In this document: piece by piece, positions 1-64,000 of the stretch
Position numbering within the stretch: the first letter of the stretch is position 1
Layout: every line of letters begins with the position of its first letter
Assembly (NCBI RefSeq): GCF_001293685.1
Contig: NZ_BCAG01000003.1
Span: 2,706,501-2,770,500, forward strand
From: Desulfatitalea tepidiphila
GTDB lineage: Bacteria; Desulfobacterota; Desulfobacteria; Desulfobacterales; Desulfosarcinaceae
Reading direction: 5' to 3'
Length of the DNA: 64,000 bases
Notes under the pieces: generated by a model
The model's input: the letters and a program-made list of their open reading frames with translations, nothing else
Told to the model about the DNA's origin: nothing
Database searches by the model: none
Translations under genes and position numbers: made by a program

Positions 1-48
1 ACACTGCGGATATGAGCCGCATGCTCTAACCAGCTGAGCTACATCGCC
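1..48 (-). tRNA. tRNA-Met (CAT anticodon), 3' part cut off by the window edge
   Basis: Read on the minus strand, the sequence begins with a GGCGATG acceptor arm, followed by TA, a D-arm (GCTC...GAGC) and an anticodon arm TGCGG/CCGCA enclosing the loop CTCATAT, which gives anticodon CAT. The variable loop, T-arm and acceptor 3' strand lie outside the window. The D-arm and anticodon stem resemble elongator tRNA-Met; a lysidine-modified tRNA-Ile(CAT) cannot be excluded without the rest of the gene. Confidence 0.85.
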
Positions 49-141
49 ATATGGATTTGCCGCATATCGGTACCGGCATTGCCGAATGACAAGCGGCTCA
101 TATAGCAGCTCGAATCCGGCGAGTCAACTCCAAATGGCCGG

Positions 142-2607
142 TTATTGCGCTTGCACCGAGCTGAGCAATTCGATGGCAAATTCATCCAGTTGCTCGGCAG
201 GCGGCAGCTCCGAAAACACGACCATGAAGGGCAGATTCTGGCCCGGCCGTAGCACCGTGGCGGCGGTTTGCGCCTGGGAAACGGCGGTAAGACGCTGTTT
301 GATCTGTTCTACGGGCAATGTGGCCAATTCCTGATCGTCGAGTTGGATGCCGGCGTAGCTGTACTCGGTTTTCACCAGGACTTTACCCTTGGTGAACAAC
401 TTGCCTTGCAAGCGGATTTTTTCACGATTGGCACTGTAACCGCTGCGCACCTTGCCCGTAATGACGAACAGCCTGCCGGAAACTCCGTTTTCGATGAATT
501 TGCTGTTGATCTCCAGGGTGGAAAGGTTGAGTGTGCCGGCCGGATCCTGCGGCTTGGGCTTGATGTACTCGCTGAGATAGGGAATTTCGATACCCAGTTG
601 GGTCACCGCGTAATAGGCGCCATAACCAATGCCGCCCAGCAAGATCAAAATGAGCAACACAACCAGTGACTTGCTTGTTTTCTTTTTCGGTTTCTTCGGT
701 TTGGCCGGTTTGGCCGGCTTTTCGACCCTTTCCGCTTCTTCGTCAACCAGCGGCACCGCGAGCGCCTCTTCTATTGAGATTTCCTCTGTGCGTTTTTCCG
801 GTTGGATGGTCTTCTTTTCGACGGAGACCGGCTCCTCGGGCTCTTCTTCGACCTCGAATTCCAATTCGATATCACCGGTGTTGATGGTTTCGGATTTCTT
901 CTTGGGCTCTTCCATCAGGCCGCTCAAATCCGAAAGGTCGAGTTCGCTGTCATCCACTTGGACGGCCTGGTCTTTATCAACGGCGCCTTCACCTTCGAGT
1001 TCCAGGTCCAGATCCAGGTCGAGGTCGTCTTTGGTCGTATCATCCTCTTCGATGGATAGATCAAGGCCCAGATCATCGGACACCGCCGCCACTTGCGGTT
1101 TGTCATCCAAGTCGAGATCGAGTTCCAGCTCCTCATCGTCCGCTTCCTGGTCGGCCGTATTCCCCGCAGTGGTGCTTTCCGCGGCGTCGATGGCCGATTC
1201 GATCTCGGTCAGATCGATTTCGCCGCTATCGTCGCCCAGATCCAGATCCAGATCACTTTCAAAGGCCTCGGCCGGCTTGGGTTTCCGGTCCGATATCTGG
1301 TCGCCTTCGAGCATCTGTTCAATATCGGAGAGATCGATTTCATCATCCTCCTCGACCGCCTCATCTGCTTCACTCACCGCAGCCGCTGCAGTCTCCGGCG
1401 TGTCGGTAAACTCCTTGTCGAGTTCAAATTCGAGATCTTCCAGTTCTTCTTCGACCGGCGCTTCCGCAGCAGCTTGGGGCCCGGTGGCATCGTCCAGATC
1501 CAACTCCAGCTCAAGATCTTCGGAAGCGTCCGCTTTCGCAGGCTTGCCTTCGTCGCCGCCCAGAAGCGAATCCAGGTCTGACAAGTCGAGATCGTCACCA
1601 GACGGTTCGCCCGTTTTTTCCGGCTCCAACGCCAGTTCCAATTCCGGTTCCTTGCTTTCTGCGCCCTGCCCGGTTTCCGATTCGAGTGCATCGCCAAAAT
1701 CAATATCCAGATCGAGATCCTGATCTTCGCCTGCCTCCGCCGCAGCGGATACAGGGGTTTCCAAGGCAGGTTCCAACTCATCCAAGGACGGCTCGGAATC
1801 TTCTTCGGCCAGGGTCAATTCGGGCTCTTCGCCGGCCATTTCCTTTTCGGGAGGGAGGTCGCCGAGATCGAAATCGAGGTTCTCCAGGTCCAGATCATCG
1901 CCTGCGCTTCCGGTGGCTTCCACCGTTTCCGTGGCCTGGACTTCTGGCGCCGCATCCTCGATATCCCCTTCCAAATCGAGATCCAGCTGCAGGTCCGATT
2001 CCGGGATGGATTCGCCCGCTTCGGAAGGTGCCTTTGCCGCCTCGAAATCGTCATCGAGTGACAGGGCTTCATCGATTTCGGCAACCGCGGCCGAGGTGTC
2101 ATCCGCTGAGGATGCCAGATCATCATCAAGGCTGAAATCCATGTCCAGGTCTATCTCTTCGCTGGCCTCTGATTCGGCAATTGCCGGCGCAGCTTTCGGT
2201 TCATCATCCAGGGCCAGGGCGGCGTCAAAATCCAACTCGAGATCTGCATCGTCCAACTCGGGCAGGTCATCAACGGCCGGTGCCTCCTCCACATCCAGCT
2301 GCACATCTTCCTGCGGACCGGTATCCTGGAGCGCGTCGCCCTCCAATAGAGAATCGAGCTCGGCCAGATCGATGCCTTCCAGCTCCTGGGCCTCTTCCGG
2401 CGCTTCGGGTGCTGCAGATGGCGCCTCGTCGGACATCATCGTCGGCGCTACGGTGGCCTCCTGAAACGGTTCGACCTCTTCAGGCGCCGGAGGATAGGCT
2501 AAAAACACATGCCGGCACTGCGAGCAACGCACCTTGGATCCCGTGGGCTTCAACAGGGCCTCGTCTAGGCGAAAAGTGGTGTTGCATTCCTGGCAGGTAA
2601 TAAACAT
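142..2607 (-). CDS. zinc-ribbon (MJ0042-type) / DUF3426 membrane protein with a very long acidic linker
   Basis: The 821-residue protein has three parts. Residues 1-40 are an MJ0042-type zinc ribbon with Cys5/Cys8 and Cys28/Cys31. Residues of about 45-640 are an extremely acidic, low-complexity linker with repeated runs such as LDLDLDLELE and conserved islands of the type IDLSDIEQMLEGD. A single membrane helix lies near residues 645-668, preceded by a Lys/Pro-rich segment (KPAKPAKPKKPKKK), and a C-terminal DUF3426-like domain of about 150 residues follows. The zinc ribbon is predicted cytoplasmic and the C-terminal domain periplasmic. The function of this family is not established. The start is supported by AAGGTG four bases upstream of ATG; the gene lies 16 bases after hpt, so the two are probably cotranscribed. 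Confidence 0.85.
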   Translation of the reverse strand: MFITCQECNTTFRLDEALLKPTGSKVRCSQCRHVFLAYPPAPEEVEPFQEATVAPTMMSDEAPSAAPEAPEEAQELEGIDLAELDSLLEGDALQDTGPQEDVQLDVEEAPAVDDLPELDDADLELDFDAALALDDEPKAAPAIAESEASEEIDLDMDFSLDDDLASSADDTSAAVAEIDEALSLDDDFEAAKAPSEAGESIPESDLQLDLDLEGDIEDAAPEVQATETVEATGSAGDDLDLENLDFDLGDLPPEKEMAGEEPELTLAEEDSEPSLDELEPALETPVSAAAEAGEDQDLDLDIDFGDALESETGQGAESKEPELELALEPEKTGEPSGDDLDLSDLDSLLGGDEGKPAKADASEDLELELDLDDATGPQAAAEAPVEEELEDLEFELDKEFTDTPETAAAAVSEADEAVEEDDEIDLSDIEQMLEGDQISDRKPKPAEAFESDLDLDLGDDSGEIDLTEIESAIDAAESTTAGNTADQEADDEELELDLDLDDKPQVAAVSDDLGLDLSIEEDDTTKDDLDLDLDLELEGEGAVDKDQAVQVDDSELDLSDLSGLMEEPKKKSETINTGDIELEFEVEEEPEEPVSVEKKTIQPEKRTEEISIEEALAVPLVDEEAERVEKPAKPAKPKKPKKKTSKSLVVLLILILLGGIGYGAYYAVTQLGIEIPYLSEYIKPKPQDPAGTLNLSTLEINSKFIENGVSGRLFVITGKVRSGYSANREKIRLQGKLFTKGKVLVKTEYSYAGIQLDDQELATLPVEQIKQRLTAVSQAQTAATVLRPGQNLPFMVVFSELPPAEQLDEFAIELLSSVQAQ

Positions 2608-2623
2608 GTCACACCTTCATGAG

Positions 2624-3151
2624 TTAGGCATTAAAATTTAAATGGTAGATCCCCGGCAGATTCCGGTAGGCTTCCCCATAGTCCAGACCATAGCCCACCA
2701 AAAAACCTTCCTTGACCTTGTGGCAAACATAATCGGCTTTGATATCGACCTGTCGGCGTTCGCATTTATCAATCAGGACGCAGGCTTTGACCGAGCGGGG
2801 CTGCCTGCTTTTCAAATGGTCGCGCAGAAAGGCCAGGGTCAATCCCGTATCGAGGATATCTTCAACAATGAGGAGATCTTTGCCTTTGAGATCCGTCTCG
2901 GCATCTTTAAGCAGGTCGATGTGGCCGTTGGAGTGATCCTTGTCTCCATAGCTGGCCAGTCTGATGAAATCCACGGTCATGCGGTCGATATTCAAATGCC
3001 GGATCAGGTCCGCCATGAAAACGAAGGCACCTTTCAGCACCCCGATAACGACCAGATCGGCATTTCTGTAGTCGGAAGAGATTTGTTTCGCTAGTGCGGC
3101 CACCTTTTCGGCGATGCTCTTTTGGTCTAAAACAAGTGTCAATTCCGGCAT
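2624..3151 (-). CDS. hpt: hypoxanthine phosphoribosyltransferase
   Basis: Purine salvage enzyme that transfers the phosphoribosyl group of PRPP to hypoxanthine or guanine, giving IMP or GMP in the cytoplasm. The 175-residue protein has the type I PRTase PRPP-binding loop VEDILDTG at about residues 96-103, an early LKGAFVFMADL segment and a C-terminal YGLDYGEAYRNLPGI segment, all typical of bacterial Hpt, and its length matches the family. The open frame extends 24 codons further upstream, but the MPELT start fits the family length better, although its Shine-Dalgarno sequence is weak. It is probably the first gene of a two-gene unit with the zinc-ribbon protein. Confidence 0.93.
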   Translation of the reverse strand: MPELTLVLDQKSIAEKVAALAKQISSDYRNADLVVIGVLKGAFVFMADLIRHLNIDRMTVDFIRLASYGDKDHSNGHIDLLKDAETDLKGKDLLIVEDILDTGLTLAFLRDHLKSRQPRSVKACVLIDKCERRQVDIKADYVCHKVKEGFLVGYGLDYGEAYRNLPGIYHLNFNA

Positions 3152-3442
3152 GGTCTCTGCTTTTTGTAAAAAGAGGCTTGGGATCGATACCGTTGCGCTT
3201 GAACGCCGGCCATCGAGCGGCAAGTCGCTCCTTATCCACTCCTGTTTCTCAAACCCTTATCGTCATTCTCTTGCGATGGCTTTAGCAGGCTGTTGAAAAA
3301 AGAGCCGTGGCAACGCCCGCCGCGCCGATTTGCGGGTGTCGAAAATCGTGCCCGTCACCTGTTTGCAAACCGATTTACTACCCCGGATAAGGATGCCAAA
3401 AAGCTACATGATGACAGCACTCTTGTCAATAAATTTAATTCC

Positions 3443-4357
3443 TTACAGGCCTGTCTGTGCCAATTGCGCCATCAGCTTCTTCTGCTCGGAGGTGAGTCGG
3501 GAAGGCATATGCATCAGCACTACCACGTAAAGGTCGCCGCGCCCATGCCCCTTCATGTGGGGAAGTCCGTGACCGGCCAATCGCATCTTGGTCTTGTGCC
3601 GGGTTCCAGGCGGGATTTTAAGCGTCAATTCTTTTCCTTCGATGGTGGGAACGGAAATGGAGGTTCCCAACACCGCCTCGGTCAATTTGATTTCCCGATG
3701 AACCACCAGGTCGTATTCCTCCACCGAAAAGGTGGGATCGTCCACGACCACGGATTTGATATAGAGATCACCCGGGGCGCCGCCATAAGGGCTGGTTTCA
3801 CCTTTACCCCCCAGCCGCAGTTTTTTACCGCTGATCATGCCCTTGGGGATTTTGACGTTGATACTCTGCGTGCGGCCCTGATGTTGGAAGGAGACGGTCT
3901 TTTCCGCACCGGCAGCGACTTCCTGAACGGTGAGCGGTAGTTCATACACCAGATCGGATCCCTTGGGTGCGGGTTGCCTGGCCCCTCTGCCGCCGAAAGG
4001 CGACCCGCTGCCGCCGAAGGTGAAACGGAACCCCCCGTCGCCGGTCGAGAATCCCCTGCCGCCGAAGCCGAACTCCTTGAAGATATCGCCGAAATCGAAA
4101 TTGCGGAAAATATCTTCCTGGCTGTACCGCTGCTTGAAATCGGCCGATCCGAACGTGTCGTACTGCTTGCGTTTTTCGTCGTCGCTCAGCACGGCATAAG
4201 CCTCGCTGATTTTTTTAAACTTCTCCTCGGCGGCCGGGTCTCCCTTGGCGTGGTCGGGATGGTATTTCATCGCCAACTTGCGATAGGCCTTTTTGATGTC
4301 CGCGCTGCTCGCATTTTTGTCGACGCCGAGAGTCTTGTAGTAATCGTTTTCCGCCAT
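3443..4357 (-). CDS. cbpA: J-domain co-chaperone of the CbpA/DnaJ class II type
   Basis: A 304-residue DnaJ-family protein. Residues 5-70 form the J-domain with the HPD motif at 33-35, which stimulates DnaK ATPase activity. A Gly/Phe-rich stretch (about 85-125) follows, then two beta-barrel C-terminal substrate-binding domains ([14 protein letters not shown] and [15 protein letters not shown] regions). The CxxCxGxG zinc-finger repeats of DnaJ itself are absent, so this is a class II J-protein such as CbpA, not DnaJ. It appears to be a single-gene unit: about 290 bases separate its stop from the hpt start, and 208 bases without a gene lie upstream. AAGAGG precedes the ATG. The CbpA name is by architecture; nucleoid binding is not shown by the sequence. 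Confidence 0.88.
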
Positions 4358-4565
4358 TTGCCTCTTACTCCATTTCTTGTCGCGATGATGCCTGGATATA
4401 TCTAAATATTGGAAAGCATGTAAAATTCACACGAAAAGATAAGAAGTTTCACCGCCTGCGTCAAGGCATCCATTACCACCACAAGCAATAAGCCCGTCCC
4501 CCGACAGCCCCCCTGAATTCAACAAACTCAATAAACTCGGCAAGCTGTTCGGCCAAACGGCGACG

Positions 4566-5363
4566 CTACCGCTTTTTCAAGCGGTCCAACCGGAGACGCT
4601 GGCGCTCGTCGAACAGGCGCCGGGCGCCGAGGCCGATGGCCACGAGGGTGCCTAAACCGGTTCCGCCGGATATCAAAAACATAATCAAAATCTGATACTT
4701 AACCGCTTCCATGGGCGGATTGCCGCCCAATATCTGGCCGGTCATCATGCCCGGCAGGCTGACGAGACCGGCGGCCATCATGGAATTGATGATCGGAATC
4801 AAGCCGCTGCGGACGCTCTCCCGGCGGGGCACTTCGATCGCCCGGCGCCAGCTCTGTCCCAGCATCAGGCGCCCTTCGATCAGAGTCCGCTGGTCCCAGG
4901 CGGATGAAGTCAGACGATCCATTCCCAGGGCGATGCCGTTCATGGTGTTGCCCAACAACATGCCGAGCAGCGGAATGGCGTATTGGGGCTCGTACCAGGG
5001 TTGGGGCCGAATGAGAACTCCCAAGGCCAGGATGGTGACCGCGAACGATGAAATAAACATGGAGAGCGTGCCCAGGCCGAAACCCCAGAGGCCGGCAAAG
5101 CGTCTTTTCTGGCGCCCGAGCACCTCGCGGCCGGCGGCCAGCAGCATCACGCAGGCCACCAGCGCGATCCAGCCCAGATGCACGTGGGTAAATAGCGTTT
5201 TAAGGACGAACCCGACCAGCATCAATTGGATGGTCATGCGTATGGCGGCCACGGCCAGCTGGCCCTCCAGTTGCAGACGCATGATCCGGGAGAGGATGGC
5301 CAAAAGCACCACCAGCCCGGCAGCCAGGCTCAAATCGAGCGGAGAAAGCGCGATGATGGTCAT
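4566..5363 (-). CDS. fetB: FetB/UPF0014 family ABC transporter permease
   Basis: A 265-residue polytopic inner-membrane protein of the UPF0014 (YbbM/FetB) family, the permease half of an ABC exporter that in E. coli is linked to iron homeostasis. About seven hydrophobic segments are visible. Family-like conserved segments include LLGMLLGNTMNGIALGMDR and LPGMMTGQILGGNPP near the C-terminal half. A GGGAGA Shine-Dalgarno supports the ATG at 5363 over an upstream start that would add 38 low-quality residues overlapping the preceding gene. It follows the ATPase gene by 19 bases, so the two probably form one operon. The actual substrate is not known here. Confidence 0.87.
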   Translation of the reverse strand: MTIIALSPLDLSLAAGLVVLLAILSRIMRLQLEGQLAVAAIRMTIQLMLVGFVLKTLFTHVHLGWIALVACVMLLAAGREVLGRQKRRFAGLWGFGLGTLSMFISSFAVTILALGVLIRPQPWYEPQYAIPLLGMLLGNTMNGIALGMDRLTSSAWDQRTLIEGRLMLGQSWRRAIEVPRRESVRSGLIPIINSMMAAGLVSLPGMMTGQILGGNPPMEAVKYQILIMFLISGGTGLGTLVAIGLGARRLFDERQRLRLDRLKKR

Positions 5364-5382
5364 GGTATCTCCCGTGGACGAA

Positions 5383-6000
5383 TCACGCCGGGATCCGTCC
5401 GGCGTCGAAGATTGCCAACCTGCCGTTGCCCAGGGTATAGATGGGGTCGCACCAGCGGCGCAACTGCTCCAGGTCATGGCTCACCCAGACGATCACCGGT
5501 CGGTGCTGCCGCCGGTATTCGTCGATCAACGTTTCCGCCCGTTCGGTGTTGGTTTTGTCCAGATTGGCGGTCGGCTCGTCGAGGAGGAGCACGCGGGGCT
5601 GGTTCACCAGAACCCGCAGCAAGGCCAGGCGCTGGCGCTCGCCGCTGGACAGATGGGACACCTGCCAGGTCATGACGCCACTGTCGAATCCCAGCTGTTC
5701 CAAACCATATGGCGGCCAGTGTTCGAAATGTTCGCCCACCGTATCGTACCACCAGGCCGCCTCGGCCGGCAGCAGGGCGACCTTGAATCGCCATTGGGGC
5801 GCCGGGATCTGATCGGCCGCGACATCATCGAGCCACATCCGCCCCCCATGGGGGTCCAGATCGGCCATGGCCCTGAGCAGCAGCGACTTACCGGTACCCG
5901 ATGGCCCTGTAATGCCTGCGGCTTGACCGGATGAAAGAGTCAAATCCAGATGATTCAACGATCGGCAACCCAGCGCTTCCAGCCGCAACCCGTCGCTCAT
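5383..6000 (-). CDS. fetA: FetA-like ABC transporter ATP-binding protein
   Basis: A 205-residue ABC ATPase, the cognate nucleotide-binding subunit of the downstream UPF0014 permease. The Walker A motif GPSGTGKS is at residues 32-39, the signature is LSSGERQRLALLR and the Walker B/D-loop region is VLLLDEPTANLD. The length is close to E. coli FetA (YbbL). The ATG lies three bases after the mnmG stop codon, so mnmG-fetA-fetB is probably one transcription unit, an unusual association of a tRNA-modification gene with an exporter. The family assignment rests mainly on the partner permease, because the ATPase motifs are generic. Confidence 0.86.
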   Translation of the reverse strand: MSDGLRLEALGCRSLNHLDLTLSSGQAAGITGPSGTGKSLLLRAMADLDPHGGRMWLDDVAADQIPAPQWRFKVALLPAEAAWWYDTVGEHFEHWPPYGLEQLGFDSGVMTWQVSHLSSGERQRLALLRVLVNQPRVLLLDEPTANLDKTNTERAETLIDEYRRQHRPVIVWVSHDLEQLRRWCDPIYTLGNGRLAIFDAGRIPA

Positions 6001-6003
6001 CGG

Positions 6004-7878
6004 TCAACTCTTTTCGCCGGCACGCAGGGCCACCATCAGCACAGATATGGCGGCCGGCGTGATGCCCGATATGCGGGAGGCCTGGCCCAATGATATGGGG
6101 CGGATCGTGGAGAGCTTCTCTTTGAGTTCGTTGGACAACCCGTGGACTCGATCATAATCGAAATCGTCGGGCAGCCGGATCTGTTCGAGGTGCTTGAAAC
6201 GTTCGATCTCGCTCAGCTGCCGCCGGATATAGCCCTCATATTTGATTTCGATTTCAACCTGGCGGGCCACCCGCTCGTCAAGGGGTTTCGGCGGCGGTGC
6301 CAGCTGCCGCACGATATCGTAATTCACTTCGGCACGCTTGAGCAGTTGATCGAGATGGATGCCGCTGGTGATGGCGTTGGAGCCTCTGGCGTCGAGATAC
6401 TGATTCACTTGGGGCAAAGGCTTGACCACCGTCGTGCGCAACCGCCCCATCTCCGCGTCGATCTCCCTTTTTCGTTCCACGGCCGCCTGGGCCGCATCAT
6501 CGGCGATCAGGCCCAGTTCGTGCCCGATGGCCATCAACCGCAGGTCGGCATTGTCCTCACGCAGCATCAGTCGGTATTCGGCACGTGACGTGAACATACG
6601 GTAAGGTTCCCGGGTGCCGCGTGTGACCAGGTCGTCAATCATCACACCCACATAGGCCTTGGACCGGTCCAGGAGAAAGGGGGGCCTGCCCTGGATGCGA
6701 CAGGCGGCATTGATGCCGGCCCATAATCCCTGCGCCGCAGCTTCTTCGTACCCGCTGGTGCCATTGATCTGGCCGGCAAGATAAAGCCCGGCCACCGGCT
6801 TGGTCTCCAGGGTCGGCTTGAGCTGAATGGGATCGACGTAATCATACTCGATGGCATAGGCGGGCCGCATGATCTCGGCCGCTTCCAACCCCTCCACCGA
6901 TCGCACGACGCGCAATTGGATGTCGAGGGGCAGGCTGTTGCCCAGGCCGCTGGCGTAAATCTCCTGGGTGTCGAGTCCTTCGGGTTCGAGAATGACCTGG
7001 TGGCTCTCCTTGTCGCTGAAACGCACCACCTTGTCCTCGAACGAGGGGCAGTAACGGGCCGGCGTGCCCTTGATCACCCCGCCGTAAAGGGCCGACAAGT
7101 GCAGGTGGTCGCGCACGATTTGATGGACCCGGGGGTTGGTGCGCCCGATATAGCTGGGCACTTGGGGTAGATGGATGCCCTGGCTGAATAAAGAAAAGGG
7201 TCGCGGCTCCCCCTCCAGTTCCTGGGCGTCGAATCTGGAAAAGTCGATGCTGTCGCGGTGCAGCCGCGGCGGCGTGCCGGTCTTCATGCGGCCGAGGCGC
7301 AGGCCGACGGCGGCCAGACTTTGCGCCAGACCATAGGCCGCAAACTCGCCCGCGCGCCCGGCCTTGACCGCGGTAAAGCCGATATGCACCAGGCCGCTGA
7401 GAAAGGTGCCGGTGGCCAGAACCACGGCATCGGCCTGAAAGCCGTAGCCGGTGTGATCCTCGACGCCCACCACGCGCCCGTTTTCCATGACCAGCCGCTC
7501 GACCAGGGCTTGCTTGAGGTTCAGGCGGGGTTGGCGCTCCAGGACGGCTTTCATGGCCACATGGTACCGCTGCTTGTCGTTCTGGGTGCGGGACGACTGC
7601 ACGGCCGGACCTTTTTTGGTATTCAACAGCTTGTACTGAATGGCCGATTGGTCTGTAATCTTGGCCATCTCGCCGCCCAGGGCATCGATCTCCCTGACCA
7701 GCTGGCCCTTGGCCATGCCACCGATACTGGGGCTGCAAGGCATGGCCGCAATCTTGTCCAGGTCGATGGCCAGGAGCAGCACGCTGCATCCCATGCGGGC
7801 CGCGGCCAGGGCTGCCTCGCAGCCGGCATGACCTGCGCCGACCACGATCAGATCATAATCCTTTGGATAGGTCGCCAT
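6004..7878 (-). CDS. mnmG: tRNA uridine-5-carboxymethylaminomethyl modification enzyme MnmG
   Basis: A 624-residue FAD enzyme that, with MnmE, installs the (carboxymethyl)aminomethyl group on wobble U34 of several tRNAs. The N-terminal dinucleotide motif is [11 protein letters not shown] and the family signature around residue 50 is [19 protein letters not shown]. Other hallmarks are GTPPRLH, the [20 protein letters not shown] segment and a C-terminal helical domain ([14 protein letters not shown]). Length and motifs are fully typical of MnmG. The start MATYPKDYD directly precedes the FAD-binding strand. It is followed within three bases by the fetA-like gene. No mnmE is present in the window. 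Confidence 0.96.
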
Positions 7879-7994
7879 GTTGGATAGTACACCTGCGTTT
7901 CACATCAATGGCAGGCTTATATAACGATTTCGGCGGAAAGTCGAGGCGGCCGATGGCGTACGCGCCATTCCCGTTAACCCACTGAATCCGCAAT

Positions 7995-9251
7995 CTATTC
8001 TTTGGCGCCGACCCCCTTTGGCAAGACCAGGTTCAACACCACCCCGACGATGCCGGCCAGGCCGATCCCCTTGAGACTGAACTCTCCGACATCGAAGGCC
8101 ATGCCGCCCATGCCGAAGACCAGGATCAGAGCGATGATCGACAGGTTGCGGGGTTCGGTCAGGTCGTCGCCGGCCTTGACCAGGGAGTTGAGCCCGACCA
8201 CGGTGATGGCGCCGAACAGGAGGAGCATGATACCCCCCATGACCGGCACGGGAATCGTTTGCAGAATGGCGCCGATTTTACCAATGAAGGCCAGCACGAT
8301 GGCAAAGAGTGCGGCCCAGGTCATGATGGCCGGGTTGTACATGCGGGTCAGGGTCACCGCGCCGGTGACTTCAGAATAGGTGGTGTTGGGGGGGCCCCCG
8401 AGAAAAGAGGCCAGGGAGGTGGCCAGGCCGTCTCCCATCATGGTCCGGTGGATTCCCGGCTCCTTGAGGTAGTCTTTTCCGGTGACATGGCCGATGGCCA
8501 GGATATCGCCGAAGTGCTCGATGGCTGGCGCTATGGCCACGGGCACGATGAACAGCACGGCTTGCAGATTCCATTCGGGCAGCACAAAGGCCGGCACGGC
8601 AAACCAGGCCGCCTCGAAAATGGGCGCAAAGTCCACCATCCCCATGGGAATGGAGACACCATAACCCACCCCGATCCCGATGAGAATCGGTATCAAGCGG
8701 AACATGCCCCTGGCGAGCAGGCTGACCAGAATGGTGGTTAGCAAGGTCACCATGGAGACGATCAGTGCCTTTGCCTGGGGAACGAGAATGACGGCCCCGT
8801 CTCCGGTCTTGCCGAGTGCCATGAAAACCGCCACCGGCGCCAGGATCAATCCAATCACCATGATGACCGGACCGACGACCACCGGTGGCAGGAGGCGCTG
8901 CAAAAAGCCGCTGCCGAACAATTTGATACCGATGCTGAGCAGCACGTAAAGCAGACCGGCGGCCGCCAGTCCGCACAGGGTTCCCGGAATACCCCAGGTT
9001 TTTACCCCGTAGATGATGGGGGCAATGAACGCAAAGGAGGAGGCCAGAAAAATAGGCACCATGCGCTTGGTCAGCGACTGGAACAACAAGGTGCCGCCGC
9101 CGGCCGTAAATAGGGCCACGTTGGGGTCCAACCCGGTGAGCAGGGGTACCAGCACCAGCGCACCGAACGCCACGAAAAGCATCTGGGCGCCGACCAGGCT
9201 GTCTCGCATTCTGAAGTCATACGCAGTGGAAGTATTTGGGTTTCGCGACAT
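7995..9251 (-). CDS. uraA: uracil permease, NCS2 family
   Basis: A 418-residue polytopic membrane protein of the NCS2 nucleobase:cation symporter family, expected to import uracil. It has around 12-14 hydrophobic segments and the family-characteristic segments PAIEHFGDILAIGHVTGKD and FLGGPPNTTYSEVTGAVTLT, including the acidic residue in transmembrane segment 8 used for substrate binding. An AGGAG Shine-Dalgarno lies upstream of the ATG. It is downstream of upp with a gap of 42 bases, so import and the first salvage step appear to be co-expressed, a very common arrangement. Confidence 0.92.
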   Translation of the reverse strand: MSRNPNTSTAYDFRMRDSLVGAQMLFVAFGALVLVPLLTGLDPNVALFTAGGGTLLFQSLTKRMVPIFLASSFAFIAPIIYGVKTWGIPGTLCGLAAAGLLYVLLSIGIKLFGSGFLQRLLPPVVVGPVIMVIGLILAPVAVFMALGKTGDGAVILVPQAKALIVSMVTLLTTILVSLLARGMFRLIPILIGIGVGYGVSIPMGMVDFAPIFEAAWFAVPAFVLPEWNLQAVLFIVPVAIAPAIEHFGDILAIGHVTGKDYLKEPGIHRTMMGDGLATSLASFLGGPPNTTYSEVTGAVTLTRMYNPAIMTWAALFAIVLAFIGKIGAILQTIPVPVMGGIMLLLFGAITVVGLNSLVKAGDDLTEPRNLSIIALILVFGMGGMAFDVGEFSLKGIGLAGIVGVVLNLVLPKGVGAKE

Positions 9252-9293
9252 GCCATCTCCTGATCCGGCCGCACCGGAAGTTTATGTGTGACC

Positions 9294-9920
9294 CTACTTG
9301 GTGCCGAAAATCTTGTCGCCGGCATCGCCCAGTCCGGGCAGAATGTATCCGATGTCGTTGAGGTGCTCGTCGATGGCAGCCACGAAAATCTCCACATCCG
9401 GATGGCGCTTTTCCAAATTTCGCAGGCCCTCGGGCGCCGCCACAAGGAAAATCCCCCTGATCATCCGGCAGCCCGCGGCCTTGATCTGGTCGATGGTGGC
9501 GATCAGCGTTCCGCCCGTGGCCAACATGGGGTCCAGAATCAGGGCGATGCGCTCCTCCATGTTGCTGGTCATCTTCACATAGTACTTCACCGGCTCCAGG
9601 GTCTTCTCGTTGCGGTAAAGGCCGATGACGCTCACCCTGGCGGAAGGGATCATGTTCAACACGCCGTTCATCATCCCGAGCCCGGCCCTTAAGATGGGAA
9701 CGACCGTAATCTTCTTTCCCTTGATCCTCTCGACTTGAATCGGGCCGGCCCATCCCTGGATCGTCGTGGGCTCGGTGGGCAGATCCTTGGTGGCTTCGTA
9801 GGTCAGCAGCGTGGCGACTTCAGACGCCAGGTCACGAAAATCCTTGGTCGTCACATCGTTGACCCGCATCAATCCCAACTTGTGTCGAATCAGTGGGTGT
9901 TGCACCAGTTTGACAGGCAA
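9294..9920 (-). CDS. upp: uracil phosphoribosyltransferase
   Basis: Converts uracil and PRPP to UMP. The sequence carries the family segments [14 protein letters not shown], the PRPP-binding motif [11 protein letters not shown] and the uracil-binding C-terminal segment [19 protein letters not shown] place the start at a TTG at 9920 ([16 protein letters not shown]), because it has AAAGGAG at ideal spacing and gives the usual length of 208 residues. A longer open frame to 10013 would add about 31 residues that run through an inverted repeat and is rejected. It is the first gene of an upp-uraA unit. Confidence 0.94.
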
Positions 9921-9935
9921 GGCGATCTCCTTTGC

Positions 9936-10085
9936 TAAGTGCACATCCACAAATGGCCAATTGGCCCGATATCGGCGTTGCACGGAAAATTTAATCCTAG
10001 GAATATCGACCATATGCCTGTGGTTAAATTTTCCGCGCGCCTTGATCTCGACCCAATTTGCCTATTTGTGGACGCACACTTGTTG
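9936..10085. repeat. long imperfect inverted repeat upstream of upp
   Basis: Two arms of about 60 bases (roughly 9936-9994 and 10024-10085) are reverse complements with few mismatches. They include a perfect 12-base innermost stretch, CGGAAAATTTAA at 9983-9994 against TTAAATTTTCCG at 10024-10035, and a shared TCCACAAAT block near the outer ends, with a loop of about 29 bases. It begins directly upstream of the upp Shine-Dalgarno. It could be a leader hairpin of upp-uraA or a MITE-like insertion; the sequence does not decide. Confidence 0.7.
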
Positions 10086-10106
10086 AAATAGGCGAAAGTC
10101 ATCGGC

Positions 10107-10126
10107 ATAAGATTGACTGCATCCCA
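10107..10126. repeat. 20-base motif shared with 24523-24542
   Basis: ATAAGATTGACTGCATCCCA recurs with one mismatch (T to C at the eighth base) at 24523-24542. This copy also lies inside a GCATAAG...CTTATGC hairpin. Both copies are intergenic and lie upstream, on the minus strand, of nucleotide- or nucleoside-related genes (upp here, the adenosine-specific kinase there). The role is unknown. Confidence 0.45.
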
Positions 10127-10312
10127 GCCTTATGCAAAATGTTGTATCGTGTCAAGTTTTGATAGCACAATATGTTGTGCAAACACCCATGCTTGCCAAA
10201 GAACCCCGCGCGCTTGCAGGAACCCATCAGCAGTTCTAACTAAACGCGATTCACCCTGAAGGGACGCTCTCCAAAAGTTTTTTGAGAAAAAATTTGCATG
10301 GCAACGGAGAGG

Positions 10313-10498
10313 GCAGGCGTGGATGGAGCAGGAGGCCAGGGCCACATGCGCCAGCGGTCGATAGTGCCGGTTGAATGCAAACGGCGGACAAGCGGCCCAG
10401 ACTGTTTGAGCGCAGCGAGTTTCTGGGCCGCCCGCCGTGCATGTTACCGGCACTTGACCGCTTGGCGTGTGGCATCGGCCACCTATTCTATCCTCGCC
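10313..10498. repeat. large nested palindromic element between upp and glgP
   Basis: The stretch folds back on itself almost along its whole length. From the centre outward the perfect blocks are CGGCCCAGA/TCTGGGCCG (10393-10401 and 10422-10430), ACGGCGG/CCGCCGT (10381-10387 and 10432-10438) and GTGCCGGT/ACCGGCAC (10364-10371 and 10446-10453). Beyond these, GCCACATGCGCCAGCGGTC pairs with a near-complementary arm near 10455-10475, and pairing continues to about 10313 and 10498. The 20-base centre is CTGTTTGAGCGCAGCGAGTT. No start/stop structure or Shine-Dalgarno supports a gene here. It looks like a dispersed palindromic intergenic repeat. Confidence 0.75.
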
Positions 10499-10686
10499 GG
10501 GTTTAATGAATAGCATTCCGGTAGAATCGATGGGAACCCATAAATGGGGTTGATCCCAAATGGATCTTTGTATACGCTAGGACTCGTTTTTCAGCTGCTT
10601 CCGCCGATCGCATCGCCACCATTTTCCCCTGACCGGACCGCAAACGGAACCCTGCTTACGTCACGCAATTGACAGGAAGGAATGTT

Positions 10687-13161
10687 ATGAGTGCCCCCAA
10701 CGCAGTCGTTCAAACCCTTGCACCCTCCGAAGTACGCTCCTTTGACACCCTCAGAACAAGCGTCATGCACCACATCTGTTTCACGTTGGGCAACGACCCG
10801 TCAAAACCCAGTCAATATGCCGCGTTCATGGGATTGGCCTACAGCGTGCGCGATCGTTTGATCGAACGCTGGATCGAAACCCAGCGAGCGCTTTACGACA
10901 CGCTGGCCAAGCGGGTCTATTTTCTCTCGCTCGAATTTTTGCCCGGTCGTTTCTTGAAAAACTACCTGATCAGCCTGCGTATGGAAGAAGAAGCCCGTCA
11001 GACCATGGCCGACATGGGATTCGACCTGGACGAGCTGGAGGAAGAGGAGTGGGACGCGGGTTTGGGCAACGGCGGATTGGGTCGTCTGGCCTCGTGCTAC
11101 ATGGACTCACTGGCCTGCCTCGACCTGCCGGGCTATGGATATGGGATTCGATATGATTACGGCATTTTTCACCAGATCATCGACAACGGCTACCAGCGCG
11201 AACAGTCGGACAACTGGCGGCGTCAGGGCACCCCTTGGGAAATTCAGCGGCGTCATTATCTGTTGCCGGTACGGTTCTACGGCCGCACCGAAACCTACCG
11301 CGACGCGGCGGGTCGCCAGCGTTATCGCTGGGTGGACGGTGAAGTGGTCATGGCCATGGCCTGCGACATCATGGTGCCGGGTTACGGCGACGACCATGTG
11401 ACCAACATGCGGCTGTGGGCGGCCCAATCGAGCCGTGAATTTAACCTGGAAAACTTCAATCAGGGCGATTACATCGGCGCGGTGCAGTCCAAGGTGGTGA
11501 GCGAAAACATCTCAAAGGTACTTTACCCGAGCGACGAAAAAGAGTGGGGCAAGGAGCTGCGGCTCAAACAGCAGTACTTCTTTGTGGCCGCCACGCTGAA
11601 CGATATTCTGCGCCGCTACCGCAAACTGAACCGTTCCTTCGCCGATCTGCCCAATTTTGTCGCCATTCAGCTCAACGACACCCATCCCAGCATCGCGGTT
11701 CCTGAACTCATGCGGCTGCTCATGGACGAAGAGGGATTGGGATGGGACGAGTCGTGGCGGATCTGCGAGCAGACCTTCGCCTATACCAACCACACCGTGC
11801 TGCCCGAGGCGCTTGAAACCTGGCCGGTGGATCTCATGGCCCGGCTGCTGCCGCGCCACATGCAGATCATTTTCGAGATCAACCACCGGTTCCTGGAAAC
11901 GGTGCGCGGGCGCCGTTCGGGCGATGAAGGATTGGCCGCCCGGGTCTCTCTGATCGGTGAAGGCGCCGTGCAGCATGTGCGCATGGCCCATCTGGCCATC
12001 GTCGGAAGTCATACCGTCAATGGCGTAGCCGAGCTGCACAGCCAGATCCTGAAGAAAGAATTGTTCCGCGATTTTCATGCGCTCTATCCCCGGCGTTTCC
12101 GCAATGTCACCAACGGCGTCACACCCCGACGCTGGCTGGCCCAGTGCAATCCCGAACTCTCCTCCCTGATCACCTCGGTCATCGGTCCGGATTGGATCTG
12201 CGATCTGGAACGGCTGGAGGAGCTCGTTCCGTATGCCGAAGACGCCGACTTCCGCCAACGGTGGATGGCCACCAAACAGGCCAATAAAAAGCGATTGGCA
12301 CGTTACATCCTGCGCAAAATCAAACTGGGCGTCGATCCCGACACCCTGTTCGATGTCCAGGTCAAGCGCATCCACGAATACAAACGCCAGCTGCTCAATG
12401 TGCTCCACGTCATCACTCTTTTTAACCGCATCAAAGCCGCCCCTCAGGCGGACGTGGTGCCGCGCACCGTCATCTTCGCCGGAAAGGCGGCACCGGCCTA
12501 CTACCTGGCCAAACTGATCATCAAACTGATCAATTCCGTGGCCAACGTGGTCAACAGCGATCCGGATGTCCACGGCCGGTTGAGGGTGCTCTTTCTGCCC
12601 AACTATTGCGTCTCCCAGGCGGAAAAGATCGTTCCGGCCGTGGACCTTTCCGAGCAGATCTCCACGGCCGGCATGGAAGCCTCGGGCACGAGCAACATGA
12701 AGATGGCGCTGAACGGTGCACTGACCATCGGTACCCTGGATGGGGCCAACATCGAAATCATGGAGGCCGTGGGCCGCGAAAATATCTTCATCTTCGGTCT
12801 GACGGCCGAACAGGTCATGGAGAGGCGTAAGAACGGCAACGATCCGAATGCCTGTGTCCGCGGTGACGATGAATTGCGATCCGCATTGGACACCATCGCG
12901 TCGGGGGTATGCTCCGCCCACGATCCATCATTGTTTGCCCCTATCCTTGGCGCTATCTACGAACGCGGCGACTACTACATGCTGCTTGCCGACTACCGCG
13001 CCTATGTCGAGGCCCAGGAAACGGCCGCCCGGCTGTTTGCCGACAGGGAAGCATGGGCCCGCAGGTCGATTCTCAATACGGCCCGCATGGGACGGTTTTC
13101 AAGCGATCGTGCGGTGATGGAGTATGCCAACCACATCTGGCACGTCCGACGCCTCGTGTAG
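10687..13161 (+). CDS. glgP: glycogen/starch/alpha-glucan phosphorylase
   Basis: An 824-residue GT35 phosphorylase that releases glucose-1-phosphate from glycogen or maltodextrin with inorganic phosphate and a PLP cofactor. The N-terminal domain has VYFLSLEFLPGR and GLGNGGLGRLASC; the PLP-binding region is EASGTSNMKMALNG, with the Schiff-base lysine near residue 671, followed by GTLDGANIE. The length is standard. The ATG at 10687 has GGAAGGA at good spacing; a TTG six codons upstream is less likely. It stands alone, flanked upstream by the palindromic element. A divergent GlgA-like protein is encoded about 11 kb away (24560-26107); no branching enzyme or GlgC is visible. Confidence 0.95.
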   Translation: MSAPNAVVQTLAPSEVRSFDTLRTSVMHHICFTLGNDPSKPSQYAAFMGLAYSVRDRLIERWIETQRALYDTLAKRVYFLSLEFLPGRFLKNYLISLRMEEEARQTMADMGFDLDELEEEEWDAGLGNGGLGRLASCYMDSLACLDLPGYGYGIRYDYGIFHQIIDNGYQREQSDNWRRQGTPWEIQRRHYLLPVRFYGRTETYRDAAGRQRYRWVDGEVVMAMACDIMVPGYGDDHVTNMRLWAAQSSREFNLENFNQGDYIGAVQSKVVSENISKVLYPSDEKEWGKELRLKQQYFFVAATLNDILRRYRKLNRSFADLPNFVAIQLNDTHPSIAVPELMRLLMDEEGLGWDESWRICEQTFAYTNHTVLPEALETWPVDLMARLLPRHMQIIFEINHRFLETVRGRRSGDEGLAARVSLIGEGAVQHVRMAHLAIVGSHTVNGVAELHSQILKKELFRDFHALYPRRFRNVTNGVTPRRWLAQCNPELSSLITSVIGPDWICDLERLEELVPYAEDADFRQRWMATKQANKKRLARYILRKIKLGVDPDTLFDVQVKRIHEYKRQLLNVLHVITLFNRIKAAPQADVVPRTVIFAGKAAPAYYLAKLIIKLINSVANVVNSDPDVHGRLRVLFLPNYCVSQAEKIVPAVDLSEQISTAGMEASGTSNMKMALNGALTIGTLDGANIEIMEAVGRENIFIFGLTAEQVMERRKNGNDPNACVRGDDELRSALDTIASGVCSAHDPSLFAPILGAIYERGDYYMLLADYRAYVEAQETAARLFADREAWARRSILNTARMGRFSSDRAVMEYANHIWHVRRLV

Positions 13162-13252
13162 GGTCGAGGGAAATTCAAATGAAAGAAGGTGAGGCGTCGG
13201 GATCTGCATAGGAGTGCCCATATATCGAGTTGAAAATGAGCAGTTTTACCAA

Positions 13253-13282
13253 TTGCACAAATTGTCACACTTTTGATATATA
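13253..13282 (+). promoter_or_regulatory. putative sigma70-type promoter of the lipoprotein-L,D-transpeptidase operon
   Basis: TTGCAC (13253-13258) is followed after 18 bases by TATATA (13277-13282), or after 17 by ATATAT. It lies in an AT-rich stretch about 125 bases upstream of the lipoprotein start, and no better candidate is seen in this gap. Judged by eye only. Confidence 0.45.
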
Positions 13283-13341
13283 TGCCGCTATCACTGGCGA
13301 ACGTTCCGTTACAGTGCCATTAATCCTAATGGTTTCCGCCT

Positions 13342-13376
13342 CGACCCTGTGCCATGTATCTTCGGTGCCAGGGTCG
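13342..13376 (+). promoter_or_regulatory. leader hairpin just upstream of the lipoprotein ribosome-binding site
   Basis: CGACCCTG (13342-13349) pairs perfectly with CAGGGTCG (13369-13376), leaving a 19-base loop; the AAGGAGG Shine-Dalgarno of the lipoprotein starts about 17 bases later. There is no U-tract, so it is not an intrinsic terminator. It may be an mRNA-stabilising 5' structure, as might be expected for an abundant envelope lipoprotein. Confidence 0.4.
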
Positions 13377-13407
13377 GGTCATCACCAACCCAAAGGAGGA
13401 AAACACC

Positions 13408-13737
13408 ATGAGAGGAACTATGAAGACAAAATCGTTGGTATTCGTCACCCTGCTGGTTGCCGCGTTGATGTTTGCATCGATTCAAGGATGCGCGACCTCA
13501 CCCGCCCAACCGATAGGTGATTTGGAACAAAAAATCGACCAGGCCGTGGCAGATTCCAGCAAGGCGCTGAGCGAAGCCCAGGCGGCCAAGAGCATGGTCG
13601 GCACCGACGCCCAACGGGCCGAGGCAGCGGCCGCCAGAGCTGAAAGGGCTGCCGATCGGGCCGAAGCTGCCGCAGCCCTGGCCGAGGAGATGGCCCAGAA
13701 GGCGGAAGCGATTTTCATGCAAAAAATGAAAAAGTGA
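13408..13737 (+). CDS. Ala-rich outer-membrane lipoprotein, Lpp-like, with C-terminal lysines
   Basis: A 109-residue lipoprotein. Its signal peptide ends in a lipobox-like IQGC with the lipidated Cys at residue 28. The mature part is a continuous Ala/Glu-rich helix with heptad-like repeats (AEAAAARAERAADRAEAAAA) and ends in MKK. This resembles the alanine-zipper of Braun lipoprotein, whose terminal lysine is linked to peptidoglycan by L,D-transpeptidases. The next gene is an L,D-transpeptidase whose GTG start overlaps this stop codon by four bases, which strongly suggests a functional pair. A near-perfect AAGGAGG precedes the ATG. Covalent attachment is inferred, not seen. Confidence 0.8.
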   Translation: MRGTMKTKSLVFVTLLVAALMFASIQGCATSPAQPIGDLEQKIDQAVADSSKALSEAQAAKSMVGTDAQRAEAAAARAERAADRAEAAAALAEEMAQKAEAIFMQKMKK

Positions 13738-14693
13738 AACACTGCCTCGACCGGATAACCTGGCGCCGGGGTGTTCTGGTCATCCTCTGCTGTTTTTGGG
13801 CGGTCCACTGGGGTTATGCCCCGGTGTTCGGCAACTCTACCCAAATGCAGCAGCGGAGTACCTACACCCTGGCACCGGGCAACGCGCTTATCGGCCACCC
13901 GTGGGAGCATGCGATCCAAAAAGGTGAAACCCTGCTGGATGTCGCCCGACTCTATGACCTGGGCTTCAACGAGATCGAACTGCTTCACCCCGACTGGGAC
14001 CCATGGTTGCCGACCGTCGGCGCCCAGGTCATGATTCCCTCCTTCTGGGTCCTGCCCCACGCAGGCCCTGCGGAGATCGTGATCAACGTGGCTGAACTGC
14101 GTCTCTACCGCTTCTCCAAGGATCGCCGGCGGGTGACGACCTTTCCCATCGGCATCGGCGAAAAGGATGCGGTCACCCCCATCGGGAACTTCACCATCAG
14201 CGACAAAAAAGAGAATCCTTCCTGGTCCGTGCCCCCCTCTTTACGGCACAAATATGACGTTCGTTGGTTTCCTCCCGGCCCGGACAATCCCCTGGGCGAC
14301 TTCTGGATGGGACTCAACGGCACCCGCTATGGCATCCACGGCACCGATGTGCCCTGGTCGATCGGCCGGTTGGTGACGCATGGATGTATCCGTCTCTATC
14401 CCGAAGATATTACCGTACTGTTCGACCAGGTGGCGGTCGGCACCCAGGTCAACCTCATCTACCAACCCGTCAAGATCGGACCGCTGAACGATCGCATCTT
14501 CGTCGAAGTTCACCCGGACATCTACGGGCGCATCGGCGACCTGGTGAGCTTCGGGTTCGCCCTGCTGCACGAACGCGGCCTGGTTTACCGCGTCGATGCC
14601 AAAAAGATGTATCGGGCACTGAAACAGCAAAACGGTCTCCCGGCCGACGTCACACGGGATCCCCCCTTGCAGGCGGCCGAAGAAGGCGGTTGA
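13734..14693 (+). CDS. L,D-transpeptidase (YkuD/ErfK family) with a LysM-like N-terminal domain
   Basis: A 319-residue exported enzyme expected to form 3-3 peptidoglycan cross-links or attach lipoproteins to meso-DAP. An N-terminal signal/anchor (about residues 12-32) precedes a LysM-like segment (HAIQKGETLLDVARLYDLG). The YkuD catalytic domain carries IHGTDVP and THGCIRL, with the catalytic Cys at residue 218 and the conserved His in HGC. The GTG start overlaps the lipoprotein stop (GTGA), implying translational coupling. The neighbouring lipoprotein ends in lysines, so an ErfK/YbiS-like lipoprotein-anchoring role is the simplest reading. Confidence 0.9.
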   Translation: MKHCLDRITWRRGVLVILCCFWAVHWGYAPVFGNSTQMQQRSTYTLAPGNALIGHPWEHAIQKGETLLDVARLYDLGFNEIELLHPDWDPWLPTVGAQVMIPSFWVLPHAGPAEIVINVAELRLYRFSKDRRRVTTFPIGIGEKDAVTPIGNFTISDKKENPSWSVPPSLRHKYDVRWFPPGPDNPLGDFWMGLNGTRYGIHGTDVPWSIGRLVTHGCIRLYPEDITVLFDQVAVGTQVNLIYQPVKIGPLNDRIFVEVHPDIYGRIGDLVSFGFALLHERGLVYRVDAKKMYRALKQQNGLPADVTRDPPLQAAEEGG

Positions 14694-14698
14694 TCCCC

Positions 14699-16300
14699 AT
14701 GGCATCTTACCAGCTCCAAATCCTCAAAGCCATGCAGCAGCCGGAATTTTATCCCCACCCCGTCAGCCGCCTCCACCAATGCGAAACGCACATTTCGACG
14801 GTGTTTCTGACAGGATCCTTTGTCTACAAAATCAAAAAGCCGGTCAATCTCGGATTCCTGGACTTCACGACCCTCGAACTTCGGCGTCATTATTGTGAAC
14901 GGGAAGTCATGCTGAACCGGAGACTGTCCCGGGACGTTTATCTCGAAGTCGTTCCCATCACTTCGCAACCGTCCGGTTACCAGTTCCATGGACCGGGACA
15001 TCCGGTCGAATATGCAGTCAAGATGCGGCAGCTTGCCGAGGACGACGTCATGATCGAGAGGCTCAAGCGATCCGCCGTCGCGGACGACGATATCGACGAC
15101 CTCGCGCGACGCCTGGTTTCCTTCTATCGAGAGACCGCGACGGTCGGGAAAAACGGCATAATCGACGAGCGTCCGGACGCGGTGCCGCCCTGGCAGGAGA
15201 ACTTCGACGTGCTTCGACCGTTTGCCGGCCGGTACCTGGACCGAACCGCCTTCGAAACCATCGAAACGGCGACACACCGTTTTTTCAAATCGCGCCGACC
15301 GCTGTTCGAACGTCGGATCGAGAGCGGCAAGATCAAAGATTGCCACGGCGACCTGCGGAGCGATCATATCTACTTCACGCAGGAGGGCATCCAGATCATC
15401 GACTGCATCGAGTTCAACGACCGCTTCCGCTTCCAGGACATCATCAGCGACCTGGCCTTCCTGGCCATGGACCTGGAAGATCAGGGCTTTCCCGAAACAG
15501 CCGACACTATTATCCGTCGGTACGTGGAACATACAGACGATCTGGATGCCCTGCCCGTATTAGATTTTTATCGATGTTATCGTGCCATGGTGCGATGCAA
15601 AGTGAGCTGCCTGCGCATCGAACAACTGGTGCCGGGCTCGCCGGCGCGGGAAGGTTCTCAAACGGCTGCCAAAAAGTATTTGGGCATGGCCCATGGCTAT
15701 GCCGCCGCCTTCCAACGACCGGCCCTGTGGGTGGTGTTCGGTCTGCCGGCAAGCGGCAAAAGCACCTTTGCCGCCGAACTTGGAGAAATTTTCGATATCG
15801 AGATTCTCCGATCGGATGTGATCCGCAAGCAATTATTCCATGCAAACGGCCGGTTGGAGGGCCCCACTGCATTCGGAAAAGGCCTCTACACGCCTGATGC
15901 CACGACGGCCACCTATGACCGCATGCTTTCGATGGCCCATGAGCGGCTCGACTGCCAGGAAAGCGTGATTCTGGATGCCACCTTCGCCAAGGCAGCCTGG
16001 CGCACCGCCGCCTGCGATATCGGCCGGCGGTCGCAAGCAAACACTATCTTCATCGAGTGCAGGGCTTCCGACGCAACCCTTGCCGCCAGGCTCCGCGAGC
16101 GGGAGACGAAACCGTCAGTATCCGATGCCCGCGTTTCCCACATGGGCGAATTCAAAAGCAGCTTCCAGCCTTACACGCCAACCGAGGGGGTTTTTCATCA
16201 GATCGTGGATACTGAAAAACCCCTTCGGCACGCTTTACGACAAACCATTCTCCTGCATGTACTCGGCAGCCGCTTCCAAAGCGTTTCTTCGGCCGGCTAA
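14699..16300 (+). CDS. aminoglycoside phosphotransferase-like / P-loop kinase fusion protein
   Basis: A 533-residue two-domain protein. The N-terminal two thirds resemble an APH-type kinase fold, with a phosphotransferase catalytic loop CHGDLRSDHIYF and the metal-binding IDCIEFND. The C-terminal part has a Walker A, GLPASGKST, near residue 350, and resembles small-molecule (zeta-toxin/YorR-like) P-loop kinases. Such fusions are a recognised bacterial family usually called bifunctional aminoglycoside phosphotransferase/ATP-binding protein, but the true substrate is unknown and a role in resistance should not be assumed. The start was moved to the ATG at 14699, five bases after the transpeptidase stop; the gene is probably the last of that operon. 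Its stop meets the convergent gene at 16297. Confidence 0.85.
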   Translation: MASYQLQILKAMQQPEFYPHPVSRLHQCETHISTVFLTGSFVYKIKKPVNLGFLDFTTLELRRHYCEREVMLNRRLSRDVYLEVVPITSQPSGYQFHGPGHPVEYAVKMRQLAEDDVMIERLKRSAVADDDIDDLARRLVSFYRETATVGKNGIIDERPDAVPPWQENFDVLRPFAGRYLDRTAFETIETATHRFFKSRRPLFERRIESGKIKDCHGDLRSDHIYFTQEGIQIIDCIEFNDRFRFQDIISDLAFLAMDLEDQGFPETADTIIRRYVEHTDDLDALPVLDFYRCYRAMVRCKVSCLRIEQLVPGSPAREGSQTAAKKYLGMAHGYAAAFQRPALWVVFGLPASGKSTFAAELGEIFDIEILRSDVIRKQLFHANGRLEGPTAFGKGLYTPDATTATYDRMLSMAHERLDCQESVILDATFAKAAWRTAACDIGRRSQANTIFIECRASDATLAARLRERETKPSVSDARVSHMGEFKSSFQPYTPTEGVFHQIVDTEKPLRHALRQTILLHVLGSRFQSVSSAG

Positions 16301-16488
16301 ACCCTGGCTTTTCTGAGGGCCAGCCGGCCGACGAGGATGGTGGCGATCACTGCGGGCACGAAGATCTTGAGAAACAGGGCCGGCATGTCGGCTACTCCCC
16401 CCTGGGCACTGAAATAGAGAGCCACGGACAGCTCCACAAGTATAAGCAGGTCGATCCCGATAATCACGATGGTTTTCCTGACGTTCAT
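16297..16488 (-). CDS. small two-helix membrane protein of the TSUP operon
   Basis: A 63-residue protein made almost entirely of two hydrophobic helices (about residues 7-28 and 37-54) with a basic C-terminal end (LALRKARV). A GGAATA Shine-Dalgarno-like sequence precedes the ATG. It is the last gene of a four-gene minus-strand unit (17960, 16871, 16521, 16297) built around a TSUP transporter. Its last four bases overlap the convergent kinase gene. I do not recognise the family; it may be an accessory subunit of the transporter. Confidence 0.65.
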   Translation of the reverse strand: MNVRKTIVIIGIDLLILVELSVALYFSAQGGVADMPALFLKIFVPAVIATILVGRLALRKARV

Positions 16489-16520
16489 GGCGTATTCCTT
16501 TGGTGTATTGCGTCAGCACT

Positions 16521-16856
16521 TTACTTCTTGCGCAGGTCCTGCTTGCTGACATTCATCACTTTGATCGCCTGCCTGATCCCGCCTTCCACCGTATAGGCAA
16601 TCCGTAGTATGTCGCCGGGCTCGGGAGGGATCCCGATCTTGGCCCGGGCGACATGAAATTCGGAAACCCGGCCGGTGGGCGGCCCGTAAGGATGTTCCTT
16701 GGAGATCTCGGGGCTATACTCTTCCAGAAGGATCTGCATACCGGCGGTGTTGAACTCAATGCACTTGCCCTGGGCCACCTCGGCCGCCGACACCGCGCTT
16801 GCCGAAAGCATCAGCAGAGCAATAGACATGATGATGGAAATGCACCTTGTTTTCAT
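16521..16856 (-). CDS. small secreted protein of unknown function in the TSUP operon
   Basis: A 111-residue protein with a clear Sec signal peptide (about residues 1-24, ending ASAVSAA). The mature part is about 85 residues (VAQGKCIEFNTAGMQILLEE...) with one Cys and a predicted beta-rich, OB-fold-like pattern. It lies 14 bases downstream of the TSUP permease gene, so a periplasmic partner of the transporter is plausible. No family is recognised. Confidence 0.7.
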   Translation of the reverse strand: MKTRCISIIMSIALLMLSASAVSAAEVAQGKCIEFNTAGMQILLEEYSPEISKEHPYGPPTGRVSEFHVARAKIGIPPEPGDILRIAYTVEGGIRQAIKVMNVSKQDLRKK

Positions 16857-16870
16857 TTATGCGACCTCCC

Positions 16871-17926
16871 TTATACCGTTCCCTGGCTTTGCTGATGCTG
16901 CAGGCGGCGTTTCGACCGGATCTCTTCCGCGGCACCTTGCCAGAAGATTTTGATGATATAGAGGCAAATGAGCGCTATGGTCGATAAGATCAAGACCGCC
17001 GCCGACACGTTGAACTTGAACTGTTTCAGGATCACCGACAGCATGCAGCACACGACCGCGATTCCGAAGGCCACCCGTATACCGTAACCTTGCGCGTACT
17101 TCGTCGCCACCGTGCCGATCTGCGCGCCAATGGCCGCGCCGGTGAGCATGACAAACACGGCCACGATCTCGATGCGCCCTTTCAATGAATAGGTGAACGC
17201 ACCGTAAAGACCGGAGATCATCACTTCGAACAGGTCCGTGCCCACAGCGATGTGGGTGGGGCAGCCGATCAGGTAGACCAGTGCGGGCATGCGCAGCAAT
17301 CCACCGCCAATGCCCAGGAATCCTGCCAGAATACCGGTTAGAAAGCTCACCCCAACCGGCAGCCAGATCGAACAGGTGAAGCCCGCCACTTTGAAATGGA
17401 CCATGGGAGGTATCTTGATCTGGTGCAGTGCCGTGTACCATGTGATACCCTTGGCGCCGTGTTCGCCGACCTGCCCGGCTTTTCTCTGTTGGGTGGCCTT
17501 GGCGTAATCGTAGAATACCATGGTGGCGATCAGGGCCAGAAATCCCACATAGACCCAGCGAACGATGGCATCCACTCGGCCGAGACGCTCCAGGTACATG
17601 ACGAGCTGGGCACCGGCCTCTATCCCGGCCATGGTTCCGATCAGCATCACCAGGCCCAGCTTGTAGTCCACATTTCCGAATTTGGAATGCCGCAGGGTGG
17701 AGATCATCGATTTGCCGGCGATGTGGGCCATGTCGGTGCCGATGGCAAACGCCATGGGAAAACCGAGAATATTCAGACCGGGTGTGACCATCCAAGCCCC
17801 GCCCATTCCGAAGAACCCCCCGATGGTGCCGACCGAGAAGCCAATGAGCACCAGGCCCGGCCAGAAGATCTGCATGCCGGCAATGGGCATATAAAGATAA
17901 AGCCACGATGAGTTGAGAACGTCCAT
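16871..17926 (-). CDS. TSUP/TauE-SafE family sulfur-anion transporter
   Basis: A 351-residue polytopic membrane protein of the TauE/SafE (TSUP) family, whose members move sulfite, sulfoacetate, sulfate or related anions. Two family repeats are visible: GTIGGFFGMGGAWMVTPGL near residue 40 and GILAGFLGIGGGLLRMPAL in the second half, with about 8-9 hydrophobic segments. The ATG at 17926 has GGAGGAGA upstream and is preferred to a start five codons earlier. In a sulfate reducer, import or export of sulfate or sulfite is a reasonable guess, but the substrate cannot be read from sequence. Confidence 0.88.
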   Translation of the reverse strand: MDVLNSSWLYLYMPIAGMQIFWPGLVLIGFSVGTIGGFFGMGGAWMVTPGLNILGFPMAFAIGTDMAHIAGKSMISTLRHSKFGNVDYKLGLVMLIGTMAGIEAGAQLVMYLERLGRVDAIVRWVYVGFLALIATMVFYDYAKATQQRKAGQVGEHGAKGITWYTALHQIKIPPMVHFKVAGFTCSIWLPVGVSFLTGILAGFLGIGGGLLRMPALVYLIGCPTHIAVGTDLFEVMISGLYGAFTYSLKGRIEIVAVFVMLTGAAIGAQIGTVATKYAQGYGIRVAFGIAVVCCMLSVILKQFKFNVSAAVLILSTIALICLYIIKIFWQGAAEEIRSKRRLQHQQSQGTV

Positions 17927-17959
17927 GAAAGTCTCCTCCATTATTCAGTGAATACTCGT

Positions 17960-18256
17960 TCAGTGCTCGATAATTTTGCGACTGCTGAGGTCCAGACCGG
18001 TCTTGTTGATCAGCCAGTCCATCAAGAATCCAAGAAACGCCCCGAAAAGGGCGGTCAGGACCACGCTCCAGACGGCGAACAACCACAGGTTCGTGTTGTA
18101 AGTGTCTGCAATGTATCGCACAATTGGATTATGAAGCACCCGCGTATCCGCTACTACGACAATTTCCGACGCTTTTTCTCCGCCTGCCCAGGCGGAGGTG
18201 ATGAGAGCGAAAAGCTGTAAGCCGACCGCCCCGGTGATCATGCGCAACCTTTTCAT
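17960..18256 (-). CDS. small membrane protein with signal peptide, first gene of the TSUP operon
   Basis: A 98-residue protein with an N-terminal signal peptide (about residues 1-25, ending TSAWAG), a short periplasmic segment (VVVADTRVLHNPIVRYIADTYN) and one C-terminal transmembrane helix (about 56-80) followed by a basic cytoplasmic tail. It resembles a small family I recall as occurring next to TSUP transporters in Desulfovibrio and relatives (called DVU0150-like); that recollection is unverified. A GGAGGAGGA Shine-Dalgarno precedes the ATG. The divergent gene is a sigma54-type activator. Confidence 0.72.
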   Translation of the reverse strand: MKRLRMITGAVGLQLFALITSAWAGGEKASEIVVVADTRVLHNPIVRYIADTYNTNLWLFAVWSVVLTALFGAFLGFLMDWLINKTGLDLSSRKIIEH

Positions 18257-18371
18257 TTCCTCCTCCTTTGTGCCGTTTGGTCGATCGATAGGATCGATTG
18301 GGAAAAATCTTCACGGTCCATGTTCCCCGTCACGTTGTCGGAGAGCAAAGGTGGTGCCATCTCAATGCGCA

Positions 18372-18400
18372 TTGACACGGCCCACAAACTAATATAGATT
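18372..18400 (+). promoter_or_regulatory. putative sigma70 promoter upstream of the cache-sigma54 regulator
   Basis: A perfect TTGACA at 18372-18377 is followed after 17 bases by TAGATT, or after 15 by TATAGA, about 65 bases before the regulator start. The -10 element is weak. It lies between the divergent TSUP operon and the regulator. Confidence 0.45.
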
Positions 18401-18463
18401 ATCACCTTCAATTTCAGGTTGTTAGAAAAAAGCTTATGCTTCTGACCACAGGAGCCGCCCAAG

Positions 18464-20983
18464 ATGCTGCACATTTTCAAACGCAGGCCATCCGAAGAGG
18501 GGCGCAATTTGCGCGATGCCCCCGGCGCAAGCACGCTTCAAGCAAAAATGCGCCTCGGGCTGATCCCGCCCATTATCCTCGTACTCGTTCTGACCGGCTA
18601 CCTTTCCTTTAGACTTCATGCCGTATTCATAAACGAAATGCTCGAAAGTGCCGCCCGTCTGCAGGTGCAGGCCCTATCACGGGATGTGGAATCCTATCTC
18701 GCAGCCGGCGCCCGGGATTTGCGCCTAATTGCCAGAAACGCACCGGATCCGGAAGCATTGCGCAATCACCTCGCAACACTGGGCACGTCGTCGGGCATAC
18801 GTTATCTCGAACTCTCCTTTATCTCGCAAAAGACCGATCAACACCGTTTCTTCTTCACGCATGAAAAGGAGATTCATCAGGCCGCGCCGCAGCATGCCGA
18901 CCAGATCGACCCTGGCCCGCTCAGCTTTTACGACCAACTGAGCCACCTAGCGCCGGGCCAGGTATGGGCGTCGAAAGTATTGAGGCTTGAGTATCCCCTT
19001 TTTTCCACCGAACACCCCAATCAAAAGGTCGTTGCCTGGGTGATATTTTTTGGAACGCCTGTTGCAGGAGTCAAATCTGGTCAAAGCGGATATCTGTTGC
19101 TGGCCGCCGAGGTCCGCGGGCTGCGCGACATCCTCACCAGGCATCGTGCCGAAACCTTTGCCATTCGTTCCAAAGTTCAGGGGACCGGAAAAGGCGGAAG
19201 CTATTTCGTCGATGCGGAAGGGTGGATTTTGTTTGAAGCTGAAGCGGTCGAATCCCCAATAACCGAGCTGGGTACCGATATGGCGCGGGCCGACTTTTCA
19301 GGCACCCTCGGAAACGAAAACCTGTCGGTGGCTTTTTTGCCCGATCAGGCATTCGAGAGTTATTGGAGAATGATCGCCGATATCCGCTACGGTCGCAGCG
19401 GCGTCATCTGGCAAAAAGGCCCCGGCGCCCCAAAAAGCATCTTGGGTGACCGGTATACCGCCTATGCGCCGGTATGGTTCCACGGGGACAAAACCGGCCG
19501 GCCGACCATCTATGGCGGCGTCACCATCAGCGAGCGCTCTCGTTTGACCGAAATCGCCATGTTCAAACAGATCGACATCATATTCATCATCATTCTCGTG
19601 ACAGTGCTGCTGTTCATCGTTCTCATCGAATTATTAGGCCGAACCATCACCCTGCCGATCCGACGACTCGTGTCGGCACTTGACCACATCCGCCGGAACG
19701 GAAGCGGGGAACCCTTGTCGATCAAATGCCGGGGACAGGAGATCCAGCGCCTTCAAGCCGGTATCAACCAAGTACTGGAAGCGATTCAGCAAAGAAGCGC
19801 CGATGAGCAGATGGTGACGATGGAACGCCAGGCCGCCGCACTTAAGGATCTGACACCACTCACCGAAACGGATATTCCCTCGTTGTCTTTGGATCGAACA
19901 AAAGACATTTTGTCGGAGATGGTCGGCGTGGGCCCAAAAATTGAGCGATTGAAGCAGGAAATCCTCAAAGCGGCCCGGGCCGGCGCCGATGTGCTCATTC
20001 TCGGAGAGACCGGCACCGGCAAGCAACTCACTGCGGAAGCCATTCACCGCCACAGCCAACGGTGCAACCAGCCTTTCGTGGCCATCAATTGCGGGGAACT
20101 GGACGAAAATCTCCTGCTGGACACTTTGTTCGGCCACGTGAAAGGGGCCTTTACCGAGGCCAGGACCGGCCGTAAAGGCGCATTCCTGGAGGCCGAAGGG
20201 GGCATCCTTTTTCTGGACGAAATCCAGACGGCCTCTCCACGGGTACAACAGGCGCTCTTGCGGGCCACGGCCCAGCGCAAGATAAAACCGCTGGGCAGCG
20301 ACAAAGAGATCGACATCGATGTCCGACTGATCGCCGCCACCAATGCGGACCTCAGCCGACTGGTGGAACAGGGCGTCTTTCGCCAGGATCTTTACTTCCG
20401 CCTCAAGGTCATCACCATTGCAACACCCTCGTTGCGTGAACAGCCGGAAAGCATTGTGATCCTGGCATGGCACTATTTCCTTAAAGCCAGGGAAATGGCA
20501 CGGAAGGAACAACTGCTCCTGACCAAAGGTGCGATGGAAAAAATGAAACGGTACCGCTGGCCGGGCAATGTCCGCGAACTGATCAATTGCATCACGCGGG
20601 CCGTGGTCATGGCCGAGGGACGGTTGATCCGGGCCGACGATATGGCTCTTGAAGGCGATGACAATTTGGTGCAACGGCTGCAGTCCGATGAGCCGGGCCG
20701 CGATTCGGTCGCCAATACCCAGGTCAATGAATCAGATGCGGCCGCAATCGCCCTCCACCATAGGCTGAACACCCGGCAGGCCAACATCTATCCCCTGATT
20801 GTCAGCCAGGGAGGCATCACCCGCAGCGAATACCACGCGTTCTGGGAAGGCGCCATCTCGTCCAGGACGGCCCTCTATGACCTGCAGGATCTGGTCGACA
20901 AAGGATTGCTGCGAAAACTCGGTCAGGGGCCGGCCACGCGTTATGTCCCCTGCGCGAATGTCTCACCCCAACAAGAACCTTGA
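18464..20983 (+). CDS. membrane-bound sensor / sigma54-type AAA+ regulator with GAFTEA loop
   Basis: An 839-residue one-component regulator. A membrane helix near residues 35-55 is followed by a periplasmic cache-like sensor domain (about 60-365), a second helix (about 370-390), a HAMP-like segment and a coiled coil. The AAA+ domain has Walker A GETGTGKQ (about 513-520) and Walker B GGILFLDE. The sigma54-contacting loop, normally GAFTGA, reads GAFTEA at about residue 560. The C-terminus has a winged-helix-like segment instead of a clear Fis-type HTH. AGGAG nine bases upstream supports the ATG. Its stop overlaps the next gene's start (TGATG). It faces the TSUP operon, its likely target. Confidence 0.85.
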   Translation: MLHIFKRRPSEEGRNLRDAPGASTLQAKMRLGLIPPIILVLVLTGYLSFRLHAVFINEMLESAARLQVQALSRDVESYLAAGARDLRLIARNAPDPEALRNHLATLGTSSGIRYLELSFISQKTDQHRFFFTHEKEIHQAAPQHADQIDPGPLSFYDQLSHLAPGQVWASKVLRLEYPLFSTEHPNQKVVAWVIFFGTPVAGVKSGQSGYLLLAAEVRGLRDILTRHRAETFAIRSKVQGTGKGGSYFVDAEGWILFEAEAVESPITELGTDMARADFSGTLGNENLSVAFLPDQAFESYWRMIADIRYGRSGVIWQKGPGAPKSILGDRYTAYAPVWFHGDKTGRPTIYGGVTISERSRLTEIAMFKQIDIIFIIILVTVLLFIVLIELLGRTITLPIRRLVSALDHIRRNGSGEPLSIKCRGQEIQRLQAGINQVLEAIQQRSADEQMVTMERQAAALKDLTPLTETDIPSLSLDRTKDILSEMVGVGPKIERLKQEILKAARAGADVLILGETGTGKQLTAEAIHRHSQRCNQPFVAINCGELDENLLLDTLFGHVKGAFTEARTGRKGAFLEAEGGILFLDEIQTASPRVQQALLRATAQRKIKPLGSDKEIDIDVRLIAATNADLSRLVEQGVFRQDLYFRLKVITIATPSLREQPESIVILAWHYFLKAREMARKEQLLLTKGAMEKMKRYRWPGNVRELINCITRAVVMAEGRLIRADDMALEGDDNLVQRLQSDEPGRDSVANTQVNESDAAAIALHHRLNTRQANIYPLIVSQGGITRSEYHAFWEGAISSRTALYDLQDLVDKGLLRKLGQGPATRYVPCANVSPQQEP

Positions 20984-23601
20984 TGTGGCGGTGCGCCATG
21001 AAAATCGGGATGTTGAACCTGTTCAAGAAAAGAAAATCTGCGAAGGCCACTCACGAAGCGCTCATGACGGCTTTCAACTACAAGTATGCCAACTTCAAGG
21101 CGATTCTGGAATCCAACTCCGAACTTCTCAAAATCCTGACGGATATCGAACATAAACTGCGGGGGCAGGCCTTCCTTGGCGCGACCTGCCTGGAGAGCCA
21201 GACCCCCCAGATTGCCTTCCATGCCGATCGTATGATCCGGAGCTTCGAGAATCTCAGCGGCCGCCCCTGCCCGCACCTGAACCAGGCATACGCGACCATC
21301 ATGCGGGCCTTGCAGCCGGCGCGCAGCGTGCCGCTGCCAAGGCCGATTTCCGGCTTTACCATTGAATACCGCGACATCACACGGGACTTGCTGACCACGG
21401 TGGGCGGGAAAAACGCCGTTCTCGGCGAGGTCGGGAACAAGCTCCGGCTTCCGGTTCCCATGGGGTTTGCCGTAACTACCTCCGCATACGACCGCATTAT
21501 CCATGTCAACCAATTGGATCAGGCCATCCAGCAGTTGAAACAGACCGTGGATATCATAGAGACCAAGACGATCATGCAGGCCAGCGAGCAGCTGCAGCGG
21601 CGGATCATGGCAGCCGAGGTGCCCGAAGACCTGGCCGAGGCGATTCTTGGCGCCTATGACCGGATGGCGGCGCAGCGCCGGCAACCGAACGCGCCGCTAT
21701 TGGTCTCGATGCGCAGCAGCGCGGTCATGGAAGACAGCTGGCTCTCCTTTGCCGGACAGTATCTGACAGTCCTGAATGTCCCGCGCGAGGAGATCCTGGA
21801 AGCCTATAAACGTGTGATAGCCAGTCTGTTCACACCTCGGGCCATCATTTATCAGCTGCACATGGGCGTCCCATTGGCAGAGGCCGCCATGGGCGTGGCC
21901 TGCTTGGAAATGGTGGCCAGCAAGGCCAGCGGTGTCATGTACACACGCGATCCCCTTCATCTGGCAGAGAACCGGATCGTCATCAATGCCGTCTGGGGCC
22001 TGGGCGCCTATGCCGTCGATGGCATGGTGCCGCCGGACACCTATCTGCTTTCCAGGGGAGCCCCTCCTGAAATTCTCGATAAAAAAATCTCGGAAAAGCC
22101 GGTCCGCCTGATCTCCAGGAAGGAAGGCGATGTGATCGAGGAGAAGGTTTCAGAGGAGCTCATGCACCACGCCTGCCTGAGCGATACCCAGGCGGTCCAA
22201 CTGGCCGAATACGGCCGGCAGCTGGAAACCTATTTTGAATGCGCTCAGGATGTGGAATGGGCGATGGATGAAAACGGACGGCTCGTTATCCTTCAATCCC
22301 GCCCGCTGCGGCTGGAGCCCATCTCCGACCACCCTTCGCTCTCCAATACGCCGGCGCTGTCGGGATACACCGTCTTACTGGAAGGCGGGGATGTCGCCTG
22401 CCCGGGGGCCGCCAGCGGACCGGCCGTGCACGTGCACGGCGAGAACGATCTGGCCAACTTTCCGGAGGACGGAATTCTCGTGTCCCACCAGGCCTCGGCC
22501 GAGTTCGTTCTGGTCATGGGCAAGGCGAAAGCGATCGTGGCCGAGTCGGGCAGCGTCACGGGGCATCTGGCCGCCCTGGTCAAAGAGTACATGGTGCCCA
22601 CCCTGCTCAACGCGCCTCTCGCAACACAAGCCATCGCGCCGGGAACCGAGATCACGGTCGACGCCAATCACGCCCGAATCTATCAAGGACGGATACCGGA
22701 ACTGCTCAGCGCCCAGCCCGTCAAACAGCCCCCCCTCACGGAAGAGCATAAGGCCCTGCGAAGCAAAACCGACCTGATCACCCCGTTGAATCTTTTCGAT
22801 CCGAAATCGCCCAGCTTCGCGCCGCAGCATTGCCGAACCATTCACGACATCATGCGCTATGTGCACGAGAAAGCGTACGGCGAAATTTTCAAGCTCGGGG
22901 ATATGGTCGCCGATCACGAGCGCCTGTCGGTTCGTTTGATCGCCCCTCTGCCCCTGGACCTTTACCTGATCGATCTGGGCGGCGGTTTGAGCGTCTCCCC
23001 GACCACCACCTCGACCGTCAAACCTGAACAGATCACATCCGCGCCGTTCAAGGCGTTGTTGAAAGGGCTGCTCTACGAGGGACTTCGGTCAGAGGAACCC
23101 CGCCCCGTGGACCTTCGCGGCTTTTTTGCGGTAATGTCCCGCCAGATCGCGTCACCCCAATCCGCCGGTATCGAACGCTTTGGAGATAAAAGCTTCGGCA
23201 TTATTTCCGATTCCTATTTGAACTTCAGCTCCCGGGTCGGATACCATTATAGCGTGCTGGACGCCTACTGCGGCGAAACGGCGACAGAAAACTATATCAA
23301 TTTTGAGTTCAAGGGCGGTGCGGCTGACAGCCTTCGCCGAGGCCGAAGGGCGCGCATGATTCAACAAGTGCTTGTCACATTAGGGTTTCAGGTCCGAACC
23401 GTGGAAGACCGGGTGACCGCGCGCTTCGCCAAGCGTCCGAAACCGGAAACGGAAGACCGGCTGGATCAACTGGGGCGTCTGCTGATCTTCACCCGCCAAA
23501 TGGATATGCTGATGTCCGATGAAGCGGTGGTCAAGCGAATGGCTACATGCTTTTTGGATGGCAACTATCAATTGTGCCGAACGATCCTGAAAGAACGTTG
23601 A
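20983..23601 (+). CDS. PEP synthase-like protein (PPDK N-terminal ATP-grasp plus phosphohistidine domain), atypical C-terminus
   Basis: An 872-residue protein. After about 125 unfamiliar residues comes a PEP/pyruvate-binding ATP-grasp domain (TTVGGKNAVLGEV, MRSSAVMEDSWLSFAGQYLTVLNV, ARKASGVMYTRDP-like region). A swivelling phosphohistidine domain follows (AESGSVTGHLAALVKEY, with His528 at the expected phosphorylation position). The C-terminal 270 residues do not show the TIM-barrel PEP-binding domain of PpsA or PpdK. It may act as a phosphoryl-transfer or dikinase-like protein. The ATG used overlaps the preceding stop (TGATG); a start at 20998 is also possible. It is translationally coupled to the sigma54-type regulator. 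Confidence 0.8.
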   Translation: MWRCAMKIGMLNLFKKRKSAKATHEALMTAFNYKYANFKAILESNSELLKILTDIEHKLRGQAFLGATCLESQTPQIAFHADRMIRSFENLSGRPCPHLNQAYATIMRALQPARSVPLPRPISGFTIEYRDITRDLLTTVGGKNAVLGEVGNKLRLPVPMGFAVTTSAYDRIIHVNQLDQAIQQLKQTVDIIETKTIMQASEQLQRRIMAAEVPEDLAEAILGAYDRMAAQRRQPNAPLLVSMRSSAVMEDSWLSFAGQYLTVLNVPREEILEAYKRVIASLFTPRAIIYQLHMGVPLAEAAMGVACLEMVASKASGVMYTRDPLHLAENRIVINAVWGLGAYAVDGMVPPDTYLLSRGAPPEILDKKISEKPVRLISRKEGDVIEEKVSEELMHHACLSDTQAVQLAEYGRQLETYFECAQDVEWAMDENGRLVILQSRPLRLEPISDHPSLSNTPALSGYTVLLEGGDVACPGAASGPAVHVHGENDLANFPEDGILVSHQASAEFVLVMGKAKAIVAESGSVTGHLAALVKEYMVPTLLNAPLATQAIAPGTEITVDANHARIYQGRIPELLSAQPVKQPPLTEEHKALRSKTDLITPLNLFDPKSPSFAPQHCRTIHDIMRYVHEKAYGEIFKLGDMVADHERLSVRLIAPLPLDLYLIDLGGGLSVSPTTTSTVKPEQITSAPFKALLKGLLYEGLRSEEPRPVDLRGFFAVMSRQIASPQSAGIERFGDKSFGIISDSYLNFSSRVGYHYSVLDAYCGETATENYINFEFKGGAADSLRRGRRARMIQQVLVTLGFQVRTVEDRVTARFAKRPKPETEDRLDQLGRLLIFTRQMDMLMSDEAVVKRMATCFLDGNYQLCRTILKER

Positions 23602-23687
23602 TTTCCCGGCAATGGCTGATGCTGCGGGTCCGTCCCTTCATTCTGCTGGGAGTCGAAGATCTTAGCAAACAGGTCCTTAGGCGAATT

Positions 23688-23882
23688 TCAATCATCCACC
23701 CAGGAGATGCACTCCACGGGGCATGAATCGATGGCTTCTTCGACGCAGTCATCCTTTGCCTTGGGCTTGATCACCTTGGCCTTCTGGGTATCATCGTCGA
23801 ATTCGAAGACTTCCGGGCACAGTTCGGAACAAGTTTCGCATCCCTCGCACGCGTCTTCATCGATCTCAATGTGTTTGGCCAT
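23688..23882 (-). CDS. fdx: [4Fe-4S] ferredoxin
   Basis: A 64-residue electron-transfer protein. The cluster ligands are Cys12, Cys15 and Cys18 (CEGCETCSELCP) plus a distant Cys followed by Pro near the C-terminus (SCPVEC). The second cluster motif is degenerate, so it should bind a single [4Fe-4S] cluster, as in Desulfovibrio ferredoxin I. The protein is highly acidic. AAGGAGGAG upstream of the ATG is a strong Shine-Dalgarno, suggesting high expression. It is a stand-alone gene and could supply electrons to or from oxidoreductases such as Ior or the OYE-type enzyme elsewhere in the window. Confidence 0.93.
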   Translation of the reverse strand: MAKHIEIDEDACEGCETCSELCPEVFEFDDDTQKAKVIKPKAKDDCVEEAIDSCPVECISWVDD

Positions 23883-23915
23883 AGTCTCCTCCTTTAAAAA
23901 TTCTGCTGGTTACTG

Positions 23916-23939
23916 AAAAAAACTCGGATGGACCGAGTT
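23916..23939 (-). terminator. intrinsic terminator after the adenosine-specific kinase gene
   Basis: On the minus strand AACTCGG, a five-base loop and CCGAGTT form a perfect 7-bp stem followed by a run of T residues (plus-strand A run 23916-23922). It lies 40 bases past the stop of the kinase gene and just upstream of the ferredoxin gene, separating the two units. Confidence 0.8.
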
Positions 23940-23978
23940 CTTAAAAATCTCAGGCAGCGTGACCTTCCGTATCGAAGA

Positions 23979-24461
23979 TTACATTTTGTATCCGATGGCC
24001 CTCAAGAAGGATTTGCGTTTGGCAATCTCTTCATCACCCTCTATCCCTTTGGTTCGATATCCGTCGATGACCCCCAGAATACCGCGCCCCATCTCCGTTT
24101 CCGCCACAATCACTTCCACCGGATTGGCGGTTGCGCAAAACACGCGGCACACCTCGGGCACCCGCTTGACCGCATTGAGCACGTTGACGGGAAACATGTC
24201 GCGCATAAAAATGATGAAGCTGTGCCCGGCTCCCAGATTCAATGCGTTCCTTTGGGCGAGGGCGATCAAACCGTCGTCCGTGCCGGCGAACCGGACCAGG
24301 CAGACGTCGGACGCCTCGCAGAAGGCAACGCCGAATTTAGCGCCTGGCACCGTATTGACCATGGCTTCGTAAAGATCTTCGACCGTTTTGATAAAATGCG
24401 AATGGCCTAAAATGAAATTGAGTTGTTCTGGATTTTCAATGGGAATGGTTTTGATTTCCAC
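23979..24461 (-). CDS. adenosine-specific kinase family protein (PF04008 type)
   Basis: A 160-residue cytoplasmic protein matching the small adenosine-specific kinase family first described in archaea. Recognisable segments are NFILGHSHFIKTVEDLYEAM, GVAFCEASDVCLVRFAGTD and FCATANPVEVIVAET, and the length fits the family. Phosphorylation of adenosine to AMP is inferred from the family; activity in bacteria is little studied. The start is a GTG with CAGGAGCGG upstream. An intrinsic terminator follows at 23916-23939. The region just upstream carries the 20-base motif also found upstream of upp. Confidence 0.85.
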   Translation of the reverse strand: MEIKTIPIENPEQLNFILGHSHFIKTVEDLYEAMVNTVPGAKFGVAFCEASDVCLVRFAGTDDGLIALAQRNALNLGAGHSFIIFMRDMFPVNVLNAVKRVPEVCRVFCATANPVEVIVAETEMGRGILGVIDGYRTKGIEGDEEIAKRKSFLRAIGYKM

Positions 24462-24522
24462 GGCACCGCTCCTGATCTGGTTGTTGGATCACCTGTGGAT
24501 GGCATGGCCCCAGAGGGGAAGG

Positions 24523-24542
24523 ATAAGATCGACTGCATCCCA
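24523..24542. repeat. 20-base motif shared with 10107-10126
   Basis: ATAAGATCGACTGCATCCCA differs from the copy at 10107-10126 at one position. It lies between the GlgA-like gene and the adenosine-specific kinase, upstream of the latter. No hairpin surrounds this copy. Confidence 0.45.
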
Positions 24543-24559
24543 ATATGGCACAAATCCGC

Positions 24560-26107
24560 TCAAGCTGCAATTTGTGATAACGCATCGGGATCATTCCGAT
24601 CCAACAACGGCCGCTCCAACGCACGGTTGTAAAGATCGACCATCTGGCGCGCCGTCTCCTCGGGAGCGAACCGCACCAGGCTCTGGGCCATGATGCGTCG
24701 TACCTGGGACGCTCGGACCGCGCAGGGCTGCTGGAAAAAGGCCATGGCCTGATCCAATGCCCAGAAAAATCCGGCCGCATCGAAATGCTTGAACAAGAAA
24801 CCCGATCCACAGTTGTCCTGAGGTCTCAAATCCTCCACGCAATCGTGGATCGCACCTGCATCGTGACCCACCGGCAAGGCGCCGTACCGCTGCCCGATTC
24901 TGCACGGCAGGGCACACGGGTCCAAATAGAGCGGCATGAGGACAAATTCCGCGCCGGCATAGGCCAGCCGGTAGAGCCGGGCGTCGAAATCACAAACCGC
25001 GGCACGCTCCTCAAGGTGCCGTCGACGAATCAATGCGCGCATCTGTTCCTGAAGATCGCCGTCCGCAACAAATACGATCTGAAGTCGTTGCTCCCGATAC
25101 CGTTCCAGCACCTCTGGAAGCATGTCGGCCATGAGCCGACTGCCCGGTCGCGCGGCATCCAGGCGAGTGGGCCAAAAACACAACGGGGCCGCCGAATCCA
25201 TGGGCAGATGCACCAATTCCTGGATGTAAAGTTTGTTATGCAGTTTGGCGGCAAAGTGGGTATCCGGTCCATAAGGCCGCATCAGGGTGCGGTCCGTGGC
25301 CGGGTTGAAGGAGGCATCCGGTGCCGGGGCCACGGCGTGGAGGCATCCGGCTGTTCGTTTGTTTTGTAGTTCGACCTTCAACCAGCCACCGACATGGTTG
25401 TTCCTTTCATCGGTCACTGTATCCAGGTAGGTCTGGCTGAGGGTGTGGGCCAGGTGACTGGCGAACAGGCCGCTGGTCAGAATCTCTATGGGGTTGGTCT
25501 CTCTCGTCTCCTGGTAGTTGACGGGCATCCGGCTGAAAAAGCAATGGTGCCAGAAGGATGCGACGTCAATGCCGCGATCTTCGATGGTAGACATCAGTAG
25601 CTGCGGAGAATCCATGCGGTACATCGTAAACAGACAACGAATACCCAAGCTCCGGGCCATGGGCGGAATCAACCCGGTCATCCAGTCGTAGCAGTGGATC
25701 AGGTCCGGTCGCACTTCCGGAATGATACGGTTGATCACCTCCCGCTGAAAGTTCAGGGCGATGCGGATATTCTCCCAATCCGTAGAGAGAAACAGTCTGG
25801 GGTAATAGTAAAACGACCGATCCTCTGCCAGATGGAGACGGCTTTCGGGAAGTGCCTGCCGGTGTTTGTGGAAATCGATCCCCGCTACACGCTTGGCGTT
25901 CGCCTTGAACAGGTTGCGATAATTGGGCATGGCCAGGTGCACATCCACGCCCAACTCGATAAGCATATGGATGTGTGCCGCGCAAATGTCACCCAACCCG
26001 CCCGCCCGGGCCGAAATCGTCCCGGAAGCCGGAGCCATGCCTGTAGGCAGGAAGGTCACCTCGGGCGTCACGACGAGTATTCGGGGGGTAGCGGTGGATT
26101 TATCCAT
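24560..26107 (-). CDS. divergent glycogen/starch synthase-like GT5 glycosyltransferase
   Basis: A 515-residue protein with the overall GT5 (GlgA) layout. The N-terminal part has ILVVTPEVTFLP and ARAGGLGDICAAH; a mid-protein RPDLIHCYDWMTGLIPPMA corresponds to the GlgA HANDWHT segment; the C-terminal Rossmann half has LMPLYLDPCALPCRIGQRYG. Several functional positions differ from classical GlgA: the ADP-glucose-binding Lys of KxGGL is Arg, the His after DW is Met, and the Glu of the EPCGL motif is Asp. Either substrate specificity has changed or activity is reduced. AGGAGG is ideally placed before the ATG. The only other glycogen gene in the window is glgP, 11 kb away. Confidence 0.72.
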   Translation of the reverse strand: MDKSTATPRILVVTPEVTFLPTGMAPASGTISARAGGLGDICAAHIHMLIELGVDVHLAMPNYRNLFKANAKRVAGIDFHKHRQALPESRLHLAEDRSFYYYPRLFLSTDWENIRIALNFQREVINRIIPEVRPDLIHCYDWMTGLIPPMARSLGIRCLFTMYRMDSPQLLMSTIEDRGIDVASFWHHCFFSRMPVNYQETRETNPIEILTSGLFASHLAHTLSQTYLDTVTDERNNHVGGWLKVELQNKRTAGCLHAVAPAPDASFNPATDRTLMRPYGPDTHFAAKLHNKLYIQELVHLPMDSAAPLCFWPTRLDAARPGSRLMADMLPEVLERYREQRLQIVFVADGDLQEQMRALIRRRHLEERAAVCDFDARLYRLAYAGAEFVLMPLYLDPCALPCRIGQRYGALPVGHDAGAIHDCVEDLRPQDNCGSGFLFKHFDAAGFFWALDQAMAFFQQPCAVRASQVRRIMAQSLVRFAPEETARQMVDLYNRALERPLLDRNDPDALSQIAA

Positions 26108-26188
26108 CTACACACCTCCTCTTGAAACCATGAAAGACATTGCTTCGAAACCTGGTATCCGGGGAGGGCACGATTAATAGATTTGATC

Positions 26189-26374
26189 TTAGTCTTCGCA
26201 GGTCGATTGAGATTGCAAAAAGCAGGTTGTCCCCAACGGGGTTCGTTCGAAAAACGACGGTTGAAGCCGGGTCGGAAGGACCCGGATGCAGGATTCGGGG
26301 AAAAGAGACGATAACGTCTCGATCAAACCCCTTTTCGATTCGGCCTTATCTGAAAACAAGACGATGGTATGCAC
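26189..26374 (-). CDS. short receiver-like ORF, possibly a truncated response regulator
   Basis: A 61-residue open frame with a GTG start and AAAGGTGG at acceptable spacing. Its first 33 residues (HTIVLFSDKAESKRGLIETL...) resemble the first strand and helix of a degenerate receiver-like domain, after which the similarity stops. It is therefore either a remnant of a response regulator or a small protein of unknown role. It sits in the 320-base gap between the GlgA-like gene and the receiver protein at 26430, which otherwise holds no gene. Confidence 0.35.
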   Translation of the reverse strand: MHTIVLFSDKAESKRGLIETLSSLFPESCIRVLPTRLQPSFFERTPLGTTCFLQSQSTCED

Positions 26375-26429
26375 CTTGGGCCACCTTTGCTGAGGGGGTG
26401 TGATGCGGTCGGCACGCCTCCGCGATTCC

Positions 26430-26942
26430 CTATGCCATCACTTCTGAAAACTGTTGGTATGCGACTTGTTTGAGCATCTCCCTTACGGTTTTCAGATCAA
26501 AGGGTTTGGACAGAAAACCATCCACGGTGGTGGAAGCGCCGATACGCGCTGCCAGCTCATCTGTGCAATGTCCCGTCATCAGGATGACCTTGATACCGAA
26601 ACAGTGCCTTTTGGCGGCCTCAGCCAATTCATAGCCATCCATACCCGGCATTTCGAAATCGGTGAGCAGAATATCGTAATGGGCGGCTTTCAGCAGACAT
26701 AAAGCCCCTATCCCGTCCTCCGCCGTTGCGGTCTGATATCCCAAATGGTCAAGCAATTCTGCGGTGAGAGACAAAACACAAGCATTGTCATCCACGATAA
26801 GAACCCGTTTGGGACCGGGTTCCACTCCCGAAATACGATCCCTGGCCGCTGACAATGCGCCGTGCCCCAGCGCTTCGCCGGGCACCGCTCCTAAACAGGT
26901 CTGCCGGGTTTGAAAGCTCCTCCCGAAACTATTGATTGCCAT
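26430..26942 (-). CDS. single-domain response regulator (CheY-like receiver with N-terminal extension)
   Basis: A 170-residue protein with a disordered N-terminal extension of about 45 residues and one receiver domain: acidic pair Asp51-Asp52 (VLIVDDN), phosphoacceptor Asp95 (LLTDFEMPG), Thr in LMTGH and Lys146 (LSKPF). There is no output domain, so it should act in a phosphorelay or by protein contact. The ATG at 26942 has AAAGGAG; a longer frame to 26996 is less likely. It opens the signalling island. Two NarL-like inverted heptamer pairs lie about 150-200 bases upstream. Confidence 0.85.
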   Translation of the reverse strand: MAINSFGRSFQTRQTCLGAVPGEALGHGALSAARDRISGVEPGPKRVLIVDDNACVLSLTAELLDHLGYQTATAEDGIGALCLLKAAHYDILLTDFEMPGMDGYELAEAAKRHCFGIKVILMTGHCTDELAARIGASTTVDGFLSKPFDLKTVREMLKQVAYQQFSEVMA

Positions 26943-27093
26943 GTCGCCGCTCCTTTCCCCCTTTGTATCCGGCTGGATGGCGGGGGCGAACACCAAGCCG
27001 ATGAAAGCGCACCCTATTCAACCCTCAGTTTTCTTATAAGTCAGGGACGGGCAAGGGACAATCGGCATAACTGCCCAATCTGAAATCTAACAT

Positions 27094-27111
27094 ATGGGTA
27101 CTTTTACCTAT
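27094..27111. promoter_or_regulatory. NarL-like inverted heptamer pair, site 1
   Basis: ATGGGTA-CTTT-TACCTAT. Each half fits the NarL/NarP heptamer TACYYMT (or its complement AKRRGTA), arranged back-to-back with a 4-base spacer instead of the classical 7-2-7. It lies in the divergent region between the receiver gene at 26430 and the small plus-strand gene at 27251. Confidence 0.55.
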
Positions 27112-27120
27112 TGCCCATCA

Positions 27121-27138
27121 ATAAGTAAAAATACTCAT
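27121..27138. promoter_or_regulatory. NarL-like inverted heptamer pair, site 2
   Basis: ATAAGTA-AAAA-TACTCAT has the same architecture as the site nine bases earlier, with both heptamers matching the NarL consensus. The two tandem palindromes together look like an operator for a LuxR/NarL-type regulator. Confidence 0.55.
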
Positions 27139-27250
27139 CTTTTTTGATGTGAAATGGAAATTAGTGCGAATTCCACGCGTCGCGTCTTTGGATTAGAAGA
27201 CTGACATGCCTTGAATGTGTCTAACTTGAACTTGGCATTGAGGGGGATGA

Positions 27251-27460
27251 ATGCAGGAAACGGAACGGTCAAACGGTATCCAGCAACTTGTGGAAAGATG
27301 GCGCACCGACTTCAAACGTCCCGAAAATACGAAATTCTACAATGAAATCGACTATAAAAAGGCCGAAAGAAAATACATCAAATGGTGCCTCGACGGGCGT
27401 GTGGAGAATTCCACCGATGGAAAGAAGCGCTCATCCATGTCCAAGGGGGGCCGTGCATGA
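27251..27460 (+). CDS. small hypothetical protein
   Basis: A 69-residue hydrophilic, basic protein (Trp- and Lys-rich: ERWRTDFKRPENTKFYNEID, then YKKAERKYIKWCLDGRV). AGGGGG lies just upstream of the ATG. It is preceded by two tandem NarL-like palindromes, and it is the only plus-strand gene between 23.6 and 36.4 kb, converging on the large hybrid kinase. The family is not recognised. The composition looks protein-like and the promoter region supports expression, but the call remains tentative. Confidence 0.5.
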   Translation: MQETERSNGIQQLVERWRTDFKRPENTKFYNEIDYKKAERKYIKWCLDGRVENSTDGKKRSSMSKGGRA

Positions 27461-27472
27461 ATACCGCTCGCT

Positions 27473-30430
27473 TCAACGAACCATTGGAGACGGTTCCATT
27501 TGGTTTTGATCCGAGCAGGCCGATCGGATGCTTTTGATCAGCTCTTCCGGGGAGACCTCCTTGGACAAGCAATCCCGGGCGCCGGCTTTTAACATCGCAT
27601 TTTTTATATTCGGATCCTGATGCATGGTGAGGCCGATAATGCATATAGCGGGAAATGACCGGCTGATTTCCATGGTCGCGTCGATGCCGTTCATCACCGG
27701 CATGCTGAAATCCATCAACACCACATCGGGTTTCAATTCGGCCGCCAATCGAAGCGCTTGCCGACCGTCGGCAGCCACACCCACGATATCGAAAAAATTT
27801 TGTTCTCCAAGTAATTTCGCCAAGCCATCGCGCATCAGATCGTGATCGTCGGCGAGAAGGACCCTTATGACACTTGATGTCTGGGAAGGCGGAAGTGGAA
27901 CAGGATGTCCCGCGCTTGCTGCCGGCAGGATTGGGCCGTCAACGGGCAGGGAGTTCGCATGGGATGCGCTGGGAACATCTCTGGGAACCCTCAATGTCAC
28001 GCGGAATCCACGGCCGGCCTCGCTCTCGACCTGCATGTAACCACCCAAAAATCTCACCCGCTCCTCGATGTCGAACAAGCCGAAGGATGTATTCTTCTCC
28101 CTCTTTTCACTCAACGCGCGCTCATCGCAACCCCGACCCTGATCCTTAACGGCGATCACCACCTGTGAACCATCTCCCTGCACTTCGACGGAGGCCGCTT
28201 TTTCGCCCGAGTGCTTGACGACGTTGAACAACAACTCCCGAATCGAGCGAATCAGCAGCGAGGAGAGCACCGAAGAGTGGATACAGGGGTCGGAGAGAAC
28301 ATCTATAGCCACATCCAGATCGTACATCTCTTTCATCTGCCGACGGAGATATTCCAGGCCGGTGAGAAAATCGTGTTGTGAATTCAAAGGCCTCAACTCA
28401 CGGGCCAGATTTCGGCAGCGATCGATGCCATCGCCGATCAGGCGAGTCATGGAGACCAGATTATGGGTAATCTCGCCCCCCTTCGCCAGCATGCTGAGTT
28501 TGAGCTTCAAATAGGCGAGCATCTGCTGGAAGTCGTCGTGGAGGACGCCGGCCAGGCGCTGGCGCTCGCTATCTTCCGCCTTGGACAGTTCCATGGCCAG
28601 TTGCTGGATGTACACGGCCCGCTGTTCGGCAAGCTTCGTGCGTTCGACGAGGGCTTTGTTGAGGTCGTTGAGCGTCTCCTGGTCTTGTTTGCTTTTGGTA
28701 ATGTCACTGACCAGTGCCATTATCTGGGCCGGGCCACCGGCGGGGTCCGGCAGCAGGGAGACAAACTTGTGGACCCAGATCGGATGGCCATCTTTGTGAA
28801 CATATCGATTTTCGACCTCGAAAAATGGGCGCGTTCCCTCCCTCAGACGTTCAATTTCCAACAGATTGGATTCCCGATCGTCCGGATGGAGGATATCGGA
28901 GACCGCAACACGCCGCAACTCCTTCTCCGTGTAGCCAAGCAGATGGCAGAAGGCCTGATTACACCGGATAAAACGCTCCTTTAAGTCGACCAACGCAATG
29001 CCGGTGGGTGCATTCTCGAATGCCTTGCGGAAACGCTCCTCGTCTCTGAGACGCTCTTCCTCAATTTGCTGACGCTCAGATTCGGCCCGTTTTCTCAGCA
29101 AGGTTTCCCAGATGGTCGGCGCCAATGATTCGAGCATCTCCTGTTCCATCGAACCATATCCGCCCTCGCGATTGGCCAGGGCGATCATGCCCACCAAACG
29201 ACCCTGGCGAAAAAAAGGCATGCTTAAAAATGAGTTGATCGTTGGATGACCGGCCGGAAACGGCGCATGGTTAACCCGGCCTGCAACGTCATTGATAAAA
29301 AACGCTTTACCCTCCTTTATCGTCGATCCATAGATAGACCGTTTCTGGAAATCCAGGGGAAGCCTGCCGTGGCCCTCTTTGTCGATCATTCGGCAGGCTT
29401 CACGTCCGGTTCGGCTGATCGCGATGTCGTGGAAGAGCCCGTCCGCGCCGACCTCTCCGATGAAGCCGATTCCACTTCCAGTGGATTCCTGGGCCGCGGC
29501 GATACAGACCTCACCGAGGGCCGCCTCGGTCGCCCCGCTTAGCGCCTGCTCGAAAATCCGATTGATTCCCTCGATCAGTTTGTTCTTATGGTACCTTTTC
29601 AACTCCGCCTGTTTGCGTTCGGTGATATCGATGGCATAGGTGAGACAGACGTCGCGGTCTATGGGAATCCACCACTTGTCCCAGAAGCGACCCTGAATGG
29701 CGATCTCCGGTGTCTCGATCGCCTCGCCTTTTTGGAACGCGTCTTTTACCCTGCAAAAGTGGCATTCACGCGCACTTTCGTCATTGACGTCACCATTGCC
29801 TCCCAATTTGAAGCGTCGCCAGCAATGGGTTCCCACCCGGGCGCCCATGCGCTGGGCAACCTGGTTGGCCGCCAGGACCATTCGATCCCGACGGATCATC
29901 ATGGCCGGATAAGGCAGGCTATCGAGCAGCAACTCGTTGAGCCTGGCGACTTTACGTAGATTCACCTTCAGTCGCCGCTCCCGGGCCGCCTGACTGATCA
30001 CGGCCGGCAGCAAGAGAAAAAAATCGGCGCTCTTGACGAGATAATCCTGAGCCCCGAGCTTCATGGCCTGCACCGCGATGCGCTCGTCACCCTGCCCGGT
30101 GATCATGATGACCGGGACATCGCTCCCCATCTCTTTGAGGCTGGCCAGAAATTCGATGCCGGTCATGCCCGGCATCAAAAAGTCGACCAGGATAATGTCG
30201 GGGGCGATGCTGTCCAGAGCGTTTATGCATTCGGCGGCATCGGATGCATGGCTCACGACGGTATCCGGCAGCTCTCTGCAGATCGCGCGTTTCATCAACT
30301 CATAATGAGCGTCTTCATCCTCGACGATCAACACCCTGATGGGACCTGAATCCAGCGTTGCCGGCGTCAACCCATCGGCGCTCCCGCCGGGTCCTGCGTG
30401 ACCCGAAGAGAGGATCGGTTGCGCATTCAT
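27473..30430 (-). CDS. hybrid sensor histidine kinase: REC-PAS-GAF-PAS-HisKA_3-HATPase-REC
   Basis: A 985-residue soluble kinase. The N-terminal receiver (about 30-150) has phosphoacceptor Asp83. A PAS-like region with a Cys pair (ECHFC) follows, then a GAF domain (about 290-470) and a PAS domain (about 500-620). The dimerisation box RLAGVLHDDFQQ is of the NarX/DegS (HisKA_3) class, and the ATPase domain has VKDQGRGCDE and a glycine-rich lid. The C-terminal receiver (about 855-975) has LLADDHD and LMDFSMPV but no HTH. AGGTGGGAGG precedes the ATG at 30430. NarX-type kinases usually phosphorylate NarL/LuxR-type regulators, and one is encoded at 36427. Confidence 0.9.
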   Translation of the reverse strand: MNAQPILSSGHAGPGGSADGLTPATLDSGPIRVLIVEDEDAHYELMKRAICRELPDTVVSHASDAAECINALDSIAPDIILVDFLMPGMTGIEFLASLKEMGSDVPVIMITGQGDERIAVQAMKLGAQDYLVKSADFFLLLPAVISQAARERRLKVNLRKVARLNELLLDSLPYPAMMIRRDRMVLAANQVAQRMGARVGTHCWRRFKLGGNGDVNDESARECHFCRVKDAFQKGEAIETPEIAIQGRFWDKWWIPIDRDVCLTYAIDITERKQAELKRYHKNKLIEGINRIFEQALSGATEAALGEVCIAAAQESTGSGIGFIGEVGADGLFHDIAISRTGREACRMIDKEGHGRLPLDFQKRSIYGSTIKEGKAFFINDVAGRVNHAPFPAGHPTINSFLSMPFFRQGRLVGMIALANREGGYGSMEQEMLESLAPTIWETLLRKRAESERQQIEEERLRDEERFRKAFENAPTGIALVDLKERFIRCNQAFCHLLGYTEKELRRVAVSDILHPDDRESNLLEIERLREGTRPFFEVENRYVHKDGHPIWVHKFVSLLPDPAGGPAQIMALVSDITKSKQDQETLNDLNKALVERTKLAEQRAVYIQQLAMELSKAEDSERQRLAGVLHDDFQQMLAYLKLKLSMLAKGGEITHNLVSMTRLIGDGIDRCRNLARELRPLNSQHDFLTGLEYLRRQMKEMYDLDVAIDVLSDPCIHSSVLSSLLIRSIRELLFNVVKHSGEKAASVEVQGDGSQVVIAVKDQGRGCDERALSEKREKNTSFGLFDIEERVRFLGGYMQVESEAGRGFRVTLRVPRDVPSASHANSLPVDGPILPAASAGHPVPLPPSQTSSVIRVLLADDHDLMRDGLAKLLGEQNFFDIVGVAADGRQALRLAAELKPDVVLMDFSMPVMNGIDATMEISRSFPAICIIGLTMHQDPNIKNAMLKAGARDCLSKEVSPEELIKSIRSACSDQNQMEPSPMVR

Positions 30431-30489
30431 GGCCTCCCACCTCCTTGTCCGAAAAGACACCCCCTTAGGTCCGCTCCAAAATATGCCTG

Positions 30490-30939
30490 TCAAGCATCGA
30501 TCGCGGGTGATTCATTGAGAATCATCCAGTAAAAATCGATCTGACGGATCTTCTCCTCAAACTCCTTGAACCCCACCGGTTTGGTGAGATAGCTGTTGGC
30601 GTATTGACCGTATGCGCGGGCCATATCCTCCTCCCGCTCCGAGGTGGTCAACATAATCACCGGGATCTGCCGGAGACTGGGGTGGGCTTTGATCTGGGTC
30701 AACACCTCGACACCGTCGATGCCGGGTAGCTTGATATCCAGCAGCACCAACCCCGGGGTAGGATATTTCTCTTTGTCGGCATACTTGCCCCGATTGAGAA
30801 GATAATCAAGGGCCTGTTCGCCATCACCCACGATGTCGACCCGGTTGGCATTTCCTGATTTGCGAATGGCACGGCAGGTGAGTTGGGCGTGGGCCTCTTC
30901 ATCTTCGACGATCAAAATGCTAGCCGGTTGACAGCTCAT
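30490..30939 (-). CDS. Rcp1-like single-domain response regulator
   Basis: A 149-residue receiver protein of the type paired with bacteriophytochrome-like kinases: ILIVEDEEAHAQLTCRA, phosphoacceptor Asp68 (LVLLDIKLPGIDG), Thr-Thr in VIMLTTSERE and SYLTKPVGF with the conserved Lys. There is no output domain. Its ATG overlaps the TGA of the upstream kinase gene (ATGA), so the two are translationally coupled and form a cognate pair. AAAGGAG is present upstream. The hybrid kinase gene follows after 59 bases, probably in the same transcript. Confidence 0.9.
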   Translation of the reverse strand: MSCQPASILIVEDEEAHAQLTCRAIRKSGNANRVDIVGDGEQALDYLLNRGKYADKEKYPTPGLVLLDIKLPGIDGVEVLTQIKAHPSLRQIPVIMLTTSEREEDMARAYGQYANSYLTKPVGFKEFEEKIRQIDFYWMILNESPAIDA

Positions 30940-32645
30940 TCGGTCTCCTTTTTCTCAAATGTAAAATAAAATGTAGTTCCCTTGCCCAACTCGGAAGTCA
31001 GCCAGATTCTACCTCCATGATGCTCGATAATGCGCTTGACAATGGCCAGGCCGATGCCGGTGCCTTCACCGGCCTGCTTTGCGGCTGGCAACCGCTCGAA
31101 TATCTGAAATATTTTGTCATAGTATCTCTGGTCGATGCCGATACCGTTGTCGCGCACCCAAAACACGTTTCGCCCATTTTGTTCCGTGCACCTGATGTCG
31201 ATGCGCGGTTCGGGGTTGTCCCTGCCGAGATACTTTATTGCGTTCGACAGAAGGTTATATATCACTTGTTCGACTCGTTTTCGATCCCCATGAACAGCGG
31301 GAAGATCCTGCTGGACGTTGACGATGACGCCGCGCGCCTCGATCTGAGTTTGCAAGGTGGCAATGGCTTCGTTAACGGCCAGCGACATGGAAAATGTCGT
31401 CTTGGGCGACTCCAACCGCCCGATACGGGAATAGTTGAGCAATTCACTGATGAGCTGCTCCATTTTACGTGCCGCATTGCTCATGTGGCTCAGGTACTGA
31501 TCGCCGACTTCTGAAATCGATGCGCTGAAGTCTTCGCGCAATGCGCCAATGAATCCTTCGATGGTCACAATGGGCGTCTTCAGGTCGTGGGAAACCGTAT
31601 ACACGAAAGACTCCAACTCCGCATTTTTGGATGTGAGCTCCTCCAGCAGCGCTTGGAGTTTTTGTTCGTTTTCCCGCAACGCAGCCTGGGCGTCTTTGCG
31701 CTCGTTCACCTCGACGATGGCCTGGTCACGGGATCTCTTGTACATTTCGATCCGCTGGAGCAGAAGATGCAGGAGCAGGGAAAGCGCGGCGGCCAGCGTC
31801 AAGCCGAAAGCCAGGAAGCCGACATTCATATCTAACGCATTCGAACGCGCCGCCTGGTTCAGGGTCAGCTGGACGGTCCATGTTTTTGAACCGAAACGCA
31901 CCGCTCGAACCGCCTGTGGGACTGCAGATGGTTCCTGCGTTTGCATATCCGTTTGAATCTGGCCGGGGCTGCCGTGCTGGAAAACAATCCGGGCTTGCTC
32001 GGATACGCTCACATTAAAATCATTCAAAACCTCTCTGGTCAGGCTGAGCATCATAATCTTGTGGACTGAAAAGAAACCGCCCAAATAACCTTGCAAGTCG
32101 TTTTTCATCATCAAAGCGCGCACAGCAGAAAAACCGGCGAGGTCTTGCTGCAGGGGAGCACAAGGTGTCATGACCAGATCGGTTTCGATTCCATCATATG
32201 CACCAACCGTCCCGTTTCGCGAAGAGAGGTGCCGCGTCACCGAACCCACATCTATCCCGGCCGTATCGACATCCTCGGGGAACACCCATCGGATCGTTCC
32301 CGATGGATCGATCCAGAAGATGTTTGCATAACCCGGATAATTCTCGTGCAGGGCAGCGGCGAATCCTTGAAAACGATGATGGCTGAAATCAGGCGGATCT
32401 CTTTCCACCCATCTGTCGGCCATCAACTCGAGGGAGGCGAGGCGTGCATTCATTAGGCCTTCGACACGAATGCGCACCTGTTCGGCGGAGGTTTCGATAT
32501 ACCGCAATATCAATTCGCGGTCATGGATGTTTTGATGCTGCCACAGCAATAGGGCGATCGTGGCCAGAACAGCAAACGCGGACAGTGGAATCCAGATTTT
32601 GTTGCGGATGGCGGATTGCATGGCGAAATTGGGCATAGAGGTCAT
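30936..32645 (-). CDS. membrane sensor histidine kinase with CHASE-like periplasmic domain
   Basis: A 569-residue kinase. Helix 1 (about residues 18-36) and helix 2 (about 275-297) flank a periplasmic CHASE-like sensor (NYPGYANIFWIDPSGTIRWVFPE region). A coiled coil then leads to HisKA with the phosphoacceptor in VSHDLKTPI, and to a HATPase domain with YNLLSNAIKYL, WVRDNGIGID and GEGTGIGLAIVK. This is the class of kinase that partners with Rcp1-like receivers, as the next gene encodes. The start is uncertain among three nearby ATGs. A strong hairpin-T-run lies only 34 bases upstream of the start. Confidence 0.9.
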   Translation of the reverse strand: MTSMPNFAMQSAIRNKIWIPLSAFAVLATIALLLWQHQNIHDRELILRYIETSAEQVRIRVEGLMNARLASLELMADRWVERDPPDFSHHRFQGFAAALHENYPGYANIFWIDPSGTIRWVFPEDVDTAGIDVGSVTRHLSSRNGTVGAYDGIETDLVMTPCAPLQQDLAGFSAVRALMMKNDLQGYLGGFFSVHKIMMLSLTREVLNDFNVSVSEQARIVFQHGSPGQIQTDMQTQEPSAVPQAVRAVRFGSKTWTVQLTLNQAARSNALDMNVGFLAFGLTLAAALSLLLHLLLQRIEMYKRSRDQAIVEVNERKDAQAALRENEQKLQALLEELTSKNAELESFVYTVSHDLKTPIVTIEGFIGALREDFSASISEVGDQYLSHMSNAARKMEQLISELLNYSRIGRLESPKTTFSMSLAVNEAIATLQTQIEARGVIVNVQQDLPAVHGDRKRVEQVIYNLLSNAIKYLGRDNPEPRIDIRCTEQNGRNVFWVRDNGIGIDQRYYDKIFQIFERLPAAKQAGEGTGIGLAIVKRIIEHHGGRIWLTSELGKGTTFYFTFEKKETE

Positions 32646-32678
32646 AGTCAGGTATCATCATTTTTAGACGCTGCTGAC

Positions 32679-32710
32679 AAAAAAATCAACATGCACGATT
32701 GTGCATGTTG
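32679..32710 (-). terminator. intrinsic terminator or attenuator directly upstream of the CHASE kinase gene
   Basis: On the minus strand a perfect 10-bp stem CAACATGCAC/GTGCATGTTG with a 4-base loop is followed, after one base, by a run of seven T residues (plus-strand A run 32679-32685). It ends 34 bases before the kinase start codon. It either ends a short transcript from the 32.7-33.0 kb gap or attenuates expression of the kinase operon. Confidence 0.75.
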
Positions 32711-33030
32711 GAGGTGCCGTCAATGCCAAATGGGATTGACACAAGCCTATTGTCACGAGGACAGCCCGGCCCCGTCATATTCCCGCCTTGACCTGCGTTG
32801 GACTGGATATCTTCGAAAAAGCACCCGCACGATGCACATAGCACATTCCGCTTGAAATCGATTCAAGGCGTTGGATCAGACATCGTCAAATCGAACTCGA
32901 AATTCTGAAATAAAACCTGGATTATTCACAACCATGCAGTTTATAAATCCATAAAAACACCCAAAATTTATTTTTCATATGGGTAAAAATACCTAATCGG
33001 CAAGTGGTGGCCGTAATCCGTAATGCGGCG
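32711..33030. other. 320-base gene-free stretch between the disrupted kinase and the CHASE kinase
   Basis: Only very short frames (about 18-23 codons) are open here. The left end is the terminator hairpin at 32679-32710 and the right end carries NarL-like site 3 at 32979-32996. Read on the minus strand the interval has the layout of a short non-coding transcript, but no good -10/-35 pair was found, so no RNA gene is called. Confidence 0.4.
32979..32996. promoter_or_regulatory. NarL-like inverted heptamer pair, site 3
   Basis: ATGGGTA-AAAA-TACCTAA: the left heptamer and spacer length are identical to site 1 and only the last base of the right heptamer departs from consensus. The preceding CAT is also shared with site 1. 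It lies upstream of the CHASE kinase operon on the minus strand. Confidence 0.5.
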
Positions 33031-33879
33031 TCATGCGCTTCCAAGGGGAAGGTCGACAAGGATTCGGGTACCTTTGCCGGAACGACTTTCAATGGTCAAC
33101 CGGGCGCCAATCATGCGTGCGCGGACCTGCATGACGGCCAGCCCCATGCCCTTCAGACTGCCCGGCGACCTATCCGGACCGGGATGACCGAATCCCTTGC
33201 CGTTGTCCTCGATCAAGGTTCTTAAGCGGTCCTTGGTTTCAAAGGCCCTGATGGTCACTTGGGTTGCGTCGGCGTGCCTGTTCGCATTGTCCAATGCCTC
33301 CTGGACGATACGAAACAAAGCGATCTGAGTTTCCCGTTTGGAAACCTTTATCAGGGGCTCCAGGTCGGTTTCGATCCGCACGGATGAAAACTCAGAATGT
33401 TCCCGCACCATCTGCCGCAATCCCGCCACGAGACCCAAAACTTCGAGAGAGGAAGGGATCAACTCACGCATTATTCTTCGGACGTCATCGATAATGTGAT
33501 CTGCAAAGGCCTCCAGCTTTAGACACAGCTGCTGCAAGTCACCCTGGTCGATATTCAGGTTCTTTTTAATCTCGCCCAGCCGCAGTTTGAGGACGTTGAG
33601 GTCCTGCCCGATCTGATCGTGCAACGCCAAGGCTACCCGGTGACGCTCCTCTTCCTGAGCGTTTAGAAGATGGACGACCAGTCTACCCTGTTCTTCCAAG
33701 GTCTTCTCCAGGCACTGGTCCAGGAACTGCAATGTGGAAGATATATGCACCTGCTCGCTCATATCCAGAATCACCGCCCGGTATTCATATCCGGCCTGAT
33801 GGGTTTGGGGCAGATATTGCAGCTGGACCTGAACCGGAAAGCTACGCCCGCCGTTCCGTTCCATTTTGAAATCGGCCAT
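33031..33879 (-). CDS. NarX-type (HisKA_3) histidine kinase, C-terminal part of a frame-disrupted gene
   Basis: A 282-residue frame beginning inside what looks like the end of a PAS domain (NGGRSFPVQVQLQYLPQ). It then has the HisKA_3 box VALALHDQIGQDL with His87 and a HATPase domain (LFRIVQEALDNANRHA, IEDNGKGFG, GLAVMQVRAR). The kinase core is intact. Its ATG has no convincing Shine-Dalgarno and lies within a second frame (33771-34067) that encodes the matching N-terminal helix, so the gene appears split by a frameshift with loss of most of the PAS domain. It could still be expressed as a soluble kinase core. Confidence 0.7.
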   Translation of the reverse strand: MADFKMERNGGRSFPVQVQLQYLPQTHQAGYEYRAVILDMSEQVHISSTLQFLDQCLEKTLEEQGRLVVHLLNAQEEERHRVALALHDQIGQDLNVLKLRLGEIKKNLNIDQGDLQQLCLKLEAFADHIIDDVRRIMRELIPSSLEVLGLVAGLRQMVREHSEFSSVRIETDLEPLIKVSKRETQIALFRIVQEALDNANRHADATQVTIRAFETKDRLRTLIEDNGKGFGHPGPDRSPGSLKGMGLAVMQVRARMIGARLTIESRSGKGTRILVDLPLGSA

Positions 33880-34067
33880 AAGCGGCTTTCGGCCAATTCA
33901 GAATTCTTCTTCTCCAGTTCAATTTGAAGGAGATGAATTTCACTCATGAGTGAGTCAATATCCTGCCTTAAGGATTCCTTCAAATGTTCGCCGATGTTGG
34001 CGGCTGCAAGCGCATCTGATTTTCGACGCAGCTCGGTCCAGCTATCTTTGTCAATGGGGTGGCTCAT
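33771..34067 (-). pseudogene. N-terminal part of the frame-disrupted NarX-type kinase
   Basis: The frame starting MSHPIDKDSWTELRR at 34067 (weak GAGCAGGG upstream) encodes a Leu/Glu-rich coiled coil (HLLQIELEKKNSELAESR) typical of the segment preceding PAS domains in cytoplasmic LuxR-pathway kinases. After this point the reading frame runs into unrelated sequence, while the PAS-end and kinase sequence continues in another frame from 33879. A frameshift near 33880 is the simplest explanation. Confidence 0.55.
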
Positions 34068-34242
34068 GAATACCCTGCTCCGTGCGGATCGGTTCGAGAT
34101 AAAAGTTTCGCCACAACAACTACCCACTGTTTCATGCCGACATTGCGCACATGTTGATGATCCAATGTTACGGCGCCGTCCGGCAACGACTTTCTGAATG
34201 GCCCTCATTTTTATCTAATACCCTTTTTTGAAAACGATTTTT

Positions 34243-34260
34243 ATACATAGAACTACCCAT
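34243..34260. promoter_or_regulatory. degenerate NarL-like heptamer pair, site 4
   Basis: ATACATA-GAAC-TACCCAT: the right heptamer is a perfect TACYYMT; the left departs at two positions, with the same 4-base spacing as the other three sites. It lies about 180 bases upstream of the disrupted kinase gene. Confidence 0.35.
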
Positions 34261-34636
34261 TTGCGGCCGTCCCGAGTGGATGGTTTTACCGATTGGTACG
34301 GCCCTTTGAAAAAACTTCTTCAATCTTTTCTTTGACTTGGACTATCCACTGTTTCGCACTGTCTTAAGGCCGGGTGAATGGATACCCTGGTTCGATATCC
34401 GCGAAAGCGAACAGGAAGTTTTCTTGCAGGCCGAAAACCTGGGATGAGATGCCAGTCATCTGTCCGTCGAGAGATCCGGAAATCTACTCACCATCAAGGG
34501 AAGGATGGGAAGACCAGAGATAGGGCCCTGGAGCTGGCGCTGACCAAAAAGAGGGAATCCAAGGAGCAAAAAATAGAAATTGAGTCAATGTCATCATGTT
34601 GAAATAAATATTGACCGAAAACGCCTCGATCAATGG
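34261..34636. other. gene-poor stretch between the disrupted kinase and the AdoMet synthetase gene
   Basis: The only sizeable frame (34378-34602, plus) lacks a convincing Shine-Dalgarno and has a low-complexity basic composition; I do not call it. No strong terminator was found. Confidence 0.4.
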
Positions 34637-35875
34637 TCAACACACGCTGAACAGGCCTTGGGCCAGTTGGTCGCTGAAATTCGGAATGCCATGCAGGTGT
34701 TCCTCAACGATCTCGATCGCAGCGGCAGACATTTCCGGTGCCGAGGTATCCGGGCTTAAAGCCACCTGCACCGATGCCAGCATCGGTTGATCTATGGGTG
34801 ATCCGATGCGGCTGCACAGCCATACATAGACCTCCGCGAGACCGGAAATGCGCCGGTAAATATCTTCTGCTATGCGATGGGTCAGCATGCTGTAGATTTT
34901 GCCCACATGGCTGATGGGGTTTTTCCCTGCCGTAGCTTCATTGCCGCACGGCCGATTGAGTGCGATCAGACCATTTGCCCGGTTTCCGCGCCCGACCTGT
35001 CCGCCATCGGCCCCATCGGCCGAGGTCCCTAAAACCGTGAGATACATGCCGGCCGCTCCCCTGGCAGGGTCGTCCAATGTATTGATGGCAACGGATATAC
35101 GGTCCAAAGCCTGCATTTTTGGCGAAAGATATTTTTCCAGGCAAAACTGGATCTCCCGTTTGCGTTCGAAATAGAAGCGCTCGTTGGGAATATGGCGGTC
35201 CACAAACGCCATGGCCACGGTGAGCTCCAGTTTACGGCCGCGACGGCAGCCCATGATTTTGACATCTTCTCCGCTTTCGGGGAATTGATGCTTGAAGAGA
35301 GCTGAATTGAGGAAATTCTCGGCGTCCAACACCATCTGTTCGGTCTCCGTAAGCGGGGCATAGCCGACGGCCGCCGATGTGTCATTGGCGCCGATGGTTT
35401 GCCGTTCGAAAATATCACTCAACTGCATTGATCCATGGCGAAGTTCGTTTTGAATGATCAGATGGCGATCGAACTCCACGAAGCGAAGGTTTTTCCGGCA
35501 CCAATGGCTGACCGTGTCGAACACGATCGCATCCACATCGATGGGCGTGCCCCGATAAAGACTTGTGGCGCGGTCGCCGATGACCAACCGCATGGGTTCT
35601 ACGATACGTCCCCCGCCGATCCGGGGTTCTGATAAGCCGGCCACAAGCAAGCCTTTGTCGATGTTGTGATGCATTACGCGGCCGAAATGATGCTGATAGG
35701 CTCGGCACAGGGCCACGGAAATTTTCTCGTGAATGGCGTCGCAAATCGTGTCCGGGTGGCCGAGTCCTTTGCGTTCGACAATTTCGGTTTCCTGCTGGGC
35801 CACAGGGCTACGGGAAACCGTTTCAACCGTTACGTCAGTGGTTGGAGATACCTTGGAACGCGACCGGGAATTCAT
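34637..35875 (-). CDS. S-adenosylmethionine synthetase, archaeal type (PF01941)
   Basis: A 412-residue enzyme expected to make AdoMet from methionine and ATP. It belongs to the archaeal-type MAT family, not the usual bacterial MetK: it has RKGLGHPDTICDAI near the N-terminus, HHNIDKGLLVAG, and GTSADGADGGQVGRGNRANG followed by AGKNPISHVGKIY. AAGGAGATTA before the ATG at 35875 fixes the start; a longer frame adds 13 residues with no support. It is a lone gene inside a signalling island, separated by more than 500 bases from the next gene on either side. Horizontal acquisition, or a specialised role beside a normal metK elsewhere, is likely. Confidence 0.88.
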   Translation of the reverse strand: MNSRSRSKVSPTTDVTVETVSRSPVAQQETEIVERKGLGHPDTICDAIHEKISVALCRAYQHHFGRVMHHNIDKGLLVAGLSEPRIGGGRIVEPMRLVIGDRATSLYRGTPIDVDAIVFDTVSHWCRKNLRFVEFDRHLIIQNELRHGSMQLSDIFERQTIGANDTSAAVGYAPLTETEQMVLDAENFLNSALFKHQFPESGEDVKIMGCRRGRKLELTVAMAFVDRHIPNERFYFERKREIQFCLEKYLSPKMQALDRISVAINTLDDPARGAAGMYLTVLGTSADGADGGQVGRGNRANGLIALNRPCGNEATAGKNPISHVGKIYSMLTHRIAEDIYRRISGLAEVYVWLCSRIGSPIDQPMLASVQVALSPDTSAPEMSAAAIEIVEEHLHGIPNFSDQLAQGLFSVC

Positions 35876-36426
35876 ACTTAATCTCCTTGGAATGCTCTCT
35901 CGGTGGTGTGCCACAATTCTTGGACATCACAATTCGTGCCAAACTTTGATGTGCGGTCGCTATCATGCTGTCCATTTTAGTCGTATCCAAGGATACTTGG
36001 CTCGACCAGGCCCGGATTGATTCGATCACCGGCAAAAGAGTGTCAGCCTTTTTGCCAACTTGAAAAGAGAGCCTGATCCGTTCAGGCAAAAACCGGTCGT
36101 CCACTGAGAGAAAGCCGGTTAAGCAGAAGCGCTGCGGCTGGCAGAGTGCAAAAATGTTTTGACAGAAAGAGGATTGTATGAATTATAAAATCGAAATATT
36201 GATCGCAAGCCAAGTGGTCTCACCTAATCTTTATCCTAAAAGCATTTTGCTGCACACGAATGGGGCCCTTGCAGTGCGTTGCATGCCAGGCTTGGAAAAA
36301 CATATGGCCACACAGCGACATCCGGCTCATTGCGCCGGATGATACAGGGTAAAAAAAGACCGTCTTGAATGGCAACGAGATGGTGGGCCATCGGTTTCAC
36401 ATTCTTGCACAATGCGGACAAATGCG
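35876..36426. other. intergenic region between divergent AdoMet synthetase and NarL-type regulator genes
   Basis: No convincing gene. A GTG-started minus frame (35835-36104) overlaps the Shine-Dalgarno and start of the AdoMet synthetase gene and is not called. A perfect 8-bp inverted repeat, CATCCGGC/GCCGGATG (36319-36326 and 36334-36341), lies about 85 bases before the regulator start, without a T run; it could be an operator. Confidence 0.4.
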
Positions 36427-37083
36427 ATGAGCATGTACAAAATCATTCTTGCGGACGATCACGCCCTGATGCGAGAAGGTATCAGAAATTTAATCGACCA
36501 GGCAGATGATCTAAAGGTGATTGCCGAAACCGGCGATGGCACCGAGCTCCTCAACCTATTAAAGAGAACGACCCCCGACATGGTCATCCTTGACATTTCA
36601 ATGCCTGGCCTGAGGGGCATCGAAGCGGCGAGGGAAATCCATTGTCTCTATCCCAAGGTCGATATTCTGATCCTGAGCATGCATAAGCGGCAAGAATTCC
36701 TGTCGATGGCGCTTGAGGCGGGTGCCAGCGGCTATGTATTGAAAGAGGACACCGGCGAAGAGCTTCTGCATGCCATCGACCAGGTGCGCCACGGGCGGAC
36801 CTACCTATCCGCCAAACTCGCATCCTTGTACTCCAACGATATCATCAGCATCTGCAGGGGAAACCATAAGCAGCACGCAGATCCCTTGACCCACCGTGAG
36901 CGGGAAATACTCAAGCTGGTCGCCGAAGGGCACACCGATCGGCAAGTCAGTGAAATGCTTTTCATCAGCTTCCGAACCGTCCAAAGGCACCGCTTCAACA
37001 TCCGCGAAAAACTCAAATTGAAAAGTACTGCGGACTTGGTGAAATACGCTATCGCAAGGGGCTATGTCAGCAGCGAGCATTGA
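36427..37083 (+). CDS. NarL/LuxR-family response regulator
   Basis: A 218-residue DNA-binding response regulator. The receiver has Asp10-Asp11 (ILADDHALMREGIRNL), phosphoacceptor Asp56 (MVILDISMPG), Ser in LILSMHK and Lys106 (YVLKED). The C-terminal LuxR-type HTH is at about residues 155-215 (LTHREREILKLVAEGHTDRQ, then the recognition helix region SFRTVQRHRFNIREKLKLKS). It has no kinase partner next to it, but two NarX-type kinases are encoded nearby (27473 and 33031), and NarL-like palindromes recur in the island. It is the best candidate regulator of those sites. The start is uncertain among ATGs at 36412, 36427 and 36433. Confidence 0.9.
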   Translation: MSMYKIILADDHALMREGIRNLIDQADDLKVIAETGDGTELLNLLKRTTPDMVILDISMPGLRGIEAAREIHCLYPKVDILILSMHKRQEFLSMALEAGASGYVLKEDTGEELLHAIDQVRHGRTYLSAKLASLYSNDIISICRGNHKQHADPLTHREREILKLVAEGHTDRQVSEMLFISFRTVQRHRFNIREKLKLKSTADLVKYAIARGYVSSEH

Positions 37084-37574
37084 CATGCCCGGCGTGATGC
37101 TTTGCACCAGCCTGACAAACAGTAGAGGCCGCTCGCACCTGCCATAAAATTTTTATAAAACAATTAATTCAGCATGTTAGAAAATTCCGGGCAACTCGGA
37201 AGCTCGATCCGTCCGGAAATCAGCTCGACGGCTGATTGGATGTCCAGATAGGCATTTCTGCCTATTTCCAAGGGCCACAATTGGGCCAAAGTGCTGATTG
37301 AAACCCCCTCCTCCGGACGTTAGAACCATTTCGGGACCTTGAAAGGATAACCGAATCGATGGGTGGCTCTTCAGGCCGTTCGGGTTCAAGGTGTTAAAGG
37401 CTGCGATCACTAATTTAGGCCCGCCTTGGGATACAAGCGCCACAAATTTGAAGCGGCCAGGTGGATATGCGCCCGCATGGGCCAAAGCGGGTCGGATGGG
37501 TTGCAACGCGGCCGGCTCGAGATTTCCAGGCAACGAGAACATTTGCCCAATCGATTTTATCAGGAGATTACATC
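37084..37574. other. intergenic region upstream of the PilZ gene
   Basis: Overlapping frames on both strands (for example 37177-37542 minus and 37391-37843 plus) have no Shine-Dalgarno and no recognisable features; they look like chance frames. No terminator or clear promoter was found. Confidence 0.35.
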
Positions 37575-37895
37575 ATGGAAAAAAGAATGTTACCCCGCAC
37601 CCACACGCAGGTCCCGATAGCATGTTGCTGTTTCACGATTTCGGAAGGCGCCAACTTCATCCAGGGCACCATGTTGAACTGCTCGCCCGGCGGCACCTAT
37701 ATCGAGTTGGACAGGCCTTACAAAGAGGGTACCATTCTGATGATAAAGACGGACAACCGGCGCGACAGCCCGGCGCATGGCAACGCGATAGAAGGGCTTC
37801 GAACGATCTCATTGGCCGAGGTCAAGTGGGCCAAGGCAATTGAAAAAGAAAAAGCCTCACAATTTGGACTGGGGCTGAAGTATTACGACTTATAG
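37575..37895 (+). CDS. PilZ-domain c-di-GMP binding protein
   Basis: A 106-residue single PilZ domain. The c-di-GMP-binding signature is present: RxxxR as Arg4-Arg8 (KRMLPRTH) and NxSxxG as Asn35-Ser37-Gly40 (NCSPGG), at the expected spacing. AGGAGATT precedes the ATG, and longer frames upstream are rejected. The protein has no other domain, so it should act as an effector on a partner protein. It follows the NarL-type regulator gene by 490 bases and faces the DASS transporter gene. Confidence 0.88.
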   Translation: MEKRMLPRTHTQVPIACCCFTISEGANFIQGTMLNCSPGGTYIELDRPYKEGTILMIKTDNRRDSPAHGNAIEGLRTISLAEVKWAKAIEKEKASQFGLGLKYYDL

Positions 37896-37928
37896 TCTTC
37901 GCCACCCATATCTTCTTACTACAAGCTG

Positions 37929-39392
37929 CTATAATTTAACTGGCATGCCCATCAGCGGCCACAGGAAGTACACCGCGAAGGCCAGTACCCCCATCAAGAT
38001 GATGCTCGCCAGCAGACCGTAGATAAAAAACTCCTGGGTCGTAAATTGTTTTGAATTGTAGGCGATGGCATTGGGAGCAGCACCGATCAACAGCATGAAC
38101 GGCATGCCGGCCGTGACGAGCGCGGCGTAAAATATCACCTCCGGCGCAACGCCCAGATAGGGCGCCACCACCAGCGCCACCGGAAGCGAAATGGCGATGG
38201 CCGCCACATTCATGATGAAATTGGTCATCACCATGACAAAGAAGCCGATGCTCATCACAAACACGAACCAGTTAGCTTTCTTGAAAATGGTCAGCCAATT
38301 GACGGCCAGCCACTTGGCCGCCTCGGTCTCCCACAAGCACAGCCCCATGCTCATGGCACCCGAAAACAGCAGGATGATGTTCCAGGGGATCTCTTCCAGA
38401 TCGCTGATATCCAGGATCTTGATCACATAGAAGAGAAGGGTGGTGACGATCAGGATCGCCGATTTGTTCAACTTGGCCAGGGCCGGGAAAAAGGATTGCA
38501 GGGCCAGCATCCCCACGCAGGCCAGAATGATCAGCACGGCCGTCCTCTCATGGCCGCTGGTCGGCCCCATCTCCTTGAGCAGTTCCCTGGCCTTTTGCTT
38601 CAGGCCCGGTATGGTCGCCCGCTCCGGCTTGCACACCACCATCATGAGCCCCCAGATCAACAGCATCATCAGCCAGCCGATGGGGAAAAAGTAGTAACTG
38701 TATTCGAAGAAGCTGATGCTCCTGCCGGCAATATCCCTGAAAAACCCGATGGCCACGGCCCCTCGGGCCGCACCGAGCAGACTGATGATGCTGCCGGCGC
38801 CGGCCACGTAGGCCATGCCGATGAACAACCCCTTGCCAAACCGCGTCTTGGCCTCGTATCCCTCGTATAGCGTATGGATCGCCACGAGCAACGGGAAAAT
38901 GGTGGCCGCCACGGCGGTGTGGGCCATGATATGAGTGAGCAGCACCGTAACGGCAAAGCTGCCCAGATAGATCATCGAAGTCCTCTCGCCGACGACGGAA
39001 AGCATCAGGTAGGCCATGCGCCGCGTCAACCCCGTCTTGGTGCAAACCTGGCCGATGACGATCGATCCGAAGATGAAAAGAACCGATGGATCCATGAAGT
39101 TGCCGAACACCTCTTTGGCCGGACGGATGAAAAACAGGGTCTGGAACACGCCGATGGCCAGACTGGTAATGCCGATGGGAAGCACTTCGAAGATCCACCA
39201 TGTGGCGGCCAAAAGAAACACGCCCAATGCCCCCTTGCCTTCCCTGGACAGGACAAAGTGCTTGCCGACGGGGTCCACGGCATCGGGCCAGGGGGAAGAA
39301 TAGTAGGTTCCCAGGAAGAGCCCCACACCAAGAAGTAAAAAAAACCATCGCTTCCAATCGGTTTTATCTGACGCACGCGACGCTGACATCAT
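37929..39392 (-). CDS. DASS/SLC13-family anion:sodium symporter
   Basis: A 487-residue inner-membrane transporter with about 11-12 hydrophobic segments, of the divalent anion:sodium symporter family (di/tricarboxylates, sulfate). Visible features are WWIFEVLPIGITSLAIGV near the N-terminus, the LTHIMAHTAVAATIFPL segment corresponding to the first SNT-like sodium/anion motif, and TNFIMNVAAIAISLP plus GAAPNAIAYNS for the second. In sulfate reducers some DASS members are sulfate importers, but C4-dicarboxylate uptake is equally possible. GGGGGAGG is located upstream of the tandem ATGs. It is a single-gene unit. Confidence 0.88.
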   Translation of the reverse strand: MMSASRASDKTDWKRWFFLLLGVGLFLGTYYSSPWPDAVDPVGKHFVLSREGKGALGVFLLAATWWIFEVLPIGITSLAIGVFQTLFFIRPAKEVFGNFMDPSVLFIFGSIVIGQVCTKTGLTRRMAYLMLSVVGERTSMIYLGSFAVTVLLTHIMAHTAVAATIFPLLVAIHTLYEGYEAKTRFGKGLFIGMAYVAGAGSIISLLGAARGAVAIGFFRDIAGRSISFFEYSYYFFPIGWLMMLLIWGLMMVVCKPERATIPGLKQKARELLKEMGPTSGHERTAVLIILACVGMLALQSFFPALAKLNKSAILIVTTLLFYVIKILDISDLEEIPWNIILLFSGAMSMGLCLWETEAAKWLAVNWLTIFKKANWFVFVMSIGFFVMVMTNFIMNVAAIAISLPVALVVAPYLGVAPEVIFYAALVTAGMPFMLLIGAAPNAIAYNSKQFTTQEFFIYGLLASIILMGVLAFAVYFLWPLMGMPVKL

Positions 39393-39429
39393 CGTTGCCC
39401 TCCCCCAATGGATCGCTCCATGGAAGCTG

Positions 39430-39882
39430 TCAATCCTTCACTTTGCCGAAAACATATTGACCGATAAGCTCTTCGATATCCAGTGCAGACTCGGTGTCCA
39501 TTATCGTGTCTCCCGCCTTGAGAACGTCGGTCGCGCCACCAGAAGAGAGCCGGATATATTTGTCTCCGATCAAACCGGACGTCTTCACCGACGCGATCAC
39601 ATCCGTGCTTAACTGCACGCCGTTTCTGATGTCAAGGGTGACAACGGCCATCTGATGTTCCGCGTCAAGCATGATGCCATGCACCTGCCCGACCTCCACG
39701 CCGGCCATCTCGACAACGGCGCCTTTTTTCAGTCCGGAGACGGAGTTGAAATAGGCCTGGACCTGATAGGTTTCCTCTCCGAACCACTCCATGCGTCCCA
39801 GTTTGATCGCCAGATAGGCCGCGCATAACATACCGATCAATACAAAGATCCCAACGGCCATCTCCACGGATCCTTTTTTCAC
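39430..39882 (-). CDS. mlaD: MlaD-like MCE-domain lipid transport protein
   Basis: A 150-residue periplasmic protein anchored by one N-terminal helix (about residues 7-27) followed by an MCE domain (about 38-115: FNSVSGLKKGAVVEMAGVEV, KTSGLIGDKYIRL). Length and layout match MlaD, the hexameric substrate-binding ring of the Mla phospholipid transport system. The start is GTG with AGGAGG five bases upstream. It is third in the minus-strand order E-F-D; mlaC and mlaB are not adjacent, so the locus is reduced compared with E. coli. Confidence 0.92.
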   Translation of the reverse strand: MKKGSVEMAVGIFVLIGMLCAAYLAIKLGRMEWFGEETYQVQAYFNSVSGLKKGAVVEMAGVEVGQVHGIMLDAEHQMAVVTLDIRNGVQLSTDVIASVKTSGLIGDKYIRLSSGGATDVLKAGDTIMDTESALDIEELIGQYVFGKVKD

Positions 39883-39924
39883 GACACCCTCCTCACACCA
39901 ACAATCCGCCGATGAGCCTGTTCT

Positions 39925-40674
39925 CTATTGGTAAACACCGCTCATGCCGCCGACAAACTCTTTGACGACGGGGTCCTGACTGGCTTGAATCTCCCGACAG
40001 CCGCCCTCGAAGATGATTTGACCTTCATCCAGCATGGCGATCTGGTGGGAGATGAAAAAGATATCCGGAATATCGTGACTGACCAGGACCCCCGTAAACC
40101 CAAACCGTTGCTGATAGTCCGTGATCATCCGGTATGCCGCTTTCTTCCGGATGGGATCCAGTCCCGTGGTCGGCTCGTCGAACAAAACGATTTCCGGTTC
40201 GGTAATCAGAGCACGGGCCATGGCGACCCGCTTCTTCATGCCGCCGGACAACTGGGATGGATATTTACGCTCTATATCGACGATATCCAGCTGGGCCATT
40301 TTGGTCTGCACCCGCTGGCGGACGGATTCGCCCCTCAGCCGGTCGCGTTCGACCAGGGGCAGGGCGATATTGTCATAAATGGTCATGGAGTCGAACAGGG
40401 CGTTGTTTTGAAACATGTAGCTGCACCGCTTTTTCAATTGTCGCTGCTGGATTCTGTCCATCCCTGTCAATGGCTGACCATCGATAAGGACCTGTCCGCT
40501 GTCCGGCTGCAGCAGACCGACTATGTGTTTGAGCAACACGCTCTTGCCGGTGCCGCTTTTCCCGATGATCGCTGTCACCTGCCCTTTAAGGATCGTCAAA
40601 TTCACCCCCTTGAGGACCGCGTTGCCGTCAAAGGCCTTGTAAACGTCTTTAAACTCGATCAAAGGTGTTTCCAT
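39925..40674 (-). CDS. mlaF: MlaF-like ABC transporter ATP-binding protein
   Basis: A 249-residue ABC ATPase of the retrograde/anterograde phospholipid transporter. Walker A is GKSGTGKSV (near residue 40), the signature is LSGGMKKRVAMARAL and Walker B is EIVLFDEPTTGLDP, all typical of the MlaF subfamily (the KKR after the signature Gly-Met is characteristic). It follows mlaE by four bases and precedes mlaD by 42. It acts on the cytoplasmic face with MlaE. Confidence 0.93.
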   Translation of the reverse strand: METPLIEFKDVYKAFDGNAVLKGVNLTILKGQVTAIIGKSGTGKSVLLKHIVGLLQPDSGQVLIDGQPLTGMDRIQQRQLKKRCSYMFQNNALFDSMTIYDNIALPLVERDRLRGESVRQRVQTKMAQLDIVDIERKYPSQLSGGMKKRVAMARALITEPEIVLFDEPTTGLDPIRKKAAYRMITDYQQRFGFTGVLVSHDIPDIFFISHQIAMLDEGQIIFEGGCREIQASQDPVVKEFVGGMSGVYQ

Positions 40675-40678
40675 ACGC

Positions 40679-41470
40679 CTAAATCAAGAAAGAGGTGAGG
40701 ATGTAATCGGCCGTCAGGATCACGACGCAGGAGATCACTACGGCCGAGGTCGTCGATAGACTAACCCCTTTGGCGCCGAACCCCTCCTTGCGTAAATGGG
40801 TCGTGAACCCCTGAAAACAGCAGATAGTGGTCACAAGGGCTGCGAAAGAGATGGCCTTGACAAAGCCGCCGGTGACGTCCTGGATCTCGACGCTCGATTG
40901 CACGCGAGCAAAGTAGATACCGGAATTGATACCCAACAAAAGGGAGCCGGTCAGGTATCCTCCGAATATCCCAATGACATCGAACAGGGCGGTCAGCAAC
41001 GGAAAACTGATCAGGGCGGCCATCAGGCGCGAGGTGAATAGAAACCGCACCGGATCGATATCCATGGTCTCCAAGGCATCGATTTGTTCTGAAATCCGCA
41101 TGATTCCGATTTCAGCGGCCATTGCCGATCCGGCCCGGGCAACCACCATGATAGCAGTCAGCACCGGCCCCATCTCCCGTATCAACGAAAGCGCCACCGC
41201 GGCCCCCAGCATCCCTTCGGACCCGAATTTAACGAGGGAATAATAGCCCTGCAGACCCAGCACCATGCCGGTGAAGGCACTGGTCAAACAGATAATGAAG
41301 ATGGATTTGAAGCCGATGAAATAGACCTGCTGAATAATCTTTCCGGTCTGCCATGGCCGGTAGAAGACGTACCCGCAGCCATATAGAAGGAACAGCGTCA
41401 GGCGCCCGAGATGATGGACGATGCCGATAGTGCATTTACCGATGCCGATGACCATGTCAGTGTGTTTCAT
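40679..41470 (-). CDS. mlaE: MlaE-like ABC transporter permease
   Basis: A 263-residue permease of the MlaE/YrbE family with five to six hydrophobic segments and the family-typical MVLGLQGYYSLVKFGSEG, REMGPVLTAIMVVARAGSAM and SEQIDALETMDIDPVRF segments. AGAGG precedes the ATG. It is the first gene of the mlaEFD unit; its leader carries a strong hairpin at 41531-41562. It moves phospholipid across or out of the inner membrane together with MlaF and MlaD. Confidence 0.93.
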   Translation of the reverse strand: MKHTDMVIGIGKCTIGIVHHLGRLTLFLLYGCGYVFYRPWQTGKIIQQVYFIGFKSIFIICLTSAFTGMVLGLQGYYSLVKFGSEGMLGAAVALSLIREMGPVLTAIMVVARAGSAMAAEIGIMRISEQIDALETMDIDPVRFLFTSRLMAALISFPLLTALFDVIGIFGGYLTGSLLLGINSGIYFARVQSSVEIQDVTGGFVKAISFAALVTTICCFQGFTTHLRKEGFGAKGVSLSTTSAVVISCVVILTADYILTSFLI

Positions 41471-42081
41471 AAGAGGCCTCTGCCCTGTATAGCCCCCAAT
41501 GGACGTTCAGCTGAAAGCAGTTCAACAAATCGGCGCCGTTCCCGCCAGGGGAAACGGCGCCGAAACACACCCTATCCAGACCACACCTGCTCCTTAGCCT
41601 CTTCAACGGCGGTCACCATAAGGCTTTCTCCGCTCGAATCCTCGGAAAGCATCCCTGCCGCCTGGACGAATTTCCCAACTATTCCAGACAGATCCTTGCT
41701 CTTGAGCAGGGGGCTGTCGCTGCTATCGGCCGGACAGCAAGCCTTTCAGCGGGCCGATTCAAGCGTATTTAAGCTCTCTCCGATCCGCTTGATCGCATCT
41801 GTTACAAGTACCTATGGTGATCTCATATGAATTCGAGTAGCAGGAGAAAATGAAGCGCCAGAAATGTTTTCAAGCCGCAGACAATACCGGAAAACAAGGT
41901 CCGATAATTGCGTCTTTATAAGGGATTCAAATAGCGAACGGCAATTCGCATTTGTATCCATTCTGGAGGGACAATATACGCACTTGTCTGTAGGTCAGCA
42001 CGGGGCCGCGGCGCGAGGCCGGTCCACGAAACCACGCCGGCCAACCCAGAAGCCTGGCCGAGGCGAGTTGCCGAATAAAAA
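41471..42081. other. 610-base gene-free region upstream of mlaE, with a GC-rich hairpin
   Basis: No supported gene. CGGCGCCGTT (41531-41540) pairs perfectly with AACGGCGCCG (41553-41562) around a 12-base loop; on the minus strand it is followed by ATTTGTT, a weak T tract. It lies 60 bases before the mlaE start and could be a leader structure or the terminator of the upstream PurF-like gene. Confidence 0.45.
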
Positions 42082-43488
42082 TCAAAAGTAGCTGCTGCCG
42101 TCCCAGCAGTGGGTACAGAGGCGCTCCTTGGGCAGACCGATGGCGGCCACCAGGTCTTCGAGGCATTGGTACTTCAGGGAACTCAGTCGCAATCCACTGC
42201 GGATCTGCTCGATCATTTCCATGTTCTTAGGAGATCCACAGCGGGCATAGGCTTCTAGGTTCTTGTTTTCGTCGCCCCCCTCCAGCTGCTGAATGATCTT
42301 GCGTCCCGCCAGATCGAGGTTCGATCGGGAAGTGGAAAAATTGAGAAACTCGCAGGGATAGATCAGCGTCGGACAGGCGGGCCGCATGTGCACTTCCCGG
42401 GCGCCGTAGTCGAAAAGGATCTGGATGTTGTCCTTGAGCTGGGTGCCGCGCACGATGGAATCCTCGCAAAATAGCAAACGCCGGCCCTGGATGAGCCGTT
42501 TTACGGGGATCAGCTTCATTTTGGCCACCAGATCGCGCATCTTCTGGTTTTGGGGCATGAAACTGCGCGGCCAGGTGGGGGTGTATTTGACGAACGGCCG
42601 GCTGTAGGGAATCTTGCGCTCGTTGGCATAGCCGATGGCATGGCCGATACCCGAATCGGGAATGCCGGCCACCATGTCCACCTCGACATCATCGCTACGC
42701 GCCAGGGCCGCGCCGCAATTGTAGCGCACATGCTCCACATTGATTCCCTCGTACTCCGATGCCGGGTATCCATAATAGACCCAGAGGAACGAACAAATCT
42801 GCATGCGGTCGCCCGGCGGCACCAGCTGTTCCCAGCCATCGGCCGTCAAAAGGGCCACCTCGCCGGGTCCGAGGAAATGGTCCACCTCGAAACCCAGGTT
42901 GGGCAGCGCACAGGTTTCACAGGTCACCGCCACGGCATCATCGCGCCGGCCGAGCACCAGCGCGGTGCGACCCAACCGGTCACGTGCGGCATACACCCCC
43001 TTTTCGGTCAGCAGCAGCAGCGAGCATGACCCCTGGATGGCTTCCTGGGCGACTTGGATACCGGCCTCGAAGCTCTCCTCCTGGCAGATCAACATGGCGA
43101 CGATCTCGGTGGGATTGGGGGTGCCGCCGATGGTGTCCGAAAAATAGCTCCGGCGCGCAAATGCCCTGCGGACCAGCTCGTCCATGTTGTTGATGCGCCC
43201 CACCGTCACGATGCCGAAAGATCCCAGGTGGCTCCCGATGATCAGCGGCTGGGGATCGGTGTCGCTGATGACCCCGATCCCCTTGCAGCCGTGGAACCGG
43301 TTCAATTCAGGCTCGAACTTGGTCCGGAAATAGCTGTTCTCTATGTTGTGAATGGATCGATAAATGCCGTTGGCGTTGCGCACGGCCATGCCGCCGCGAC
43401 GGGTTCCCAGGTGGGAGTGGTAATCCGTGCCGTAATAAAGATCCGATACGCAATCCGTTGCCGATGCAATCCCAAATAATCCGCCCAT
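42082..43488 (-). CDS. PurF-like amidophosphoribosyltransferase paralogue lacking the N-terminal catalytic Cys
   Basis: A 468-residue protein with the PurF arrangement: Ntn-type glutaminase fold, then a PRTase domain with the PRPP motif LLFCEDSIVRGTQ, then Cys residues (RPACPTLIYPC and CTHCWDGSSYF) that match the positions of the [4Fe-4S] ligands of B. subtilis-type PurF. However, the N-terminus reads MGGLFGIAS instead of MCG(I/V)FG, so the glutaminase nucleophile is Gly (GGC codon). The usual LQHRGQESAG is replaced by LGTRRGGMAV. It may use ammonia or another amine. The MGGxFG start appears to be a feature of a PurF-like clade seen in other anaerobes, not a random mutation; that is from memory. 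AGGGGA precedes the ATG. Confidence 0.82.
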   Translation of the reverse strand: MGGLFGIASATDCVSDLYYGTDYHSHLGTRRGGMAVRNANGIYRSIHNIENSYFRTKFEPELNRFHGCKGIGVISDTDPQPLIIGSHLGSFGIVTVGRINNMDELVRRAFARRSYFSDTIGGTPNPTEIVAMLICQEESFEAGIQVAQEAIQGSCSLLLLTEKGVYAARDRLGRTALVLGRRDDAVAVTCETCALPNLGFEVDHFLGPGEVALLTADGWEQLVPPGDRMQICSFLWVYYGYPASEYEGINVEHVRYNCGAALARSDDVEVDMVAGIPDSGIGHAIGYANERKIPYSRPFVKYTPTWPRSFMPQNQKMRDLVAKMKLIPVKRLIQGRRLLFCEDSIVRGTQLKDNIQILFDYGAREVHMRPACPTLIYPCEFLNFSTSRSNLDLAGRKIIQQLEGGDENKNLEAYARCGSPKNMEMIEQIRSGLRLSSLKYQCLEDLVAAIGLPKERLCTHCWDGSSYF

Positions 43489-43528
43489 GCCGTGATTCCC
43501 CTGTCGTTATCCTCTATCCTGGCGTATC

Positions 43529-46500
43529 TTATCCGATCTCTGCGTGATACTGCTGCAGCGACCGCACTTCCGGCACCCCTTCGCGGCGCGCGGCGATACC
43601 CTTGGCGGCGGCGATGGCGGCCGCCGTCGTCGTGATATAGGGCACCTTGTACCTGATGGCGGTCTTACGGATATTGGAGCTGTCGGCGGAACCCTTTTTC
43701 CCCGACGGCGTATTGACGACCAGATGGATCTGGCCGCTCTTGATGGCATCCACCAGGTTGGGCCGTCCGAGATCGAGCTTGGAGATGGGTACCGTCTCGA
43801 TCCCTTTCTCCTGCAGGAACCGATGGGTGCCCTCGGTGGCCATGATCGTGAAACCCAGCTCGCGGAAGCGCCGCACCGGTTCGATGGCCGCCGATTTGTC
43901 GCGATCGGCCACCGTGAACAGCACCGTCCCTTCCAGGGGCAGACGCGACTGGGTGGCCTCCTGGGCCTTGAAAAAAGCGCGGCCGAAGGTGTGGGCCATG
44001 CCCAGCACCTCGCCGGTGGAGCGCATTTCCGGCCCCAGCACCGGATCGACCTCCGGGAACATGTTGAACGGGAAGACCGCCTCCTTCAGCCCGAAGTAGG
44101 GAATCTGGCGCTCCCGCAGGTTCAGGTCGGCCACGCGCTTGCCCAGGATCACCTGGGTGGCCAGCCGCGCCATGGAGAGGCCACACACCTTGGAAACGAT
44201 GGGCACGGTACGCGATGCGCGCGGATTGGCCTCCAATACATACACCGTGTCCTCGTAGATGGCATACTGGATATTCATCAGGCCGACCACCTTCAACTCG
44301 ATGGCGATGCGCCGAGTATATTCGCGGATCGTATCCAGATGCCGGGGAGACAGGCTGATGGGCGGGATGACACAGGCCGAATCGCCGGAATGGATGCCGG
44401 CCAGTTCGATGTGCTCCATCACCGCCGGAACGAAGGCATCCGCGCCGTCGGCAATGGCATCGGCCTCGGCCTCGATGGCGTTGTCCAGGAACTTGTCGAT
44501 CAGCACCGGTTGCTCCGGAGTCACCTCCTCCACGGCCACGCTCAAATAGCGTTTGAGCATCTGGTCGTCGTGCACGATCTCCATGCCGCGGCCGCCGAGC
44601 ACATAGGATGGCCGCACCATCAGCGGATAGCCGATGCGGCTGGCGATCTCCAGCGCCTGGTCGTAACTGACGGCCATGCCCGAATCCGGCATGGGAATGC
44701 CCAGGCCGTGCATGATGCCGCCGAAACGGGCACGATCCTCGGCCAGGTCGATGGTCTCCGGCGAGGTGCCCAGGATGTTGGCGCCGGCTTCGGAAAGCTG
44801 GCGGGCGATGTTGAGCGGCGTCTGGCCGCCGAATTGCACGATGACGCCCTCGGGTTTCTCCTTCTGATAGATGCTGAGCACATCCTCTACGGTCAAGGGC
44901 TCGAAGTAAAGCTTGTCCGAGGTGTCGTAATCGGTGGAGACCGTCTCCGGGTTGCAATTGACCATGATCGATTCCAAACCGGCCTCACGGATGGCCATGG
45001 CGGCATGGACGCAGCAGTAGTCGAACTCGATACCCTGGCCGATGCGGTTGGGGCCCCCGCCCAGCACCATGATCTTCCGACGGTCGCTCACCGGCACCTG
45101 ATCGGTGCCGTTATAGGTCGAGTAGTAGTAGGCGGCATTCTCCACACCGCTGACCGGCACAGCCTCCCAGGCCTGGGCCATCCCCATGGCCAGACGCTGC
45201 TCCCGGATCTTGTCCTCGGGAACCCCGAGCAGGCGTGCCAGATAGCGATCGGCGAAACCGTCTTTCTTGGCCCGGGCCAGCAATTCATCGGGCAATGTTT
45301 TGCCCTTGAAGGTCAGGACCTCCTCTTCCAGATCGACCAGTTCCTTCATCTGCTGGATGAACCAGGGTTTGATATGGGTCAATTCATAGAGGGCATCGAT
45401 GTCTGCGCCCTTGCGCAAGGCTTCGTACATGATGAACTGGCGCTCGCTGGTGGGTGTGGTCAGCCGCCCCAAGAGGGTCGGCAGGGAAAGCTCGTGGAAG
45501 TTCTTGGCAAATCCCAACCCGTAACGGTTGATCTCCAGGCTGCGGATCGCCTTCTGGAATGCCTCTTTGTAATTCTTGCCGATGCTCATCACCTCGCCGA
45601 CGGCCCGCATCTGGGTGCCGAGCTGGTCCTGTATACCGGCGAATTTCTCAAAGGCCCAGCGGGCGAATTTGACCACCACGTAATCGCCCGACGGGGTGTA
45701 CTTTTCCAGGGTCCCCTCCCGCCAGTAAGGAATCTCGTCCATGGTCAGCCCGCCGGCCAGCAGCGACGAGACGCGCGCGATGGGAAAACCGGTGGCCTTG
45801 GAAGCCAGGGCCGACGACCGCGAGGTGCGCGGATTGATCTCGATGACGACCACCCGATCGGTCTTGGGATCGTGGGCGAACTGGACGTTGGTACCGCCGA
45901 TCACCTCGATGGCCTCGACGATGGCGTAGGAATAGTCCTGAAGCCTTTTCTGCAGCTCGGGAGAAATGGTCAGCATGGGGGCCGTGCAGTAGCTGTCTCC
46001 CGTATGCACACCCATGGCGTCCACGTTTTCGATGAAGCAGACGGTGATCATCTGATTCCTGGCGTCCCGCACCACCTCCAGTTCCAACTCCTCCCAGCCG
46101 AGCACCGATTCCTCGACCAGGACCTGGTGGATGAGGCTGGCCGCCAAACCCCGGTTGACTATGGTTTGCAGCTCTTCCAGGTTGTAAACCAGGCCCCCGC
46201 CGGTCCCGCCCATGGTGTAAGCCGGACGGATGACCACCGGGTAGCCCAGCTCGGCGGCCACCTTTTCGGCATCTTCCAGGGTATTGACCGCTCTGCTGCG
46301 CGGCATGTCGATGCCCAAACGCTCCATGGTCGTCTTGAAAGCCGTGCGGTCCTCGCCGCGTTCGATGGCCTCGATGTTCACGCCGATTATCCGCACGCCG
46401 TATTTTTCCAGAATACCCAATCGTTGCAGTTCACTGGAGAGATTGAGAGCTGATTGGCCGCCTAAATTGGGCAGGAGGGCATCGGGTTTTTCCTGGGCGA

Positions 46501-46732
46501 TGATCCTTTCCAAGGTATCCACATTCAACGGTTCGATATAGGTGACGTCGGCCATGCCTGGATCCGTCATGATCGTGGCCGGGTTGGAATTGACCAGGAC
46601 GATCTCATAGCCCAGGGAGCGCAACGCCTTGCAGGCCTGTGTGCCGGAATAGTCGAATTCGCAGGCCTGGCCGATGATAATGGGACCGGAACCGATAATG
46701 AGGATCTTGTGGATGTCTTCGCGTTTGGGCAT
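43529..46732 (-). CDS. carB: carbamoyl phosphate synthase large subunit
   Basis: A 1067-residue enzyme making carbamoyl phosphate for pyrimidines and arginine. Two ATP-grasp halves are visible: the N-terminal half with [20 protein letters not shown] and [12 protein letters not shown], and the second with [20 protein letters not shown] and [12 protein letters not shown]. The C-terminal MGS-like allosteric domain ([16 protein letters not shown]) is complete. Length is standard. AAGGAG-CGCAC-ATG supports the start. It lies 40 bases upstream of the PurF-like gene, suggesting a two-gene unit devoted to nucleotide precursor synthesis; carA is not in the window. Confidence 0.97.
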   Translation of the reverse strand: [1067 protein letters not shown]

Positions 46733-47274
46733 GTGCGCTCCTTAAAAAAGACGTTAATATAATAGGTCGTACCTGGCGGCCACGTTCAATGCAACTGATG
46801 GGGGCTTGGTAATTTAAGCGGTACTAAAAATCAACCCCTATTCGTCTCCGCTGCCGGCTCGGCGGGCCGACAAACACCCCCCCTGTCCGAGGCTATCTTT
46901 CACCGATGCATCGCGCGCCCATACCGGTCCTCCATTGGGAGTGCGGTTACGCCATTTGCACTGCAGGGTATCATTTTTTTCATCTGTCCTAAAACAGGCG
47001 CAACCCGCCGTTTGAGCCCGATAAGCTCACATTGGACGGGAACAAATTACCCGAAGGCCGTCAGTTTGACGACACCCCCAAAACCGCCCGGACGGCCTTG
47101 GCGCGCGATTTGAAGGTTCGGATTCGCATGAATATCAGAACGTAATTAGCGGCGAAAAAAGGCAGAAGGAGAGCCTGTTCTAAATTGGCAAGCATATTGC
47201 TTGTACGATGGCCGACGGATCCTGAACCATCGGTACTGTATCATCCATCAACGACCTGATTGTTTCGGTTTCCC
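46733..47274. other. gene-free region upstream of carB and downstream of the candidate small RNA
   Basis: About 540 bases with no supported gene. No c-di-GMP, purine or pyrimidine riboswitch core was recognised. The AT-richer stretch just upstream of carB (46745-46765) may contain its promoter, but no clear hexamers were found. Confidence 0.35.
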
Positions 47275-47311
47275 AAAAAAACCCCGGACCATGCGGCCAC
47301 ATGGTCCGGGG
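47275..47311 (-). terminator. strong intrinsic terminator of the candidate small RNA
   Basis: CCCCGGACCATG (47282-47293) and CATGGTCCGGGG (47300-47311) form a perfect 12-bp stem with a 6-base loop; on the minus strand it is followed by seven T residues (plus-strand A run 47275-47281). No annotated minus-strand gene lies upstream of it, which is why a small RNA is proposed. Confidence 0.85.
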
Positions 47312-47378
47312 ATCAAACAACGCCATCCAGGAGAGCATGCCCGGTCCTCGCAAGACAGGTATGTCGGCCGGAATGGGT
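47275..47378 (-). ncRNA. candidate small RNA with its own promoter and terminator
   Basis: A near-consensus sigma70 promoter on the minus strand (TTGACA, 17 bases, TATGAT) predicts transcription from an A at about 47378. About 65 bases later a perfect 12-bp hairpin followed by seven T residues (47275-47311) would end it, giving an RNA of about 104 nt. It has no tmRNA, 6S or SRP signature that I recognise. A 34-codon frame from an ATG upstream of the predicted start ends with TGA just before the hairpin and is an alternative reading. Confidence 0.5.
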
Positions 47379-47384
47379 GCCGAT

Positions 47385-47413
47385 ATCATAGGCCCATTCC
47401 AAAATCGTGTCAA
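47385..47413 (-). promoter_or_regulatory. near-consensus sigma70 promoter of the candidate small RNA
   Basis: On the minus strand: TTGACA at 47413-47408, a 17-base spacer, TATGAT at 47390-47385. Five of six -10 bases and all -35 bases match consensus. It is about 30 bases from the divergent start of the FN3/PKD protein gene. Confidence 0.6.
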
Positions 47414-47443
47414 CCATCTCTCCTGTTGGCTGAGGAGAGATGT

Positions 47444-49471
47444 ATGTCTAAACCAGGGTTGCTGCTTACCAAAAAACTGAGTTTCCATTCTAATCCACCC
47501 AAATTTCAACAACCAGATTCCCTTGCCAGACGTCGCGGTCAGGACCGGCGACTGCTACGCTTCGCACTCTTGATCGGCATGCTCTTCTTTGCATTCTGCT
47601 ATCCTTCTCTGGTGCGAGCCGCACAGGTCACCCTGGCCTGGGATGCAAACAATCCGGCGCCCGAAGGTTATCGTCTTTACCAGCGTGTGGGAAGCAGTGC
47701 ATATAATTACGAACAGCCGGCCTGGTCCGGCAGGGGCACCACCTGCACCATCAGCGATCTCAGCGAAGGCTCCCAGTACCACTTTGTCGTCCGGGCTTAT
47801 GTCGCCTATTCTGAAAGCGGAGACTCCAACGAAGTCTCCTATTACGCAGAACCCGCCGAGCCCACACCGGTCAACAGCGCACCGACCGCCCGTGCGGGTT
47901 CCGACCAGACTCTCCTTGGCGGCACGATCGTCATGCTGGACGGCAGAATGTCGTCCGATCCGGACGGCGACAGCTTGAGGTATGCCTGGACGCAAACCGG
48001 CGGCCCCAGCGTCTCCTTATCGGGCCGCAATACCACCCAGCCGACATTTACGGCACCAGCGGGAACCACCACCAACACCGTGTTGACCTTTCAGCTTCTC
48101 GCAACCGATCCCGGTGGTTTGAGCGACAGCGACACCTGCCGCGTCACGATTCCGGCCGTGATCGAAACGAACGATCCTCCCGTGGCCGAGGCCGGCAAGA
48201 ATCAGACCGTGATTTCCAGTGCCGGTGTCACCCTGGACGGTTCGGGGTCGACGGATCCCGAGGGGCAAACGCTCACCTACCAGTGGCGCCAGACCAGCGG
48301 CACCGCGGTGCAGCTCGCCTCCGCCAACCGGGCCAGGGCCTCCTTTACTGCGCCACTGGTCAATACCGGTCAACAGGTGACATTGATCTTCGAACTGACG
48401 GTATCCGACGACCAGATGCTGACATGCACCGATACCTGTATCGTACAAGTCAATCCGGCGCCGGTGGCCGATGGCGACGGCGTGCCGGATGGGCAGGATG
48501 CTTCCGGTGAAGAGGTTGAAAACGGCAGCGATCCGCTGAATCCCGGGGAAAACCAGGCGCCGGATCGCCCCCGCATCGTCTCACCATCCAATGGCGCCAC
48601 GGGGGTCAGTCTGCGGGCCAGGATCAGCGCCTCGGCCTTTTCCGATACCGACAGTGGAGACCGGCATAAAAAATCTCAATGGCGCATTGTCAACGTCTCG
48701 AACCAGCGCGTGGTCATGGATATCGAAATGTACCGCTACCTGACCGGCATCCGATTGCCCTATTTCCTCCTCGATCCGGGCAGGACCTACACTTGCCAGG
48801 TCAAATATTTCGACCAGAACGGGATGGGCTCGGAGTGGTCATCGCCGGTGTCGTTCACCACGGCCAGCGCCACCTACTGGTGGAACAGCCGGGGGCTCGT
48901 GGAAGGCGAGGAGGCGCCCGACAACACTGACCTGAATGCCAACGGCATCTCGGATGCAACTGAAACTGAAACGATCAAAAGCGTGCTGGCCGTGGACGGC
49001 CGACACACCATGGCGGTGGCGGTTGAACCCGACACGAATGCAGCGACCATCGAGGGTGCCGGCACCATCGATCCCTATGCGGAAGATACCGTCCCCCAAG
49101 TCCAGGATATCGGCCCCTATGGATTGATCGGCTACCGTGTCCAAGTGGCCCAGCCGGGCGAATCGACGACCGTATCCCTGTACTTCAGCGGTGACGTCGA
49201 TGACAGCACCCCATGGGTGACCATGACCAGCGACGGCGACTACCCGGATTGCAGCGAAGGGGTCATTCACCAGACAGATGGAAGCATGGTCAGGGAACTC
49301 ACCGACGGTGGCGAAGATGACCTCGACGGCGTGGCCAACGGCATCATCATCGACGCCGTAGGACCGCGCTCGCTGTCCAGCGGCGACCAAAGCCAGGATA
49401 ACGGCACGCCCTCTTCTTCATCGGGTGGCGGCGGGGGTGGGGGCTGCTTTATAGGGGCATTGCTGAAATGA
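47444..49471 (+). CDS. secreted FN3/PKD-repeat surface protein with a Gly-rich CFI tail
   Basis: A 675-residue exported protein. An unusually long basic N-region precedes a signal peptide (hydrophobic about 40-56, likely cleavage after VRA). Mature domains are fibronectin type III (about 60-145), two PKD/cadherin-like domains (about 150-240 and 245-335, each with TNxAP/NDPPVAEAGxxQT starts), a Ca-binding-like DGDGVPDGQDASG segment, another FN3-like domain (about 370-460), and an uncharacterised beta-rich end with LNANGISDATETE. The last residues are a Ser/Gly run followed by CFIGALLK, like Gly-rich C-terminal sorting tails of deltaproteobacterial surface proteins. AGGAG supports the ATG at 47444. 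Confidence 0.82.
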   Translation: MSKPGLLLTKKLSFHSNPPKFQQPDSLARRRGQDRRLLRFALLIGMLFFAFCYPSLVRAAQVTLAWDANNPAPEGYRLYQRVGSSAYNYEQPAWSGRGTTCTISDLSEGSQYHFVVRAYVAYSESGDSNEVSYYAEPAEPTPVNSAPTARAGSDQTLLGGTIVMLDGRMSSDPDGDSLRYAWTQTGGPSVSLSGRNTTQPTFTAPAGTTTNTVLTFQLLATDPGGLSDSDTCRVTIPAVIETNDPPVAEAGKNQTVISSAGVTLDGSGSTDPEGQTLTYQWRQTSGTAVQLASANRARASFTAPLVNTGQQVTLIFELTVSDDQMLTCTDTCIVQVNPAPVADGDGVPDGQDASGEEVENGSDPLNPGENQAPDRPRIVSPSNGATGVSLRARISASAFSDTDSGDRHKKSQWRIVNVSNQRVVMDIEMYRYLTGIRLPYFLLDPGRTYTCQVKYFDQNGMGSEWSSPVSFTTASATYWWNSRGLVEGEEAPDNTDLNANGISDATETETIKSVLAVDGRHTMAVAVEPDTNAATIEGAGTIDPYAEDTVPQVQDIGPYGLIGYRVQVAQPGESTTVSLYFSGDVDDSTPWVTMTSDGDYPDCSEGVIHQTDGSMVRELTDGGEDDLDGVANGIIIDAVGPRSLSSGDQSQDNGTPSSSSGGGGGGGCFIGALLK

Positions 49472-49479
49472 GTCAGCCA

Positions 49480-49515
49480 AGGGACCGGTGGACCTGAAAA
49501 TAAGCACCGGTCCCT
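49480..49515. terminator. hairpin after the FN3/PKD gene, between convergent genes
   Basis: AGGGACCGGTG (49480-49490) and CACCGGTCCCT (49505-49515) form a perfect 11-bp stem with a 14-base loop, nine bases past the FN3/PKD stop. There is no good T run, so it may act as a processing or weak terminator structure for the convergent genes. Confidence 0.5.
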
Positions 49516-49652
49516 GAGATTTCGGATGTGCCTGCGCCGAAAACAATGCGGGTCCTGATCATTCACATGGGGTGGTGGTTCGGGCCCGCATTCTTTTTGC
49601 CAAAAGCGTGGGAACTTGCCGATACCGCACAGATGCCGACAATGTGCCCGAC

Positions 49653-51644
49653 TCACTCTTTGGCGGAGAGGTAGGTCTTCAGATTCACGCGCTTGTTCTT
49701 GAGTCCGAGCTTGTTACGTATGCTGTTGCGGAAAGACTCGACCGTTCGGGGGGAAATGTTGAGCATGTGAGCGGTCTCTTTCGTCGTCTTGCCCTTTCGT
49801 ATCAGGTTGGCCACTTTCAACTCCCCGGGTGAAAAGATATAATATTTGGCCGATAATTCAGGCATGGGCGAGCCGATGACATCATTCAGGTTGGTCCGGA
49901 TCACATCCAACAGCTGCTGCTGTTTCGCACTCAGTTCACTGCTCTTCAGTCGATCGATGTAAGGTTCGATCAACTGGACCAGGTTGACCCTGATATTTTC
50001 CTCGGACCGCAGGCGATCTTCACTGCGTTTGTCCAGAAGAACCCGCATGGCCGTATTCATCTCCTCCAGGCGTGCGGTCTTGCCGCGCAGCTCAAGTTCG
50101 GTCTGTTTGCGCAGCGCCACCTCATCACGCAGTTTCTGGTTGGCCAGGGTGAGTTCCCGGGTGCGCTCCTCGACCAGGGACTCGAGCCGGAGACGGTAAT
50201 TGGCCAGCTCCTCCTGGGCCTTTTTCTGCTCGGTAATGACATGGGCGACTACATTGGCCCCCCAGATTTTTCCCTCTTTATAGAGATGACGGATGTGGAA
50301 ATGGCCCCACTGCGCCTCGCCATCCTTGGTTTGGATCTCGAATTCGACATTTTCCGAAATCGGCTGACCCGCCTGCAGGTCCTGCATACGCTGTTGCATC
50401 AGATGGAGACTGGCAGGCGTCAGAATCTGGTCCGCACGCATGTTTAAGAGCTCTTGTTCCGTATATCCCGTCGCCCGGCACACTTCGTCATTGACTTTGA
50501 CGAACCGTTGATTTTCCAAATCCACCTGGTAAATGGCGGTCGGGGACAACTGAAACAGCTGATAGATGAGGGCCTGGCTTTCATCCAATTCACGTGAAAT
50601 ATCAAGCCGCTCCTTCCATTGGGCAATGATTCCGGAAATGGCCATGAAGGTCTCCAGGTCCTCCTGGTCACACTTGAGCGGGCCATGGTGCATGTGCATG
50701 GCAAGCATGCCGAAAACCTGCCGCTCATTGCAAATGGGCAACACCAGGAAAGCGGCCATATCGTTTTTCCGCATCGCGGCCTGGCTGGCTTCGTCCGTCA
50801 AAAAGGCTGCATTCTCGCACAGAAAAGGTTTGAGACTGTCTATCACTTCGCGAATCAGCGGCATCGAATAGAAATTGAAGAATGCATCCCCGCTGCTATT
50901 CGGAATCAATCGATCGCTCCGCCAGTATGACCTGTGGGGTGTAAAAGTGTAGCTCCCGGCATCGAACCAGAAGATGTGGGCCTCATCGACTTCAAGCGCG
51001 CGGCCCAGCGTCCCGAGGCAGTCATCGAGAAAGGAGACTTCATTGGTGGAAATGGCCGCAGCCGAAACATCGGCAAGCAGTTTTTCATGCGCTCTTTTAC
51101 GGTCTATCTGACGCGCCAATCGCCGCCGATCCATCACCAGGCCGAAAATATGGGCTGTAGATATCAGGGCCTTGCGTTGGATATCGTCGAAATCACGAGG
51201 ACGCTGATCAAATACTGCCAGGGCCCCGATCACCTGACCGTTCTGGCGGATCGGCGCCCCGAGACAGGCCTTCAACTGGAATCGCTTCACATCCGGATCC
51301 GAATCCAGATAGCCGGTTTGCATCAAATCCGGGAAAGCCGCCAGGGGCTTGTTGGATCTGACAAATTCTTCATAGCACAGGCGACCTCCGAGCCGCCCAC
51401 TCGTGGGAAAACCATCCGGCAAGGCGAGGCCCTGTTCGATGATGTACCACCCGCTTTTCACCTCAAACCGCATAAACAGGGCAAAGGCACCTTTTGTCAT
51501 GCGCAAAAGAAATGACAGTGCCGAGGCATCGTTCGGGTGGCTATCGCCACATATCGTGTCTAACAGGTCACTCCAATCCCAATGCGCACATCCGGCATCT
51601 TTTTCTCGATCACCATTCGCATCAATTTGAGAAAATTCCGGCAT
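49653..51644 (-). CDS. GAF-GAF-PAS-LuxR-type transcriptional regulator
   Basis: A 663-residue cytoplasmic one-component regulator. Two GAF-like domains (about 45-175 and 195-340) are followed by a PAS domain (about 360-480: SPTAIYQVDLENQRFVKVND), a coiled coil and a C-terminal LuxR/NarL-type HTH (about 600-655: FSPGELKVANLIRKGKTTKE, then HMLNISPRTVESFRNSIRNK). There is no receiver or kinase domain, so a small ligand or redox signal bound by GAF/PAS should control DNA binding. It faces the FN3/PKD gene convergently and the small membrane protein gene divergently, and may control either. Confidence 0.85.
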   Translation of the reverse strand: MPEFSQIDANGDREKDAGCAHWDWSDLLDTICGDSHPNDASALSFLLRMTKGAFALFMRFEVKSGWYIIEQGLALPDGFPTSGRLGGRLCYEEFVRSNKPLAAFPDLMQTGYLDSDPDVKRFQLKACLGAPIRQNGQVIGALAVFDQRPRDFDDIQRKALISTAHIFGLVMDRRRLARQIDRKRAHEKLLADVSAAAISTNEVSFLDDCLGTLGRALEVDEAHIFWFDAGSYTFTPHRSYWRSDRLIPNSSGDAFFNFYSMPLIREVIDSLKPFLCENAAFLTDEASQAAMRKNDMAAFLVLPICNERQVFGMLAMHMHHGPLKCDQEDLETFMAISGIIAQWKERLDISRELDESQALIYQLFQLSPTAIYQVDLENQRFVKVNDEVCRATGYTEQELLNMRADQILTPASLHLMQQRMQDLQAGQPISENVEFEIQTKDGEAQWGHFHIRHLYKEGKIWGANVVAHVITEQKKAQEELANYRLRLESLVEERTRELTLANQKLRDEVALRKQTELELRGKTARLEEMNTAMRVLLDKRSEDRLRSEENIRVNLVQLIEPYIDRLKSSELSAKQQQLLDVIRTNLNDVIGSPMPELSAKYYIFSPGELKVANLIRKGKTTKETAHMLNISPRTVESFRNSIRNKLGLKNKRVNLKTYLSAKE

Positions 51645-51854
51645 AGTTCACCGTCTCCATTGATATGGGGTCAACTCCACAGATGCTCCATTTGCCTGTT
51701 CTGGATGCACCGTGACGTGCAGATTTTTTATGGAGGCCGCCCCCAAATGTCAACAGTGCACCGCTGCCCTGCCCCTTGATCCTATCCGTCGTTTATGAAA
51801 TAGTGCCCCTTCATCGATCGCATTCCCTGCGAGGAACCAGGGACAAGGAGAATT

Positions 51855-52121
51855 TTGTTCAACACAGTCAAACAGGTCGCGCTGCTGATCATCAGCCTCT
51901 TTTTTCTATTGTTCGGCATCCAGGTTCTCAGGTTTGCCTATCGGCTGAACGATCCATTTGCTTTCGTGATGACCTTTTTTGCCTCCAACCTGATGATTCT
52001 GATCAGTGCCGCCCTGGGATTGGGTTTTGCCTTGAAAATCATCAGGGCGGGCCGAACCGAACCCCGGCCGCCGCTACCCCATCGGAATTCCGGTGATAAC
52101 GGGCCTGGAGATGGTGCCTGA
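51855..52121 (+). CDS. small two-helix membrane protein
   Basis: An 88-residue protein with two hydrophobic helices (about residues 7-27 and 37-64) and a charged, Pro-rich C-terminal tail. The start is a TTG with AAGGAG five bases upstream, which I consider convincing; no ATG fits. It precedes dapL by 194 bases on the same strand. The family is not recognised. A role in the envelope is the only safe statement. Confidence 0.6.
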   Translation: MFNTVKQVALLIISLFFLLFGIQVLRFAYRLNDPFAFVMTFFASNLMILISAALGLGFALKIIRAGRTEPRPPLPHRNSGDNGPGDGA

Positions 52122-52315
52122 AATTCGGATTTTTAAAACCGGTGGGCCATTCTGTGCAATCATTAAACCTGCCGCATGGGTATTGACCTCGACGCAAATT
52201 TTGAATATCCAGACGTTTCGCACCGTCGCGCCGTTGACCGGAAACCAGCGCAGGGCGGAGAGCATGGCCCCATAGACCCAACTATGATGATCACGATCAA
52301 CCACGGTGGAACAAG

Positions 52316-53539
52316 ATGATTCGAATCAACGAAAATTTTCTAAAACTCCAGGCCAGTTACCTTTTTGCCAACATCGCCAAGCGGGTGGACGCCTTCCAGG
52401 CGCAGCATGCCGACAAATCGATCATTCGACTGGGCATCGGTGATGTGACCCGCGCCTTGCCCCAGGCCTGTATCGCGGCCATGCACAAAGCCGTGGATGA
52501 AATGGCCACAGACAGCACGTTCAGAGGGTATGGGCCCGAGCAGGGATATGCTTTTTTGCGTGAAAAAGTTGCTCTGCACGATTTTCAAAACCGGGGCGCC
52601 AGGATCGAAGCGGACGAAATTTTCATCAGCGACGGCGCCAAATGCGACACCGGAAACATGCAGGAGCTCTTCGCCACCGACATCCGGGTGGCCATACCCG
52701 ACCCGGTCTACCCGGTCTATGTAGACACCAACGTCATGGCCGGACGCACCGGTGGCTTCCAGGACGATCGTTACGACGGGCTGGTCTACCTGCCGTGCGA
52801 CGAAAACAACAACTACGTGCCCCAGCTGCCCGAAGAGCGTGTGGATCTGATCTACCTTTGCTTCCCTAACAACCCCACCGGTGCGACCATCCGCAAGGAC
52901 CAGTTGAAAGAGTGGGTCGAATATGCCCGCGCCAACAAGGCCCTGATCCTTTTCGATGCGGCCTACGAGGCCTTTATCCAGGACGATGAACTGCCCCATT
53001 CCATCTATGAACTCGAAGGTGCCCGCGAGGTTGCCATCGAATTCCGCAGTTACTCCAAAACCGCCGGGTTTACCGGTACCCGCTGTGCGTATGTCGTGGT
53101 TCCCAAAGAGTGCAGGGCTTTCACTTCCGACGGACGGGAAATGGCTATCCACGGCCTGTGGAACAGGCGCCACTCGACCAAGTTCAACGGTGTGTCCTAT
53201 CCGGTGCAACGCGCGGCCGAGGCGATCTACTCGGACGAAGGACAAGCCCAGGTCAAGGCATTGATCGACGGCTACATGAAAAACGCCGCCTATATCCGAC
53301 AATCCTTCCAGGATTTGGGATTCGATTGCGTAGGCGGTGAAAATTCCCCCTACGTGTGGATCAACGGGCGGCGCGACTCATGGGCCTTTTTCGACCTGCT
53401 GCTCAGCGAAGCGGGGGTGGTCTGCACGCCGGGCGCCGGATTCGGCAAATGCGGGCAACACTACATCCGCATCAGTGCCTTCAACAGTTTCGAAAATGTC
53501 GAAAAAGCAATCGCCCGTATACAGAATGTTCTCAGCTAA
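52316..53539 (+). CDS. dapL: LL-diaminopimelate aminotransferase
   Basis: A 407-residue class I/II PLP aminotransferase that converts tetrahydrodipicolinate directly to LL-diaminopimelate, bypassing DapC/D/E. The N-terminal [20 protein letters not shown] is diagnostic of DapL. Other features are [19 protein letters not shown] and the PLP-lysine motif [12 protein letters not shown] near residue 247. Length is typical. It lies 12 bases upstream of lysA, forming a lysine/meso-DAP synthesis operon. DapL is common in obligate anaerobes and Desulfobacterota, which supports the assignment of the organism. Confidence 0.95.
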
Positions 53540-53551
53540 GGAGCGTTTTAC

Positions 53552-54817
53552 ATGCCGATGAGCCCCTCTTTCCGCGACCGACTTTTCCCTCTCCTTCCGG
53601 AGATCGCCGACCGATTCGGCACGCCGTTCCATATCTACGACGAAACGGGGATCCGGGAAACCGGGGATCGGCTCAAAAAAGCCTTCGGCCGCCTGGAAGG
53701 CTTTAAAGAGTATTACGCCGTGAAAGCGCTTCCCAATCCCCACATTCTGAGGATCATGCGGGACATGGGGTTCGGTTTCGACTGCAGTTCTGCCCCTGAA
53801 CTGACCTTGGCACGGCAGGCGGGCAGCCACGGTGAGGACCTCATGTTCACCTCCAACAACACCGACCAGGAGGAATTTGCGGCTGCCCAAGCCCAGGGCG
53901 GCTGTCTCCTCAATCTCGACGACATCTCTCTGGTCGCCAAGGTCCCGGTGATGCCCGAAACCATTTGTTTCCGTTACAATCCGGGGCCCCGGCGCAGCGG
54001 CAACAGCATCATCGGCAATCCGGTGGAGGCCAAGTACGGCGTGGCCCATCATCAATTGATCGATGCCTATCGACAAGCCATAGACAGGGGGGCCAAACGT
54101 TTCGGCCTGCACACCATGCTGGCCTCCAATGAACTCAATTACGCCTATATGGTCCAAACCGTTGAGATGCTGCTGGATGTGGCCCGCTGGGTGACCGCCG
54201 AGCTGGGCATCCACTTCGATTTCATCAACATGGGCGGCGGGCTGGGCATACCCTACCGTCTCGAAGACAGGCCTTTCGATCTGGCGTCCATGGCCGGCGA
54301 CATCGTGGCGCTTTTTGAGGCATTTGAAAAAAACGAGGGCTATCGTCCCAAACTCTATATGGAAAGCGGCCGATACATGACCGGCCCCCATGGCGTACTG
54401 GTGGTCCGGGCGATCAATCGCAAGGAAATCTATCGCACCTACGTCGGGGTGGACGCCACCATGTCCGCCCTGATGCGCCCGGCCATGTATGGCGCCTACC
54501 ACCATATCGAGGTCCCGGGAAAATCCGAGTCCGCCGGAACCGAAACCGTGGACGTGGTCGGTTCGCTTTGCGAGAACAACGACAAGTTCGCCATCCAGCG
54601 AACCTTGCCGCGTATCGATGTGGACGATCTGCTCGTCATACAGGATACCGGCGCCCACGGCCATGCCATGGGATTCAACTACAATGCCAAGCTGCGGCCC
54701 AAAGAGTTGCTTTTCCACAGCGATGGAGAAGTCGAACTGATCCGCCGCGCCGAAACGGAACAAGACTATTTTGCGACCCTGCAATTCGAACCGCAGCGTT
54801 TGACCCCCGGCAAGTGA
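53552..54817 (+). CDS. lysA: diaminopimelate decarboxylase
   Basis: A 421-residue PLP enzyme converting meso-diaminopimelate to lysine. The alanine-racemase-type barrel carries YYAVKALPNP with the PLP lysine at residue 58, a glycine-rich INMGGGLGIPY, ESGRYMTGPHG and the second-subunit motif CENNDKFA, which supplies the active-site Cys. Length fits LysA. GGAG is located eight bases before the ATG. It is co-transcribed with dapL; a diaminopimelate epimerase gene is not adjacent. A related carboxynorspermidine decarboxylase is possible but less likely given the dapL neighbour. Confidence 0.92.
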   Translation: MPMSPSFRDRLFPLLPEIADRFGTPFHIYDETGIRETGDRLKKAFGRLEGFKEYYAVKALPNPHILRIMRDMGFGFDCSSAPELTLARQAGSHGEDLMFTSNNTDQEEFAAAQAQGGCLLNLDDISLVAKVPVMPETICFRYNPGPRRSGNSIIGNPVEAKYGVAHHQLIDAYRQAIDRGAKRFGLHTMLASNELNYAYMVQTVEMLLDVARWVTAELGIHFDFINMGGGLGIPYRLEDRPFDLASMAGDIVALFEAFEKNEGYRPKLYMESGRYMTGPHGVLVVRAINRKEIYRTYVGVDATMSALMRPAMYGAYHHIEVPGKSESAGTETVDVVGSLCENNDKFAIQRTLPRIDVDDLLVIQDTGAHGHAMGFNYNAKLRPKELLFHSDGEVELIRRAETEQDYFATLQFEPQRLTPGK

Positions 54818-55196
54818 TCGGCCCCGAAAAGCCCTGATCGTCGCCAATGGGCGATATAAAATCGCCGCAAATCGTATGATAAGGCAGTTGACGACCAGCC
54901 CAAACAGGATTATGGTTAAATATCTAAAATAGATAAGCGAACACCACCGAAAAACAAAGTTCATCGTCCTGCGCGAAGCAGTAGAATCGGCACTCAAGTA
55001 ACCCATGGTTACAGCCGATAAAGACGACGTACAAAAAACCGCACCGATGCATAGCGCCCTTCTTTGTTTTTAAACAAACGCGTCGTGTCAACATCCTGAA
55101 GATTGATCGCTAATGAGGACATACGCACGAACGAGAGGAGTCCGAATTGTATCTGGCGCATCGGTGACCACTGGGTCAGTCTAAGGAGACACAACA
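54818..55196. other. intergenic region between lysA and the small DNA-binding-like protein gene
   Basis: No gene is supported. A short palindrome, GTAACC-CAT-GGTTAC, lies at 54998-55012. No terminator with a T run was found after lysA. Confidence 0.4.
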
Positions 55197-55895
55197 ATGG
55201 ATGATTTTTTGCACAACCTGCGCAGCGGCAAACTCAAACAGTCGGATCGTTCCAACCGGCCCTATGGCGATCAGCAATACAAAGGCGGTTCGCGACGCAA
55301 CGTCATGGATCGGCGCAAAGGCCATTTCGATAACAAAGAGTCGTTTGAACGCATTCATGCCATCAAGGATGCGCTGGAACTGCTTGCCGACACGCAAAAA
55401 CGCATGGCTGAGGCCTACGTGGAGCGAACCAGGGCCGAAGAGCGTAAGGCCAGGGCCATGGAAGTCATGGCCAAGAGTTTGTATCGAATCGCCAACCCCA
55501 CCGCAGACGATGCAGAGGAATTGTTCGCCACTACAGCACCACCGGTCCAGGTCAAGGAGGCCGAAGCAAGACCTGCGCCTGAAGCTTCCTATGACATGAT
55601 CGAAGAGGAGACCGTCGTGGATTTTGAGGACATCGATGAGGCGGACCTGCAAGCCGAGACCGCAGAGGATGCGGCCGCCGATGCAGATCCAGGTTCGGCG
55701 GAAGAGTCCCAGAACAAACTCTCCGATGATGATCGCCAAGCCGTAAGCGATATCGTCAACCAGATGCGCACCGAAGGCAACAGCTGGGAAAACATCGCCC
55801 GCCACATCTCCTCAATGGGCTATCCGACTTTGTCTGGAAAAGGGCATTGGCGGGGGGCGATGGTCAAGAGTCTTCATGAAAAAATGGTATCCTGA
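55197..55895 (+). CDS. hypothetical acidic protein with a recombinase-like C-terminal helix-turn-helix motif
   Basis: A 232-residue soluble protein. The first 50 residues are basic and Gly/Arg-rich (SDRSNRPYGDQQYKGGSRR). Residues of about 50-105 form a charged helix (KDALELLADTQKRMAEAYVE). A disordered acidic stretch (about 115-180) follows, and the end (about 185-230) reads IVNQMRTEGNSWENIARHIS and PTLSGKGHWRGAMV, which resembles the helical recognition segment of serine recombinases, although no catalytic domain exists. AAGGAG precedes the ATG. It may be a nucleoid- or DNA-associated protein. The family is not recognised with confidence. Confidence 0.72.
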   Translation: MDDFLHNLRSGKLKQSDRSNRPYGDQQYKGGSRRNVMDRRKGHFDNKESFERIHAIKDALELLADTQKRMAEAYVERTRAEERKARAMEVMAKSLYRIANPTADDAEELFATTAPPVQVKEAEARPAPEASYDMIEEETVVDFEDIDEADLQAETAEDAAADADPGSAEESQNKLSDDDRQAVSDIVNQMRTEGNSWENIARHISSMGYPTLSGKGHWRGAMVKSLHEKMVS

Positions 55896-56060
55896 CACGG
55901 CCACTACCCGTGACAGATGAACGCCGAGTCCGCCCACCGGCAGGCATCGGCAGTGATTCGAGTTTCCATTCACCGGTTCGAAAGATCCGGCCGATCGATC
56001 CGGCCATACAGCTGCACATATCGTTGGGGGTTGACACGAAAACGGCGCCTGGATGGAATC

Positions 56061-57017
56061 CTATTCCTGTTGGGCCTGCTGGCGGTACCAGTCGAAAGTT
56101 TTTTGCAGTCCCTCCGAAAAATCATGCACCGGTTGGAACTCCAACTGCTCTTTGGCCCGTTGAATACTGGCCAATGAGTGGACAATATCTCCGGGACGGG
56201 CGCCCGCATGTTCGGGCAACAGGCCACAGCCGGCCAATGCGGCAATCGAATGCCAGAGTGCATTGATTTCGACCGAGTTGCTGGTACCGATATTGTAGAC
56301 CCGGCCGGACACGCTCTCATGGGTCGCTGCCAGGATATTGGCCTGAACCACATCCTTGACAAAAACGAAATCGCGGGTCTGACGCCCGTCTCCGTAAATG
56401 ATCGGCTGTTGGTTTTGAAGGGCCTTGCGCATAAAGATGGAGATGACCCCGGAATAGGGCGATGAGGGATCCTGGCGTGGTCCATAGACATTGAAATAGC
56501 GCAGGCAAACCGTTTGCAGGCCATACATCCGGTGATAGAGTTCGGCGTAAAACTCGTTGGTCAGCTTTTGGATCGCATAGGGGCTCAGCGGTGACGGGGC
56601 CATGGCCTCTGTTTTGGGCAATTGGGGGACATCGCCGTAGACAGCACTGGAGCTGGCCAAGACGACTCTGCGCACCCCGTTTTGCCGGGCTGCCTCGAGA
56701 ACCTTGATCGTACCCAAATCGTTAACGGCGGCCGAGGTGACCGGCTGGTGGATGGTTTGTGGCACAGAAACCACCGCGGCCTGATGAAAAACGGTATCGC
56801 ATCCGCGAGCCGACGAGGAGAGAACCTCTGGATCTTCGATGTCGCCTTCAACGAAGGTAATCCGTTCGCGGATGACATCCAAGTTGGCCAGGCGGCCGCT
56901 GGACAGGTTGTCCAGAACTGTGACCTCACAGCCCTGCGCCACCAGCGCCTCCGCAATGTGGGATCCGATAAAACCCGCACCGCCGGTCACCAACGCCTTG
57001 CCCAAAGTCAATGCCAT
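56061..57017 (-). CDS. NAD-dependent sugar-nucleotide epimerase/dehydratase (GalE-like extended SDR)
   Basis: A 318-residue extended SDR enzyme. It has the NAD-binding TGGAGFIGSH (residues about 11-20), LDNLSSGR, a catalytic Ser-Ser-Ala-Val-Tyr region and YxxxK (SPYAIQKLTNE), plus RYFNVYGPRQDP and YGDGRQTRDFVFVKDV, which are typical of UDP-glucose/UDP-GlcNAc 4-epimerases. AAGGAGAG before ATG 57017 sets the start; a longer frame would add 39 poor residues. It lies alone between unrelated genes, so which sugar nucleotide it uses is open; envelope polysaccharide synthesis is the general expectation. Confidence 0.88.
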   Translation of the reverse strand: MALTLGKALVTGGAGFIGSHIAEALVAQGCEVTVLDNLSSGRLANLDVIRERITFVEGDIEDPEVLSSSARGCDTVFHQAAVVSVPQTIHQPVTSAAVNDLGTIKVLEAARQNGVRRVVLASSSAVYGDVPQLPKTEAMAPSPLSPYAIQKLTNEFYAELYHRMYGLQTVCLRYFNVYGPRQDPSSPYSGVISIFMRKALQNQQPIIYGDGRQTRDFVFVKDVVQANILAATHESVSGRVYNIGTSNSVEINALWHSIAALAGCGLLPEHAGARPGDIVHSLASIQRAKEQLEFQPVHDFSEGLQKTFDWYRQQAQQE

Positions 57018-57309
57018 GCATCTCTCCTTGAATCTTGAATAGGGTGAATCCACTGTTGCATCGAGCCCGCGCTTGTCTTTACCCTGCAATCGATAGTATG
57101 GCAATGATACGGCGTCAATCATTTTTGACGTCACCGCAAGAAGCCCAATATCTGCGTTGCGCTCATCCCGTCGTCCTTGCGGTGTACGACAAGTACGCCT
57201 CAGGACACGAAATTTCGCACGCCTTGATCTTGAACTTTTTGCGGCGCCGTCGGACAGCGACTTTTTACATTGTCATCACGTTTACCATCAGCGCGGATAT
57301 GGACCGAGC

Positions 57310-57534
57310 ATGGCGAAAAAGAGACCCATCGACTGCCACAAGTGCCGCCATTATTATGTCACCTGGCAGGAGTCGACACCCCACGGGTGCAGGGCCATGG
57401 GATTCAAAAGCGCACAGCTTCCCAGCGTGGTGGTTTACCGGAGTTCCGGTGCCGGATGTCTCTACTATGAATTGCGCGCCGTCGATGGCCATGAACAGGA
57501 ACGGCGCCTCACCCACTCTAATAATAGCGAATAG
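57310..57534 (+). CDS. small Cys-rich conserved protein
   Basis: A 74-residue protein with the pattern DCHKCRHYYVTWQ, PHGCRAMGFKS and SSGAGCLYYE. The four conserved Cys residues (CxxC, GC and GC) look like a zinc-binding knuckle. I recall close relatives across Desulfobacterota with no assigned function; that is unverified. It is the first of a cluster of plus-strand genes, 12 bases ahead of the MoaD/ThiS-like gene, so a link to sulfur-carrier chemistry is possible. No strong Shine-Dalgarno is visible at the ATG; longer upstream frames are less likely. Confidence 0.65.
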   Translation: MAKKRPIDCHKCRHYYVTWQESTPHGCRAMGFKSAQLPSVVVYRSSGAGCLYYELRAVDGHEQERRLTHSNNSE

Positions 57535-57546
57535 GGGAAGACGAAG

Positions 57547-57789
57547 ATGGATCGCGAAAAAAACACGATCGATCTGAGATTGTTTGCCTCCCTGGCCGTG
57601 CACATGCCGCCCGACGCCAATCGCTTCCCCATATCCGCGGGTACCACCGTGGCGCAAATCGTTGACGGGATGCAAATTCCCCGGTCCCAAGCCAAGCTGG
57701 TGTTCATCAACGGTATTCGCAAGGATCTGGAGACATCACTGCAAGGCGGCGAACGCGTGGCCGTCTTTCCGCCCTTGGGCGGAGGTTAG
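57547..57789 (+). CDS. MoaD/ThiS-family sulfur carrier protein
   Basis: An 80-residue ubiquitin-fold protein with a C-terminal Gly-Gly (FPPLGGG), the site for adenylation and thiocarboxylate formation. IDLRLFASLAVHMP and LVFINGIRKDLETSL match the fold, and GGERVAVFPPLGGG is typical of MoaD/ThiS. It is followed at 57889 by a ThiF/HesA-type E1-like gene, its likely activating enzyme. The pathway may be molybdopterin or tungstopterin synthesis (common beside AOR enzymes), thiamine, or another sulfur transfer; no neighbouring gene decides. Confidence 0.85.
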   Translation: MDREKNTIDLRLFASLAVHMPPDANRFPISAGTTVAQIVDGMQIPRSQAKLVFINGIRKDLETSLQGGERVAVFPPLGGG

Positions 57790-57888
57790 AGAGGCACCTG
57801 ATACGCCATCGCACCGCTCATTATCATTGCGGGCGTCAGATCAGAAAGGGGGCCGACCATCGACCACACACCCGCTCACCTGCTGGAT

Positions 57889-58734
57889 TTGATAGACAAG
57901 AGCGCCGAACGAATCAGCGGCCCGGACGGAGCCGACCTCCGAGTCGTTTCCACGTCTCGAACGCAAGCGATATCCGGACAGACCGGTGCGTCCTGCCGTG
58001 ACGTCGAGATCGCGGCCCTGGAGAACGGCGTGGTCCCCTCGCGCTACCTGCGCAACCAATCCACATACGACTGCTCCGATCAGATCCGGTTCTTGCGGTC
58101 CCGGGTGGCCCTCGTGGGCTTGGGCGGCCTGGGAGGCGCAGTGGCCGAAATCCTGGCCCGGGCCGGCGTCGGCGCACTCAGCCTGATCGATGGCGATCGC
58201 TTCGAAGAGCACAACCTGAACCGGCAGTTGTTCTGCACCCAGGAGAACCTGGGCAGCACCAAGGCCTCAGCGGCCGAAGCCCGCGTGGCGGCCATCAACA
58301 GCGCAGTGGAGACCCGCGTGGTTCCGGCTTTCCTTTCGACCGAAAACGCATCTCAGGTGATCGCCGGCCACGATGTGGTGGTGGATTGCCTGGACAACAT
58401 TCCGTCACGCTTTGTCGTGGAAGATGCGGCCCGGCAGGCCGGTATACCGTTGGTGTCGGCGGCCATCGCCGGATTGACGGGCCAGGTCACCGTGATCTAT
58501 CCCCAGGATGGGGGGCTCGAATGGGTATACGGGCCGCGGGACAGCGCCCGGCAGACTCAAGGCGCCGAACATCTATTGGGTTGCCCGCCCCAAACCGTTG
58601 TGCTCGTGGCGGCCATGCAATGCGGCGAAGTCCTGTCCATCCTGTGCCATCGCACGAGCCAGCTGCTGCGCAACAAGCTCTGGATCGTCGATCTCTCCGA
58701 TCATACCGTCGAAGTGCTGGCACTGGCCGGATGA
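57889..58734 (+). CDS. ThiF/HesA/MoeB-type E1-like adenylyltransferase
   Basis: A 281-residue enzyme expected to adenylate the C-terminal glycine of the preceding sulfur carrier. The Rossmann motif is LVGLGGLGGAVAEILARAG, the Arg finger segment is HNLNRQLF, and VVDCLDNIPSR covers the Asp and metal-binding region; GCPPQTVVLVAAMQCGEVL is the C-terminal helix region. The paired CxxC zinc ligands of ThiF/MoeB are not obvious. The start is uncertain: the TTG used has no Shine-Dalgarno, whereas an in-frame ATC at 57859 is preceded by AAAGGGGG and would add ten residues. It forms an operon with the MoaD/ThiS-like gene. Confidence 0.8.
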   Translation: MIDKSAERISGPDGADLRVVSTSRTQAISGQTGASCRDVEIAALENGVVPSRYLRNQSTYDCSDQIRFLRSRVALVGLGGLGGAVAEILARAGVGALSLIDGDRFEEHNLNRQLFCTQENLGSTKASAAEARVAAINSAVETRVVPAFLSTENASQVIAGHDVVVDCLDNIPSRFVVEDAARQAGIPLVSAAIAGLTGQVTVIYPQDGGLEWVYGPRDSARQTQGAEHLLGCPPQTVVLVAAMQCGEVLSILCHRTSQLLRNKLWIVDLSDHTVEVLALAG

Positions 58735-58774
58735 TCCTGGGGTGAAGACCTTTCGAATAGCGACGAGACCGTGA

Positions 58775-59917
58775 ATGGTGGGGCGTTCCAACATCTGTAT
58801 CTCTTTCTGCATCATCCTGCAGGGGCTCCTGGTCGTCAGCCTGATGATCGTCCTGCCCCTGGCAGGCGTGTATCTCCGGGGTGAGGCGCTTCAAACTTAT
58901 CTCGAATTTCCACCCCTGACCCGCTATGTCGATCATGCGCCCTTTTCCTGGCCCGCCTTTTTCTTGTTCGCGTCCATTGAACTGTCGGCTGTGGTGCTGA
59001 TCGTTGCATCGATCCAGCGCGTCCGCCGGGGGACCTGTGATGTAACATCGGTGAAACGCGATTTCCCCACCTGGGGATGGTTGGGGCTGGTCGTGATGCT
59101 CGGCGGATGGGGCCTGGCATGGAGCCGAGTGGAATGGTTCGCACCGTTACAGGCCCACACCTTTTGCCTGCCCTGGATCGGATACATCGTTTTTGTCAAC
59201 GCATTGTGCCAGCGGCGCACCGGACGATGCCTGATCGGAGACGCACCTCGGCGCTTCGGCCTGTTGATCCTGGCCAGTGCCCTGTTCTGGTGGTTTTTCG
59301 AATACCTCAACCGTTTCGTGCAGAACTGGTATTACACCGGCATCGAGGAGTTCGGTGCGCCGGCCTACGCCCTTTTCGCATCGCTGGCCTTTGCCACGGT
59401 CCTGCCGGCGGTGCTGAGCACCTACCGATGGCTGCTCACCTTTCCCCTGTTCGCTACGGCGTTGGCCGACGGTTTTAACGTGCCCGCGCCTCGCCGCCCC
59501 CGCATATTGGCCGTTGCGATCCTGGCCACCGCCGCGACGGGACTGGCGCTGTTGGGCGTTTATCCGGACGCCCTGTTTGCATTGCTCTGGATTTCACCGC
59601 TGCTGATCCTCACCGCGTTGCAATCCCTGGCAGGCCGACAAACGATCTTCAGCCCCCTGGCGCGAGGCGACTGGCGAGCCCTGATCGCAGCGGCCCTGGC
59701 GGCCCTGATCTGCGGCTTTTTCTGGGAGATGTGGAACATCGGCAGCCTGGCCCGCTGGCACTATGCCATTCCCTACGTGGACCGATTCCACCTCTTTGCC
59801 ATGCCGGTGCTCGGTTACGGCGGCTACCTTCCTTTCGGCCTCGAGTGCCTCGCCGTAGGAGAAATGGTGGTGGGGCGGCAACGCCTGTTGGCTGAGTGCC
59901 ACCTGCAGCTAAGATAG
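58775..59917 (+). CDS. polytopic membrane protein of unknown function
   Basis: A 380-residue protein with about 9-10 hydrophobic segments. Notable conserved-looking motifs are WWFFEYLNRFVQNWYYTG and GFFWEMWNIGSLARWHY, in which aromatic residues and acidic groups lie inside membrane segments, suggesting an intramembrane active site or channel. Nothing identifies a transport family. The start ATG has only weak support. Its last nine bases overlap the convergent OYE-type gene. It follows the ThiF-like gene by 40 bases and may be part of that unit. Confidence 0.7.
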   Translation: MVGRSNICISFCIILQGLLVVSLMIVLPLAGVYLRGEALQTYLEFPPLTRYVDHAPFSWPAFFLFASIELSAVVLIVASIQRVRRGTCDVTSVKRDFPTWGWLGLVVMLGGWGLAWSRVEWFAPLQAHTFCLPWIGYIVFVNALCQRRTGRCLIGDAPRRFGLLILASALFWWFFEYLNRFVQNWYYTGIEEFGAPAYALFASLAFATVLPAVLSTYRWLLTFPLFATALADGFNVPAPRRPRILAVAILATAATGLALLGVYPDALFALLWISPLLILTALQSLAGRQTIFSPLARGDWRALIAAALAALICGFFWEMWNIGSLARWHYAIPYVDRFHLFAMPVLGYGGYLPFGLECLAVGEMVVGRQRLLAECHLQLR

Positions 59918-61843
59918 GGACCGCCCCACCTCCTCGCCTTCGCTCATGGCATACATCAAATGACGCGGTTGCTTGGCGTCGCCGATGAAATGAGTCTCGA
60001 TGCCCCGCTTCTTGAGCAGGTTGGCGGCGTCCCGCAGCGCCACAAACCGATCGGCCAGGACGAGGGTGTCCCAGGGCGCAAAGGATTGAGGCGTTTGATC
60101 GATGCGGCACTGCACCCCGTCGGGCAAAATCTTCTCGACGGTGACGTGTTTGAAGAGTTTCACCCGGCCCTGGTTGAGCCGCTCGCGCAGGTAGTAGCGG
60201 TCGTTGCTGGACATCTCTTCGCCAAAATGGGATCTGCTGTGCAGCACGATCACCGTGCGGCCGTTGCTGGCCAGGTAGTCGGCCAGGACCAGGCCGGCCT
60301 GGTTGCCGCCCCAGACGATGACCCGCGACCCGGTTTGGACGCTGCCGTCCAGCACCTCGGTCACCGTGCACACCTGCATGTCGGTGTTGTGAAGGCCCTT
60401 CACCATCGGCATGTCGGGCAGGCTGCCGGTCGCCAGAATGGCGATCTCCGGATCGATGTCGTCCAGAAGCGCGTCGCTCAACGGGCAATTCAGCCGCGTC
60501 TCCACGTTTAAGGATGCGAGTTCCGAAACGAGAAACGCGATCGGATCCCCGAGCTCGCTTCTTCCCGGAACCTTGGCCGCCAGCCGCAAAGCGCCGCCGG
60601 GTTCGGCGGCCTGGTCACACAGCACGACCGCATGGCCGTGCAGGGCCGCCATGCGGGCCGCCGCCAATCCGGCCGGACCGGCCCCCACCACCATTACCCG
60701 CCGCGGGAGCTCGGCCTTTGACATCTGCTGCAGCAGATACTCGCGGCCCACGTCGGGATTGACCACACATCCCCCCGGTTCCAGCCGGAGCACGGTGTGG
60801 ATGCACCCCAGGCAGCACCCGACGCAAGGCCGGATCTTCTCCACCGCGCCGGTCCGCACCTTGGCGGGCCAATCCGGATCGGCCAGCAGCGAACGTCCCA
60901 GGGCCACCATGTCCGCCTTTCCGTCTGCGATGATCCCTTCGGCCAGCTGCGGCGATTTGATCCGGCCCACGGCGATCACCGGAATCGAAACCGTCTCCTT
61001 GACTGCCGCCGCCAGATGGATGAAACACCCCTGGTCCACGTACATGGAGGGGATCGTCAGCTGGCGGCTGCCATACACCCCCGCCGACACGTGCACGTAG
61101 TCCGCCCCATGGCTTTGCAGCATCGGCGCCAGGCGCAACGCATCCGGCAGGGTCCAGCCGTCGTCGATGTAGTCCTCGCCGTTCATGCGGATGCCCAATG
61201 GAAAATCGCGCCCGCACTTTTGGCGAATGTCGGCCATGACCTCGAGCAGAAACCGGATCCGGTTTTCGAAACTGCCGCCATAGGCGTCCGTACGCCGGTT
61301 GGCATTGGGGGACATGAATTGATTGATCAGATAGCCATGGGCCGCATGGATTTCGATAAAGTCGAATCCGGCCTCCTGGCAGCGGCGCGCCGCGTCGCCG
61401 AACGCGCCTGCAAGCATCTGGATCTCTTCCACTTCCAGGGCCTTGGGCACTCCTTTGACCACCGCCGGCGCCGGGATGGCCGAGGGGGCCACCTTGTGTT
61501 CATGGTAGGACTGGCGGCCGCCGTGCATCAACTGCACGCCCAGGCGACAGTCAAAAGGCTTCACCGCTGCCACCATACGACGCAGCGCAGGAATGCACCC
61601 ATCGTCCCACAGGGCCGGCAGGTCGGGCAGTTCGGCGCCGGTGGGATGGATGCCCCCGCCGCCCACCAGCATCATGCCCACACCGCCGCGCGCGCGGGCA
61701 GCCATGTAAGCGATCAGCTGATCGGTGACATAGCCGCTGGCATCGACACCGAAATTGATGCTCATGGCGGACATGAGCAAACGGTTTTTGACGTTCATTC
61801 GGCCCATACGAATCGGTTGGAAAAGATGATGGAATTGTGTCAT
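59909..61843 (-). CDS. OYE-type FMN/FAD [4Fe-4S] oxidoreductase (2,4-dienoyl-CoA reductase/enoate reductase family)
   Basis: A 644-residue enzyme. The N-terminal FMN TIM barrel (about 1-330) has NRLLMSAMSINFG, the HGGRQSY segment, IHAAHGYLINQF and VGRIKSPQLAE. Four Cys residues (CVGCCLGCIH plus GGCVVNP) bind a [4Fe-4S] cluster near residue 350. The C-terminal half has an FAD/NAD(P)-binding fold with VVGAGPAGLAAARMAA and a second GxGxxG-like VWGGNQAGLVLADYL. This is the architecture of enoate reductase, 2,4-dienoyl-CoA reductase and trimethylamine dehydrogenase relatives. GGGGAGA before ATG 61843 sets the start. It is divergent from iorA. The substrate is unknown. Confidence 0.88.
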   Translation of the reverse strand: MTQFHHLFQPIRMGRMNVKNRLLMSAMSINFGVDASGYVTDQLIAYMAARARGGVGMMLVGGGGIHPTGAELPDLPALWDDGCIPALRRMVAAVKPFDCRLGVQLMHGGRQSYHEHKVAPSAIPAPAVVKGVPKALEVEEIQMLAGAFGDAARRCQEAGFDFIEIHAAHGYLINQFMSPNANRRTDAYGGSFENRIRFLLEVMADIRQKCGRDFPLGIRMNGEDYIDDGWTLPDALRLAPMLQSHGADYVHVSAGVYGSRQLTIPSMYVDQGCFIHLAAAVKETVSIPVIAVGRIKSPQLAEGIIADGKADMVALGRSLLADPDWPAKVRTGAVEKIRPCVGCCLGCIHTVLRLEPGGCVVNPDVGREYLLQQMSKAELPRRVMVVGAGPAGLAAARMAALHGHAVVLCDQAAEPGGALRLAAKVPGRSELGDPIAFLVSELASLNVETRLNCPLSDALLDDIDPEIAILATGSLPDMPMVKGLHNTDMQVCTVTEVLDGSVQTGSRVIVWGGNQAGLVLADYLASNGRTVIVLHSRSHFGEEMSSNDRYYLRERLNQGRVKLFKHVTVEKILPDGVQCRIDQTPQSFAPWDTLVLADRFVALRDAANLLKKRGIETHFIGDAKQPRHLMYAMSEGEEVGRSLS

Positions 61844-62070
61844 GGCGTCTCCCCGGTCCGAAAAGTTGTGCCTGAAGCCTAAGTGATCCCAGCCCAAAAT
61901 GCAATGTGAAGCTTTTGCCCCTGGTATCAAGCGCATGAACAGACTGGACAAAACCTGCAAAGCGTGCCATGTTTTCACGAACGCATCAGCCGCCGGCGGC
62001 GGTTGGTGCGTCTGTCGTGTTGATCGGCCCGATGACCCTCATCGAGCCCACCCTACATGAAGGAAGAAAA

Positions 62071-63924
62071 ATGCATAAACTACTGATCGACGAACCCGGT
62101 GCCGAACGTCTGCTGCTGGGTAACGAAGCCATAGCGAGAGGCGCCCTGGAGGCCGGGGTGGCCTTTGCCACCACCTACCCGGGCACCCCTTCGTCCGAAA
62201 TTTCGTTGAACCTGTTCCAGGTCTCCCAACAGAGCGACCTGTACTTCGAATACAGCACCAATGAAAAGGTCGCCCTCGAAGTGGCGGCCGGTGCCGCCAA
62301 TGCCGGACTGCGCACCATGTGCATGATGAAGCACGTGGGCCTGAATGTGGCGGCCGACCCGCTCATGACCCTGGCCTATGTGGGCGTGCGCGGCGGCATG
62401 GTGATCCTCTCGGCCGACGATCCCAACATGTTCTCCAGCCAGAACGAACAGGACAACCGCTATTACGCCAAGATGTCCGGTCTGCCCATGCTGGAACCCT
62501 CCTCGGTGCAGGAGGCCCTGGAGATGACGGCCTATGCCTTCGAGCTCTCCGAGCAACTGCACGAGCCGGTGATCTTGCGCACCACCACACGCATCAACCA
62601 CTCCAGTGCCTTTGTGCGTCTGGGCCCATTGAAAAAGCCGGTCGCCAAAGGCCGTTTCAACAAGGACCCGTTCAATTACGTCACCGTGCCGGCCGTCTCG
62701 CGCCGGCTGCACGTCAAACTGCTGGAAAACATGGCCAAAGCAGCGGAGATATCGGAAAGCAGCGCCTACAACACGGTGACCGGCAACGGCACCTTGGGCA
62801 TCGTGTGTAACGGCGTCAGTTACAACTATGTCAGAGACGCCGTGACCGAACTGGACATCGCCGAACGAACCAAAATTCTCCGGGTCGGCATGTCCAATCC
62901 CCTGCCGGCCGATAAAATCAAACAATACCTCAACGGATGCGAAAAAGTGCTGGTGGTCGAAGAGGGTGAACCCTTCATGGAAGAGGCGGTCAAGGCCTTT
63001 GCCCAGGAAGCGGGACTGACCCTGAAGATCCAGGGCAAGGGCGAAGGGCTCTTTTCGCGCTTGTACGAATTCGATCCGGCCATGGTGCGCCGCATCGTGG
63101 CCGGCTATTTCGGGGTGGCCGACATCCCCAAACAAAAGCTCGACCTGTCCGATGTCCCCGAGATCCCGGCCCGGCCGCCCAACCTGTGCGCCGGCTGCTC
63201 CCACCGCGCCACCTTTTACGCGGTGAAAAAAGCTGCCGAAGGCATGGACACCATCTATCCCAACGACATCGGATGCTACACCCTCGGCTTTCTGCCCCCG
63301 TTGAGCATGGGTGATTTTGTCATCTGCATGGGTTCTTCGGTCAGTTCGGCCTGCGGATTTTCCAAAGCCACCGATCAGAAGGTTGTGGCCTTCATCGGCG
63401 ACTCGACCTTTTTCCACTCAGGCCTCACCGGCCTGGTCAATGCGGTGCACAACAACCACAACTTCACCCTGGTCATCCTGGACAACGGCACCACGGCCAT
63501 GACCGGCCATCAGCCCCACCCCGGAGTGGACATGGACGCCTTGAACATGGCAGGCTACAACCGCATCTCCATCGAGGCGGTGGTCCGGGCCGTGGGCGTC
63601 TCCCATGTCACGGTCGTCAAGCCGTTCAAGATCAAAAAAAGCATCGATGCGATTCGCGAGGCACTGGCGTTCAAAGGGGTTTCGGTGATCATCTCACAGG
63701 AGATCTGCACCCTCTACGCCCGCAGCCAGGGCATCTTGAAACCGCGTGCCTTCCAGGTGTCAGACCGTTGCACCAATCACCGCGACTGCATCAATGAGCT
63801 GGCTTGTCCGGCCTTTTACCTGGAGGGGGAAAGGGTGCGCATCGACGCCGATGCCTGCGTGGGATGCGCGGTCTGCGCCCAGATATGCCCGGAGAATGCC
63901 ATCGTGCCGGTCAAATCGGCCTGA
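62071..63924 (+). CDS. iorA: indolepyruvate:ferredoxin oxidoreductase alpha subunit
   Basis: A 617-residue thiamine-diphosphate enzyme subunit oxidising aryl pyruvates to aryl-acetyl-CoA with ferredoxin as acceptor. The N-terminal half holds a pyrimidine-binding TPP domain (ATTYPGTPSSEISLN, MMKHVGLNVAADPL). The C-terminal half has the TPP pyrophosphate region (FIGDSTFFHSGLTGLVNAVH) preceded by CAGCSHRATFYAV. The final 60 residues are a ferredoxin-like segment with CTNHRDC and CVGCAVCAQICPENAI for [4Fe-4S] clusters. GAAGGAAG before ATG 62071 sets the start; the longer frame is rejected. The beta subunit gene iorB, normally downstream, is not visible in the 76 bases left. Confidence 0.95.
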   Translation: MHKLLIDEPGAERLLLGNEAIARGALEAGVAFATTYPGTPSSEISLNLFQVSQQSDLYFEYSTNEKVALEVAAGAANAGLRTMCMMKHVGLNVAADPLMTLAYVGVRGGMVILSADDPNMFSSQNEQDNRYYAKMSGLPMLEPSSVQEALEMTAYAFELSEQLHEPVILRTTTRINHSSAFVRLGPLKKPVAKGRFNKDPFNYVTVPAVSRRLHVKLLENMAKAAEISESSAYNTVTGNGTLGIVCNGVSYNYVRDAVTELDIAERTKILRVGMSNPLPADKIKQYLNGCEKVLVVEEGEPFMEEAVKAFAQEAGLTLKIQGKGEGLFSRLYEFDPAMVRRIVAGYFGVADIPKQKLDLSDVPEIPARPPNLCAGCSHRATFYAVKKAAEGMDTIYPNDIGCYTLGFLPPLSMGDFVICMGSSVSSACGFSKATDQKVVAFIGDSTFFHSGLTGLVNAVHNNHNFTLVILDNGTTAMTGHQPHPGVDMDALNMAGYNRISIEAVVRAVGVSHVTVVKPFKIKKSIDAIREALAFKGVSVIISQEICTLYARSQGILKPRAFQVSDRCTNHRDCINELACPAFYLEGERVRIDADACVGCAVCAQICPENAIVPVKSA

Positions 63925-64000
63925 CTGGAAAAAACCATCCAGTTGATCTGGGATGCAACGGATGGATCGGCGGTATCGACGCAAGGATGCCAGTTACTAG

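Follow-up and report, generated by a model that had tools for sequence, protein, structure and literature searches.

NarL/NarP heptamers are arranged 7-2-7, the ComA box of Bacillus subtilis, read by another NarL-family response regulator (RR), is TTGCGG-N4-CCGCAA, and the Dev box operator has the sequence TTSGGGACTWWAGTCCCSAA. Targets of DosR, whose dormancy regulon is induced by hypoxia, NO, or CO, include Hsp20, universal stress proteins (Usp), and a storage-lipid synthase. In the excerpted account of DevR, binding is cooperative and involves a primary site and a neighboring site of low affinity, with the proximal of the two overlapping the -35 element (PMC3029386), and the excerpt of PMC4886647 gives the NarL/NarP heptamer as TACYYMT. 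In the literature listings and abstract openings covered, no regulator was found together with its operator and targets for stress and carbon storage in the host group.

Here, we analyzed a 64,000-nucleotide stretch of the Desulfatitalea tepidiphila genome (the window), where the initial annotation had described an inverted heptamer pair with an N4 spacer at four positions. The arrangement was borne out and all four palindromes were found, those at 27094 and 27121 matching ATRRGTA-N4-TACYYAT exactly, that at 32979 with one mismatch and that at 34243 with two. Their number was unremarkable: at up to three mismatches the window held 10 palindromes versus 6.07 (sd 2.58) after shuffling, with 11 of 100 shuffles reaching 10, and at up to one mismatch the genome held five sites versus seven for a backward control pattern. 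Motif counting alone, significant in neither window nor genome, was dropped as evidence. The signal lies in position, as three of the five genomic sites, both exact ones included, fall within 6 kb of a 5.6-Mb genome; five sites are too few to compare coding with intergenic frequency.

We consider it likely, from sequence comparison, that the palindromes are distal halves of composite sigma70-type promoters and that the RR at 36427-37083 is their activator. Promoters were searched with the models R1 (from 13 cis promoters), R2, and R3 (24-bp). The features concerned are as follows, including three that the initial annotation overlooked: site 37248 (ATAGGCATTTCTGCCTAT), site 27061-27078, and element 13204-13282.

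36427..37083, + strand: NarL-family RR, proposed regulator (Pfam Response_reg and GerE)
27094..27111, - strand: distal palindrome, putative receiver-gene promoter (R1 match 27030-27111, E 7.7e-17, training sequence)
27061..27078, - strand: proximal degenerate site TTGGGCAGTTATGCCGAT of the receiver-gene promoter (exact match to TTGGGYANNNNTGCSRATTG in the genome scan)
27033..27061, - strand: predicted receiver-gene core promoter, -35 TTGTCC (27061-27056), 17 bp, -10 TATAAG (27038-27033)
26430..26996, - strand: stand-alone receiver-domain protein, candidate target (Pfam Response_reg; likely start near 26943)
27121..27138, + strand: distal palindrome, putative divergent promoter of the 69-aa protein (R2 E 1.7e-7, training sequence)
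27154..27199, + strand: predicted proximal site (27154-27171), -35 TTCCAC (27171-27176), -10 TAGAAG (27194-27199)
27251..27460, + strand: 69-aa protein, candidate target (81% identity in G007)
37248..37265, + strand: distal palindrome, putative PilZ-like gene promoter (R1 E 9.2e-12, training sequence)
37281..37326, + strand: predicted proximal site (37281-37298), -35 TTGAAA (37298-37303), -10 TAGAAC (37321-37326)
37575..37895, + strand: PilZ-like protein, candidate target (31-39% identity to PilZ-like proteins of relatives; no Pfam match itself)
13204..13282, + strand: putative composite promoter with degenerate distal site, proximal 13236-13253, -35 TTGCAC (13253-13258), -10 TATATA (13277-13282)
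13405..13737, + strand: alanine-zipper lipoprotein, candidate target (Alanine_zipper E 1.9e-4, 22.1 bits, just under the 23.1 cut-off)
13734..14693, + strand: L,D-transpeptidase (YkuD), presumably in the lipoprotein's operon (Pfam YkuD E 2e-26)
32979..32996, - strand: distal site before a histidine-kinase operon (lacks a good -10; proximal candidate 32964-32947)
27473..32645, - strand: possible target operon of HisKA kinase, receiver protein, and GAF-PAS-HisKA_3 hybrid kinase (Pfam; weak upstream site)
34243..34260, + strand: doubtful degenerate distal site, proximal candidate 34276-34293 (R1 4 bits, E 2.4)
41915..41993, - strand: candidate composite promoter, proximal 41961-41944, TTGCCG, 18 bp, TATAAA (R2 E 0.026)

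The RR combines a receiver with a C-terminal helix-turn-helix as in NarL/FixJ (Response_reg 91.9 bits, GerE 59.7 bits, both past cut-off). Orthologs are 85% identical in G007 and 62-68% in genus g4. Of the kinases, the hybrid at 27473-30493 carries GAF_2, PAS, and HisKA_3, and that at 33031-33879 HisKA_3 and ATPase only.

The palindrome initially taken for the whole operator is a real site, yet it reads as the distal half of a two-part element whose degenerate second copy, abutting the -35 hexamer, had gone unnoticed. The full element consists of distal RTRGGYA-N4-TRCCYAY, 14-15 bp, degenerate TTGGGCA-N4-TGCGAAT running into the -35 hexamer, 17-18 bp, and TATAAR. Site spacing was 32-33 bp in 30 of 31 aligned promoters, the remaining row, its first base cut off, giving 30, and the -35 to -10 spacer was 17-18 bp in 30 of 31 and 16 bp in one. 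This architecture, its conservation, its co-occurrence with the RR, and the genes downstream can be read from the sequence directly. The 69-aa-protein promoter shares its layout with one in G007 (L037:13873), and the 13204-13282 element, detected by R1 at E 1.3e-5 when held out of the model, has an orthologous element there (C10:7490, E 9.6e-4). Sites 32979 and 34243 appear weaker and fit the composite promoter poorly; a comparable element precedes the same histidine-kinase operon in G007 (L037:19538). The recognizable members of this genome fall in one 24-kb stretch.

The 600 bp downstream of the RR gene contained the refined palindrome ATRGGYA-N4-TRCCYAT in 11 of 12 orthologs at up to two mismatches and in nine of 12 at up to one, compared with 2.1% at two mismatches and none at up to one in about 240 shuffles of these flanks. 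Upstream flanks of the same 12 orthologs held it in one case (up to two mismatches), seven family RR paralogs (38-41% identical) had none downstream at up to two mismatches, and 53 distant RRs, of which one lacked downstream sequence, yielded a single downstream palindrome at up to one mismatch. These 53, hand-typed and mostly with long flanks, came from at least 80 loci in a search of GTDB contigs with the RR alignment, in which the best relative among the matches listed was 44% identical; they serve as distant controls only. Among 37 further RR homologs, two of them already included in the foregoing comparison, 18 had the palindrome within 400 bp downstream at up to two mismatches (shuffles 1.2%). 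A sequence-independent scan for palindromes in the first 130 bp downstream of 49 RR genes ranked spacer 4 first, with six perfect 7-bp arms versus 0.55 shuffled; spacers 2 and 6 were raised as well (four each versus 0.80 and 0.40), and the spacer-4 excess is therefore only supportive.

Behind the 49 RR genes, 20 of 36 distal sites have a proximal element, always at 24, 32, 33, or 48 bp although offsets of 19-79 were allowed; a recognizable one was not found for the other 16. In the RR tree, a single well-supported branch separates the 24-bp class from the 32-33-bp class. We had considered spacing class a function of identity to the window RR, but ATAGCC-type homologs (51-57% identical) with 32-33-bp spacing contradict this, hence the classes are now read from the tree. 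Against our reading stands G028, where a full 32-bp-class promoter accompanies a best RR of 51% identity whose recognition helix differs.

Across 389 genomes, with RR presence set at E<=1e-60, promoter presence tracked the RR. R2 matches at E<=1e-3 occurred in 19 of 43 RR-bearing genomes versus three of 346 without it, and without the training genomes in six of 30 versus three of 346 (p=1.1e-5); in 24 of the 43, no R2 promoter reached this threshold, and in G022 and G024 R2 found the cis promoter alone. In RR-bearing genomes, R1 picked up additional promoters with E values from 2e-14 to 1e-3, and in the family genomes without the RR (17 of 30) nothing better than 0.007. R3 matched 19 of the 346 RR-lacking genomes, some strongly (G380 6.9e-10, G223 1.3e-8, G061 1.8e-8), which RRs under threshold may partly explain. 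When only the proximal pattern was scanned, 19 of 48 matches lay in family genomes lacking the RR. The family member G014 has the RR (49%, E 2.7e-66) and no promoter better than E 0.58, which weakens our reading.

Such genomes, with promoter and no RR above threshold or, as in G014, the reverse, would suit a scheme in which the element is read by a different regulator or by an alternative sigma factor, the RR being a mere neighbor or itself a target, and possible DNA binders include the 69-aa protein as well as further hypothetical proteins. We nevertheless regard this as unlikely. Besides the co-occurrence over 389 genomes, distal arm sequence varies between RR subfamilies in step with the recognition helix, spacing class follows the RR tree, and an RR paralog in G028 (51-52%) retains its downstream site despite different following genes (ferredoxin-type and AOR-like by eye). 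The -35/-10 layout, moreover, is sigma70-like. The proposal of a shared operator with the RR at 36427-37083 as its likely reader is upheld by the palindrome beside orthologs, by promoter-RR co-occurrence, and by the RR carrying the sole DNA-binding domain among the cluster proteins given to Pfam.

The initial annotation had seen no adjacent targets beyond signaling proteins and a small protein. This appears too narrow, since the PilZ-like gene and the lipoprotein/L,D-transpeptidase operon, 23 kb from the RR, carry the promoter, and genes for storage and stress join the list in relatives, where promoters precede operons with PHA-synthase, CBM48, Usp, and Hsp20. The lipoprotein/L,D-transpeptidase pair lies behind the promoter in G000, G007, and G017; in all three it is just 12-23 kb from the RR, which tempers the main reading. 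Likewise away from the RR cluster, the promoter precedes phaE-phaC in G023 and G026 and a CBM48 gene in G019, G028, and G070, and Hsp20 and Usp occur in the gene run behind a G028 promoter, with Usp also in G023. No intact Hsp20 or Usp gene was found behind a window promoter; a reading of 34361-34540 as Hsp20, made by eye only, was discarded, its fragments having no Pfam match. In relatives, two PilZ-like proteins encoded behind such promoters exceed the Pfam PilZ cut-off. A homolog of the receiver protein follows the RR in eight of nine g4 loci with an RR identity of 65% or more and follows a site on another contig in G019; none lies behind the second RR of G023 (63%). At one of these g4 loci, G026, the site has three mismatches. 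Of the 389 genomes, 56 have matches to the 69-aa protein, which itself has none in Pfam; apart from those in G000 and G007, these are weak and also fall outside RR-bearing genomes. Distal-only matches were dropped as probable chance occurrences for want of a proximal element: those upstream of kinase-like genes, one in G017 and one at C3:80366 of the own genome, those in G023 next to a PhaR-like gene and ahead of a glycogen-synthase-like gene, and those in G018 and G014.

We propose that a phosphorylated RR dimer binds distal ATRGGYA-N4-TRCCYAT, centered near -76, and that a second dimer would bind the degenerate copy 32-33 bp (about three helical turns) nearer the gene, centered near -44. The outer arm of this TTGGGCA-N4-TGCGAAT copy would enter the -35 hexamer and RNA polymerase would be recruited to a TTGTTT-like hexamer and a TATAAR hexamer separated by 17-18 bp. 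Predicted members here are the receiver protein, the 69-aa protein, the PilZ-like protein, and the lipoprotein/L,D-transpeptidase operon, less surely the kinase operon, and in relatives the regulon may extend to carbon-storage and stress genes. Binding by the RR, activation rather than repression, control by phosphorylation, and a role in stress or starvation are what we infer. Activator-dependent promoters usually have a weak -35, a site near -44, and a further site about three turns away. Overlap of the proximal site with the -35 hexamer would fit repression too, the RR blocking its own cluster through real sites; we give this little credence, as the promoters here, with their weak -35, proximal center near -44, and distal site some three turns beyond, match that usual layout (for DevR, PMC3029386). 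It is highly improbable that the palindrome behind the RR gene acts as an intrinsic terminator or RNA hairpin, even though in nine of 12 orthologs it begins 23-54 bp after the RR match ends and could fold into a 7-bp stem closed by a loop of 4 bases. The sequence is also present in a divergent intergenic region (27094, 27121) and ahead of genes elsewhere, and its positions 6 and 13 change independently of each other, with a C-A mismatch in the G017 stem (ATAGGCAAAATTACCTAT). In many cases a second element follows at a constant distance of 32 or 24 bp, and none of 13 terminator-like matches in 26400-38000 overlaps a site.

If activation by the RR holds, this group would have a regulator for stress and carbon storage together with its operator and a list of its targets, an odd motif having become a testable network in which stress, cell-envelope, and carbon-storage genes lie behind such promoters in relatives. 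The 24/32-bp switch on one branch of the RR tree, with the recognition-helix variants, would offer a natural experiment on RR dimer cooperation and the evolution of specificity.

Compared with NarL/NarP of Escherichia coli, the label NarL-like suits the protein family and, in a loose sense, the heptamer, TACYYMT resembling the TRCCYAT arm, but not the site layout, the arms being inverted relative to 7-2-7 with an N4 spacer and a fixed two-site promoter. No nitrate-metabolism gene was noticed among the targets inspected. ComA is likewise a NarL-family RR with an inverted repeat and 4-bp spacer but differs in arm sequence, organism, and regulon. The window RR shows no special sequence closeness to DevR (1.2e-27 against PDB entries, where NarL 1a04 was best at 4.7e-32), and the kinase beside the RR of relative L042 has PAS and HisKA_3, with GAF at 20.8 bits, below the 22.4 cut-off, compared with the DosR-type GAF-HisKA_3. 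Like DosR/DevR of M. tuberculosis (PDB 3c3w), the window RR is a NarL-family RR whose putative promoters combine a distal site with a proximal site overlapping the -35, and the predicted targets, in relatives, include Hsp20, Usp, and PHA synthase. Unlike there, the operator is RTRGGYA-N4-TRCCYAY rather than the Dev box, site spacing differs, and storage is PHA/glycogen-related. We lean toward a DosR-like stress and storage regulon outside Actinobacteria, probably in Desulfobacterota, in which a NarL-family RR would act at composite promoters through two dimers 24 or 32-33 bp apart (about 2.3 or 3 helical turns), spacing having changed once on the RR tree and arms with recognition-helix subfamilies, a stepwise re-engineering of dimer cooperation. 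On this analysis, the window RR is best read as DosR-like in promoter logic, not in operator.

The palindrome ATRGGYA-N4-TRCCYAT (the distal site) recurs downstream of the NarL-family response regulator (RR) encoded at 36427-37083, whose product carries the Pfam domains Response_reg and GerE. RR orthologues occur at 85% identity in one genome of the same genus and at 62-68% in a second genus (g4), and the best named relative among the matches listed was from a Desulfobacula MAG (44%). A scan around 12 orthologue genes (two partial), reaching 600 bp out in either direction, found a downstream match with ≤2 mismatches for 11/12 and with ≤1 for 9/12; in nine of the 12, the best match starts 23-54 bp past the end of the RR match. 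Upstream, the count was 1/12 at ≤2 mismatches. Of roughly 240 shuffled flanks, none had a match at ≤1 and 2.1% had one at 2. No match at ≤2 mismatches was found downstream of family paralogues of 38-41% identity (n = 7), and a set of 53 distant RRs, of which one lacked downstream sequence, yielded a single match at ≤1. Among 37 RR homologues (48-68% identity), mostly from other families of the order, a match with ≤2 mismatches within 400 bp was present downstream in 18 and upstream in 4; shuffles gave 1.2%.

A second conserved block, TTGGGCA-N4-TGCGAAT, lies 14-15 bp past the palindrome and is a degenerate copy of it (the proximal site). This block merges into a TTGTTT-like hexamer, with TATAAR 17-18 bp further on, making a composite promoter; assuming a standard spacing between the -10 and the transcription start, the proximal element would be centered near -44 and the distal near -76. 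A survey downstream of 49 RR genes (distal ≤2 mismatches, proximal ≤3, offsets 19 to 79 allowed) recovered 36 distal matches, 20 with a proximal element and 16 with none. The distal-proximal distance is fixed, with offsets of 24 (n = 9), 32 (n = 9), 33 (n = 1), and 48 bp (n = 1), the last being a triple array in G236. In a midpoint-rooted tree of the 49 RR proteins, 30 rows of which have no spacing class, one branch (support 100/97) split the ten 32-33-bp RRs from the nine 24-bp RRs, and every one of 200 bootstrap trees showed a single spacing change (shuffles averaged 6.5-6.6 changes; 0/500 were that low). Three homologues with altered arms that the pattern missed (G139, G137, and G097) also fell on the 32-bp side; their proximal elements, placed by a conserved RATTG, lay at 33, 32, and 32 bp, one having a second candidate place.

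Across 30 family genomes, the proximal pattern alone (≤1 mismatch) gave 48 matches vs 11 for a backward control. Eighteen of the 48 were composite promoters found otherwise, all in genomes with the RR at E ≤1e-60 (RR+), and 19 were in genomes without it (RR-). The sequence-only model R1, built from 13 cis promoters and run on the same genomes, recovered promoters below 1e-9 in 12 of 13 RR+ genomes; 11 of those 12 hold training sequences and G028 none. The exception, G014 (RR 49%), had a best E of 0.58, and no match better than 0.007 was found in the 17 RR- genomes. Promoters beyond its training set that R1 also matched include the following:

G019, contig C126, E 2e-14
G019, contig C18, E 4e-12
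G028, E 3e-11
G026, contig C269, E 3e-10
G026, contig C128, E 2e-8
G029, E 8e-8
G023, E 1e-5
Window, promoter at 13213, E 1.3e-5 (orthologue in the close relative G007, E 9.6e-4)
G017, E 8e-5

Two further models were run on 389 genomes of the order, 43 of them RR+, with p-values that ignore shared ancestry: R2 (31 promoters) matched 22 genomes, 19 of them RR+ (Fisher p = 1e-17), and 6/30 RR+ vs 3/346 RR- once its 13 training genomes were removed (p = 1.1e-5), while R3 (nine promoters of the 24-bp class) matched 43, 24 RR+ and 19 RR-, leaving 15/34 vs 19/346 without its own training genomes (p = 5e-9) and 8/23 vs 19/346 without both training sets (p = 7e-5). The promoter-RR association is strong but not exclusive, because both models also matched RR- genomes. 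Some of these may be genomes with RRs below the threshold; G380 (RR-) and G377 (RR+) belong to the same genus.

In the own genome, R2 (E ≤0.05) gave seven matches at five distinct places, all inside the window, and R3 a single marginal partial match outside it (C3:2532147, 1.0e-3). The four palindromes reported in the initial annotation as ATRRGTA-N4-TACYYAT (27094, 27121, 32979, and 34243) are all present. Raw counts mean little (10 in the window at ≤3 mismatches vs 6.07 expected; 5 in the genome at ≤1 vs 7 for a backward control pattern); the signal is placement. Three of the genome's five ≤1-mismatch sites, including its only two exact ones, lie within 6 kb of 5.6 Mb. Sites at 32979 and 34243 are the weak points among those in the window:

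27094 and 27121, palindrome pair from which a receiver gene (26430-26996) and a 69-aa gene diverge
32979, site with a plausible proximal element, good -10 absent, matched by R1 in its distal part alone
34243, site with 4 bits and E 2.4 under R1
37248, site after the RR and before a PilZ-like gene
41993-41915, candidate promoter with good -10 and spacer (E 0.026)

The g4 clusters run, with variations, HisKA_3 kinase, RR, site, stand-alone receiver protein, (STAS), PilZ, and glycogen-synthase-like gene, and these pieces are rearranged in the window. Unlike the RR-side kinase of g4, the HisKA_3 kinase adjoining the RR (33031-33879) lacks a Pfam PAS/GAF match; the hybrid kinase at 27473-30493 has GAF_2, PAS, and HisKA_3. 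Since an apparent N-terminal ORF (33771-34208) is in a different frame, the kinase of 33031-34208 may be decaying. Downstream of site 34243, an Hsp20-like remnant with an in-frame stop was seen by eye (34361-34540), fragments of which had no Pfam match. The kinase operon and the RR are separated by that truncated HisKA_3 kinase and an AdoMet synthase of the PF01941 family (34637-35914), a stretch with no DNA match at the corresponding place in G007. A conserved (T/M)VGWICRRE segment marks a small protein found repeatedly in the vicinity of RR clusters or promoters (L039:13582-13851, L160:5068-5352, and L214:7149-7451).

Genes behind promoters outside the RR cluster were examined with Pfam or by eye. 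An alanine-zipper lipoprotein and a YkuD L,D-transpeptidase follow the promoter in the window (13405-14693), G007, and G017, 12-23 kb from the RR, and an antisense reading points to a possible lipoprotein target in G026 too. Other targets included class III PHA synthase phaE-phaC (G023 by Pfam; G026 by eye), CBM48 glycogen-binding-type proteins (G070; G019, below cut-off; and G028, there in a run with receiver, Hsp20, PilZ, and Usp proteins), Usp (G023), and, in G167, a small protein with a CMAS-type cyclopropane synthase after it. G070 added CBS and desulfoferrodoxin proteins, with UDP-glucose pyrophosphorylase behind the RR. A 122-aa protein with an SQSESTDDIP segment was found behind promoters in G026 (L045:14811-15179) and G023 (L054:7908-8276), the latter copy having no Pfam match. 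The window also encodes glycogen phosphorylase (10669-13161) and glycogen-synthase-like and PEP-synthase-like genes. The co-occurrence of storage, envelope, and stress proteins among targets suggests a starvation or stress program. Some of the genes served by the 24-bp subfamily seem to differ: its promoters precede a ferredoxin-type/aldehyde-ferredoxin-oxidoreductase-like pair at L053, L391, and L392 (G028, G341, and G380; by eye), and G201 has a receiver-STAS-Usp run (by eye). Three near-identical 24-bp-class elements occur within 45 kb in G039 (L048, L049, and L050), two of them before genes resembling, by eye, Mrr-type restriction endonucleases.

Arms changed in both elements (ATAGTTA twice in G082, ATAGCCA twice in G139) suggest that a single protein binds the distal and proximal sites. 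RRs with TVxNHRKNI- or TIHNHRKNI-type helices (G139, G137, and G097; L216, L218, and L229) accompany ATAGCC-type distal arms, and those with ATVKHHRAAI helices (G352 and G334) accompany ATGGTCA. Where NHRKNI helices pair with ATAGCC-type palindromes, specificity may have switched along with the recognition helix. There are counter-cases: the proximal change is only partial or absent in G137 and G097, and no clear site was found for the similar helices of G205, G083, and G129. For DevR, a distal dimer, a cooperative second dimer, and recruitment of RNA polymerase are described at its promoters (PMC3029386). On this model, we infer that a phosphorylated RR dimer would bind the distal palindrome, a second would bind the degenerate proximal copy cooperatively, and the bound dimers would recruit RNA polymerase.

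Among solved relatives, the RR was closest to NarL (4.7e-32), with DevR at 1.2e-27, and neither the NarL nor the DevR operator fits the palindrome found here, which a limited literature search did not locate in print. The RR system is not DosR, yet it resembles DosR in its two-site layout and in the Hsp20, Usp, and storage flavor of its targets.
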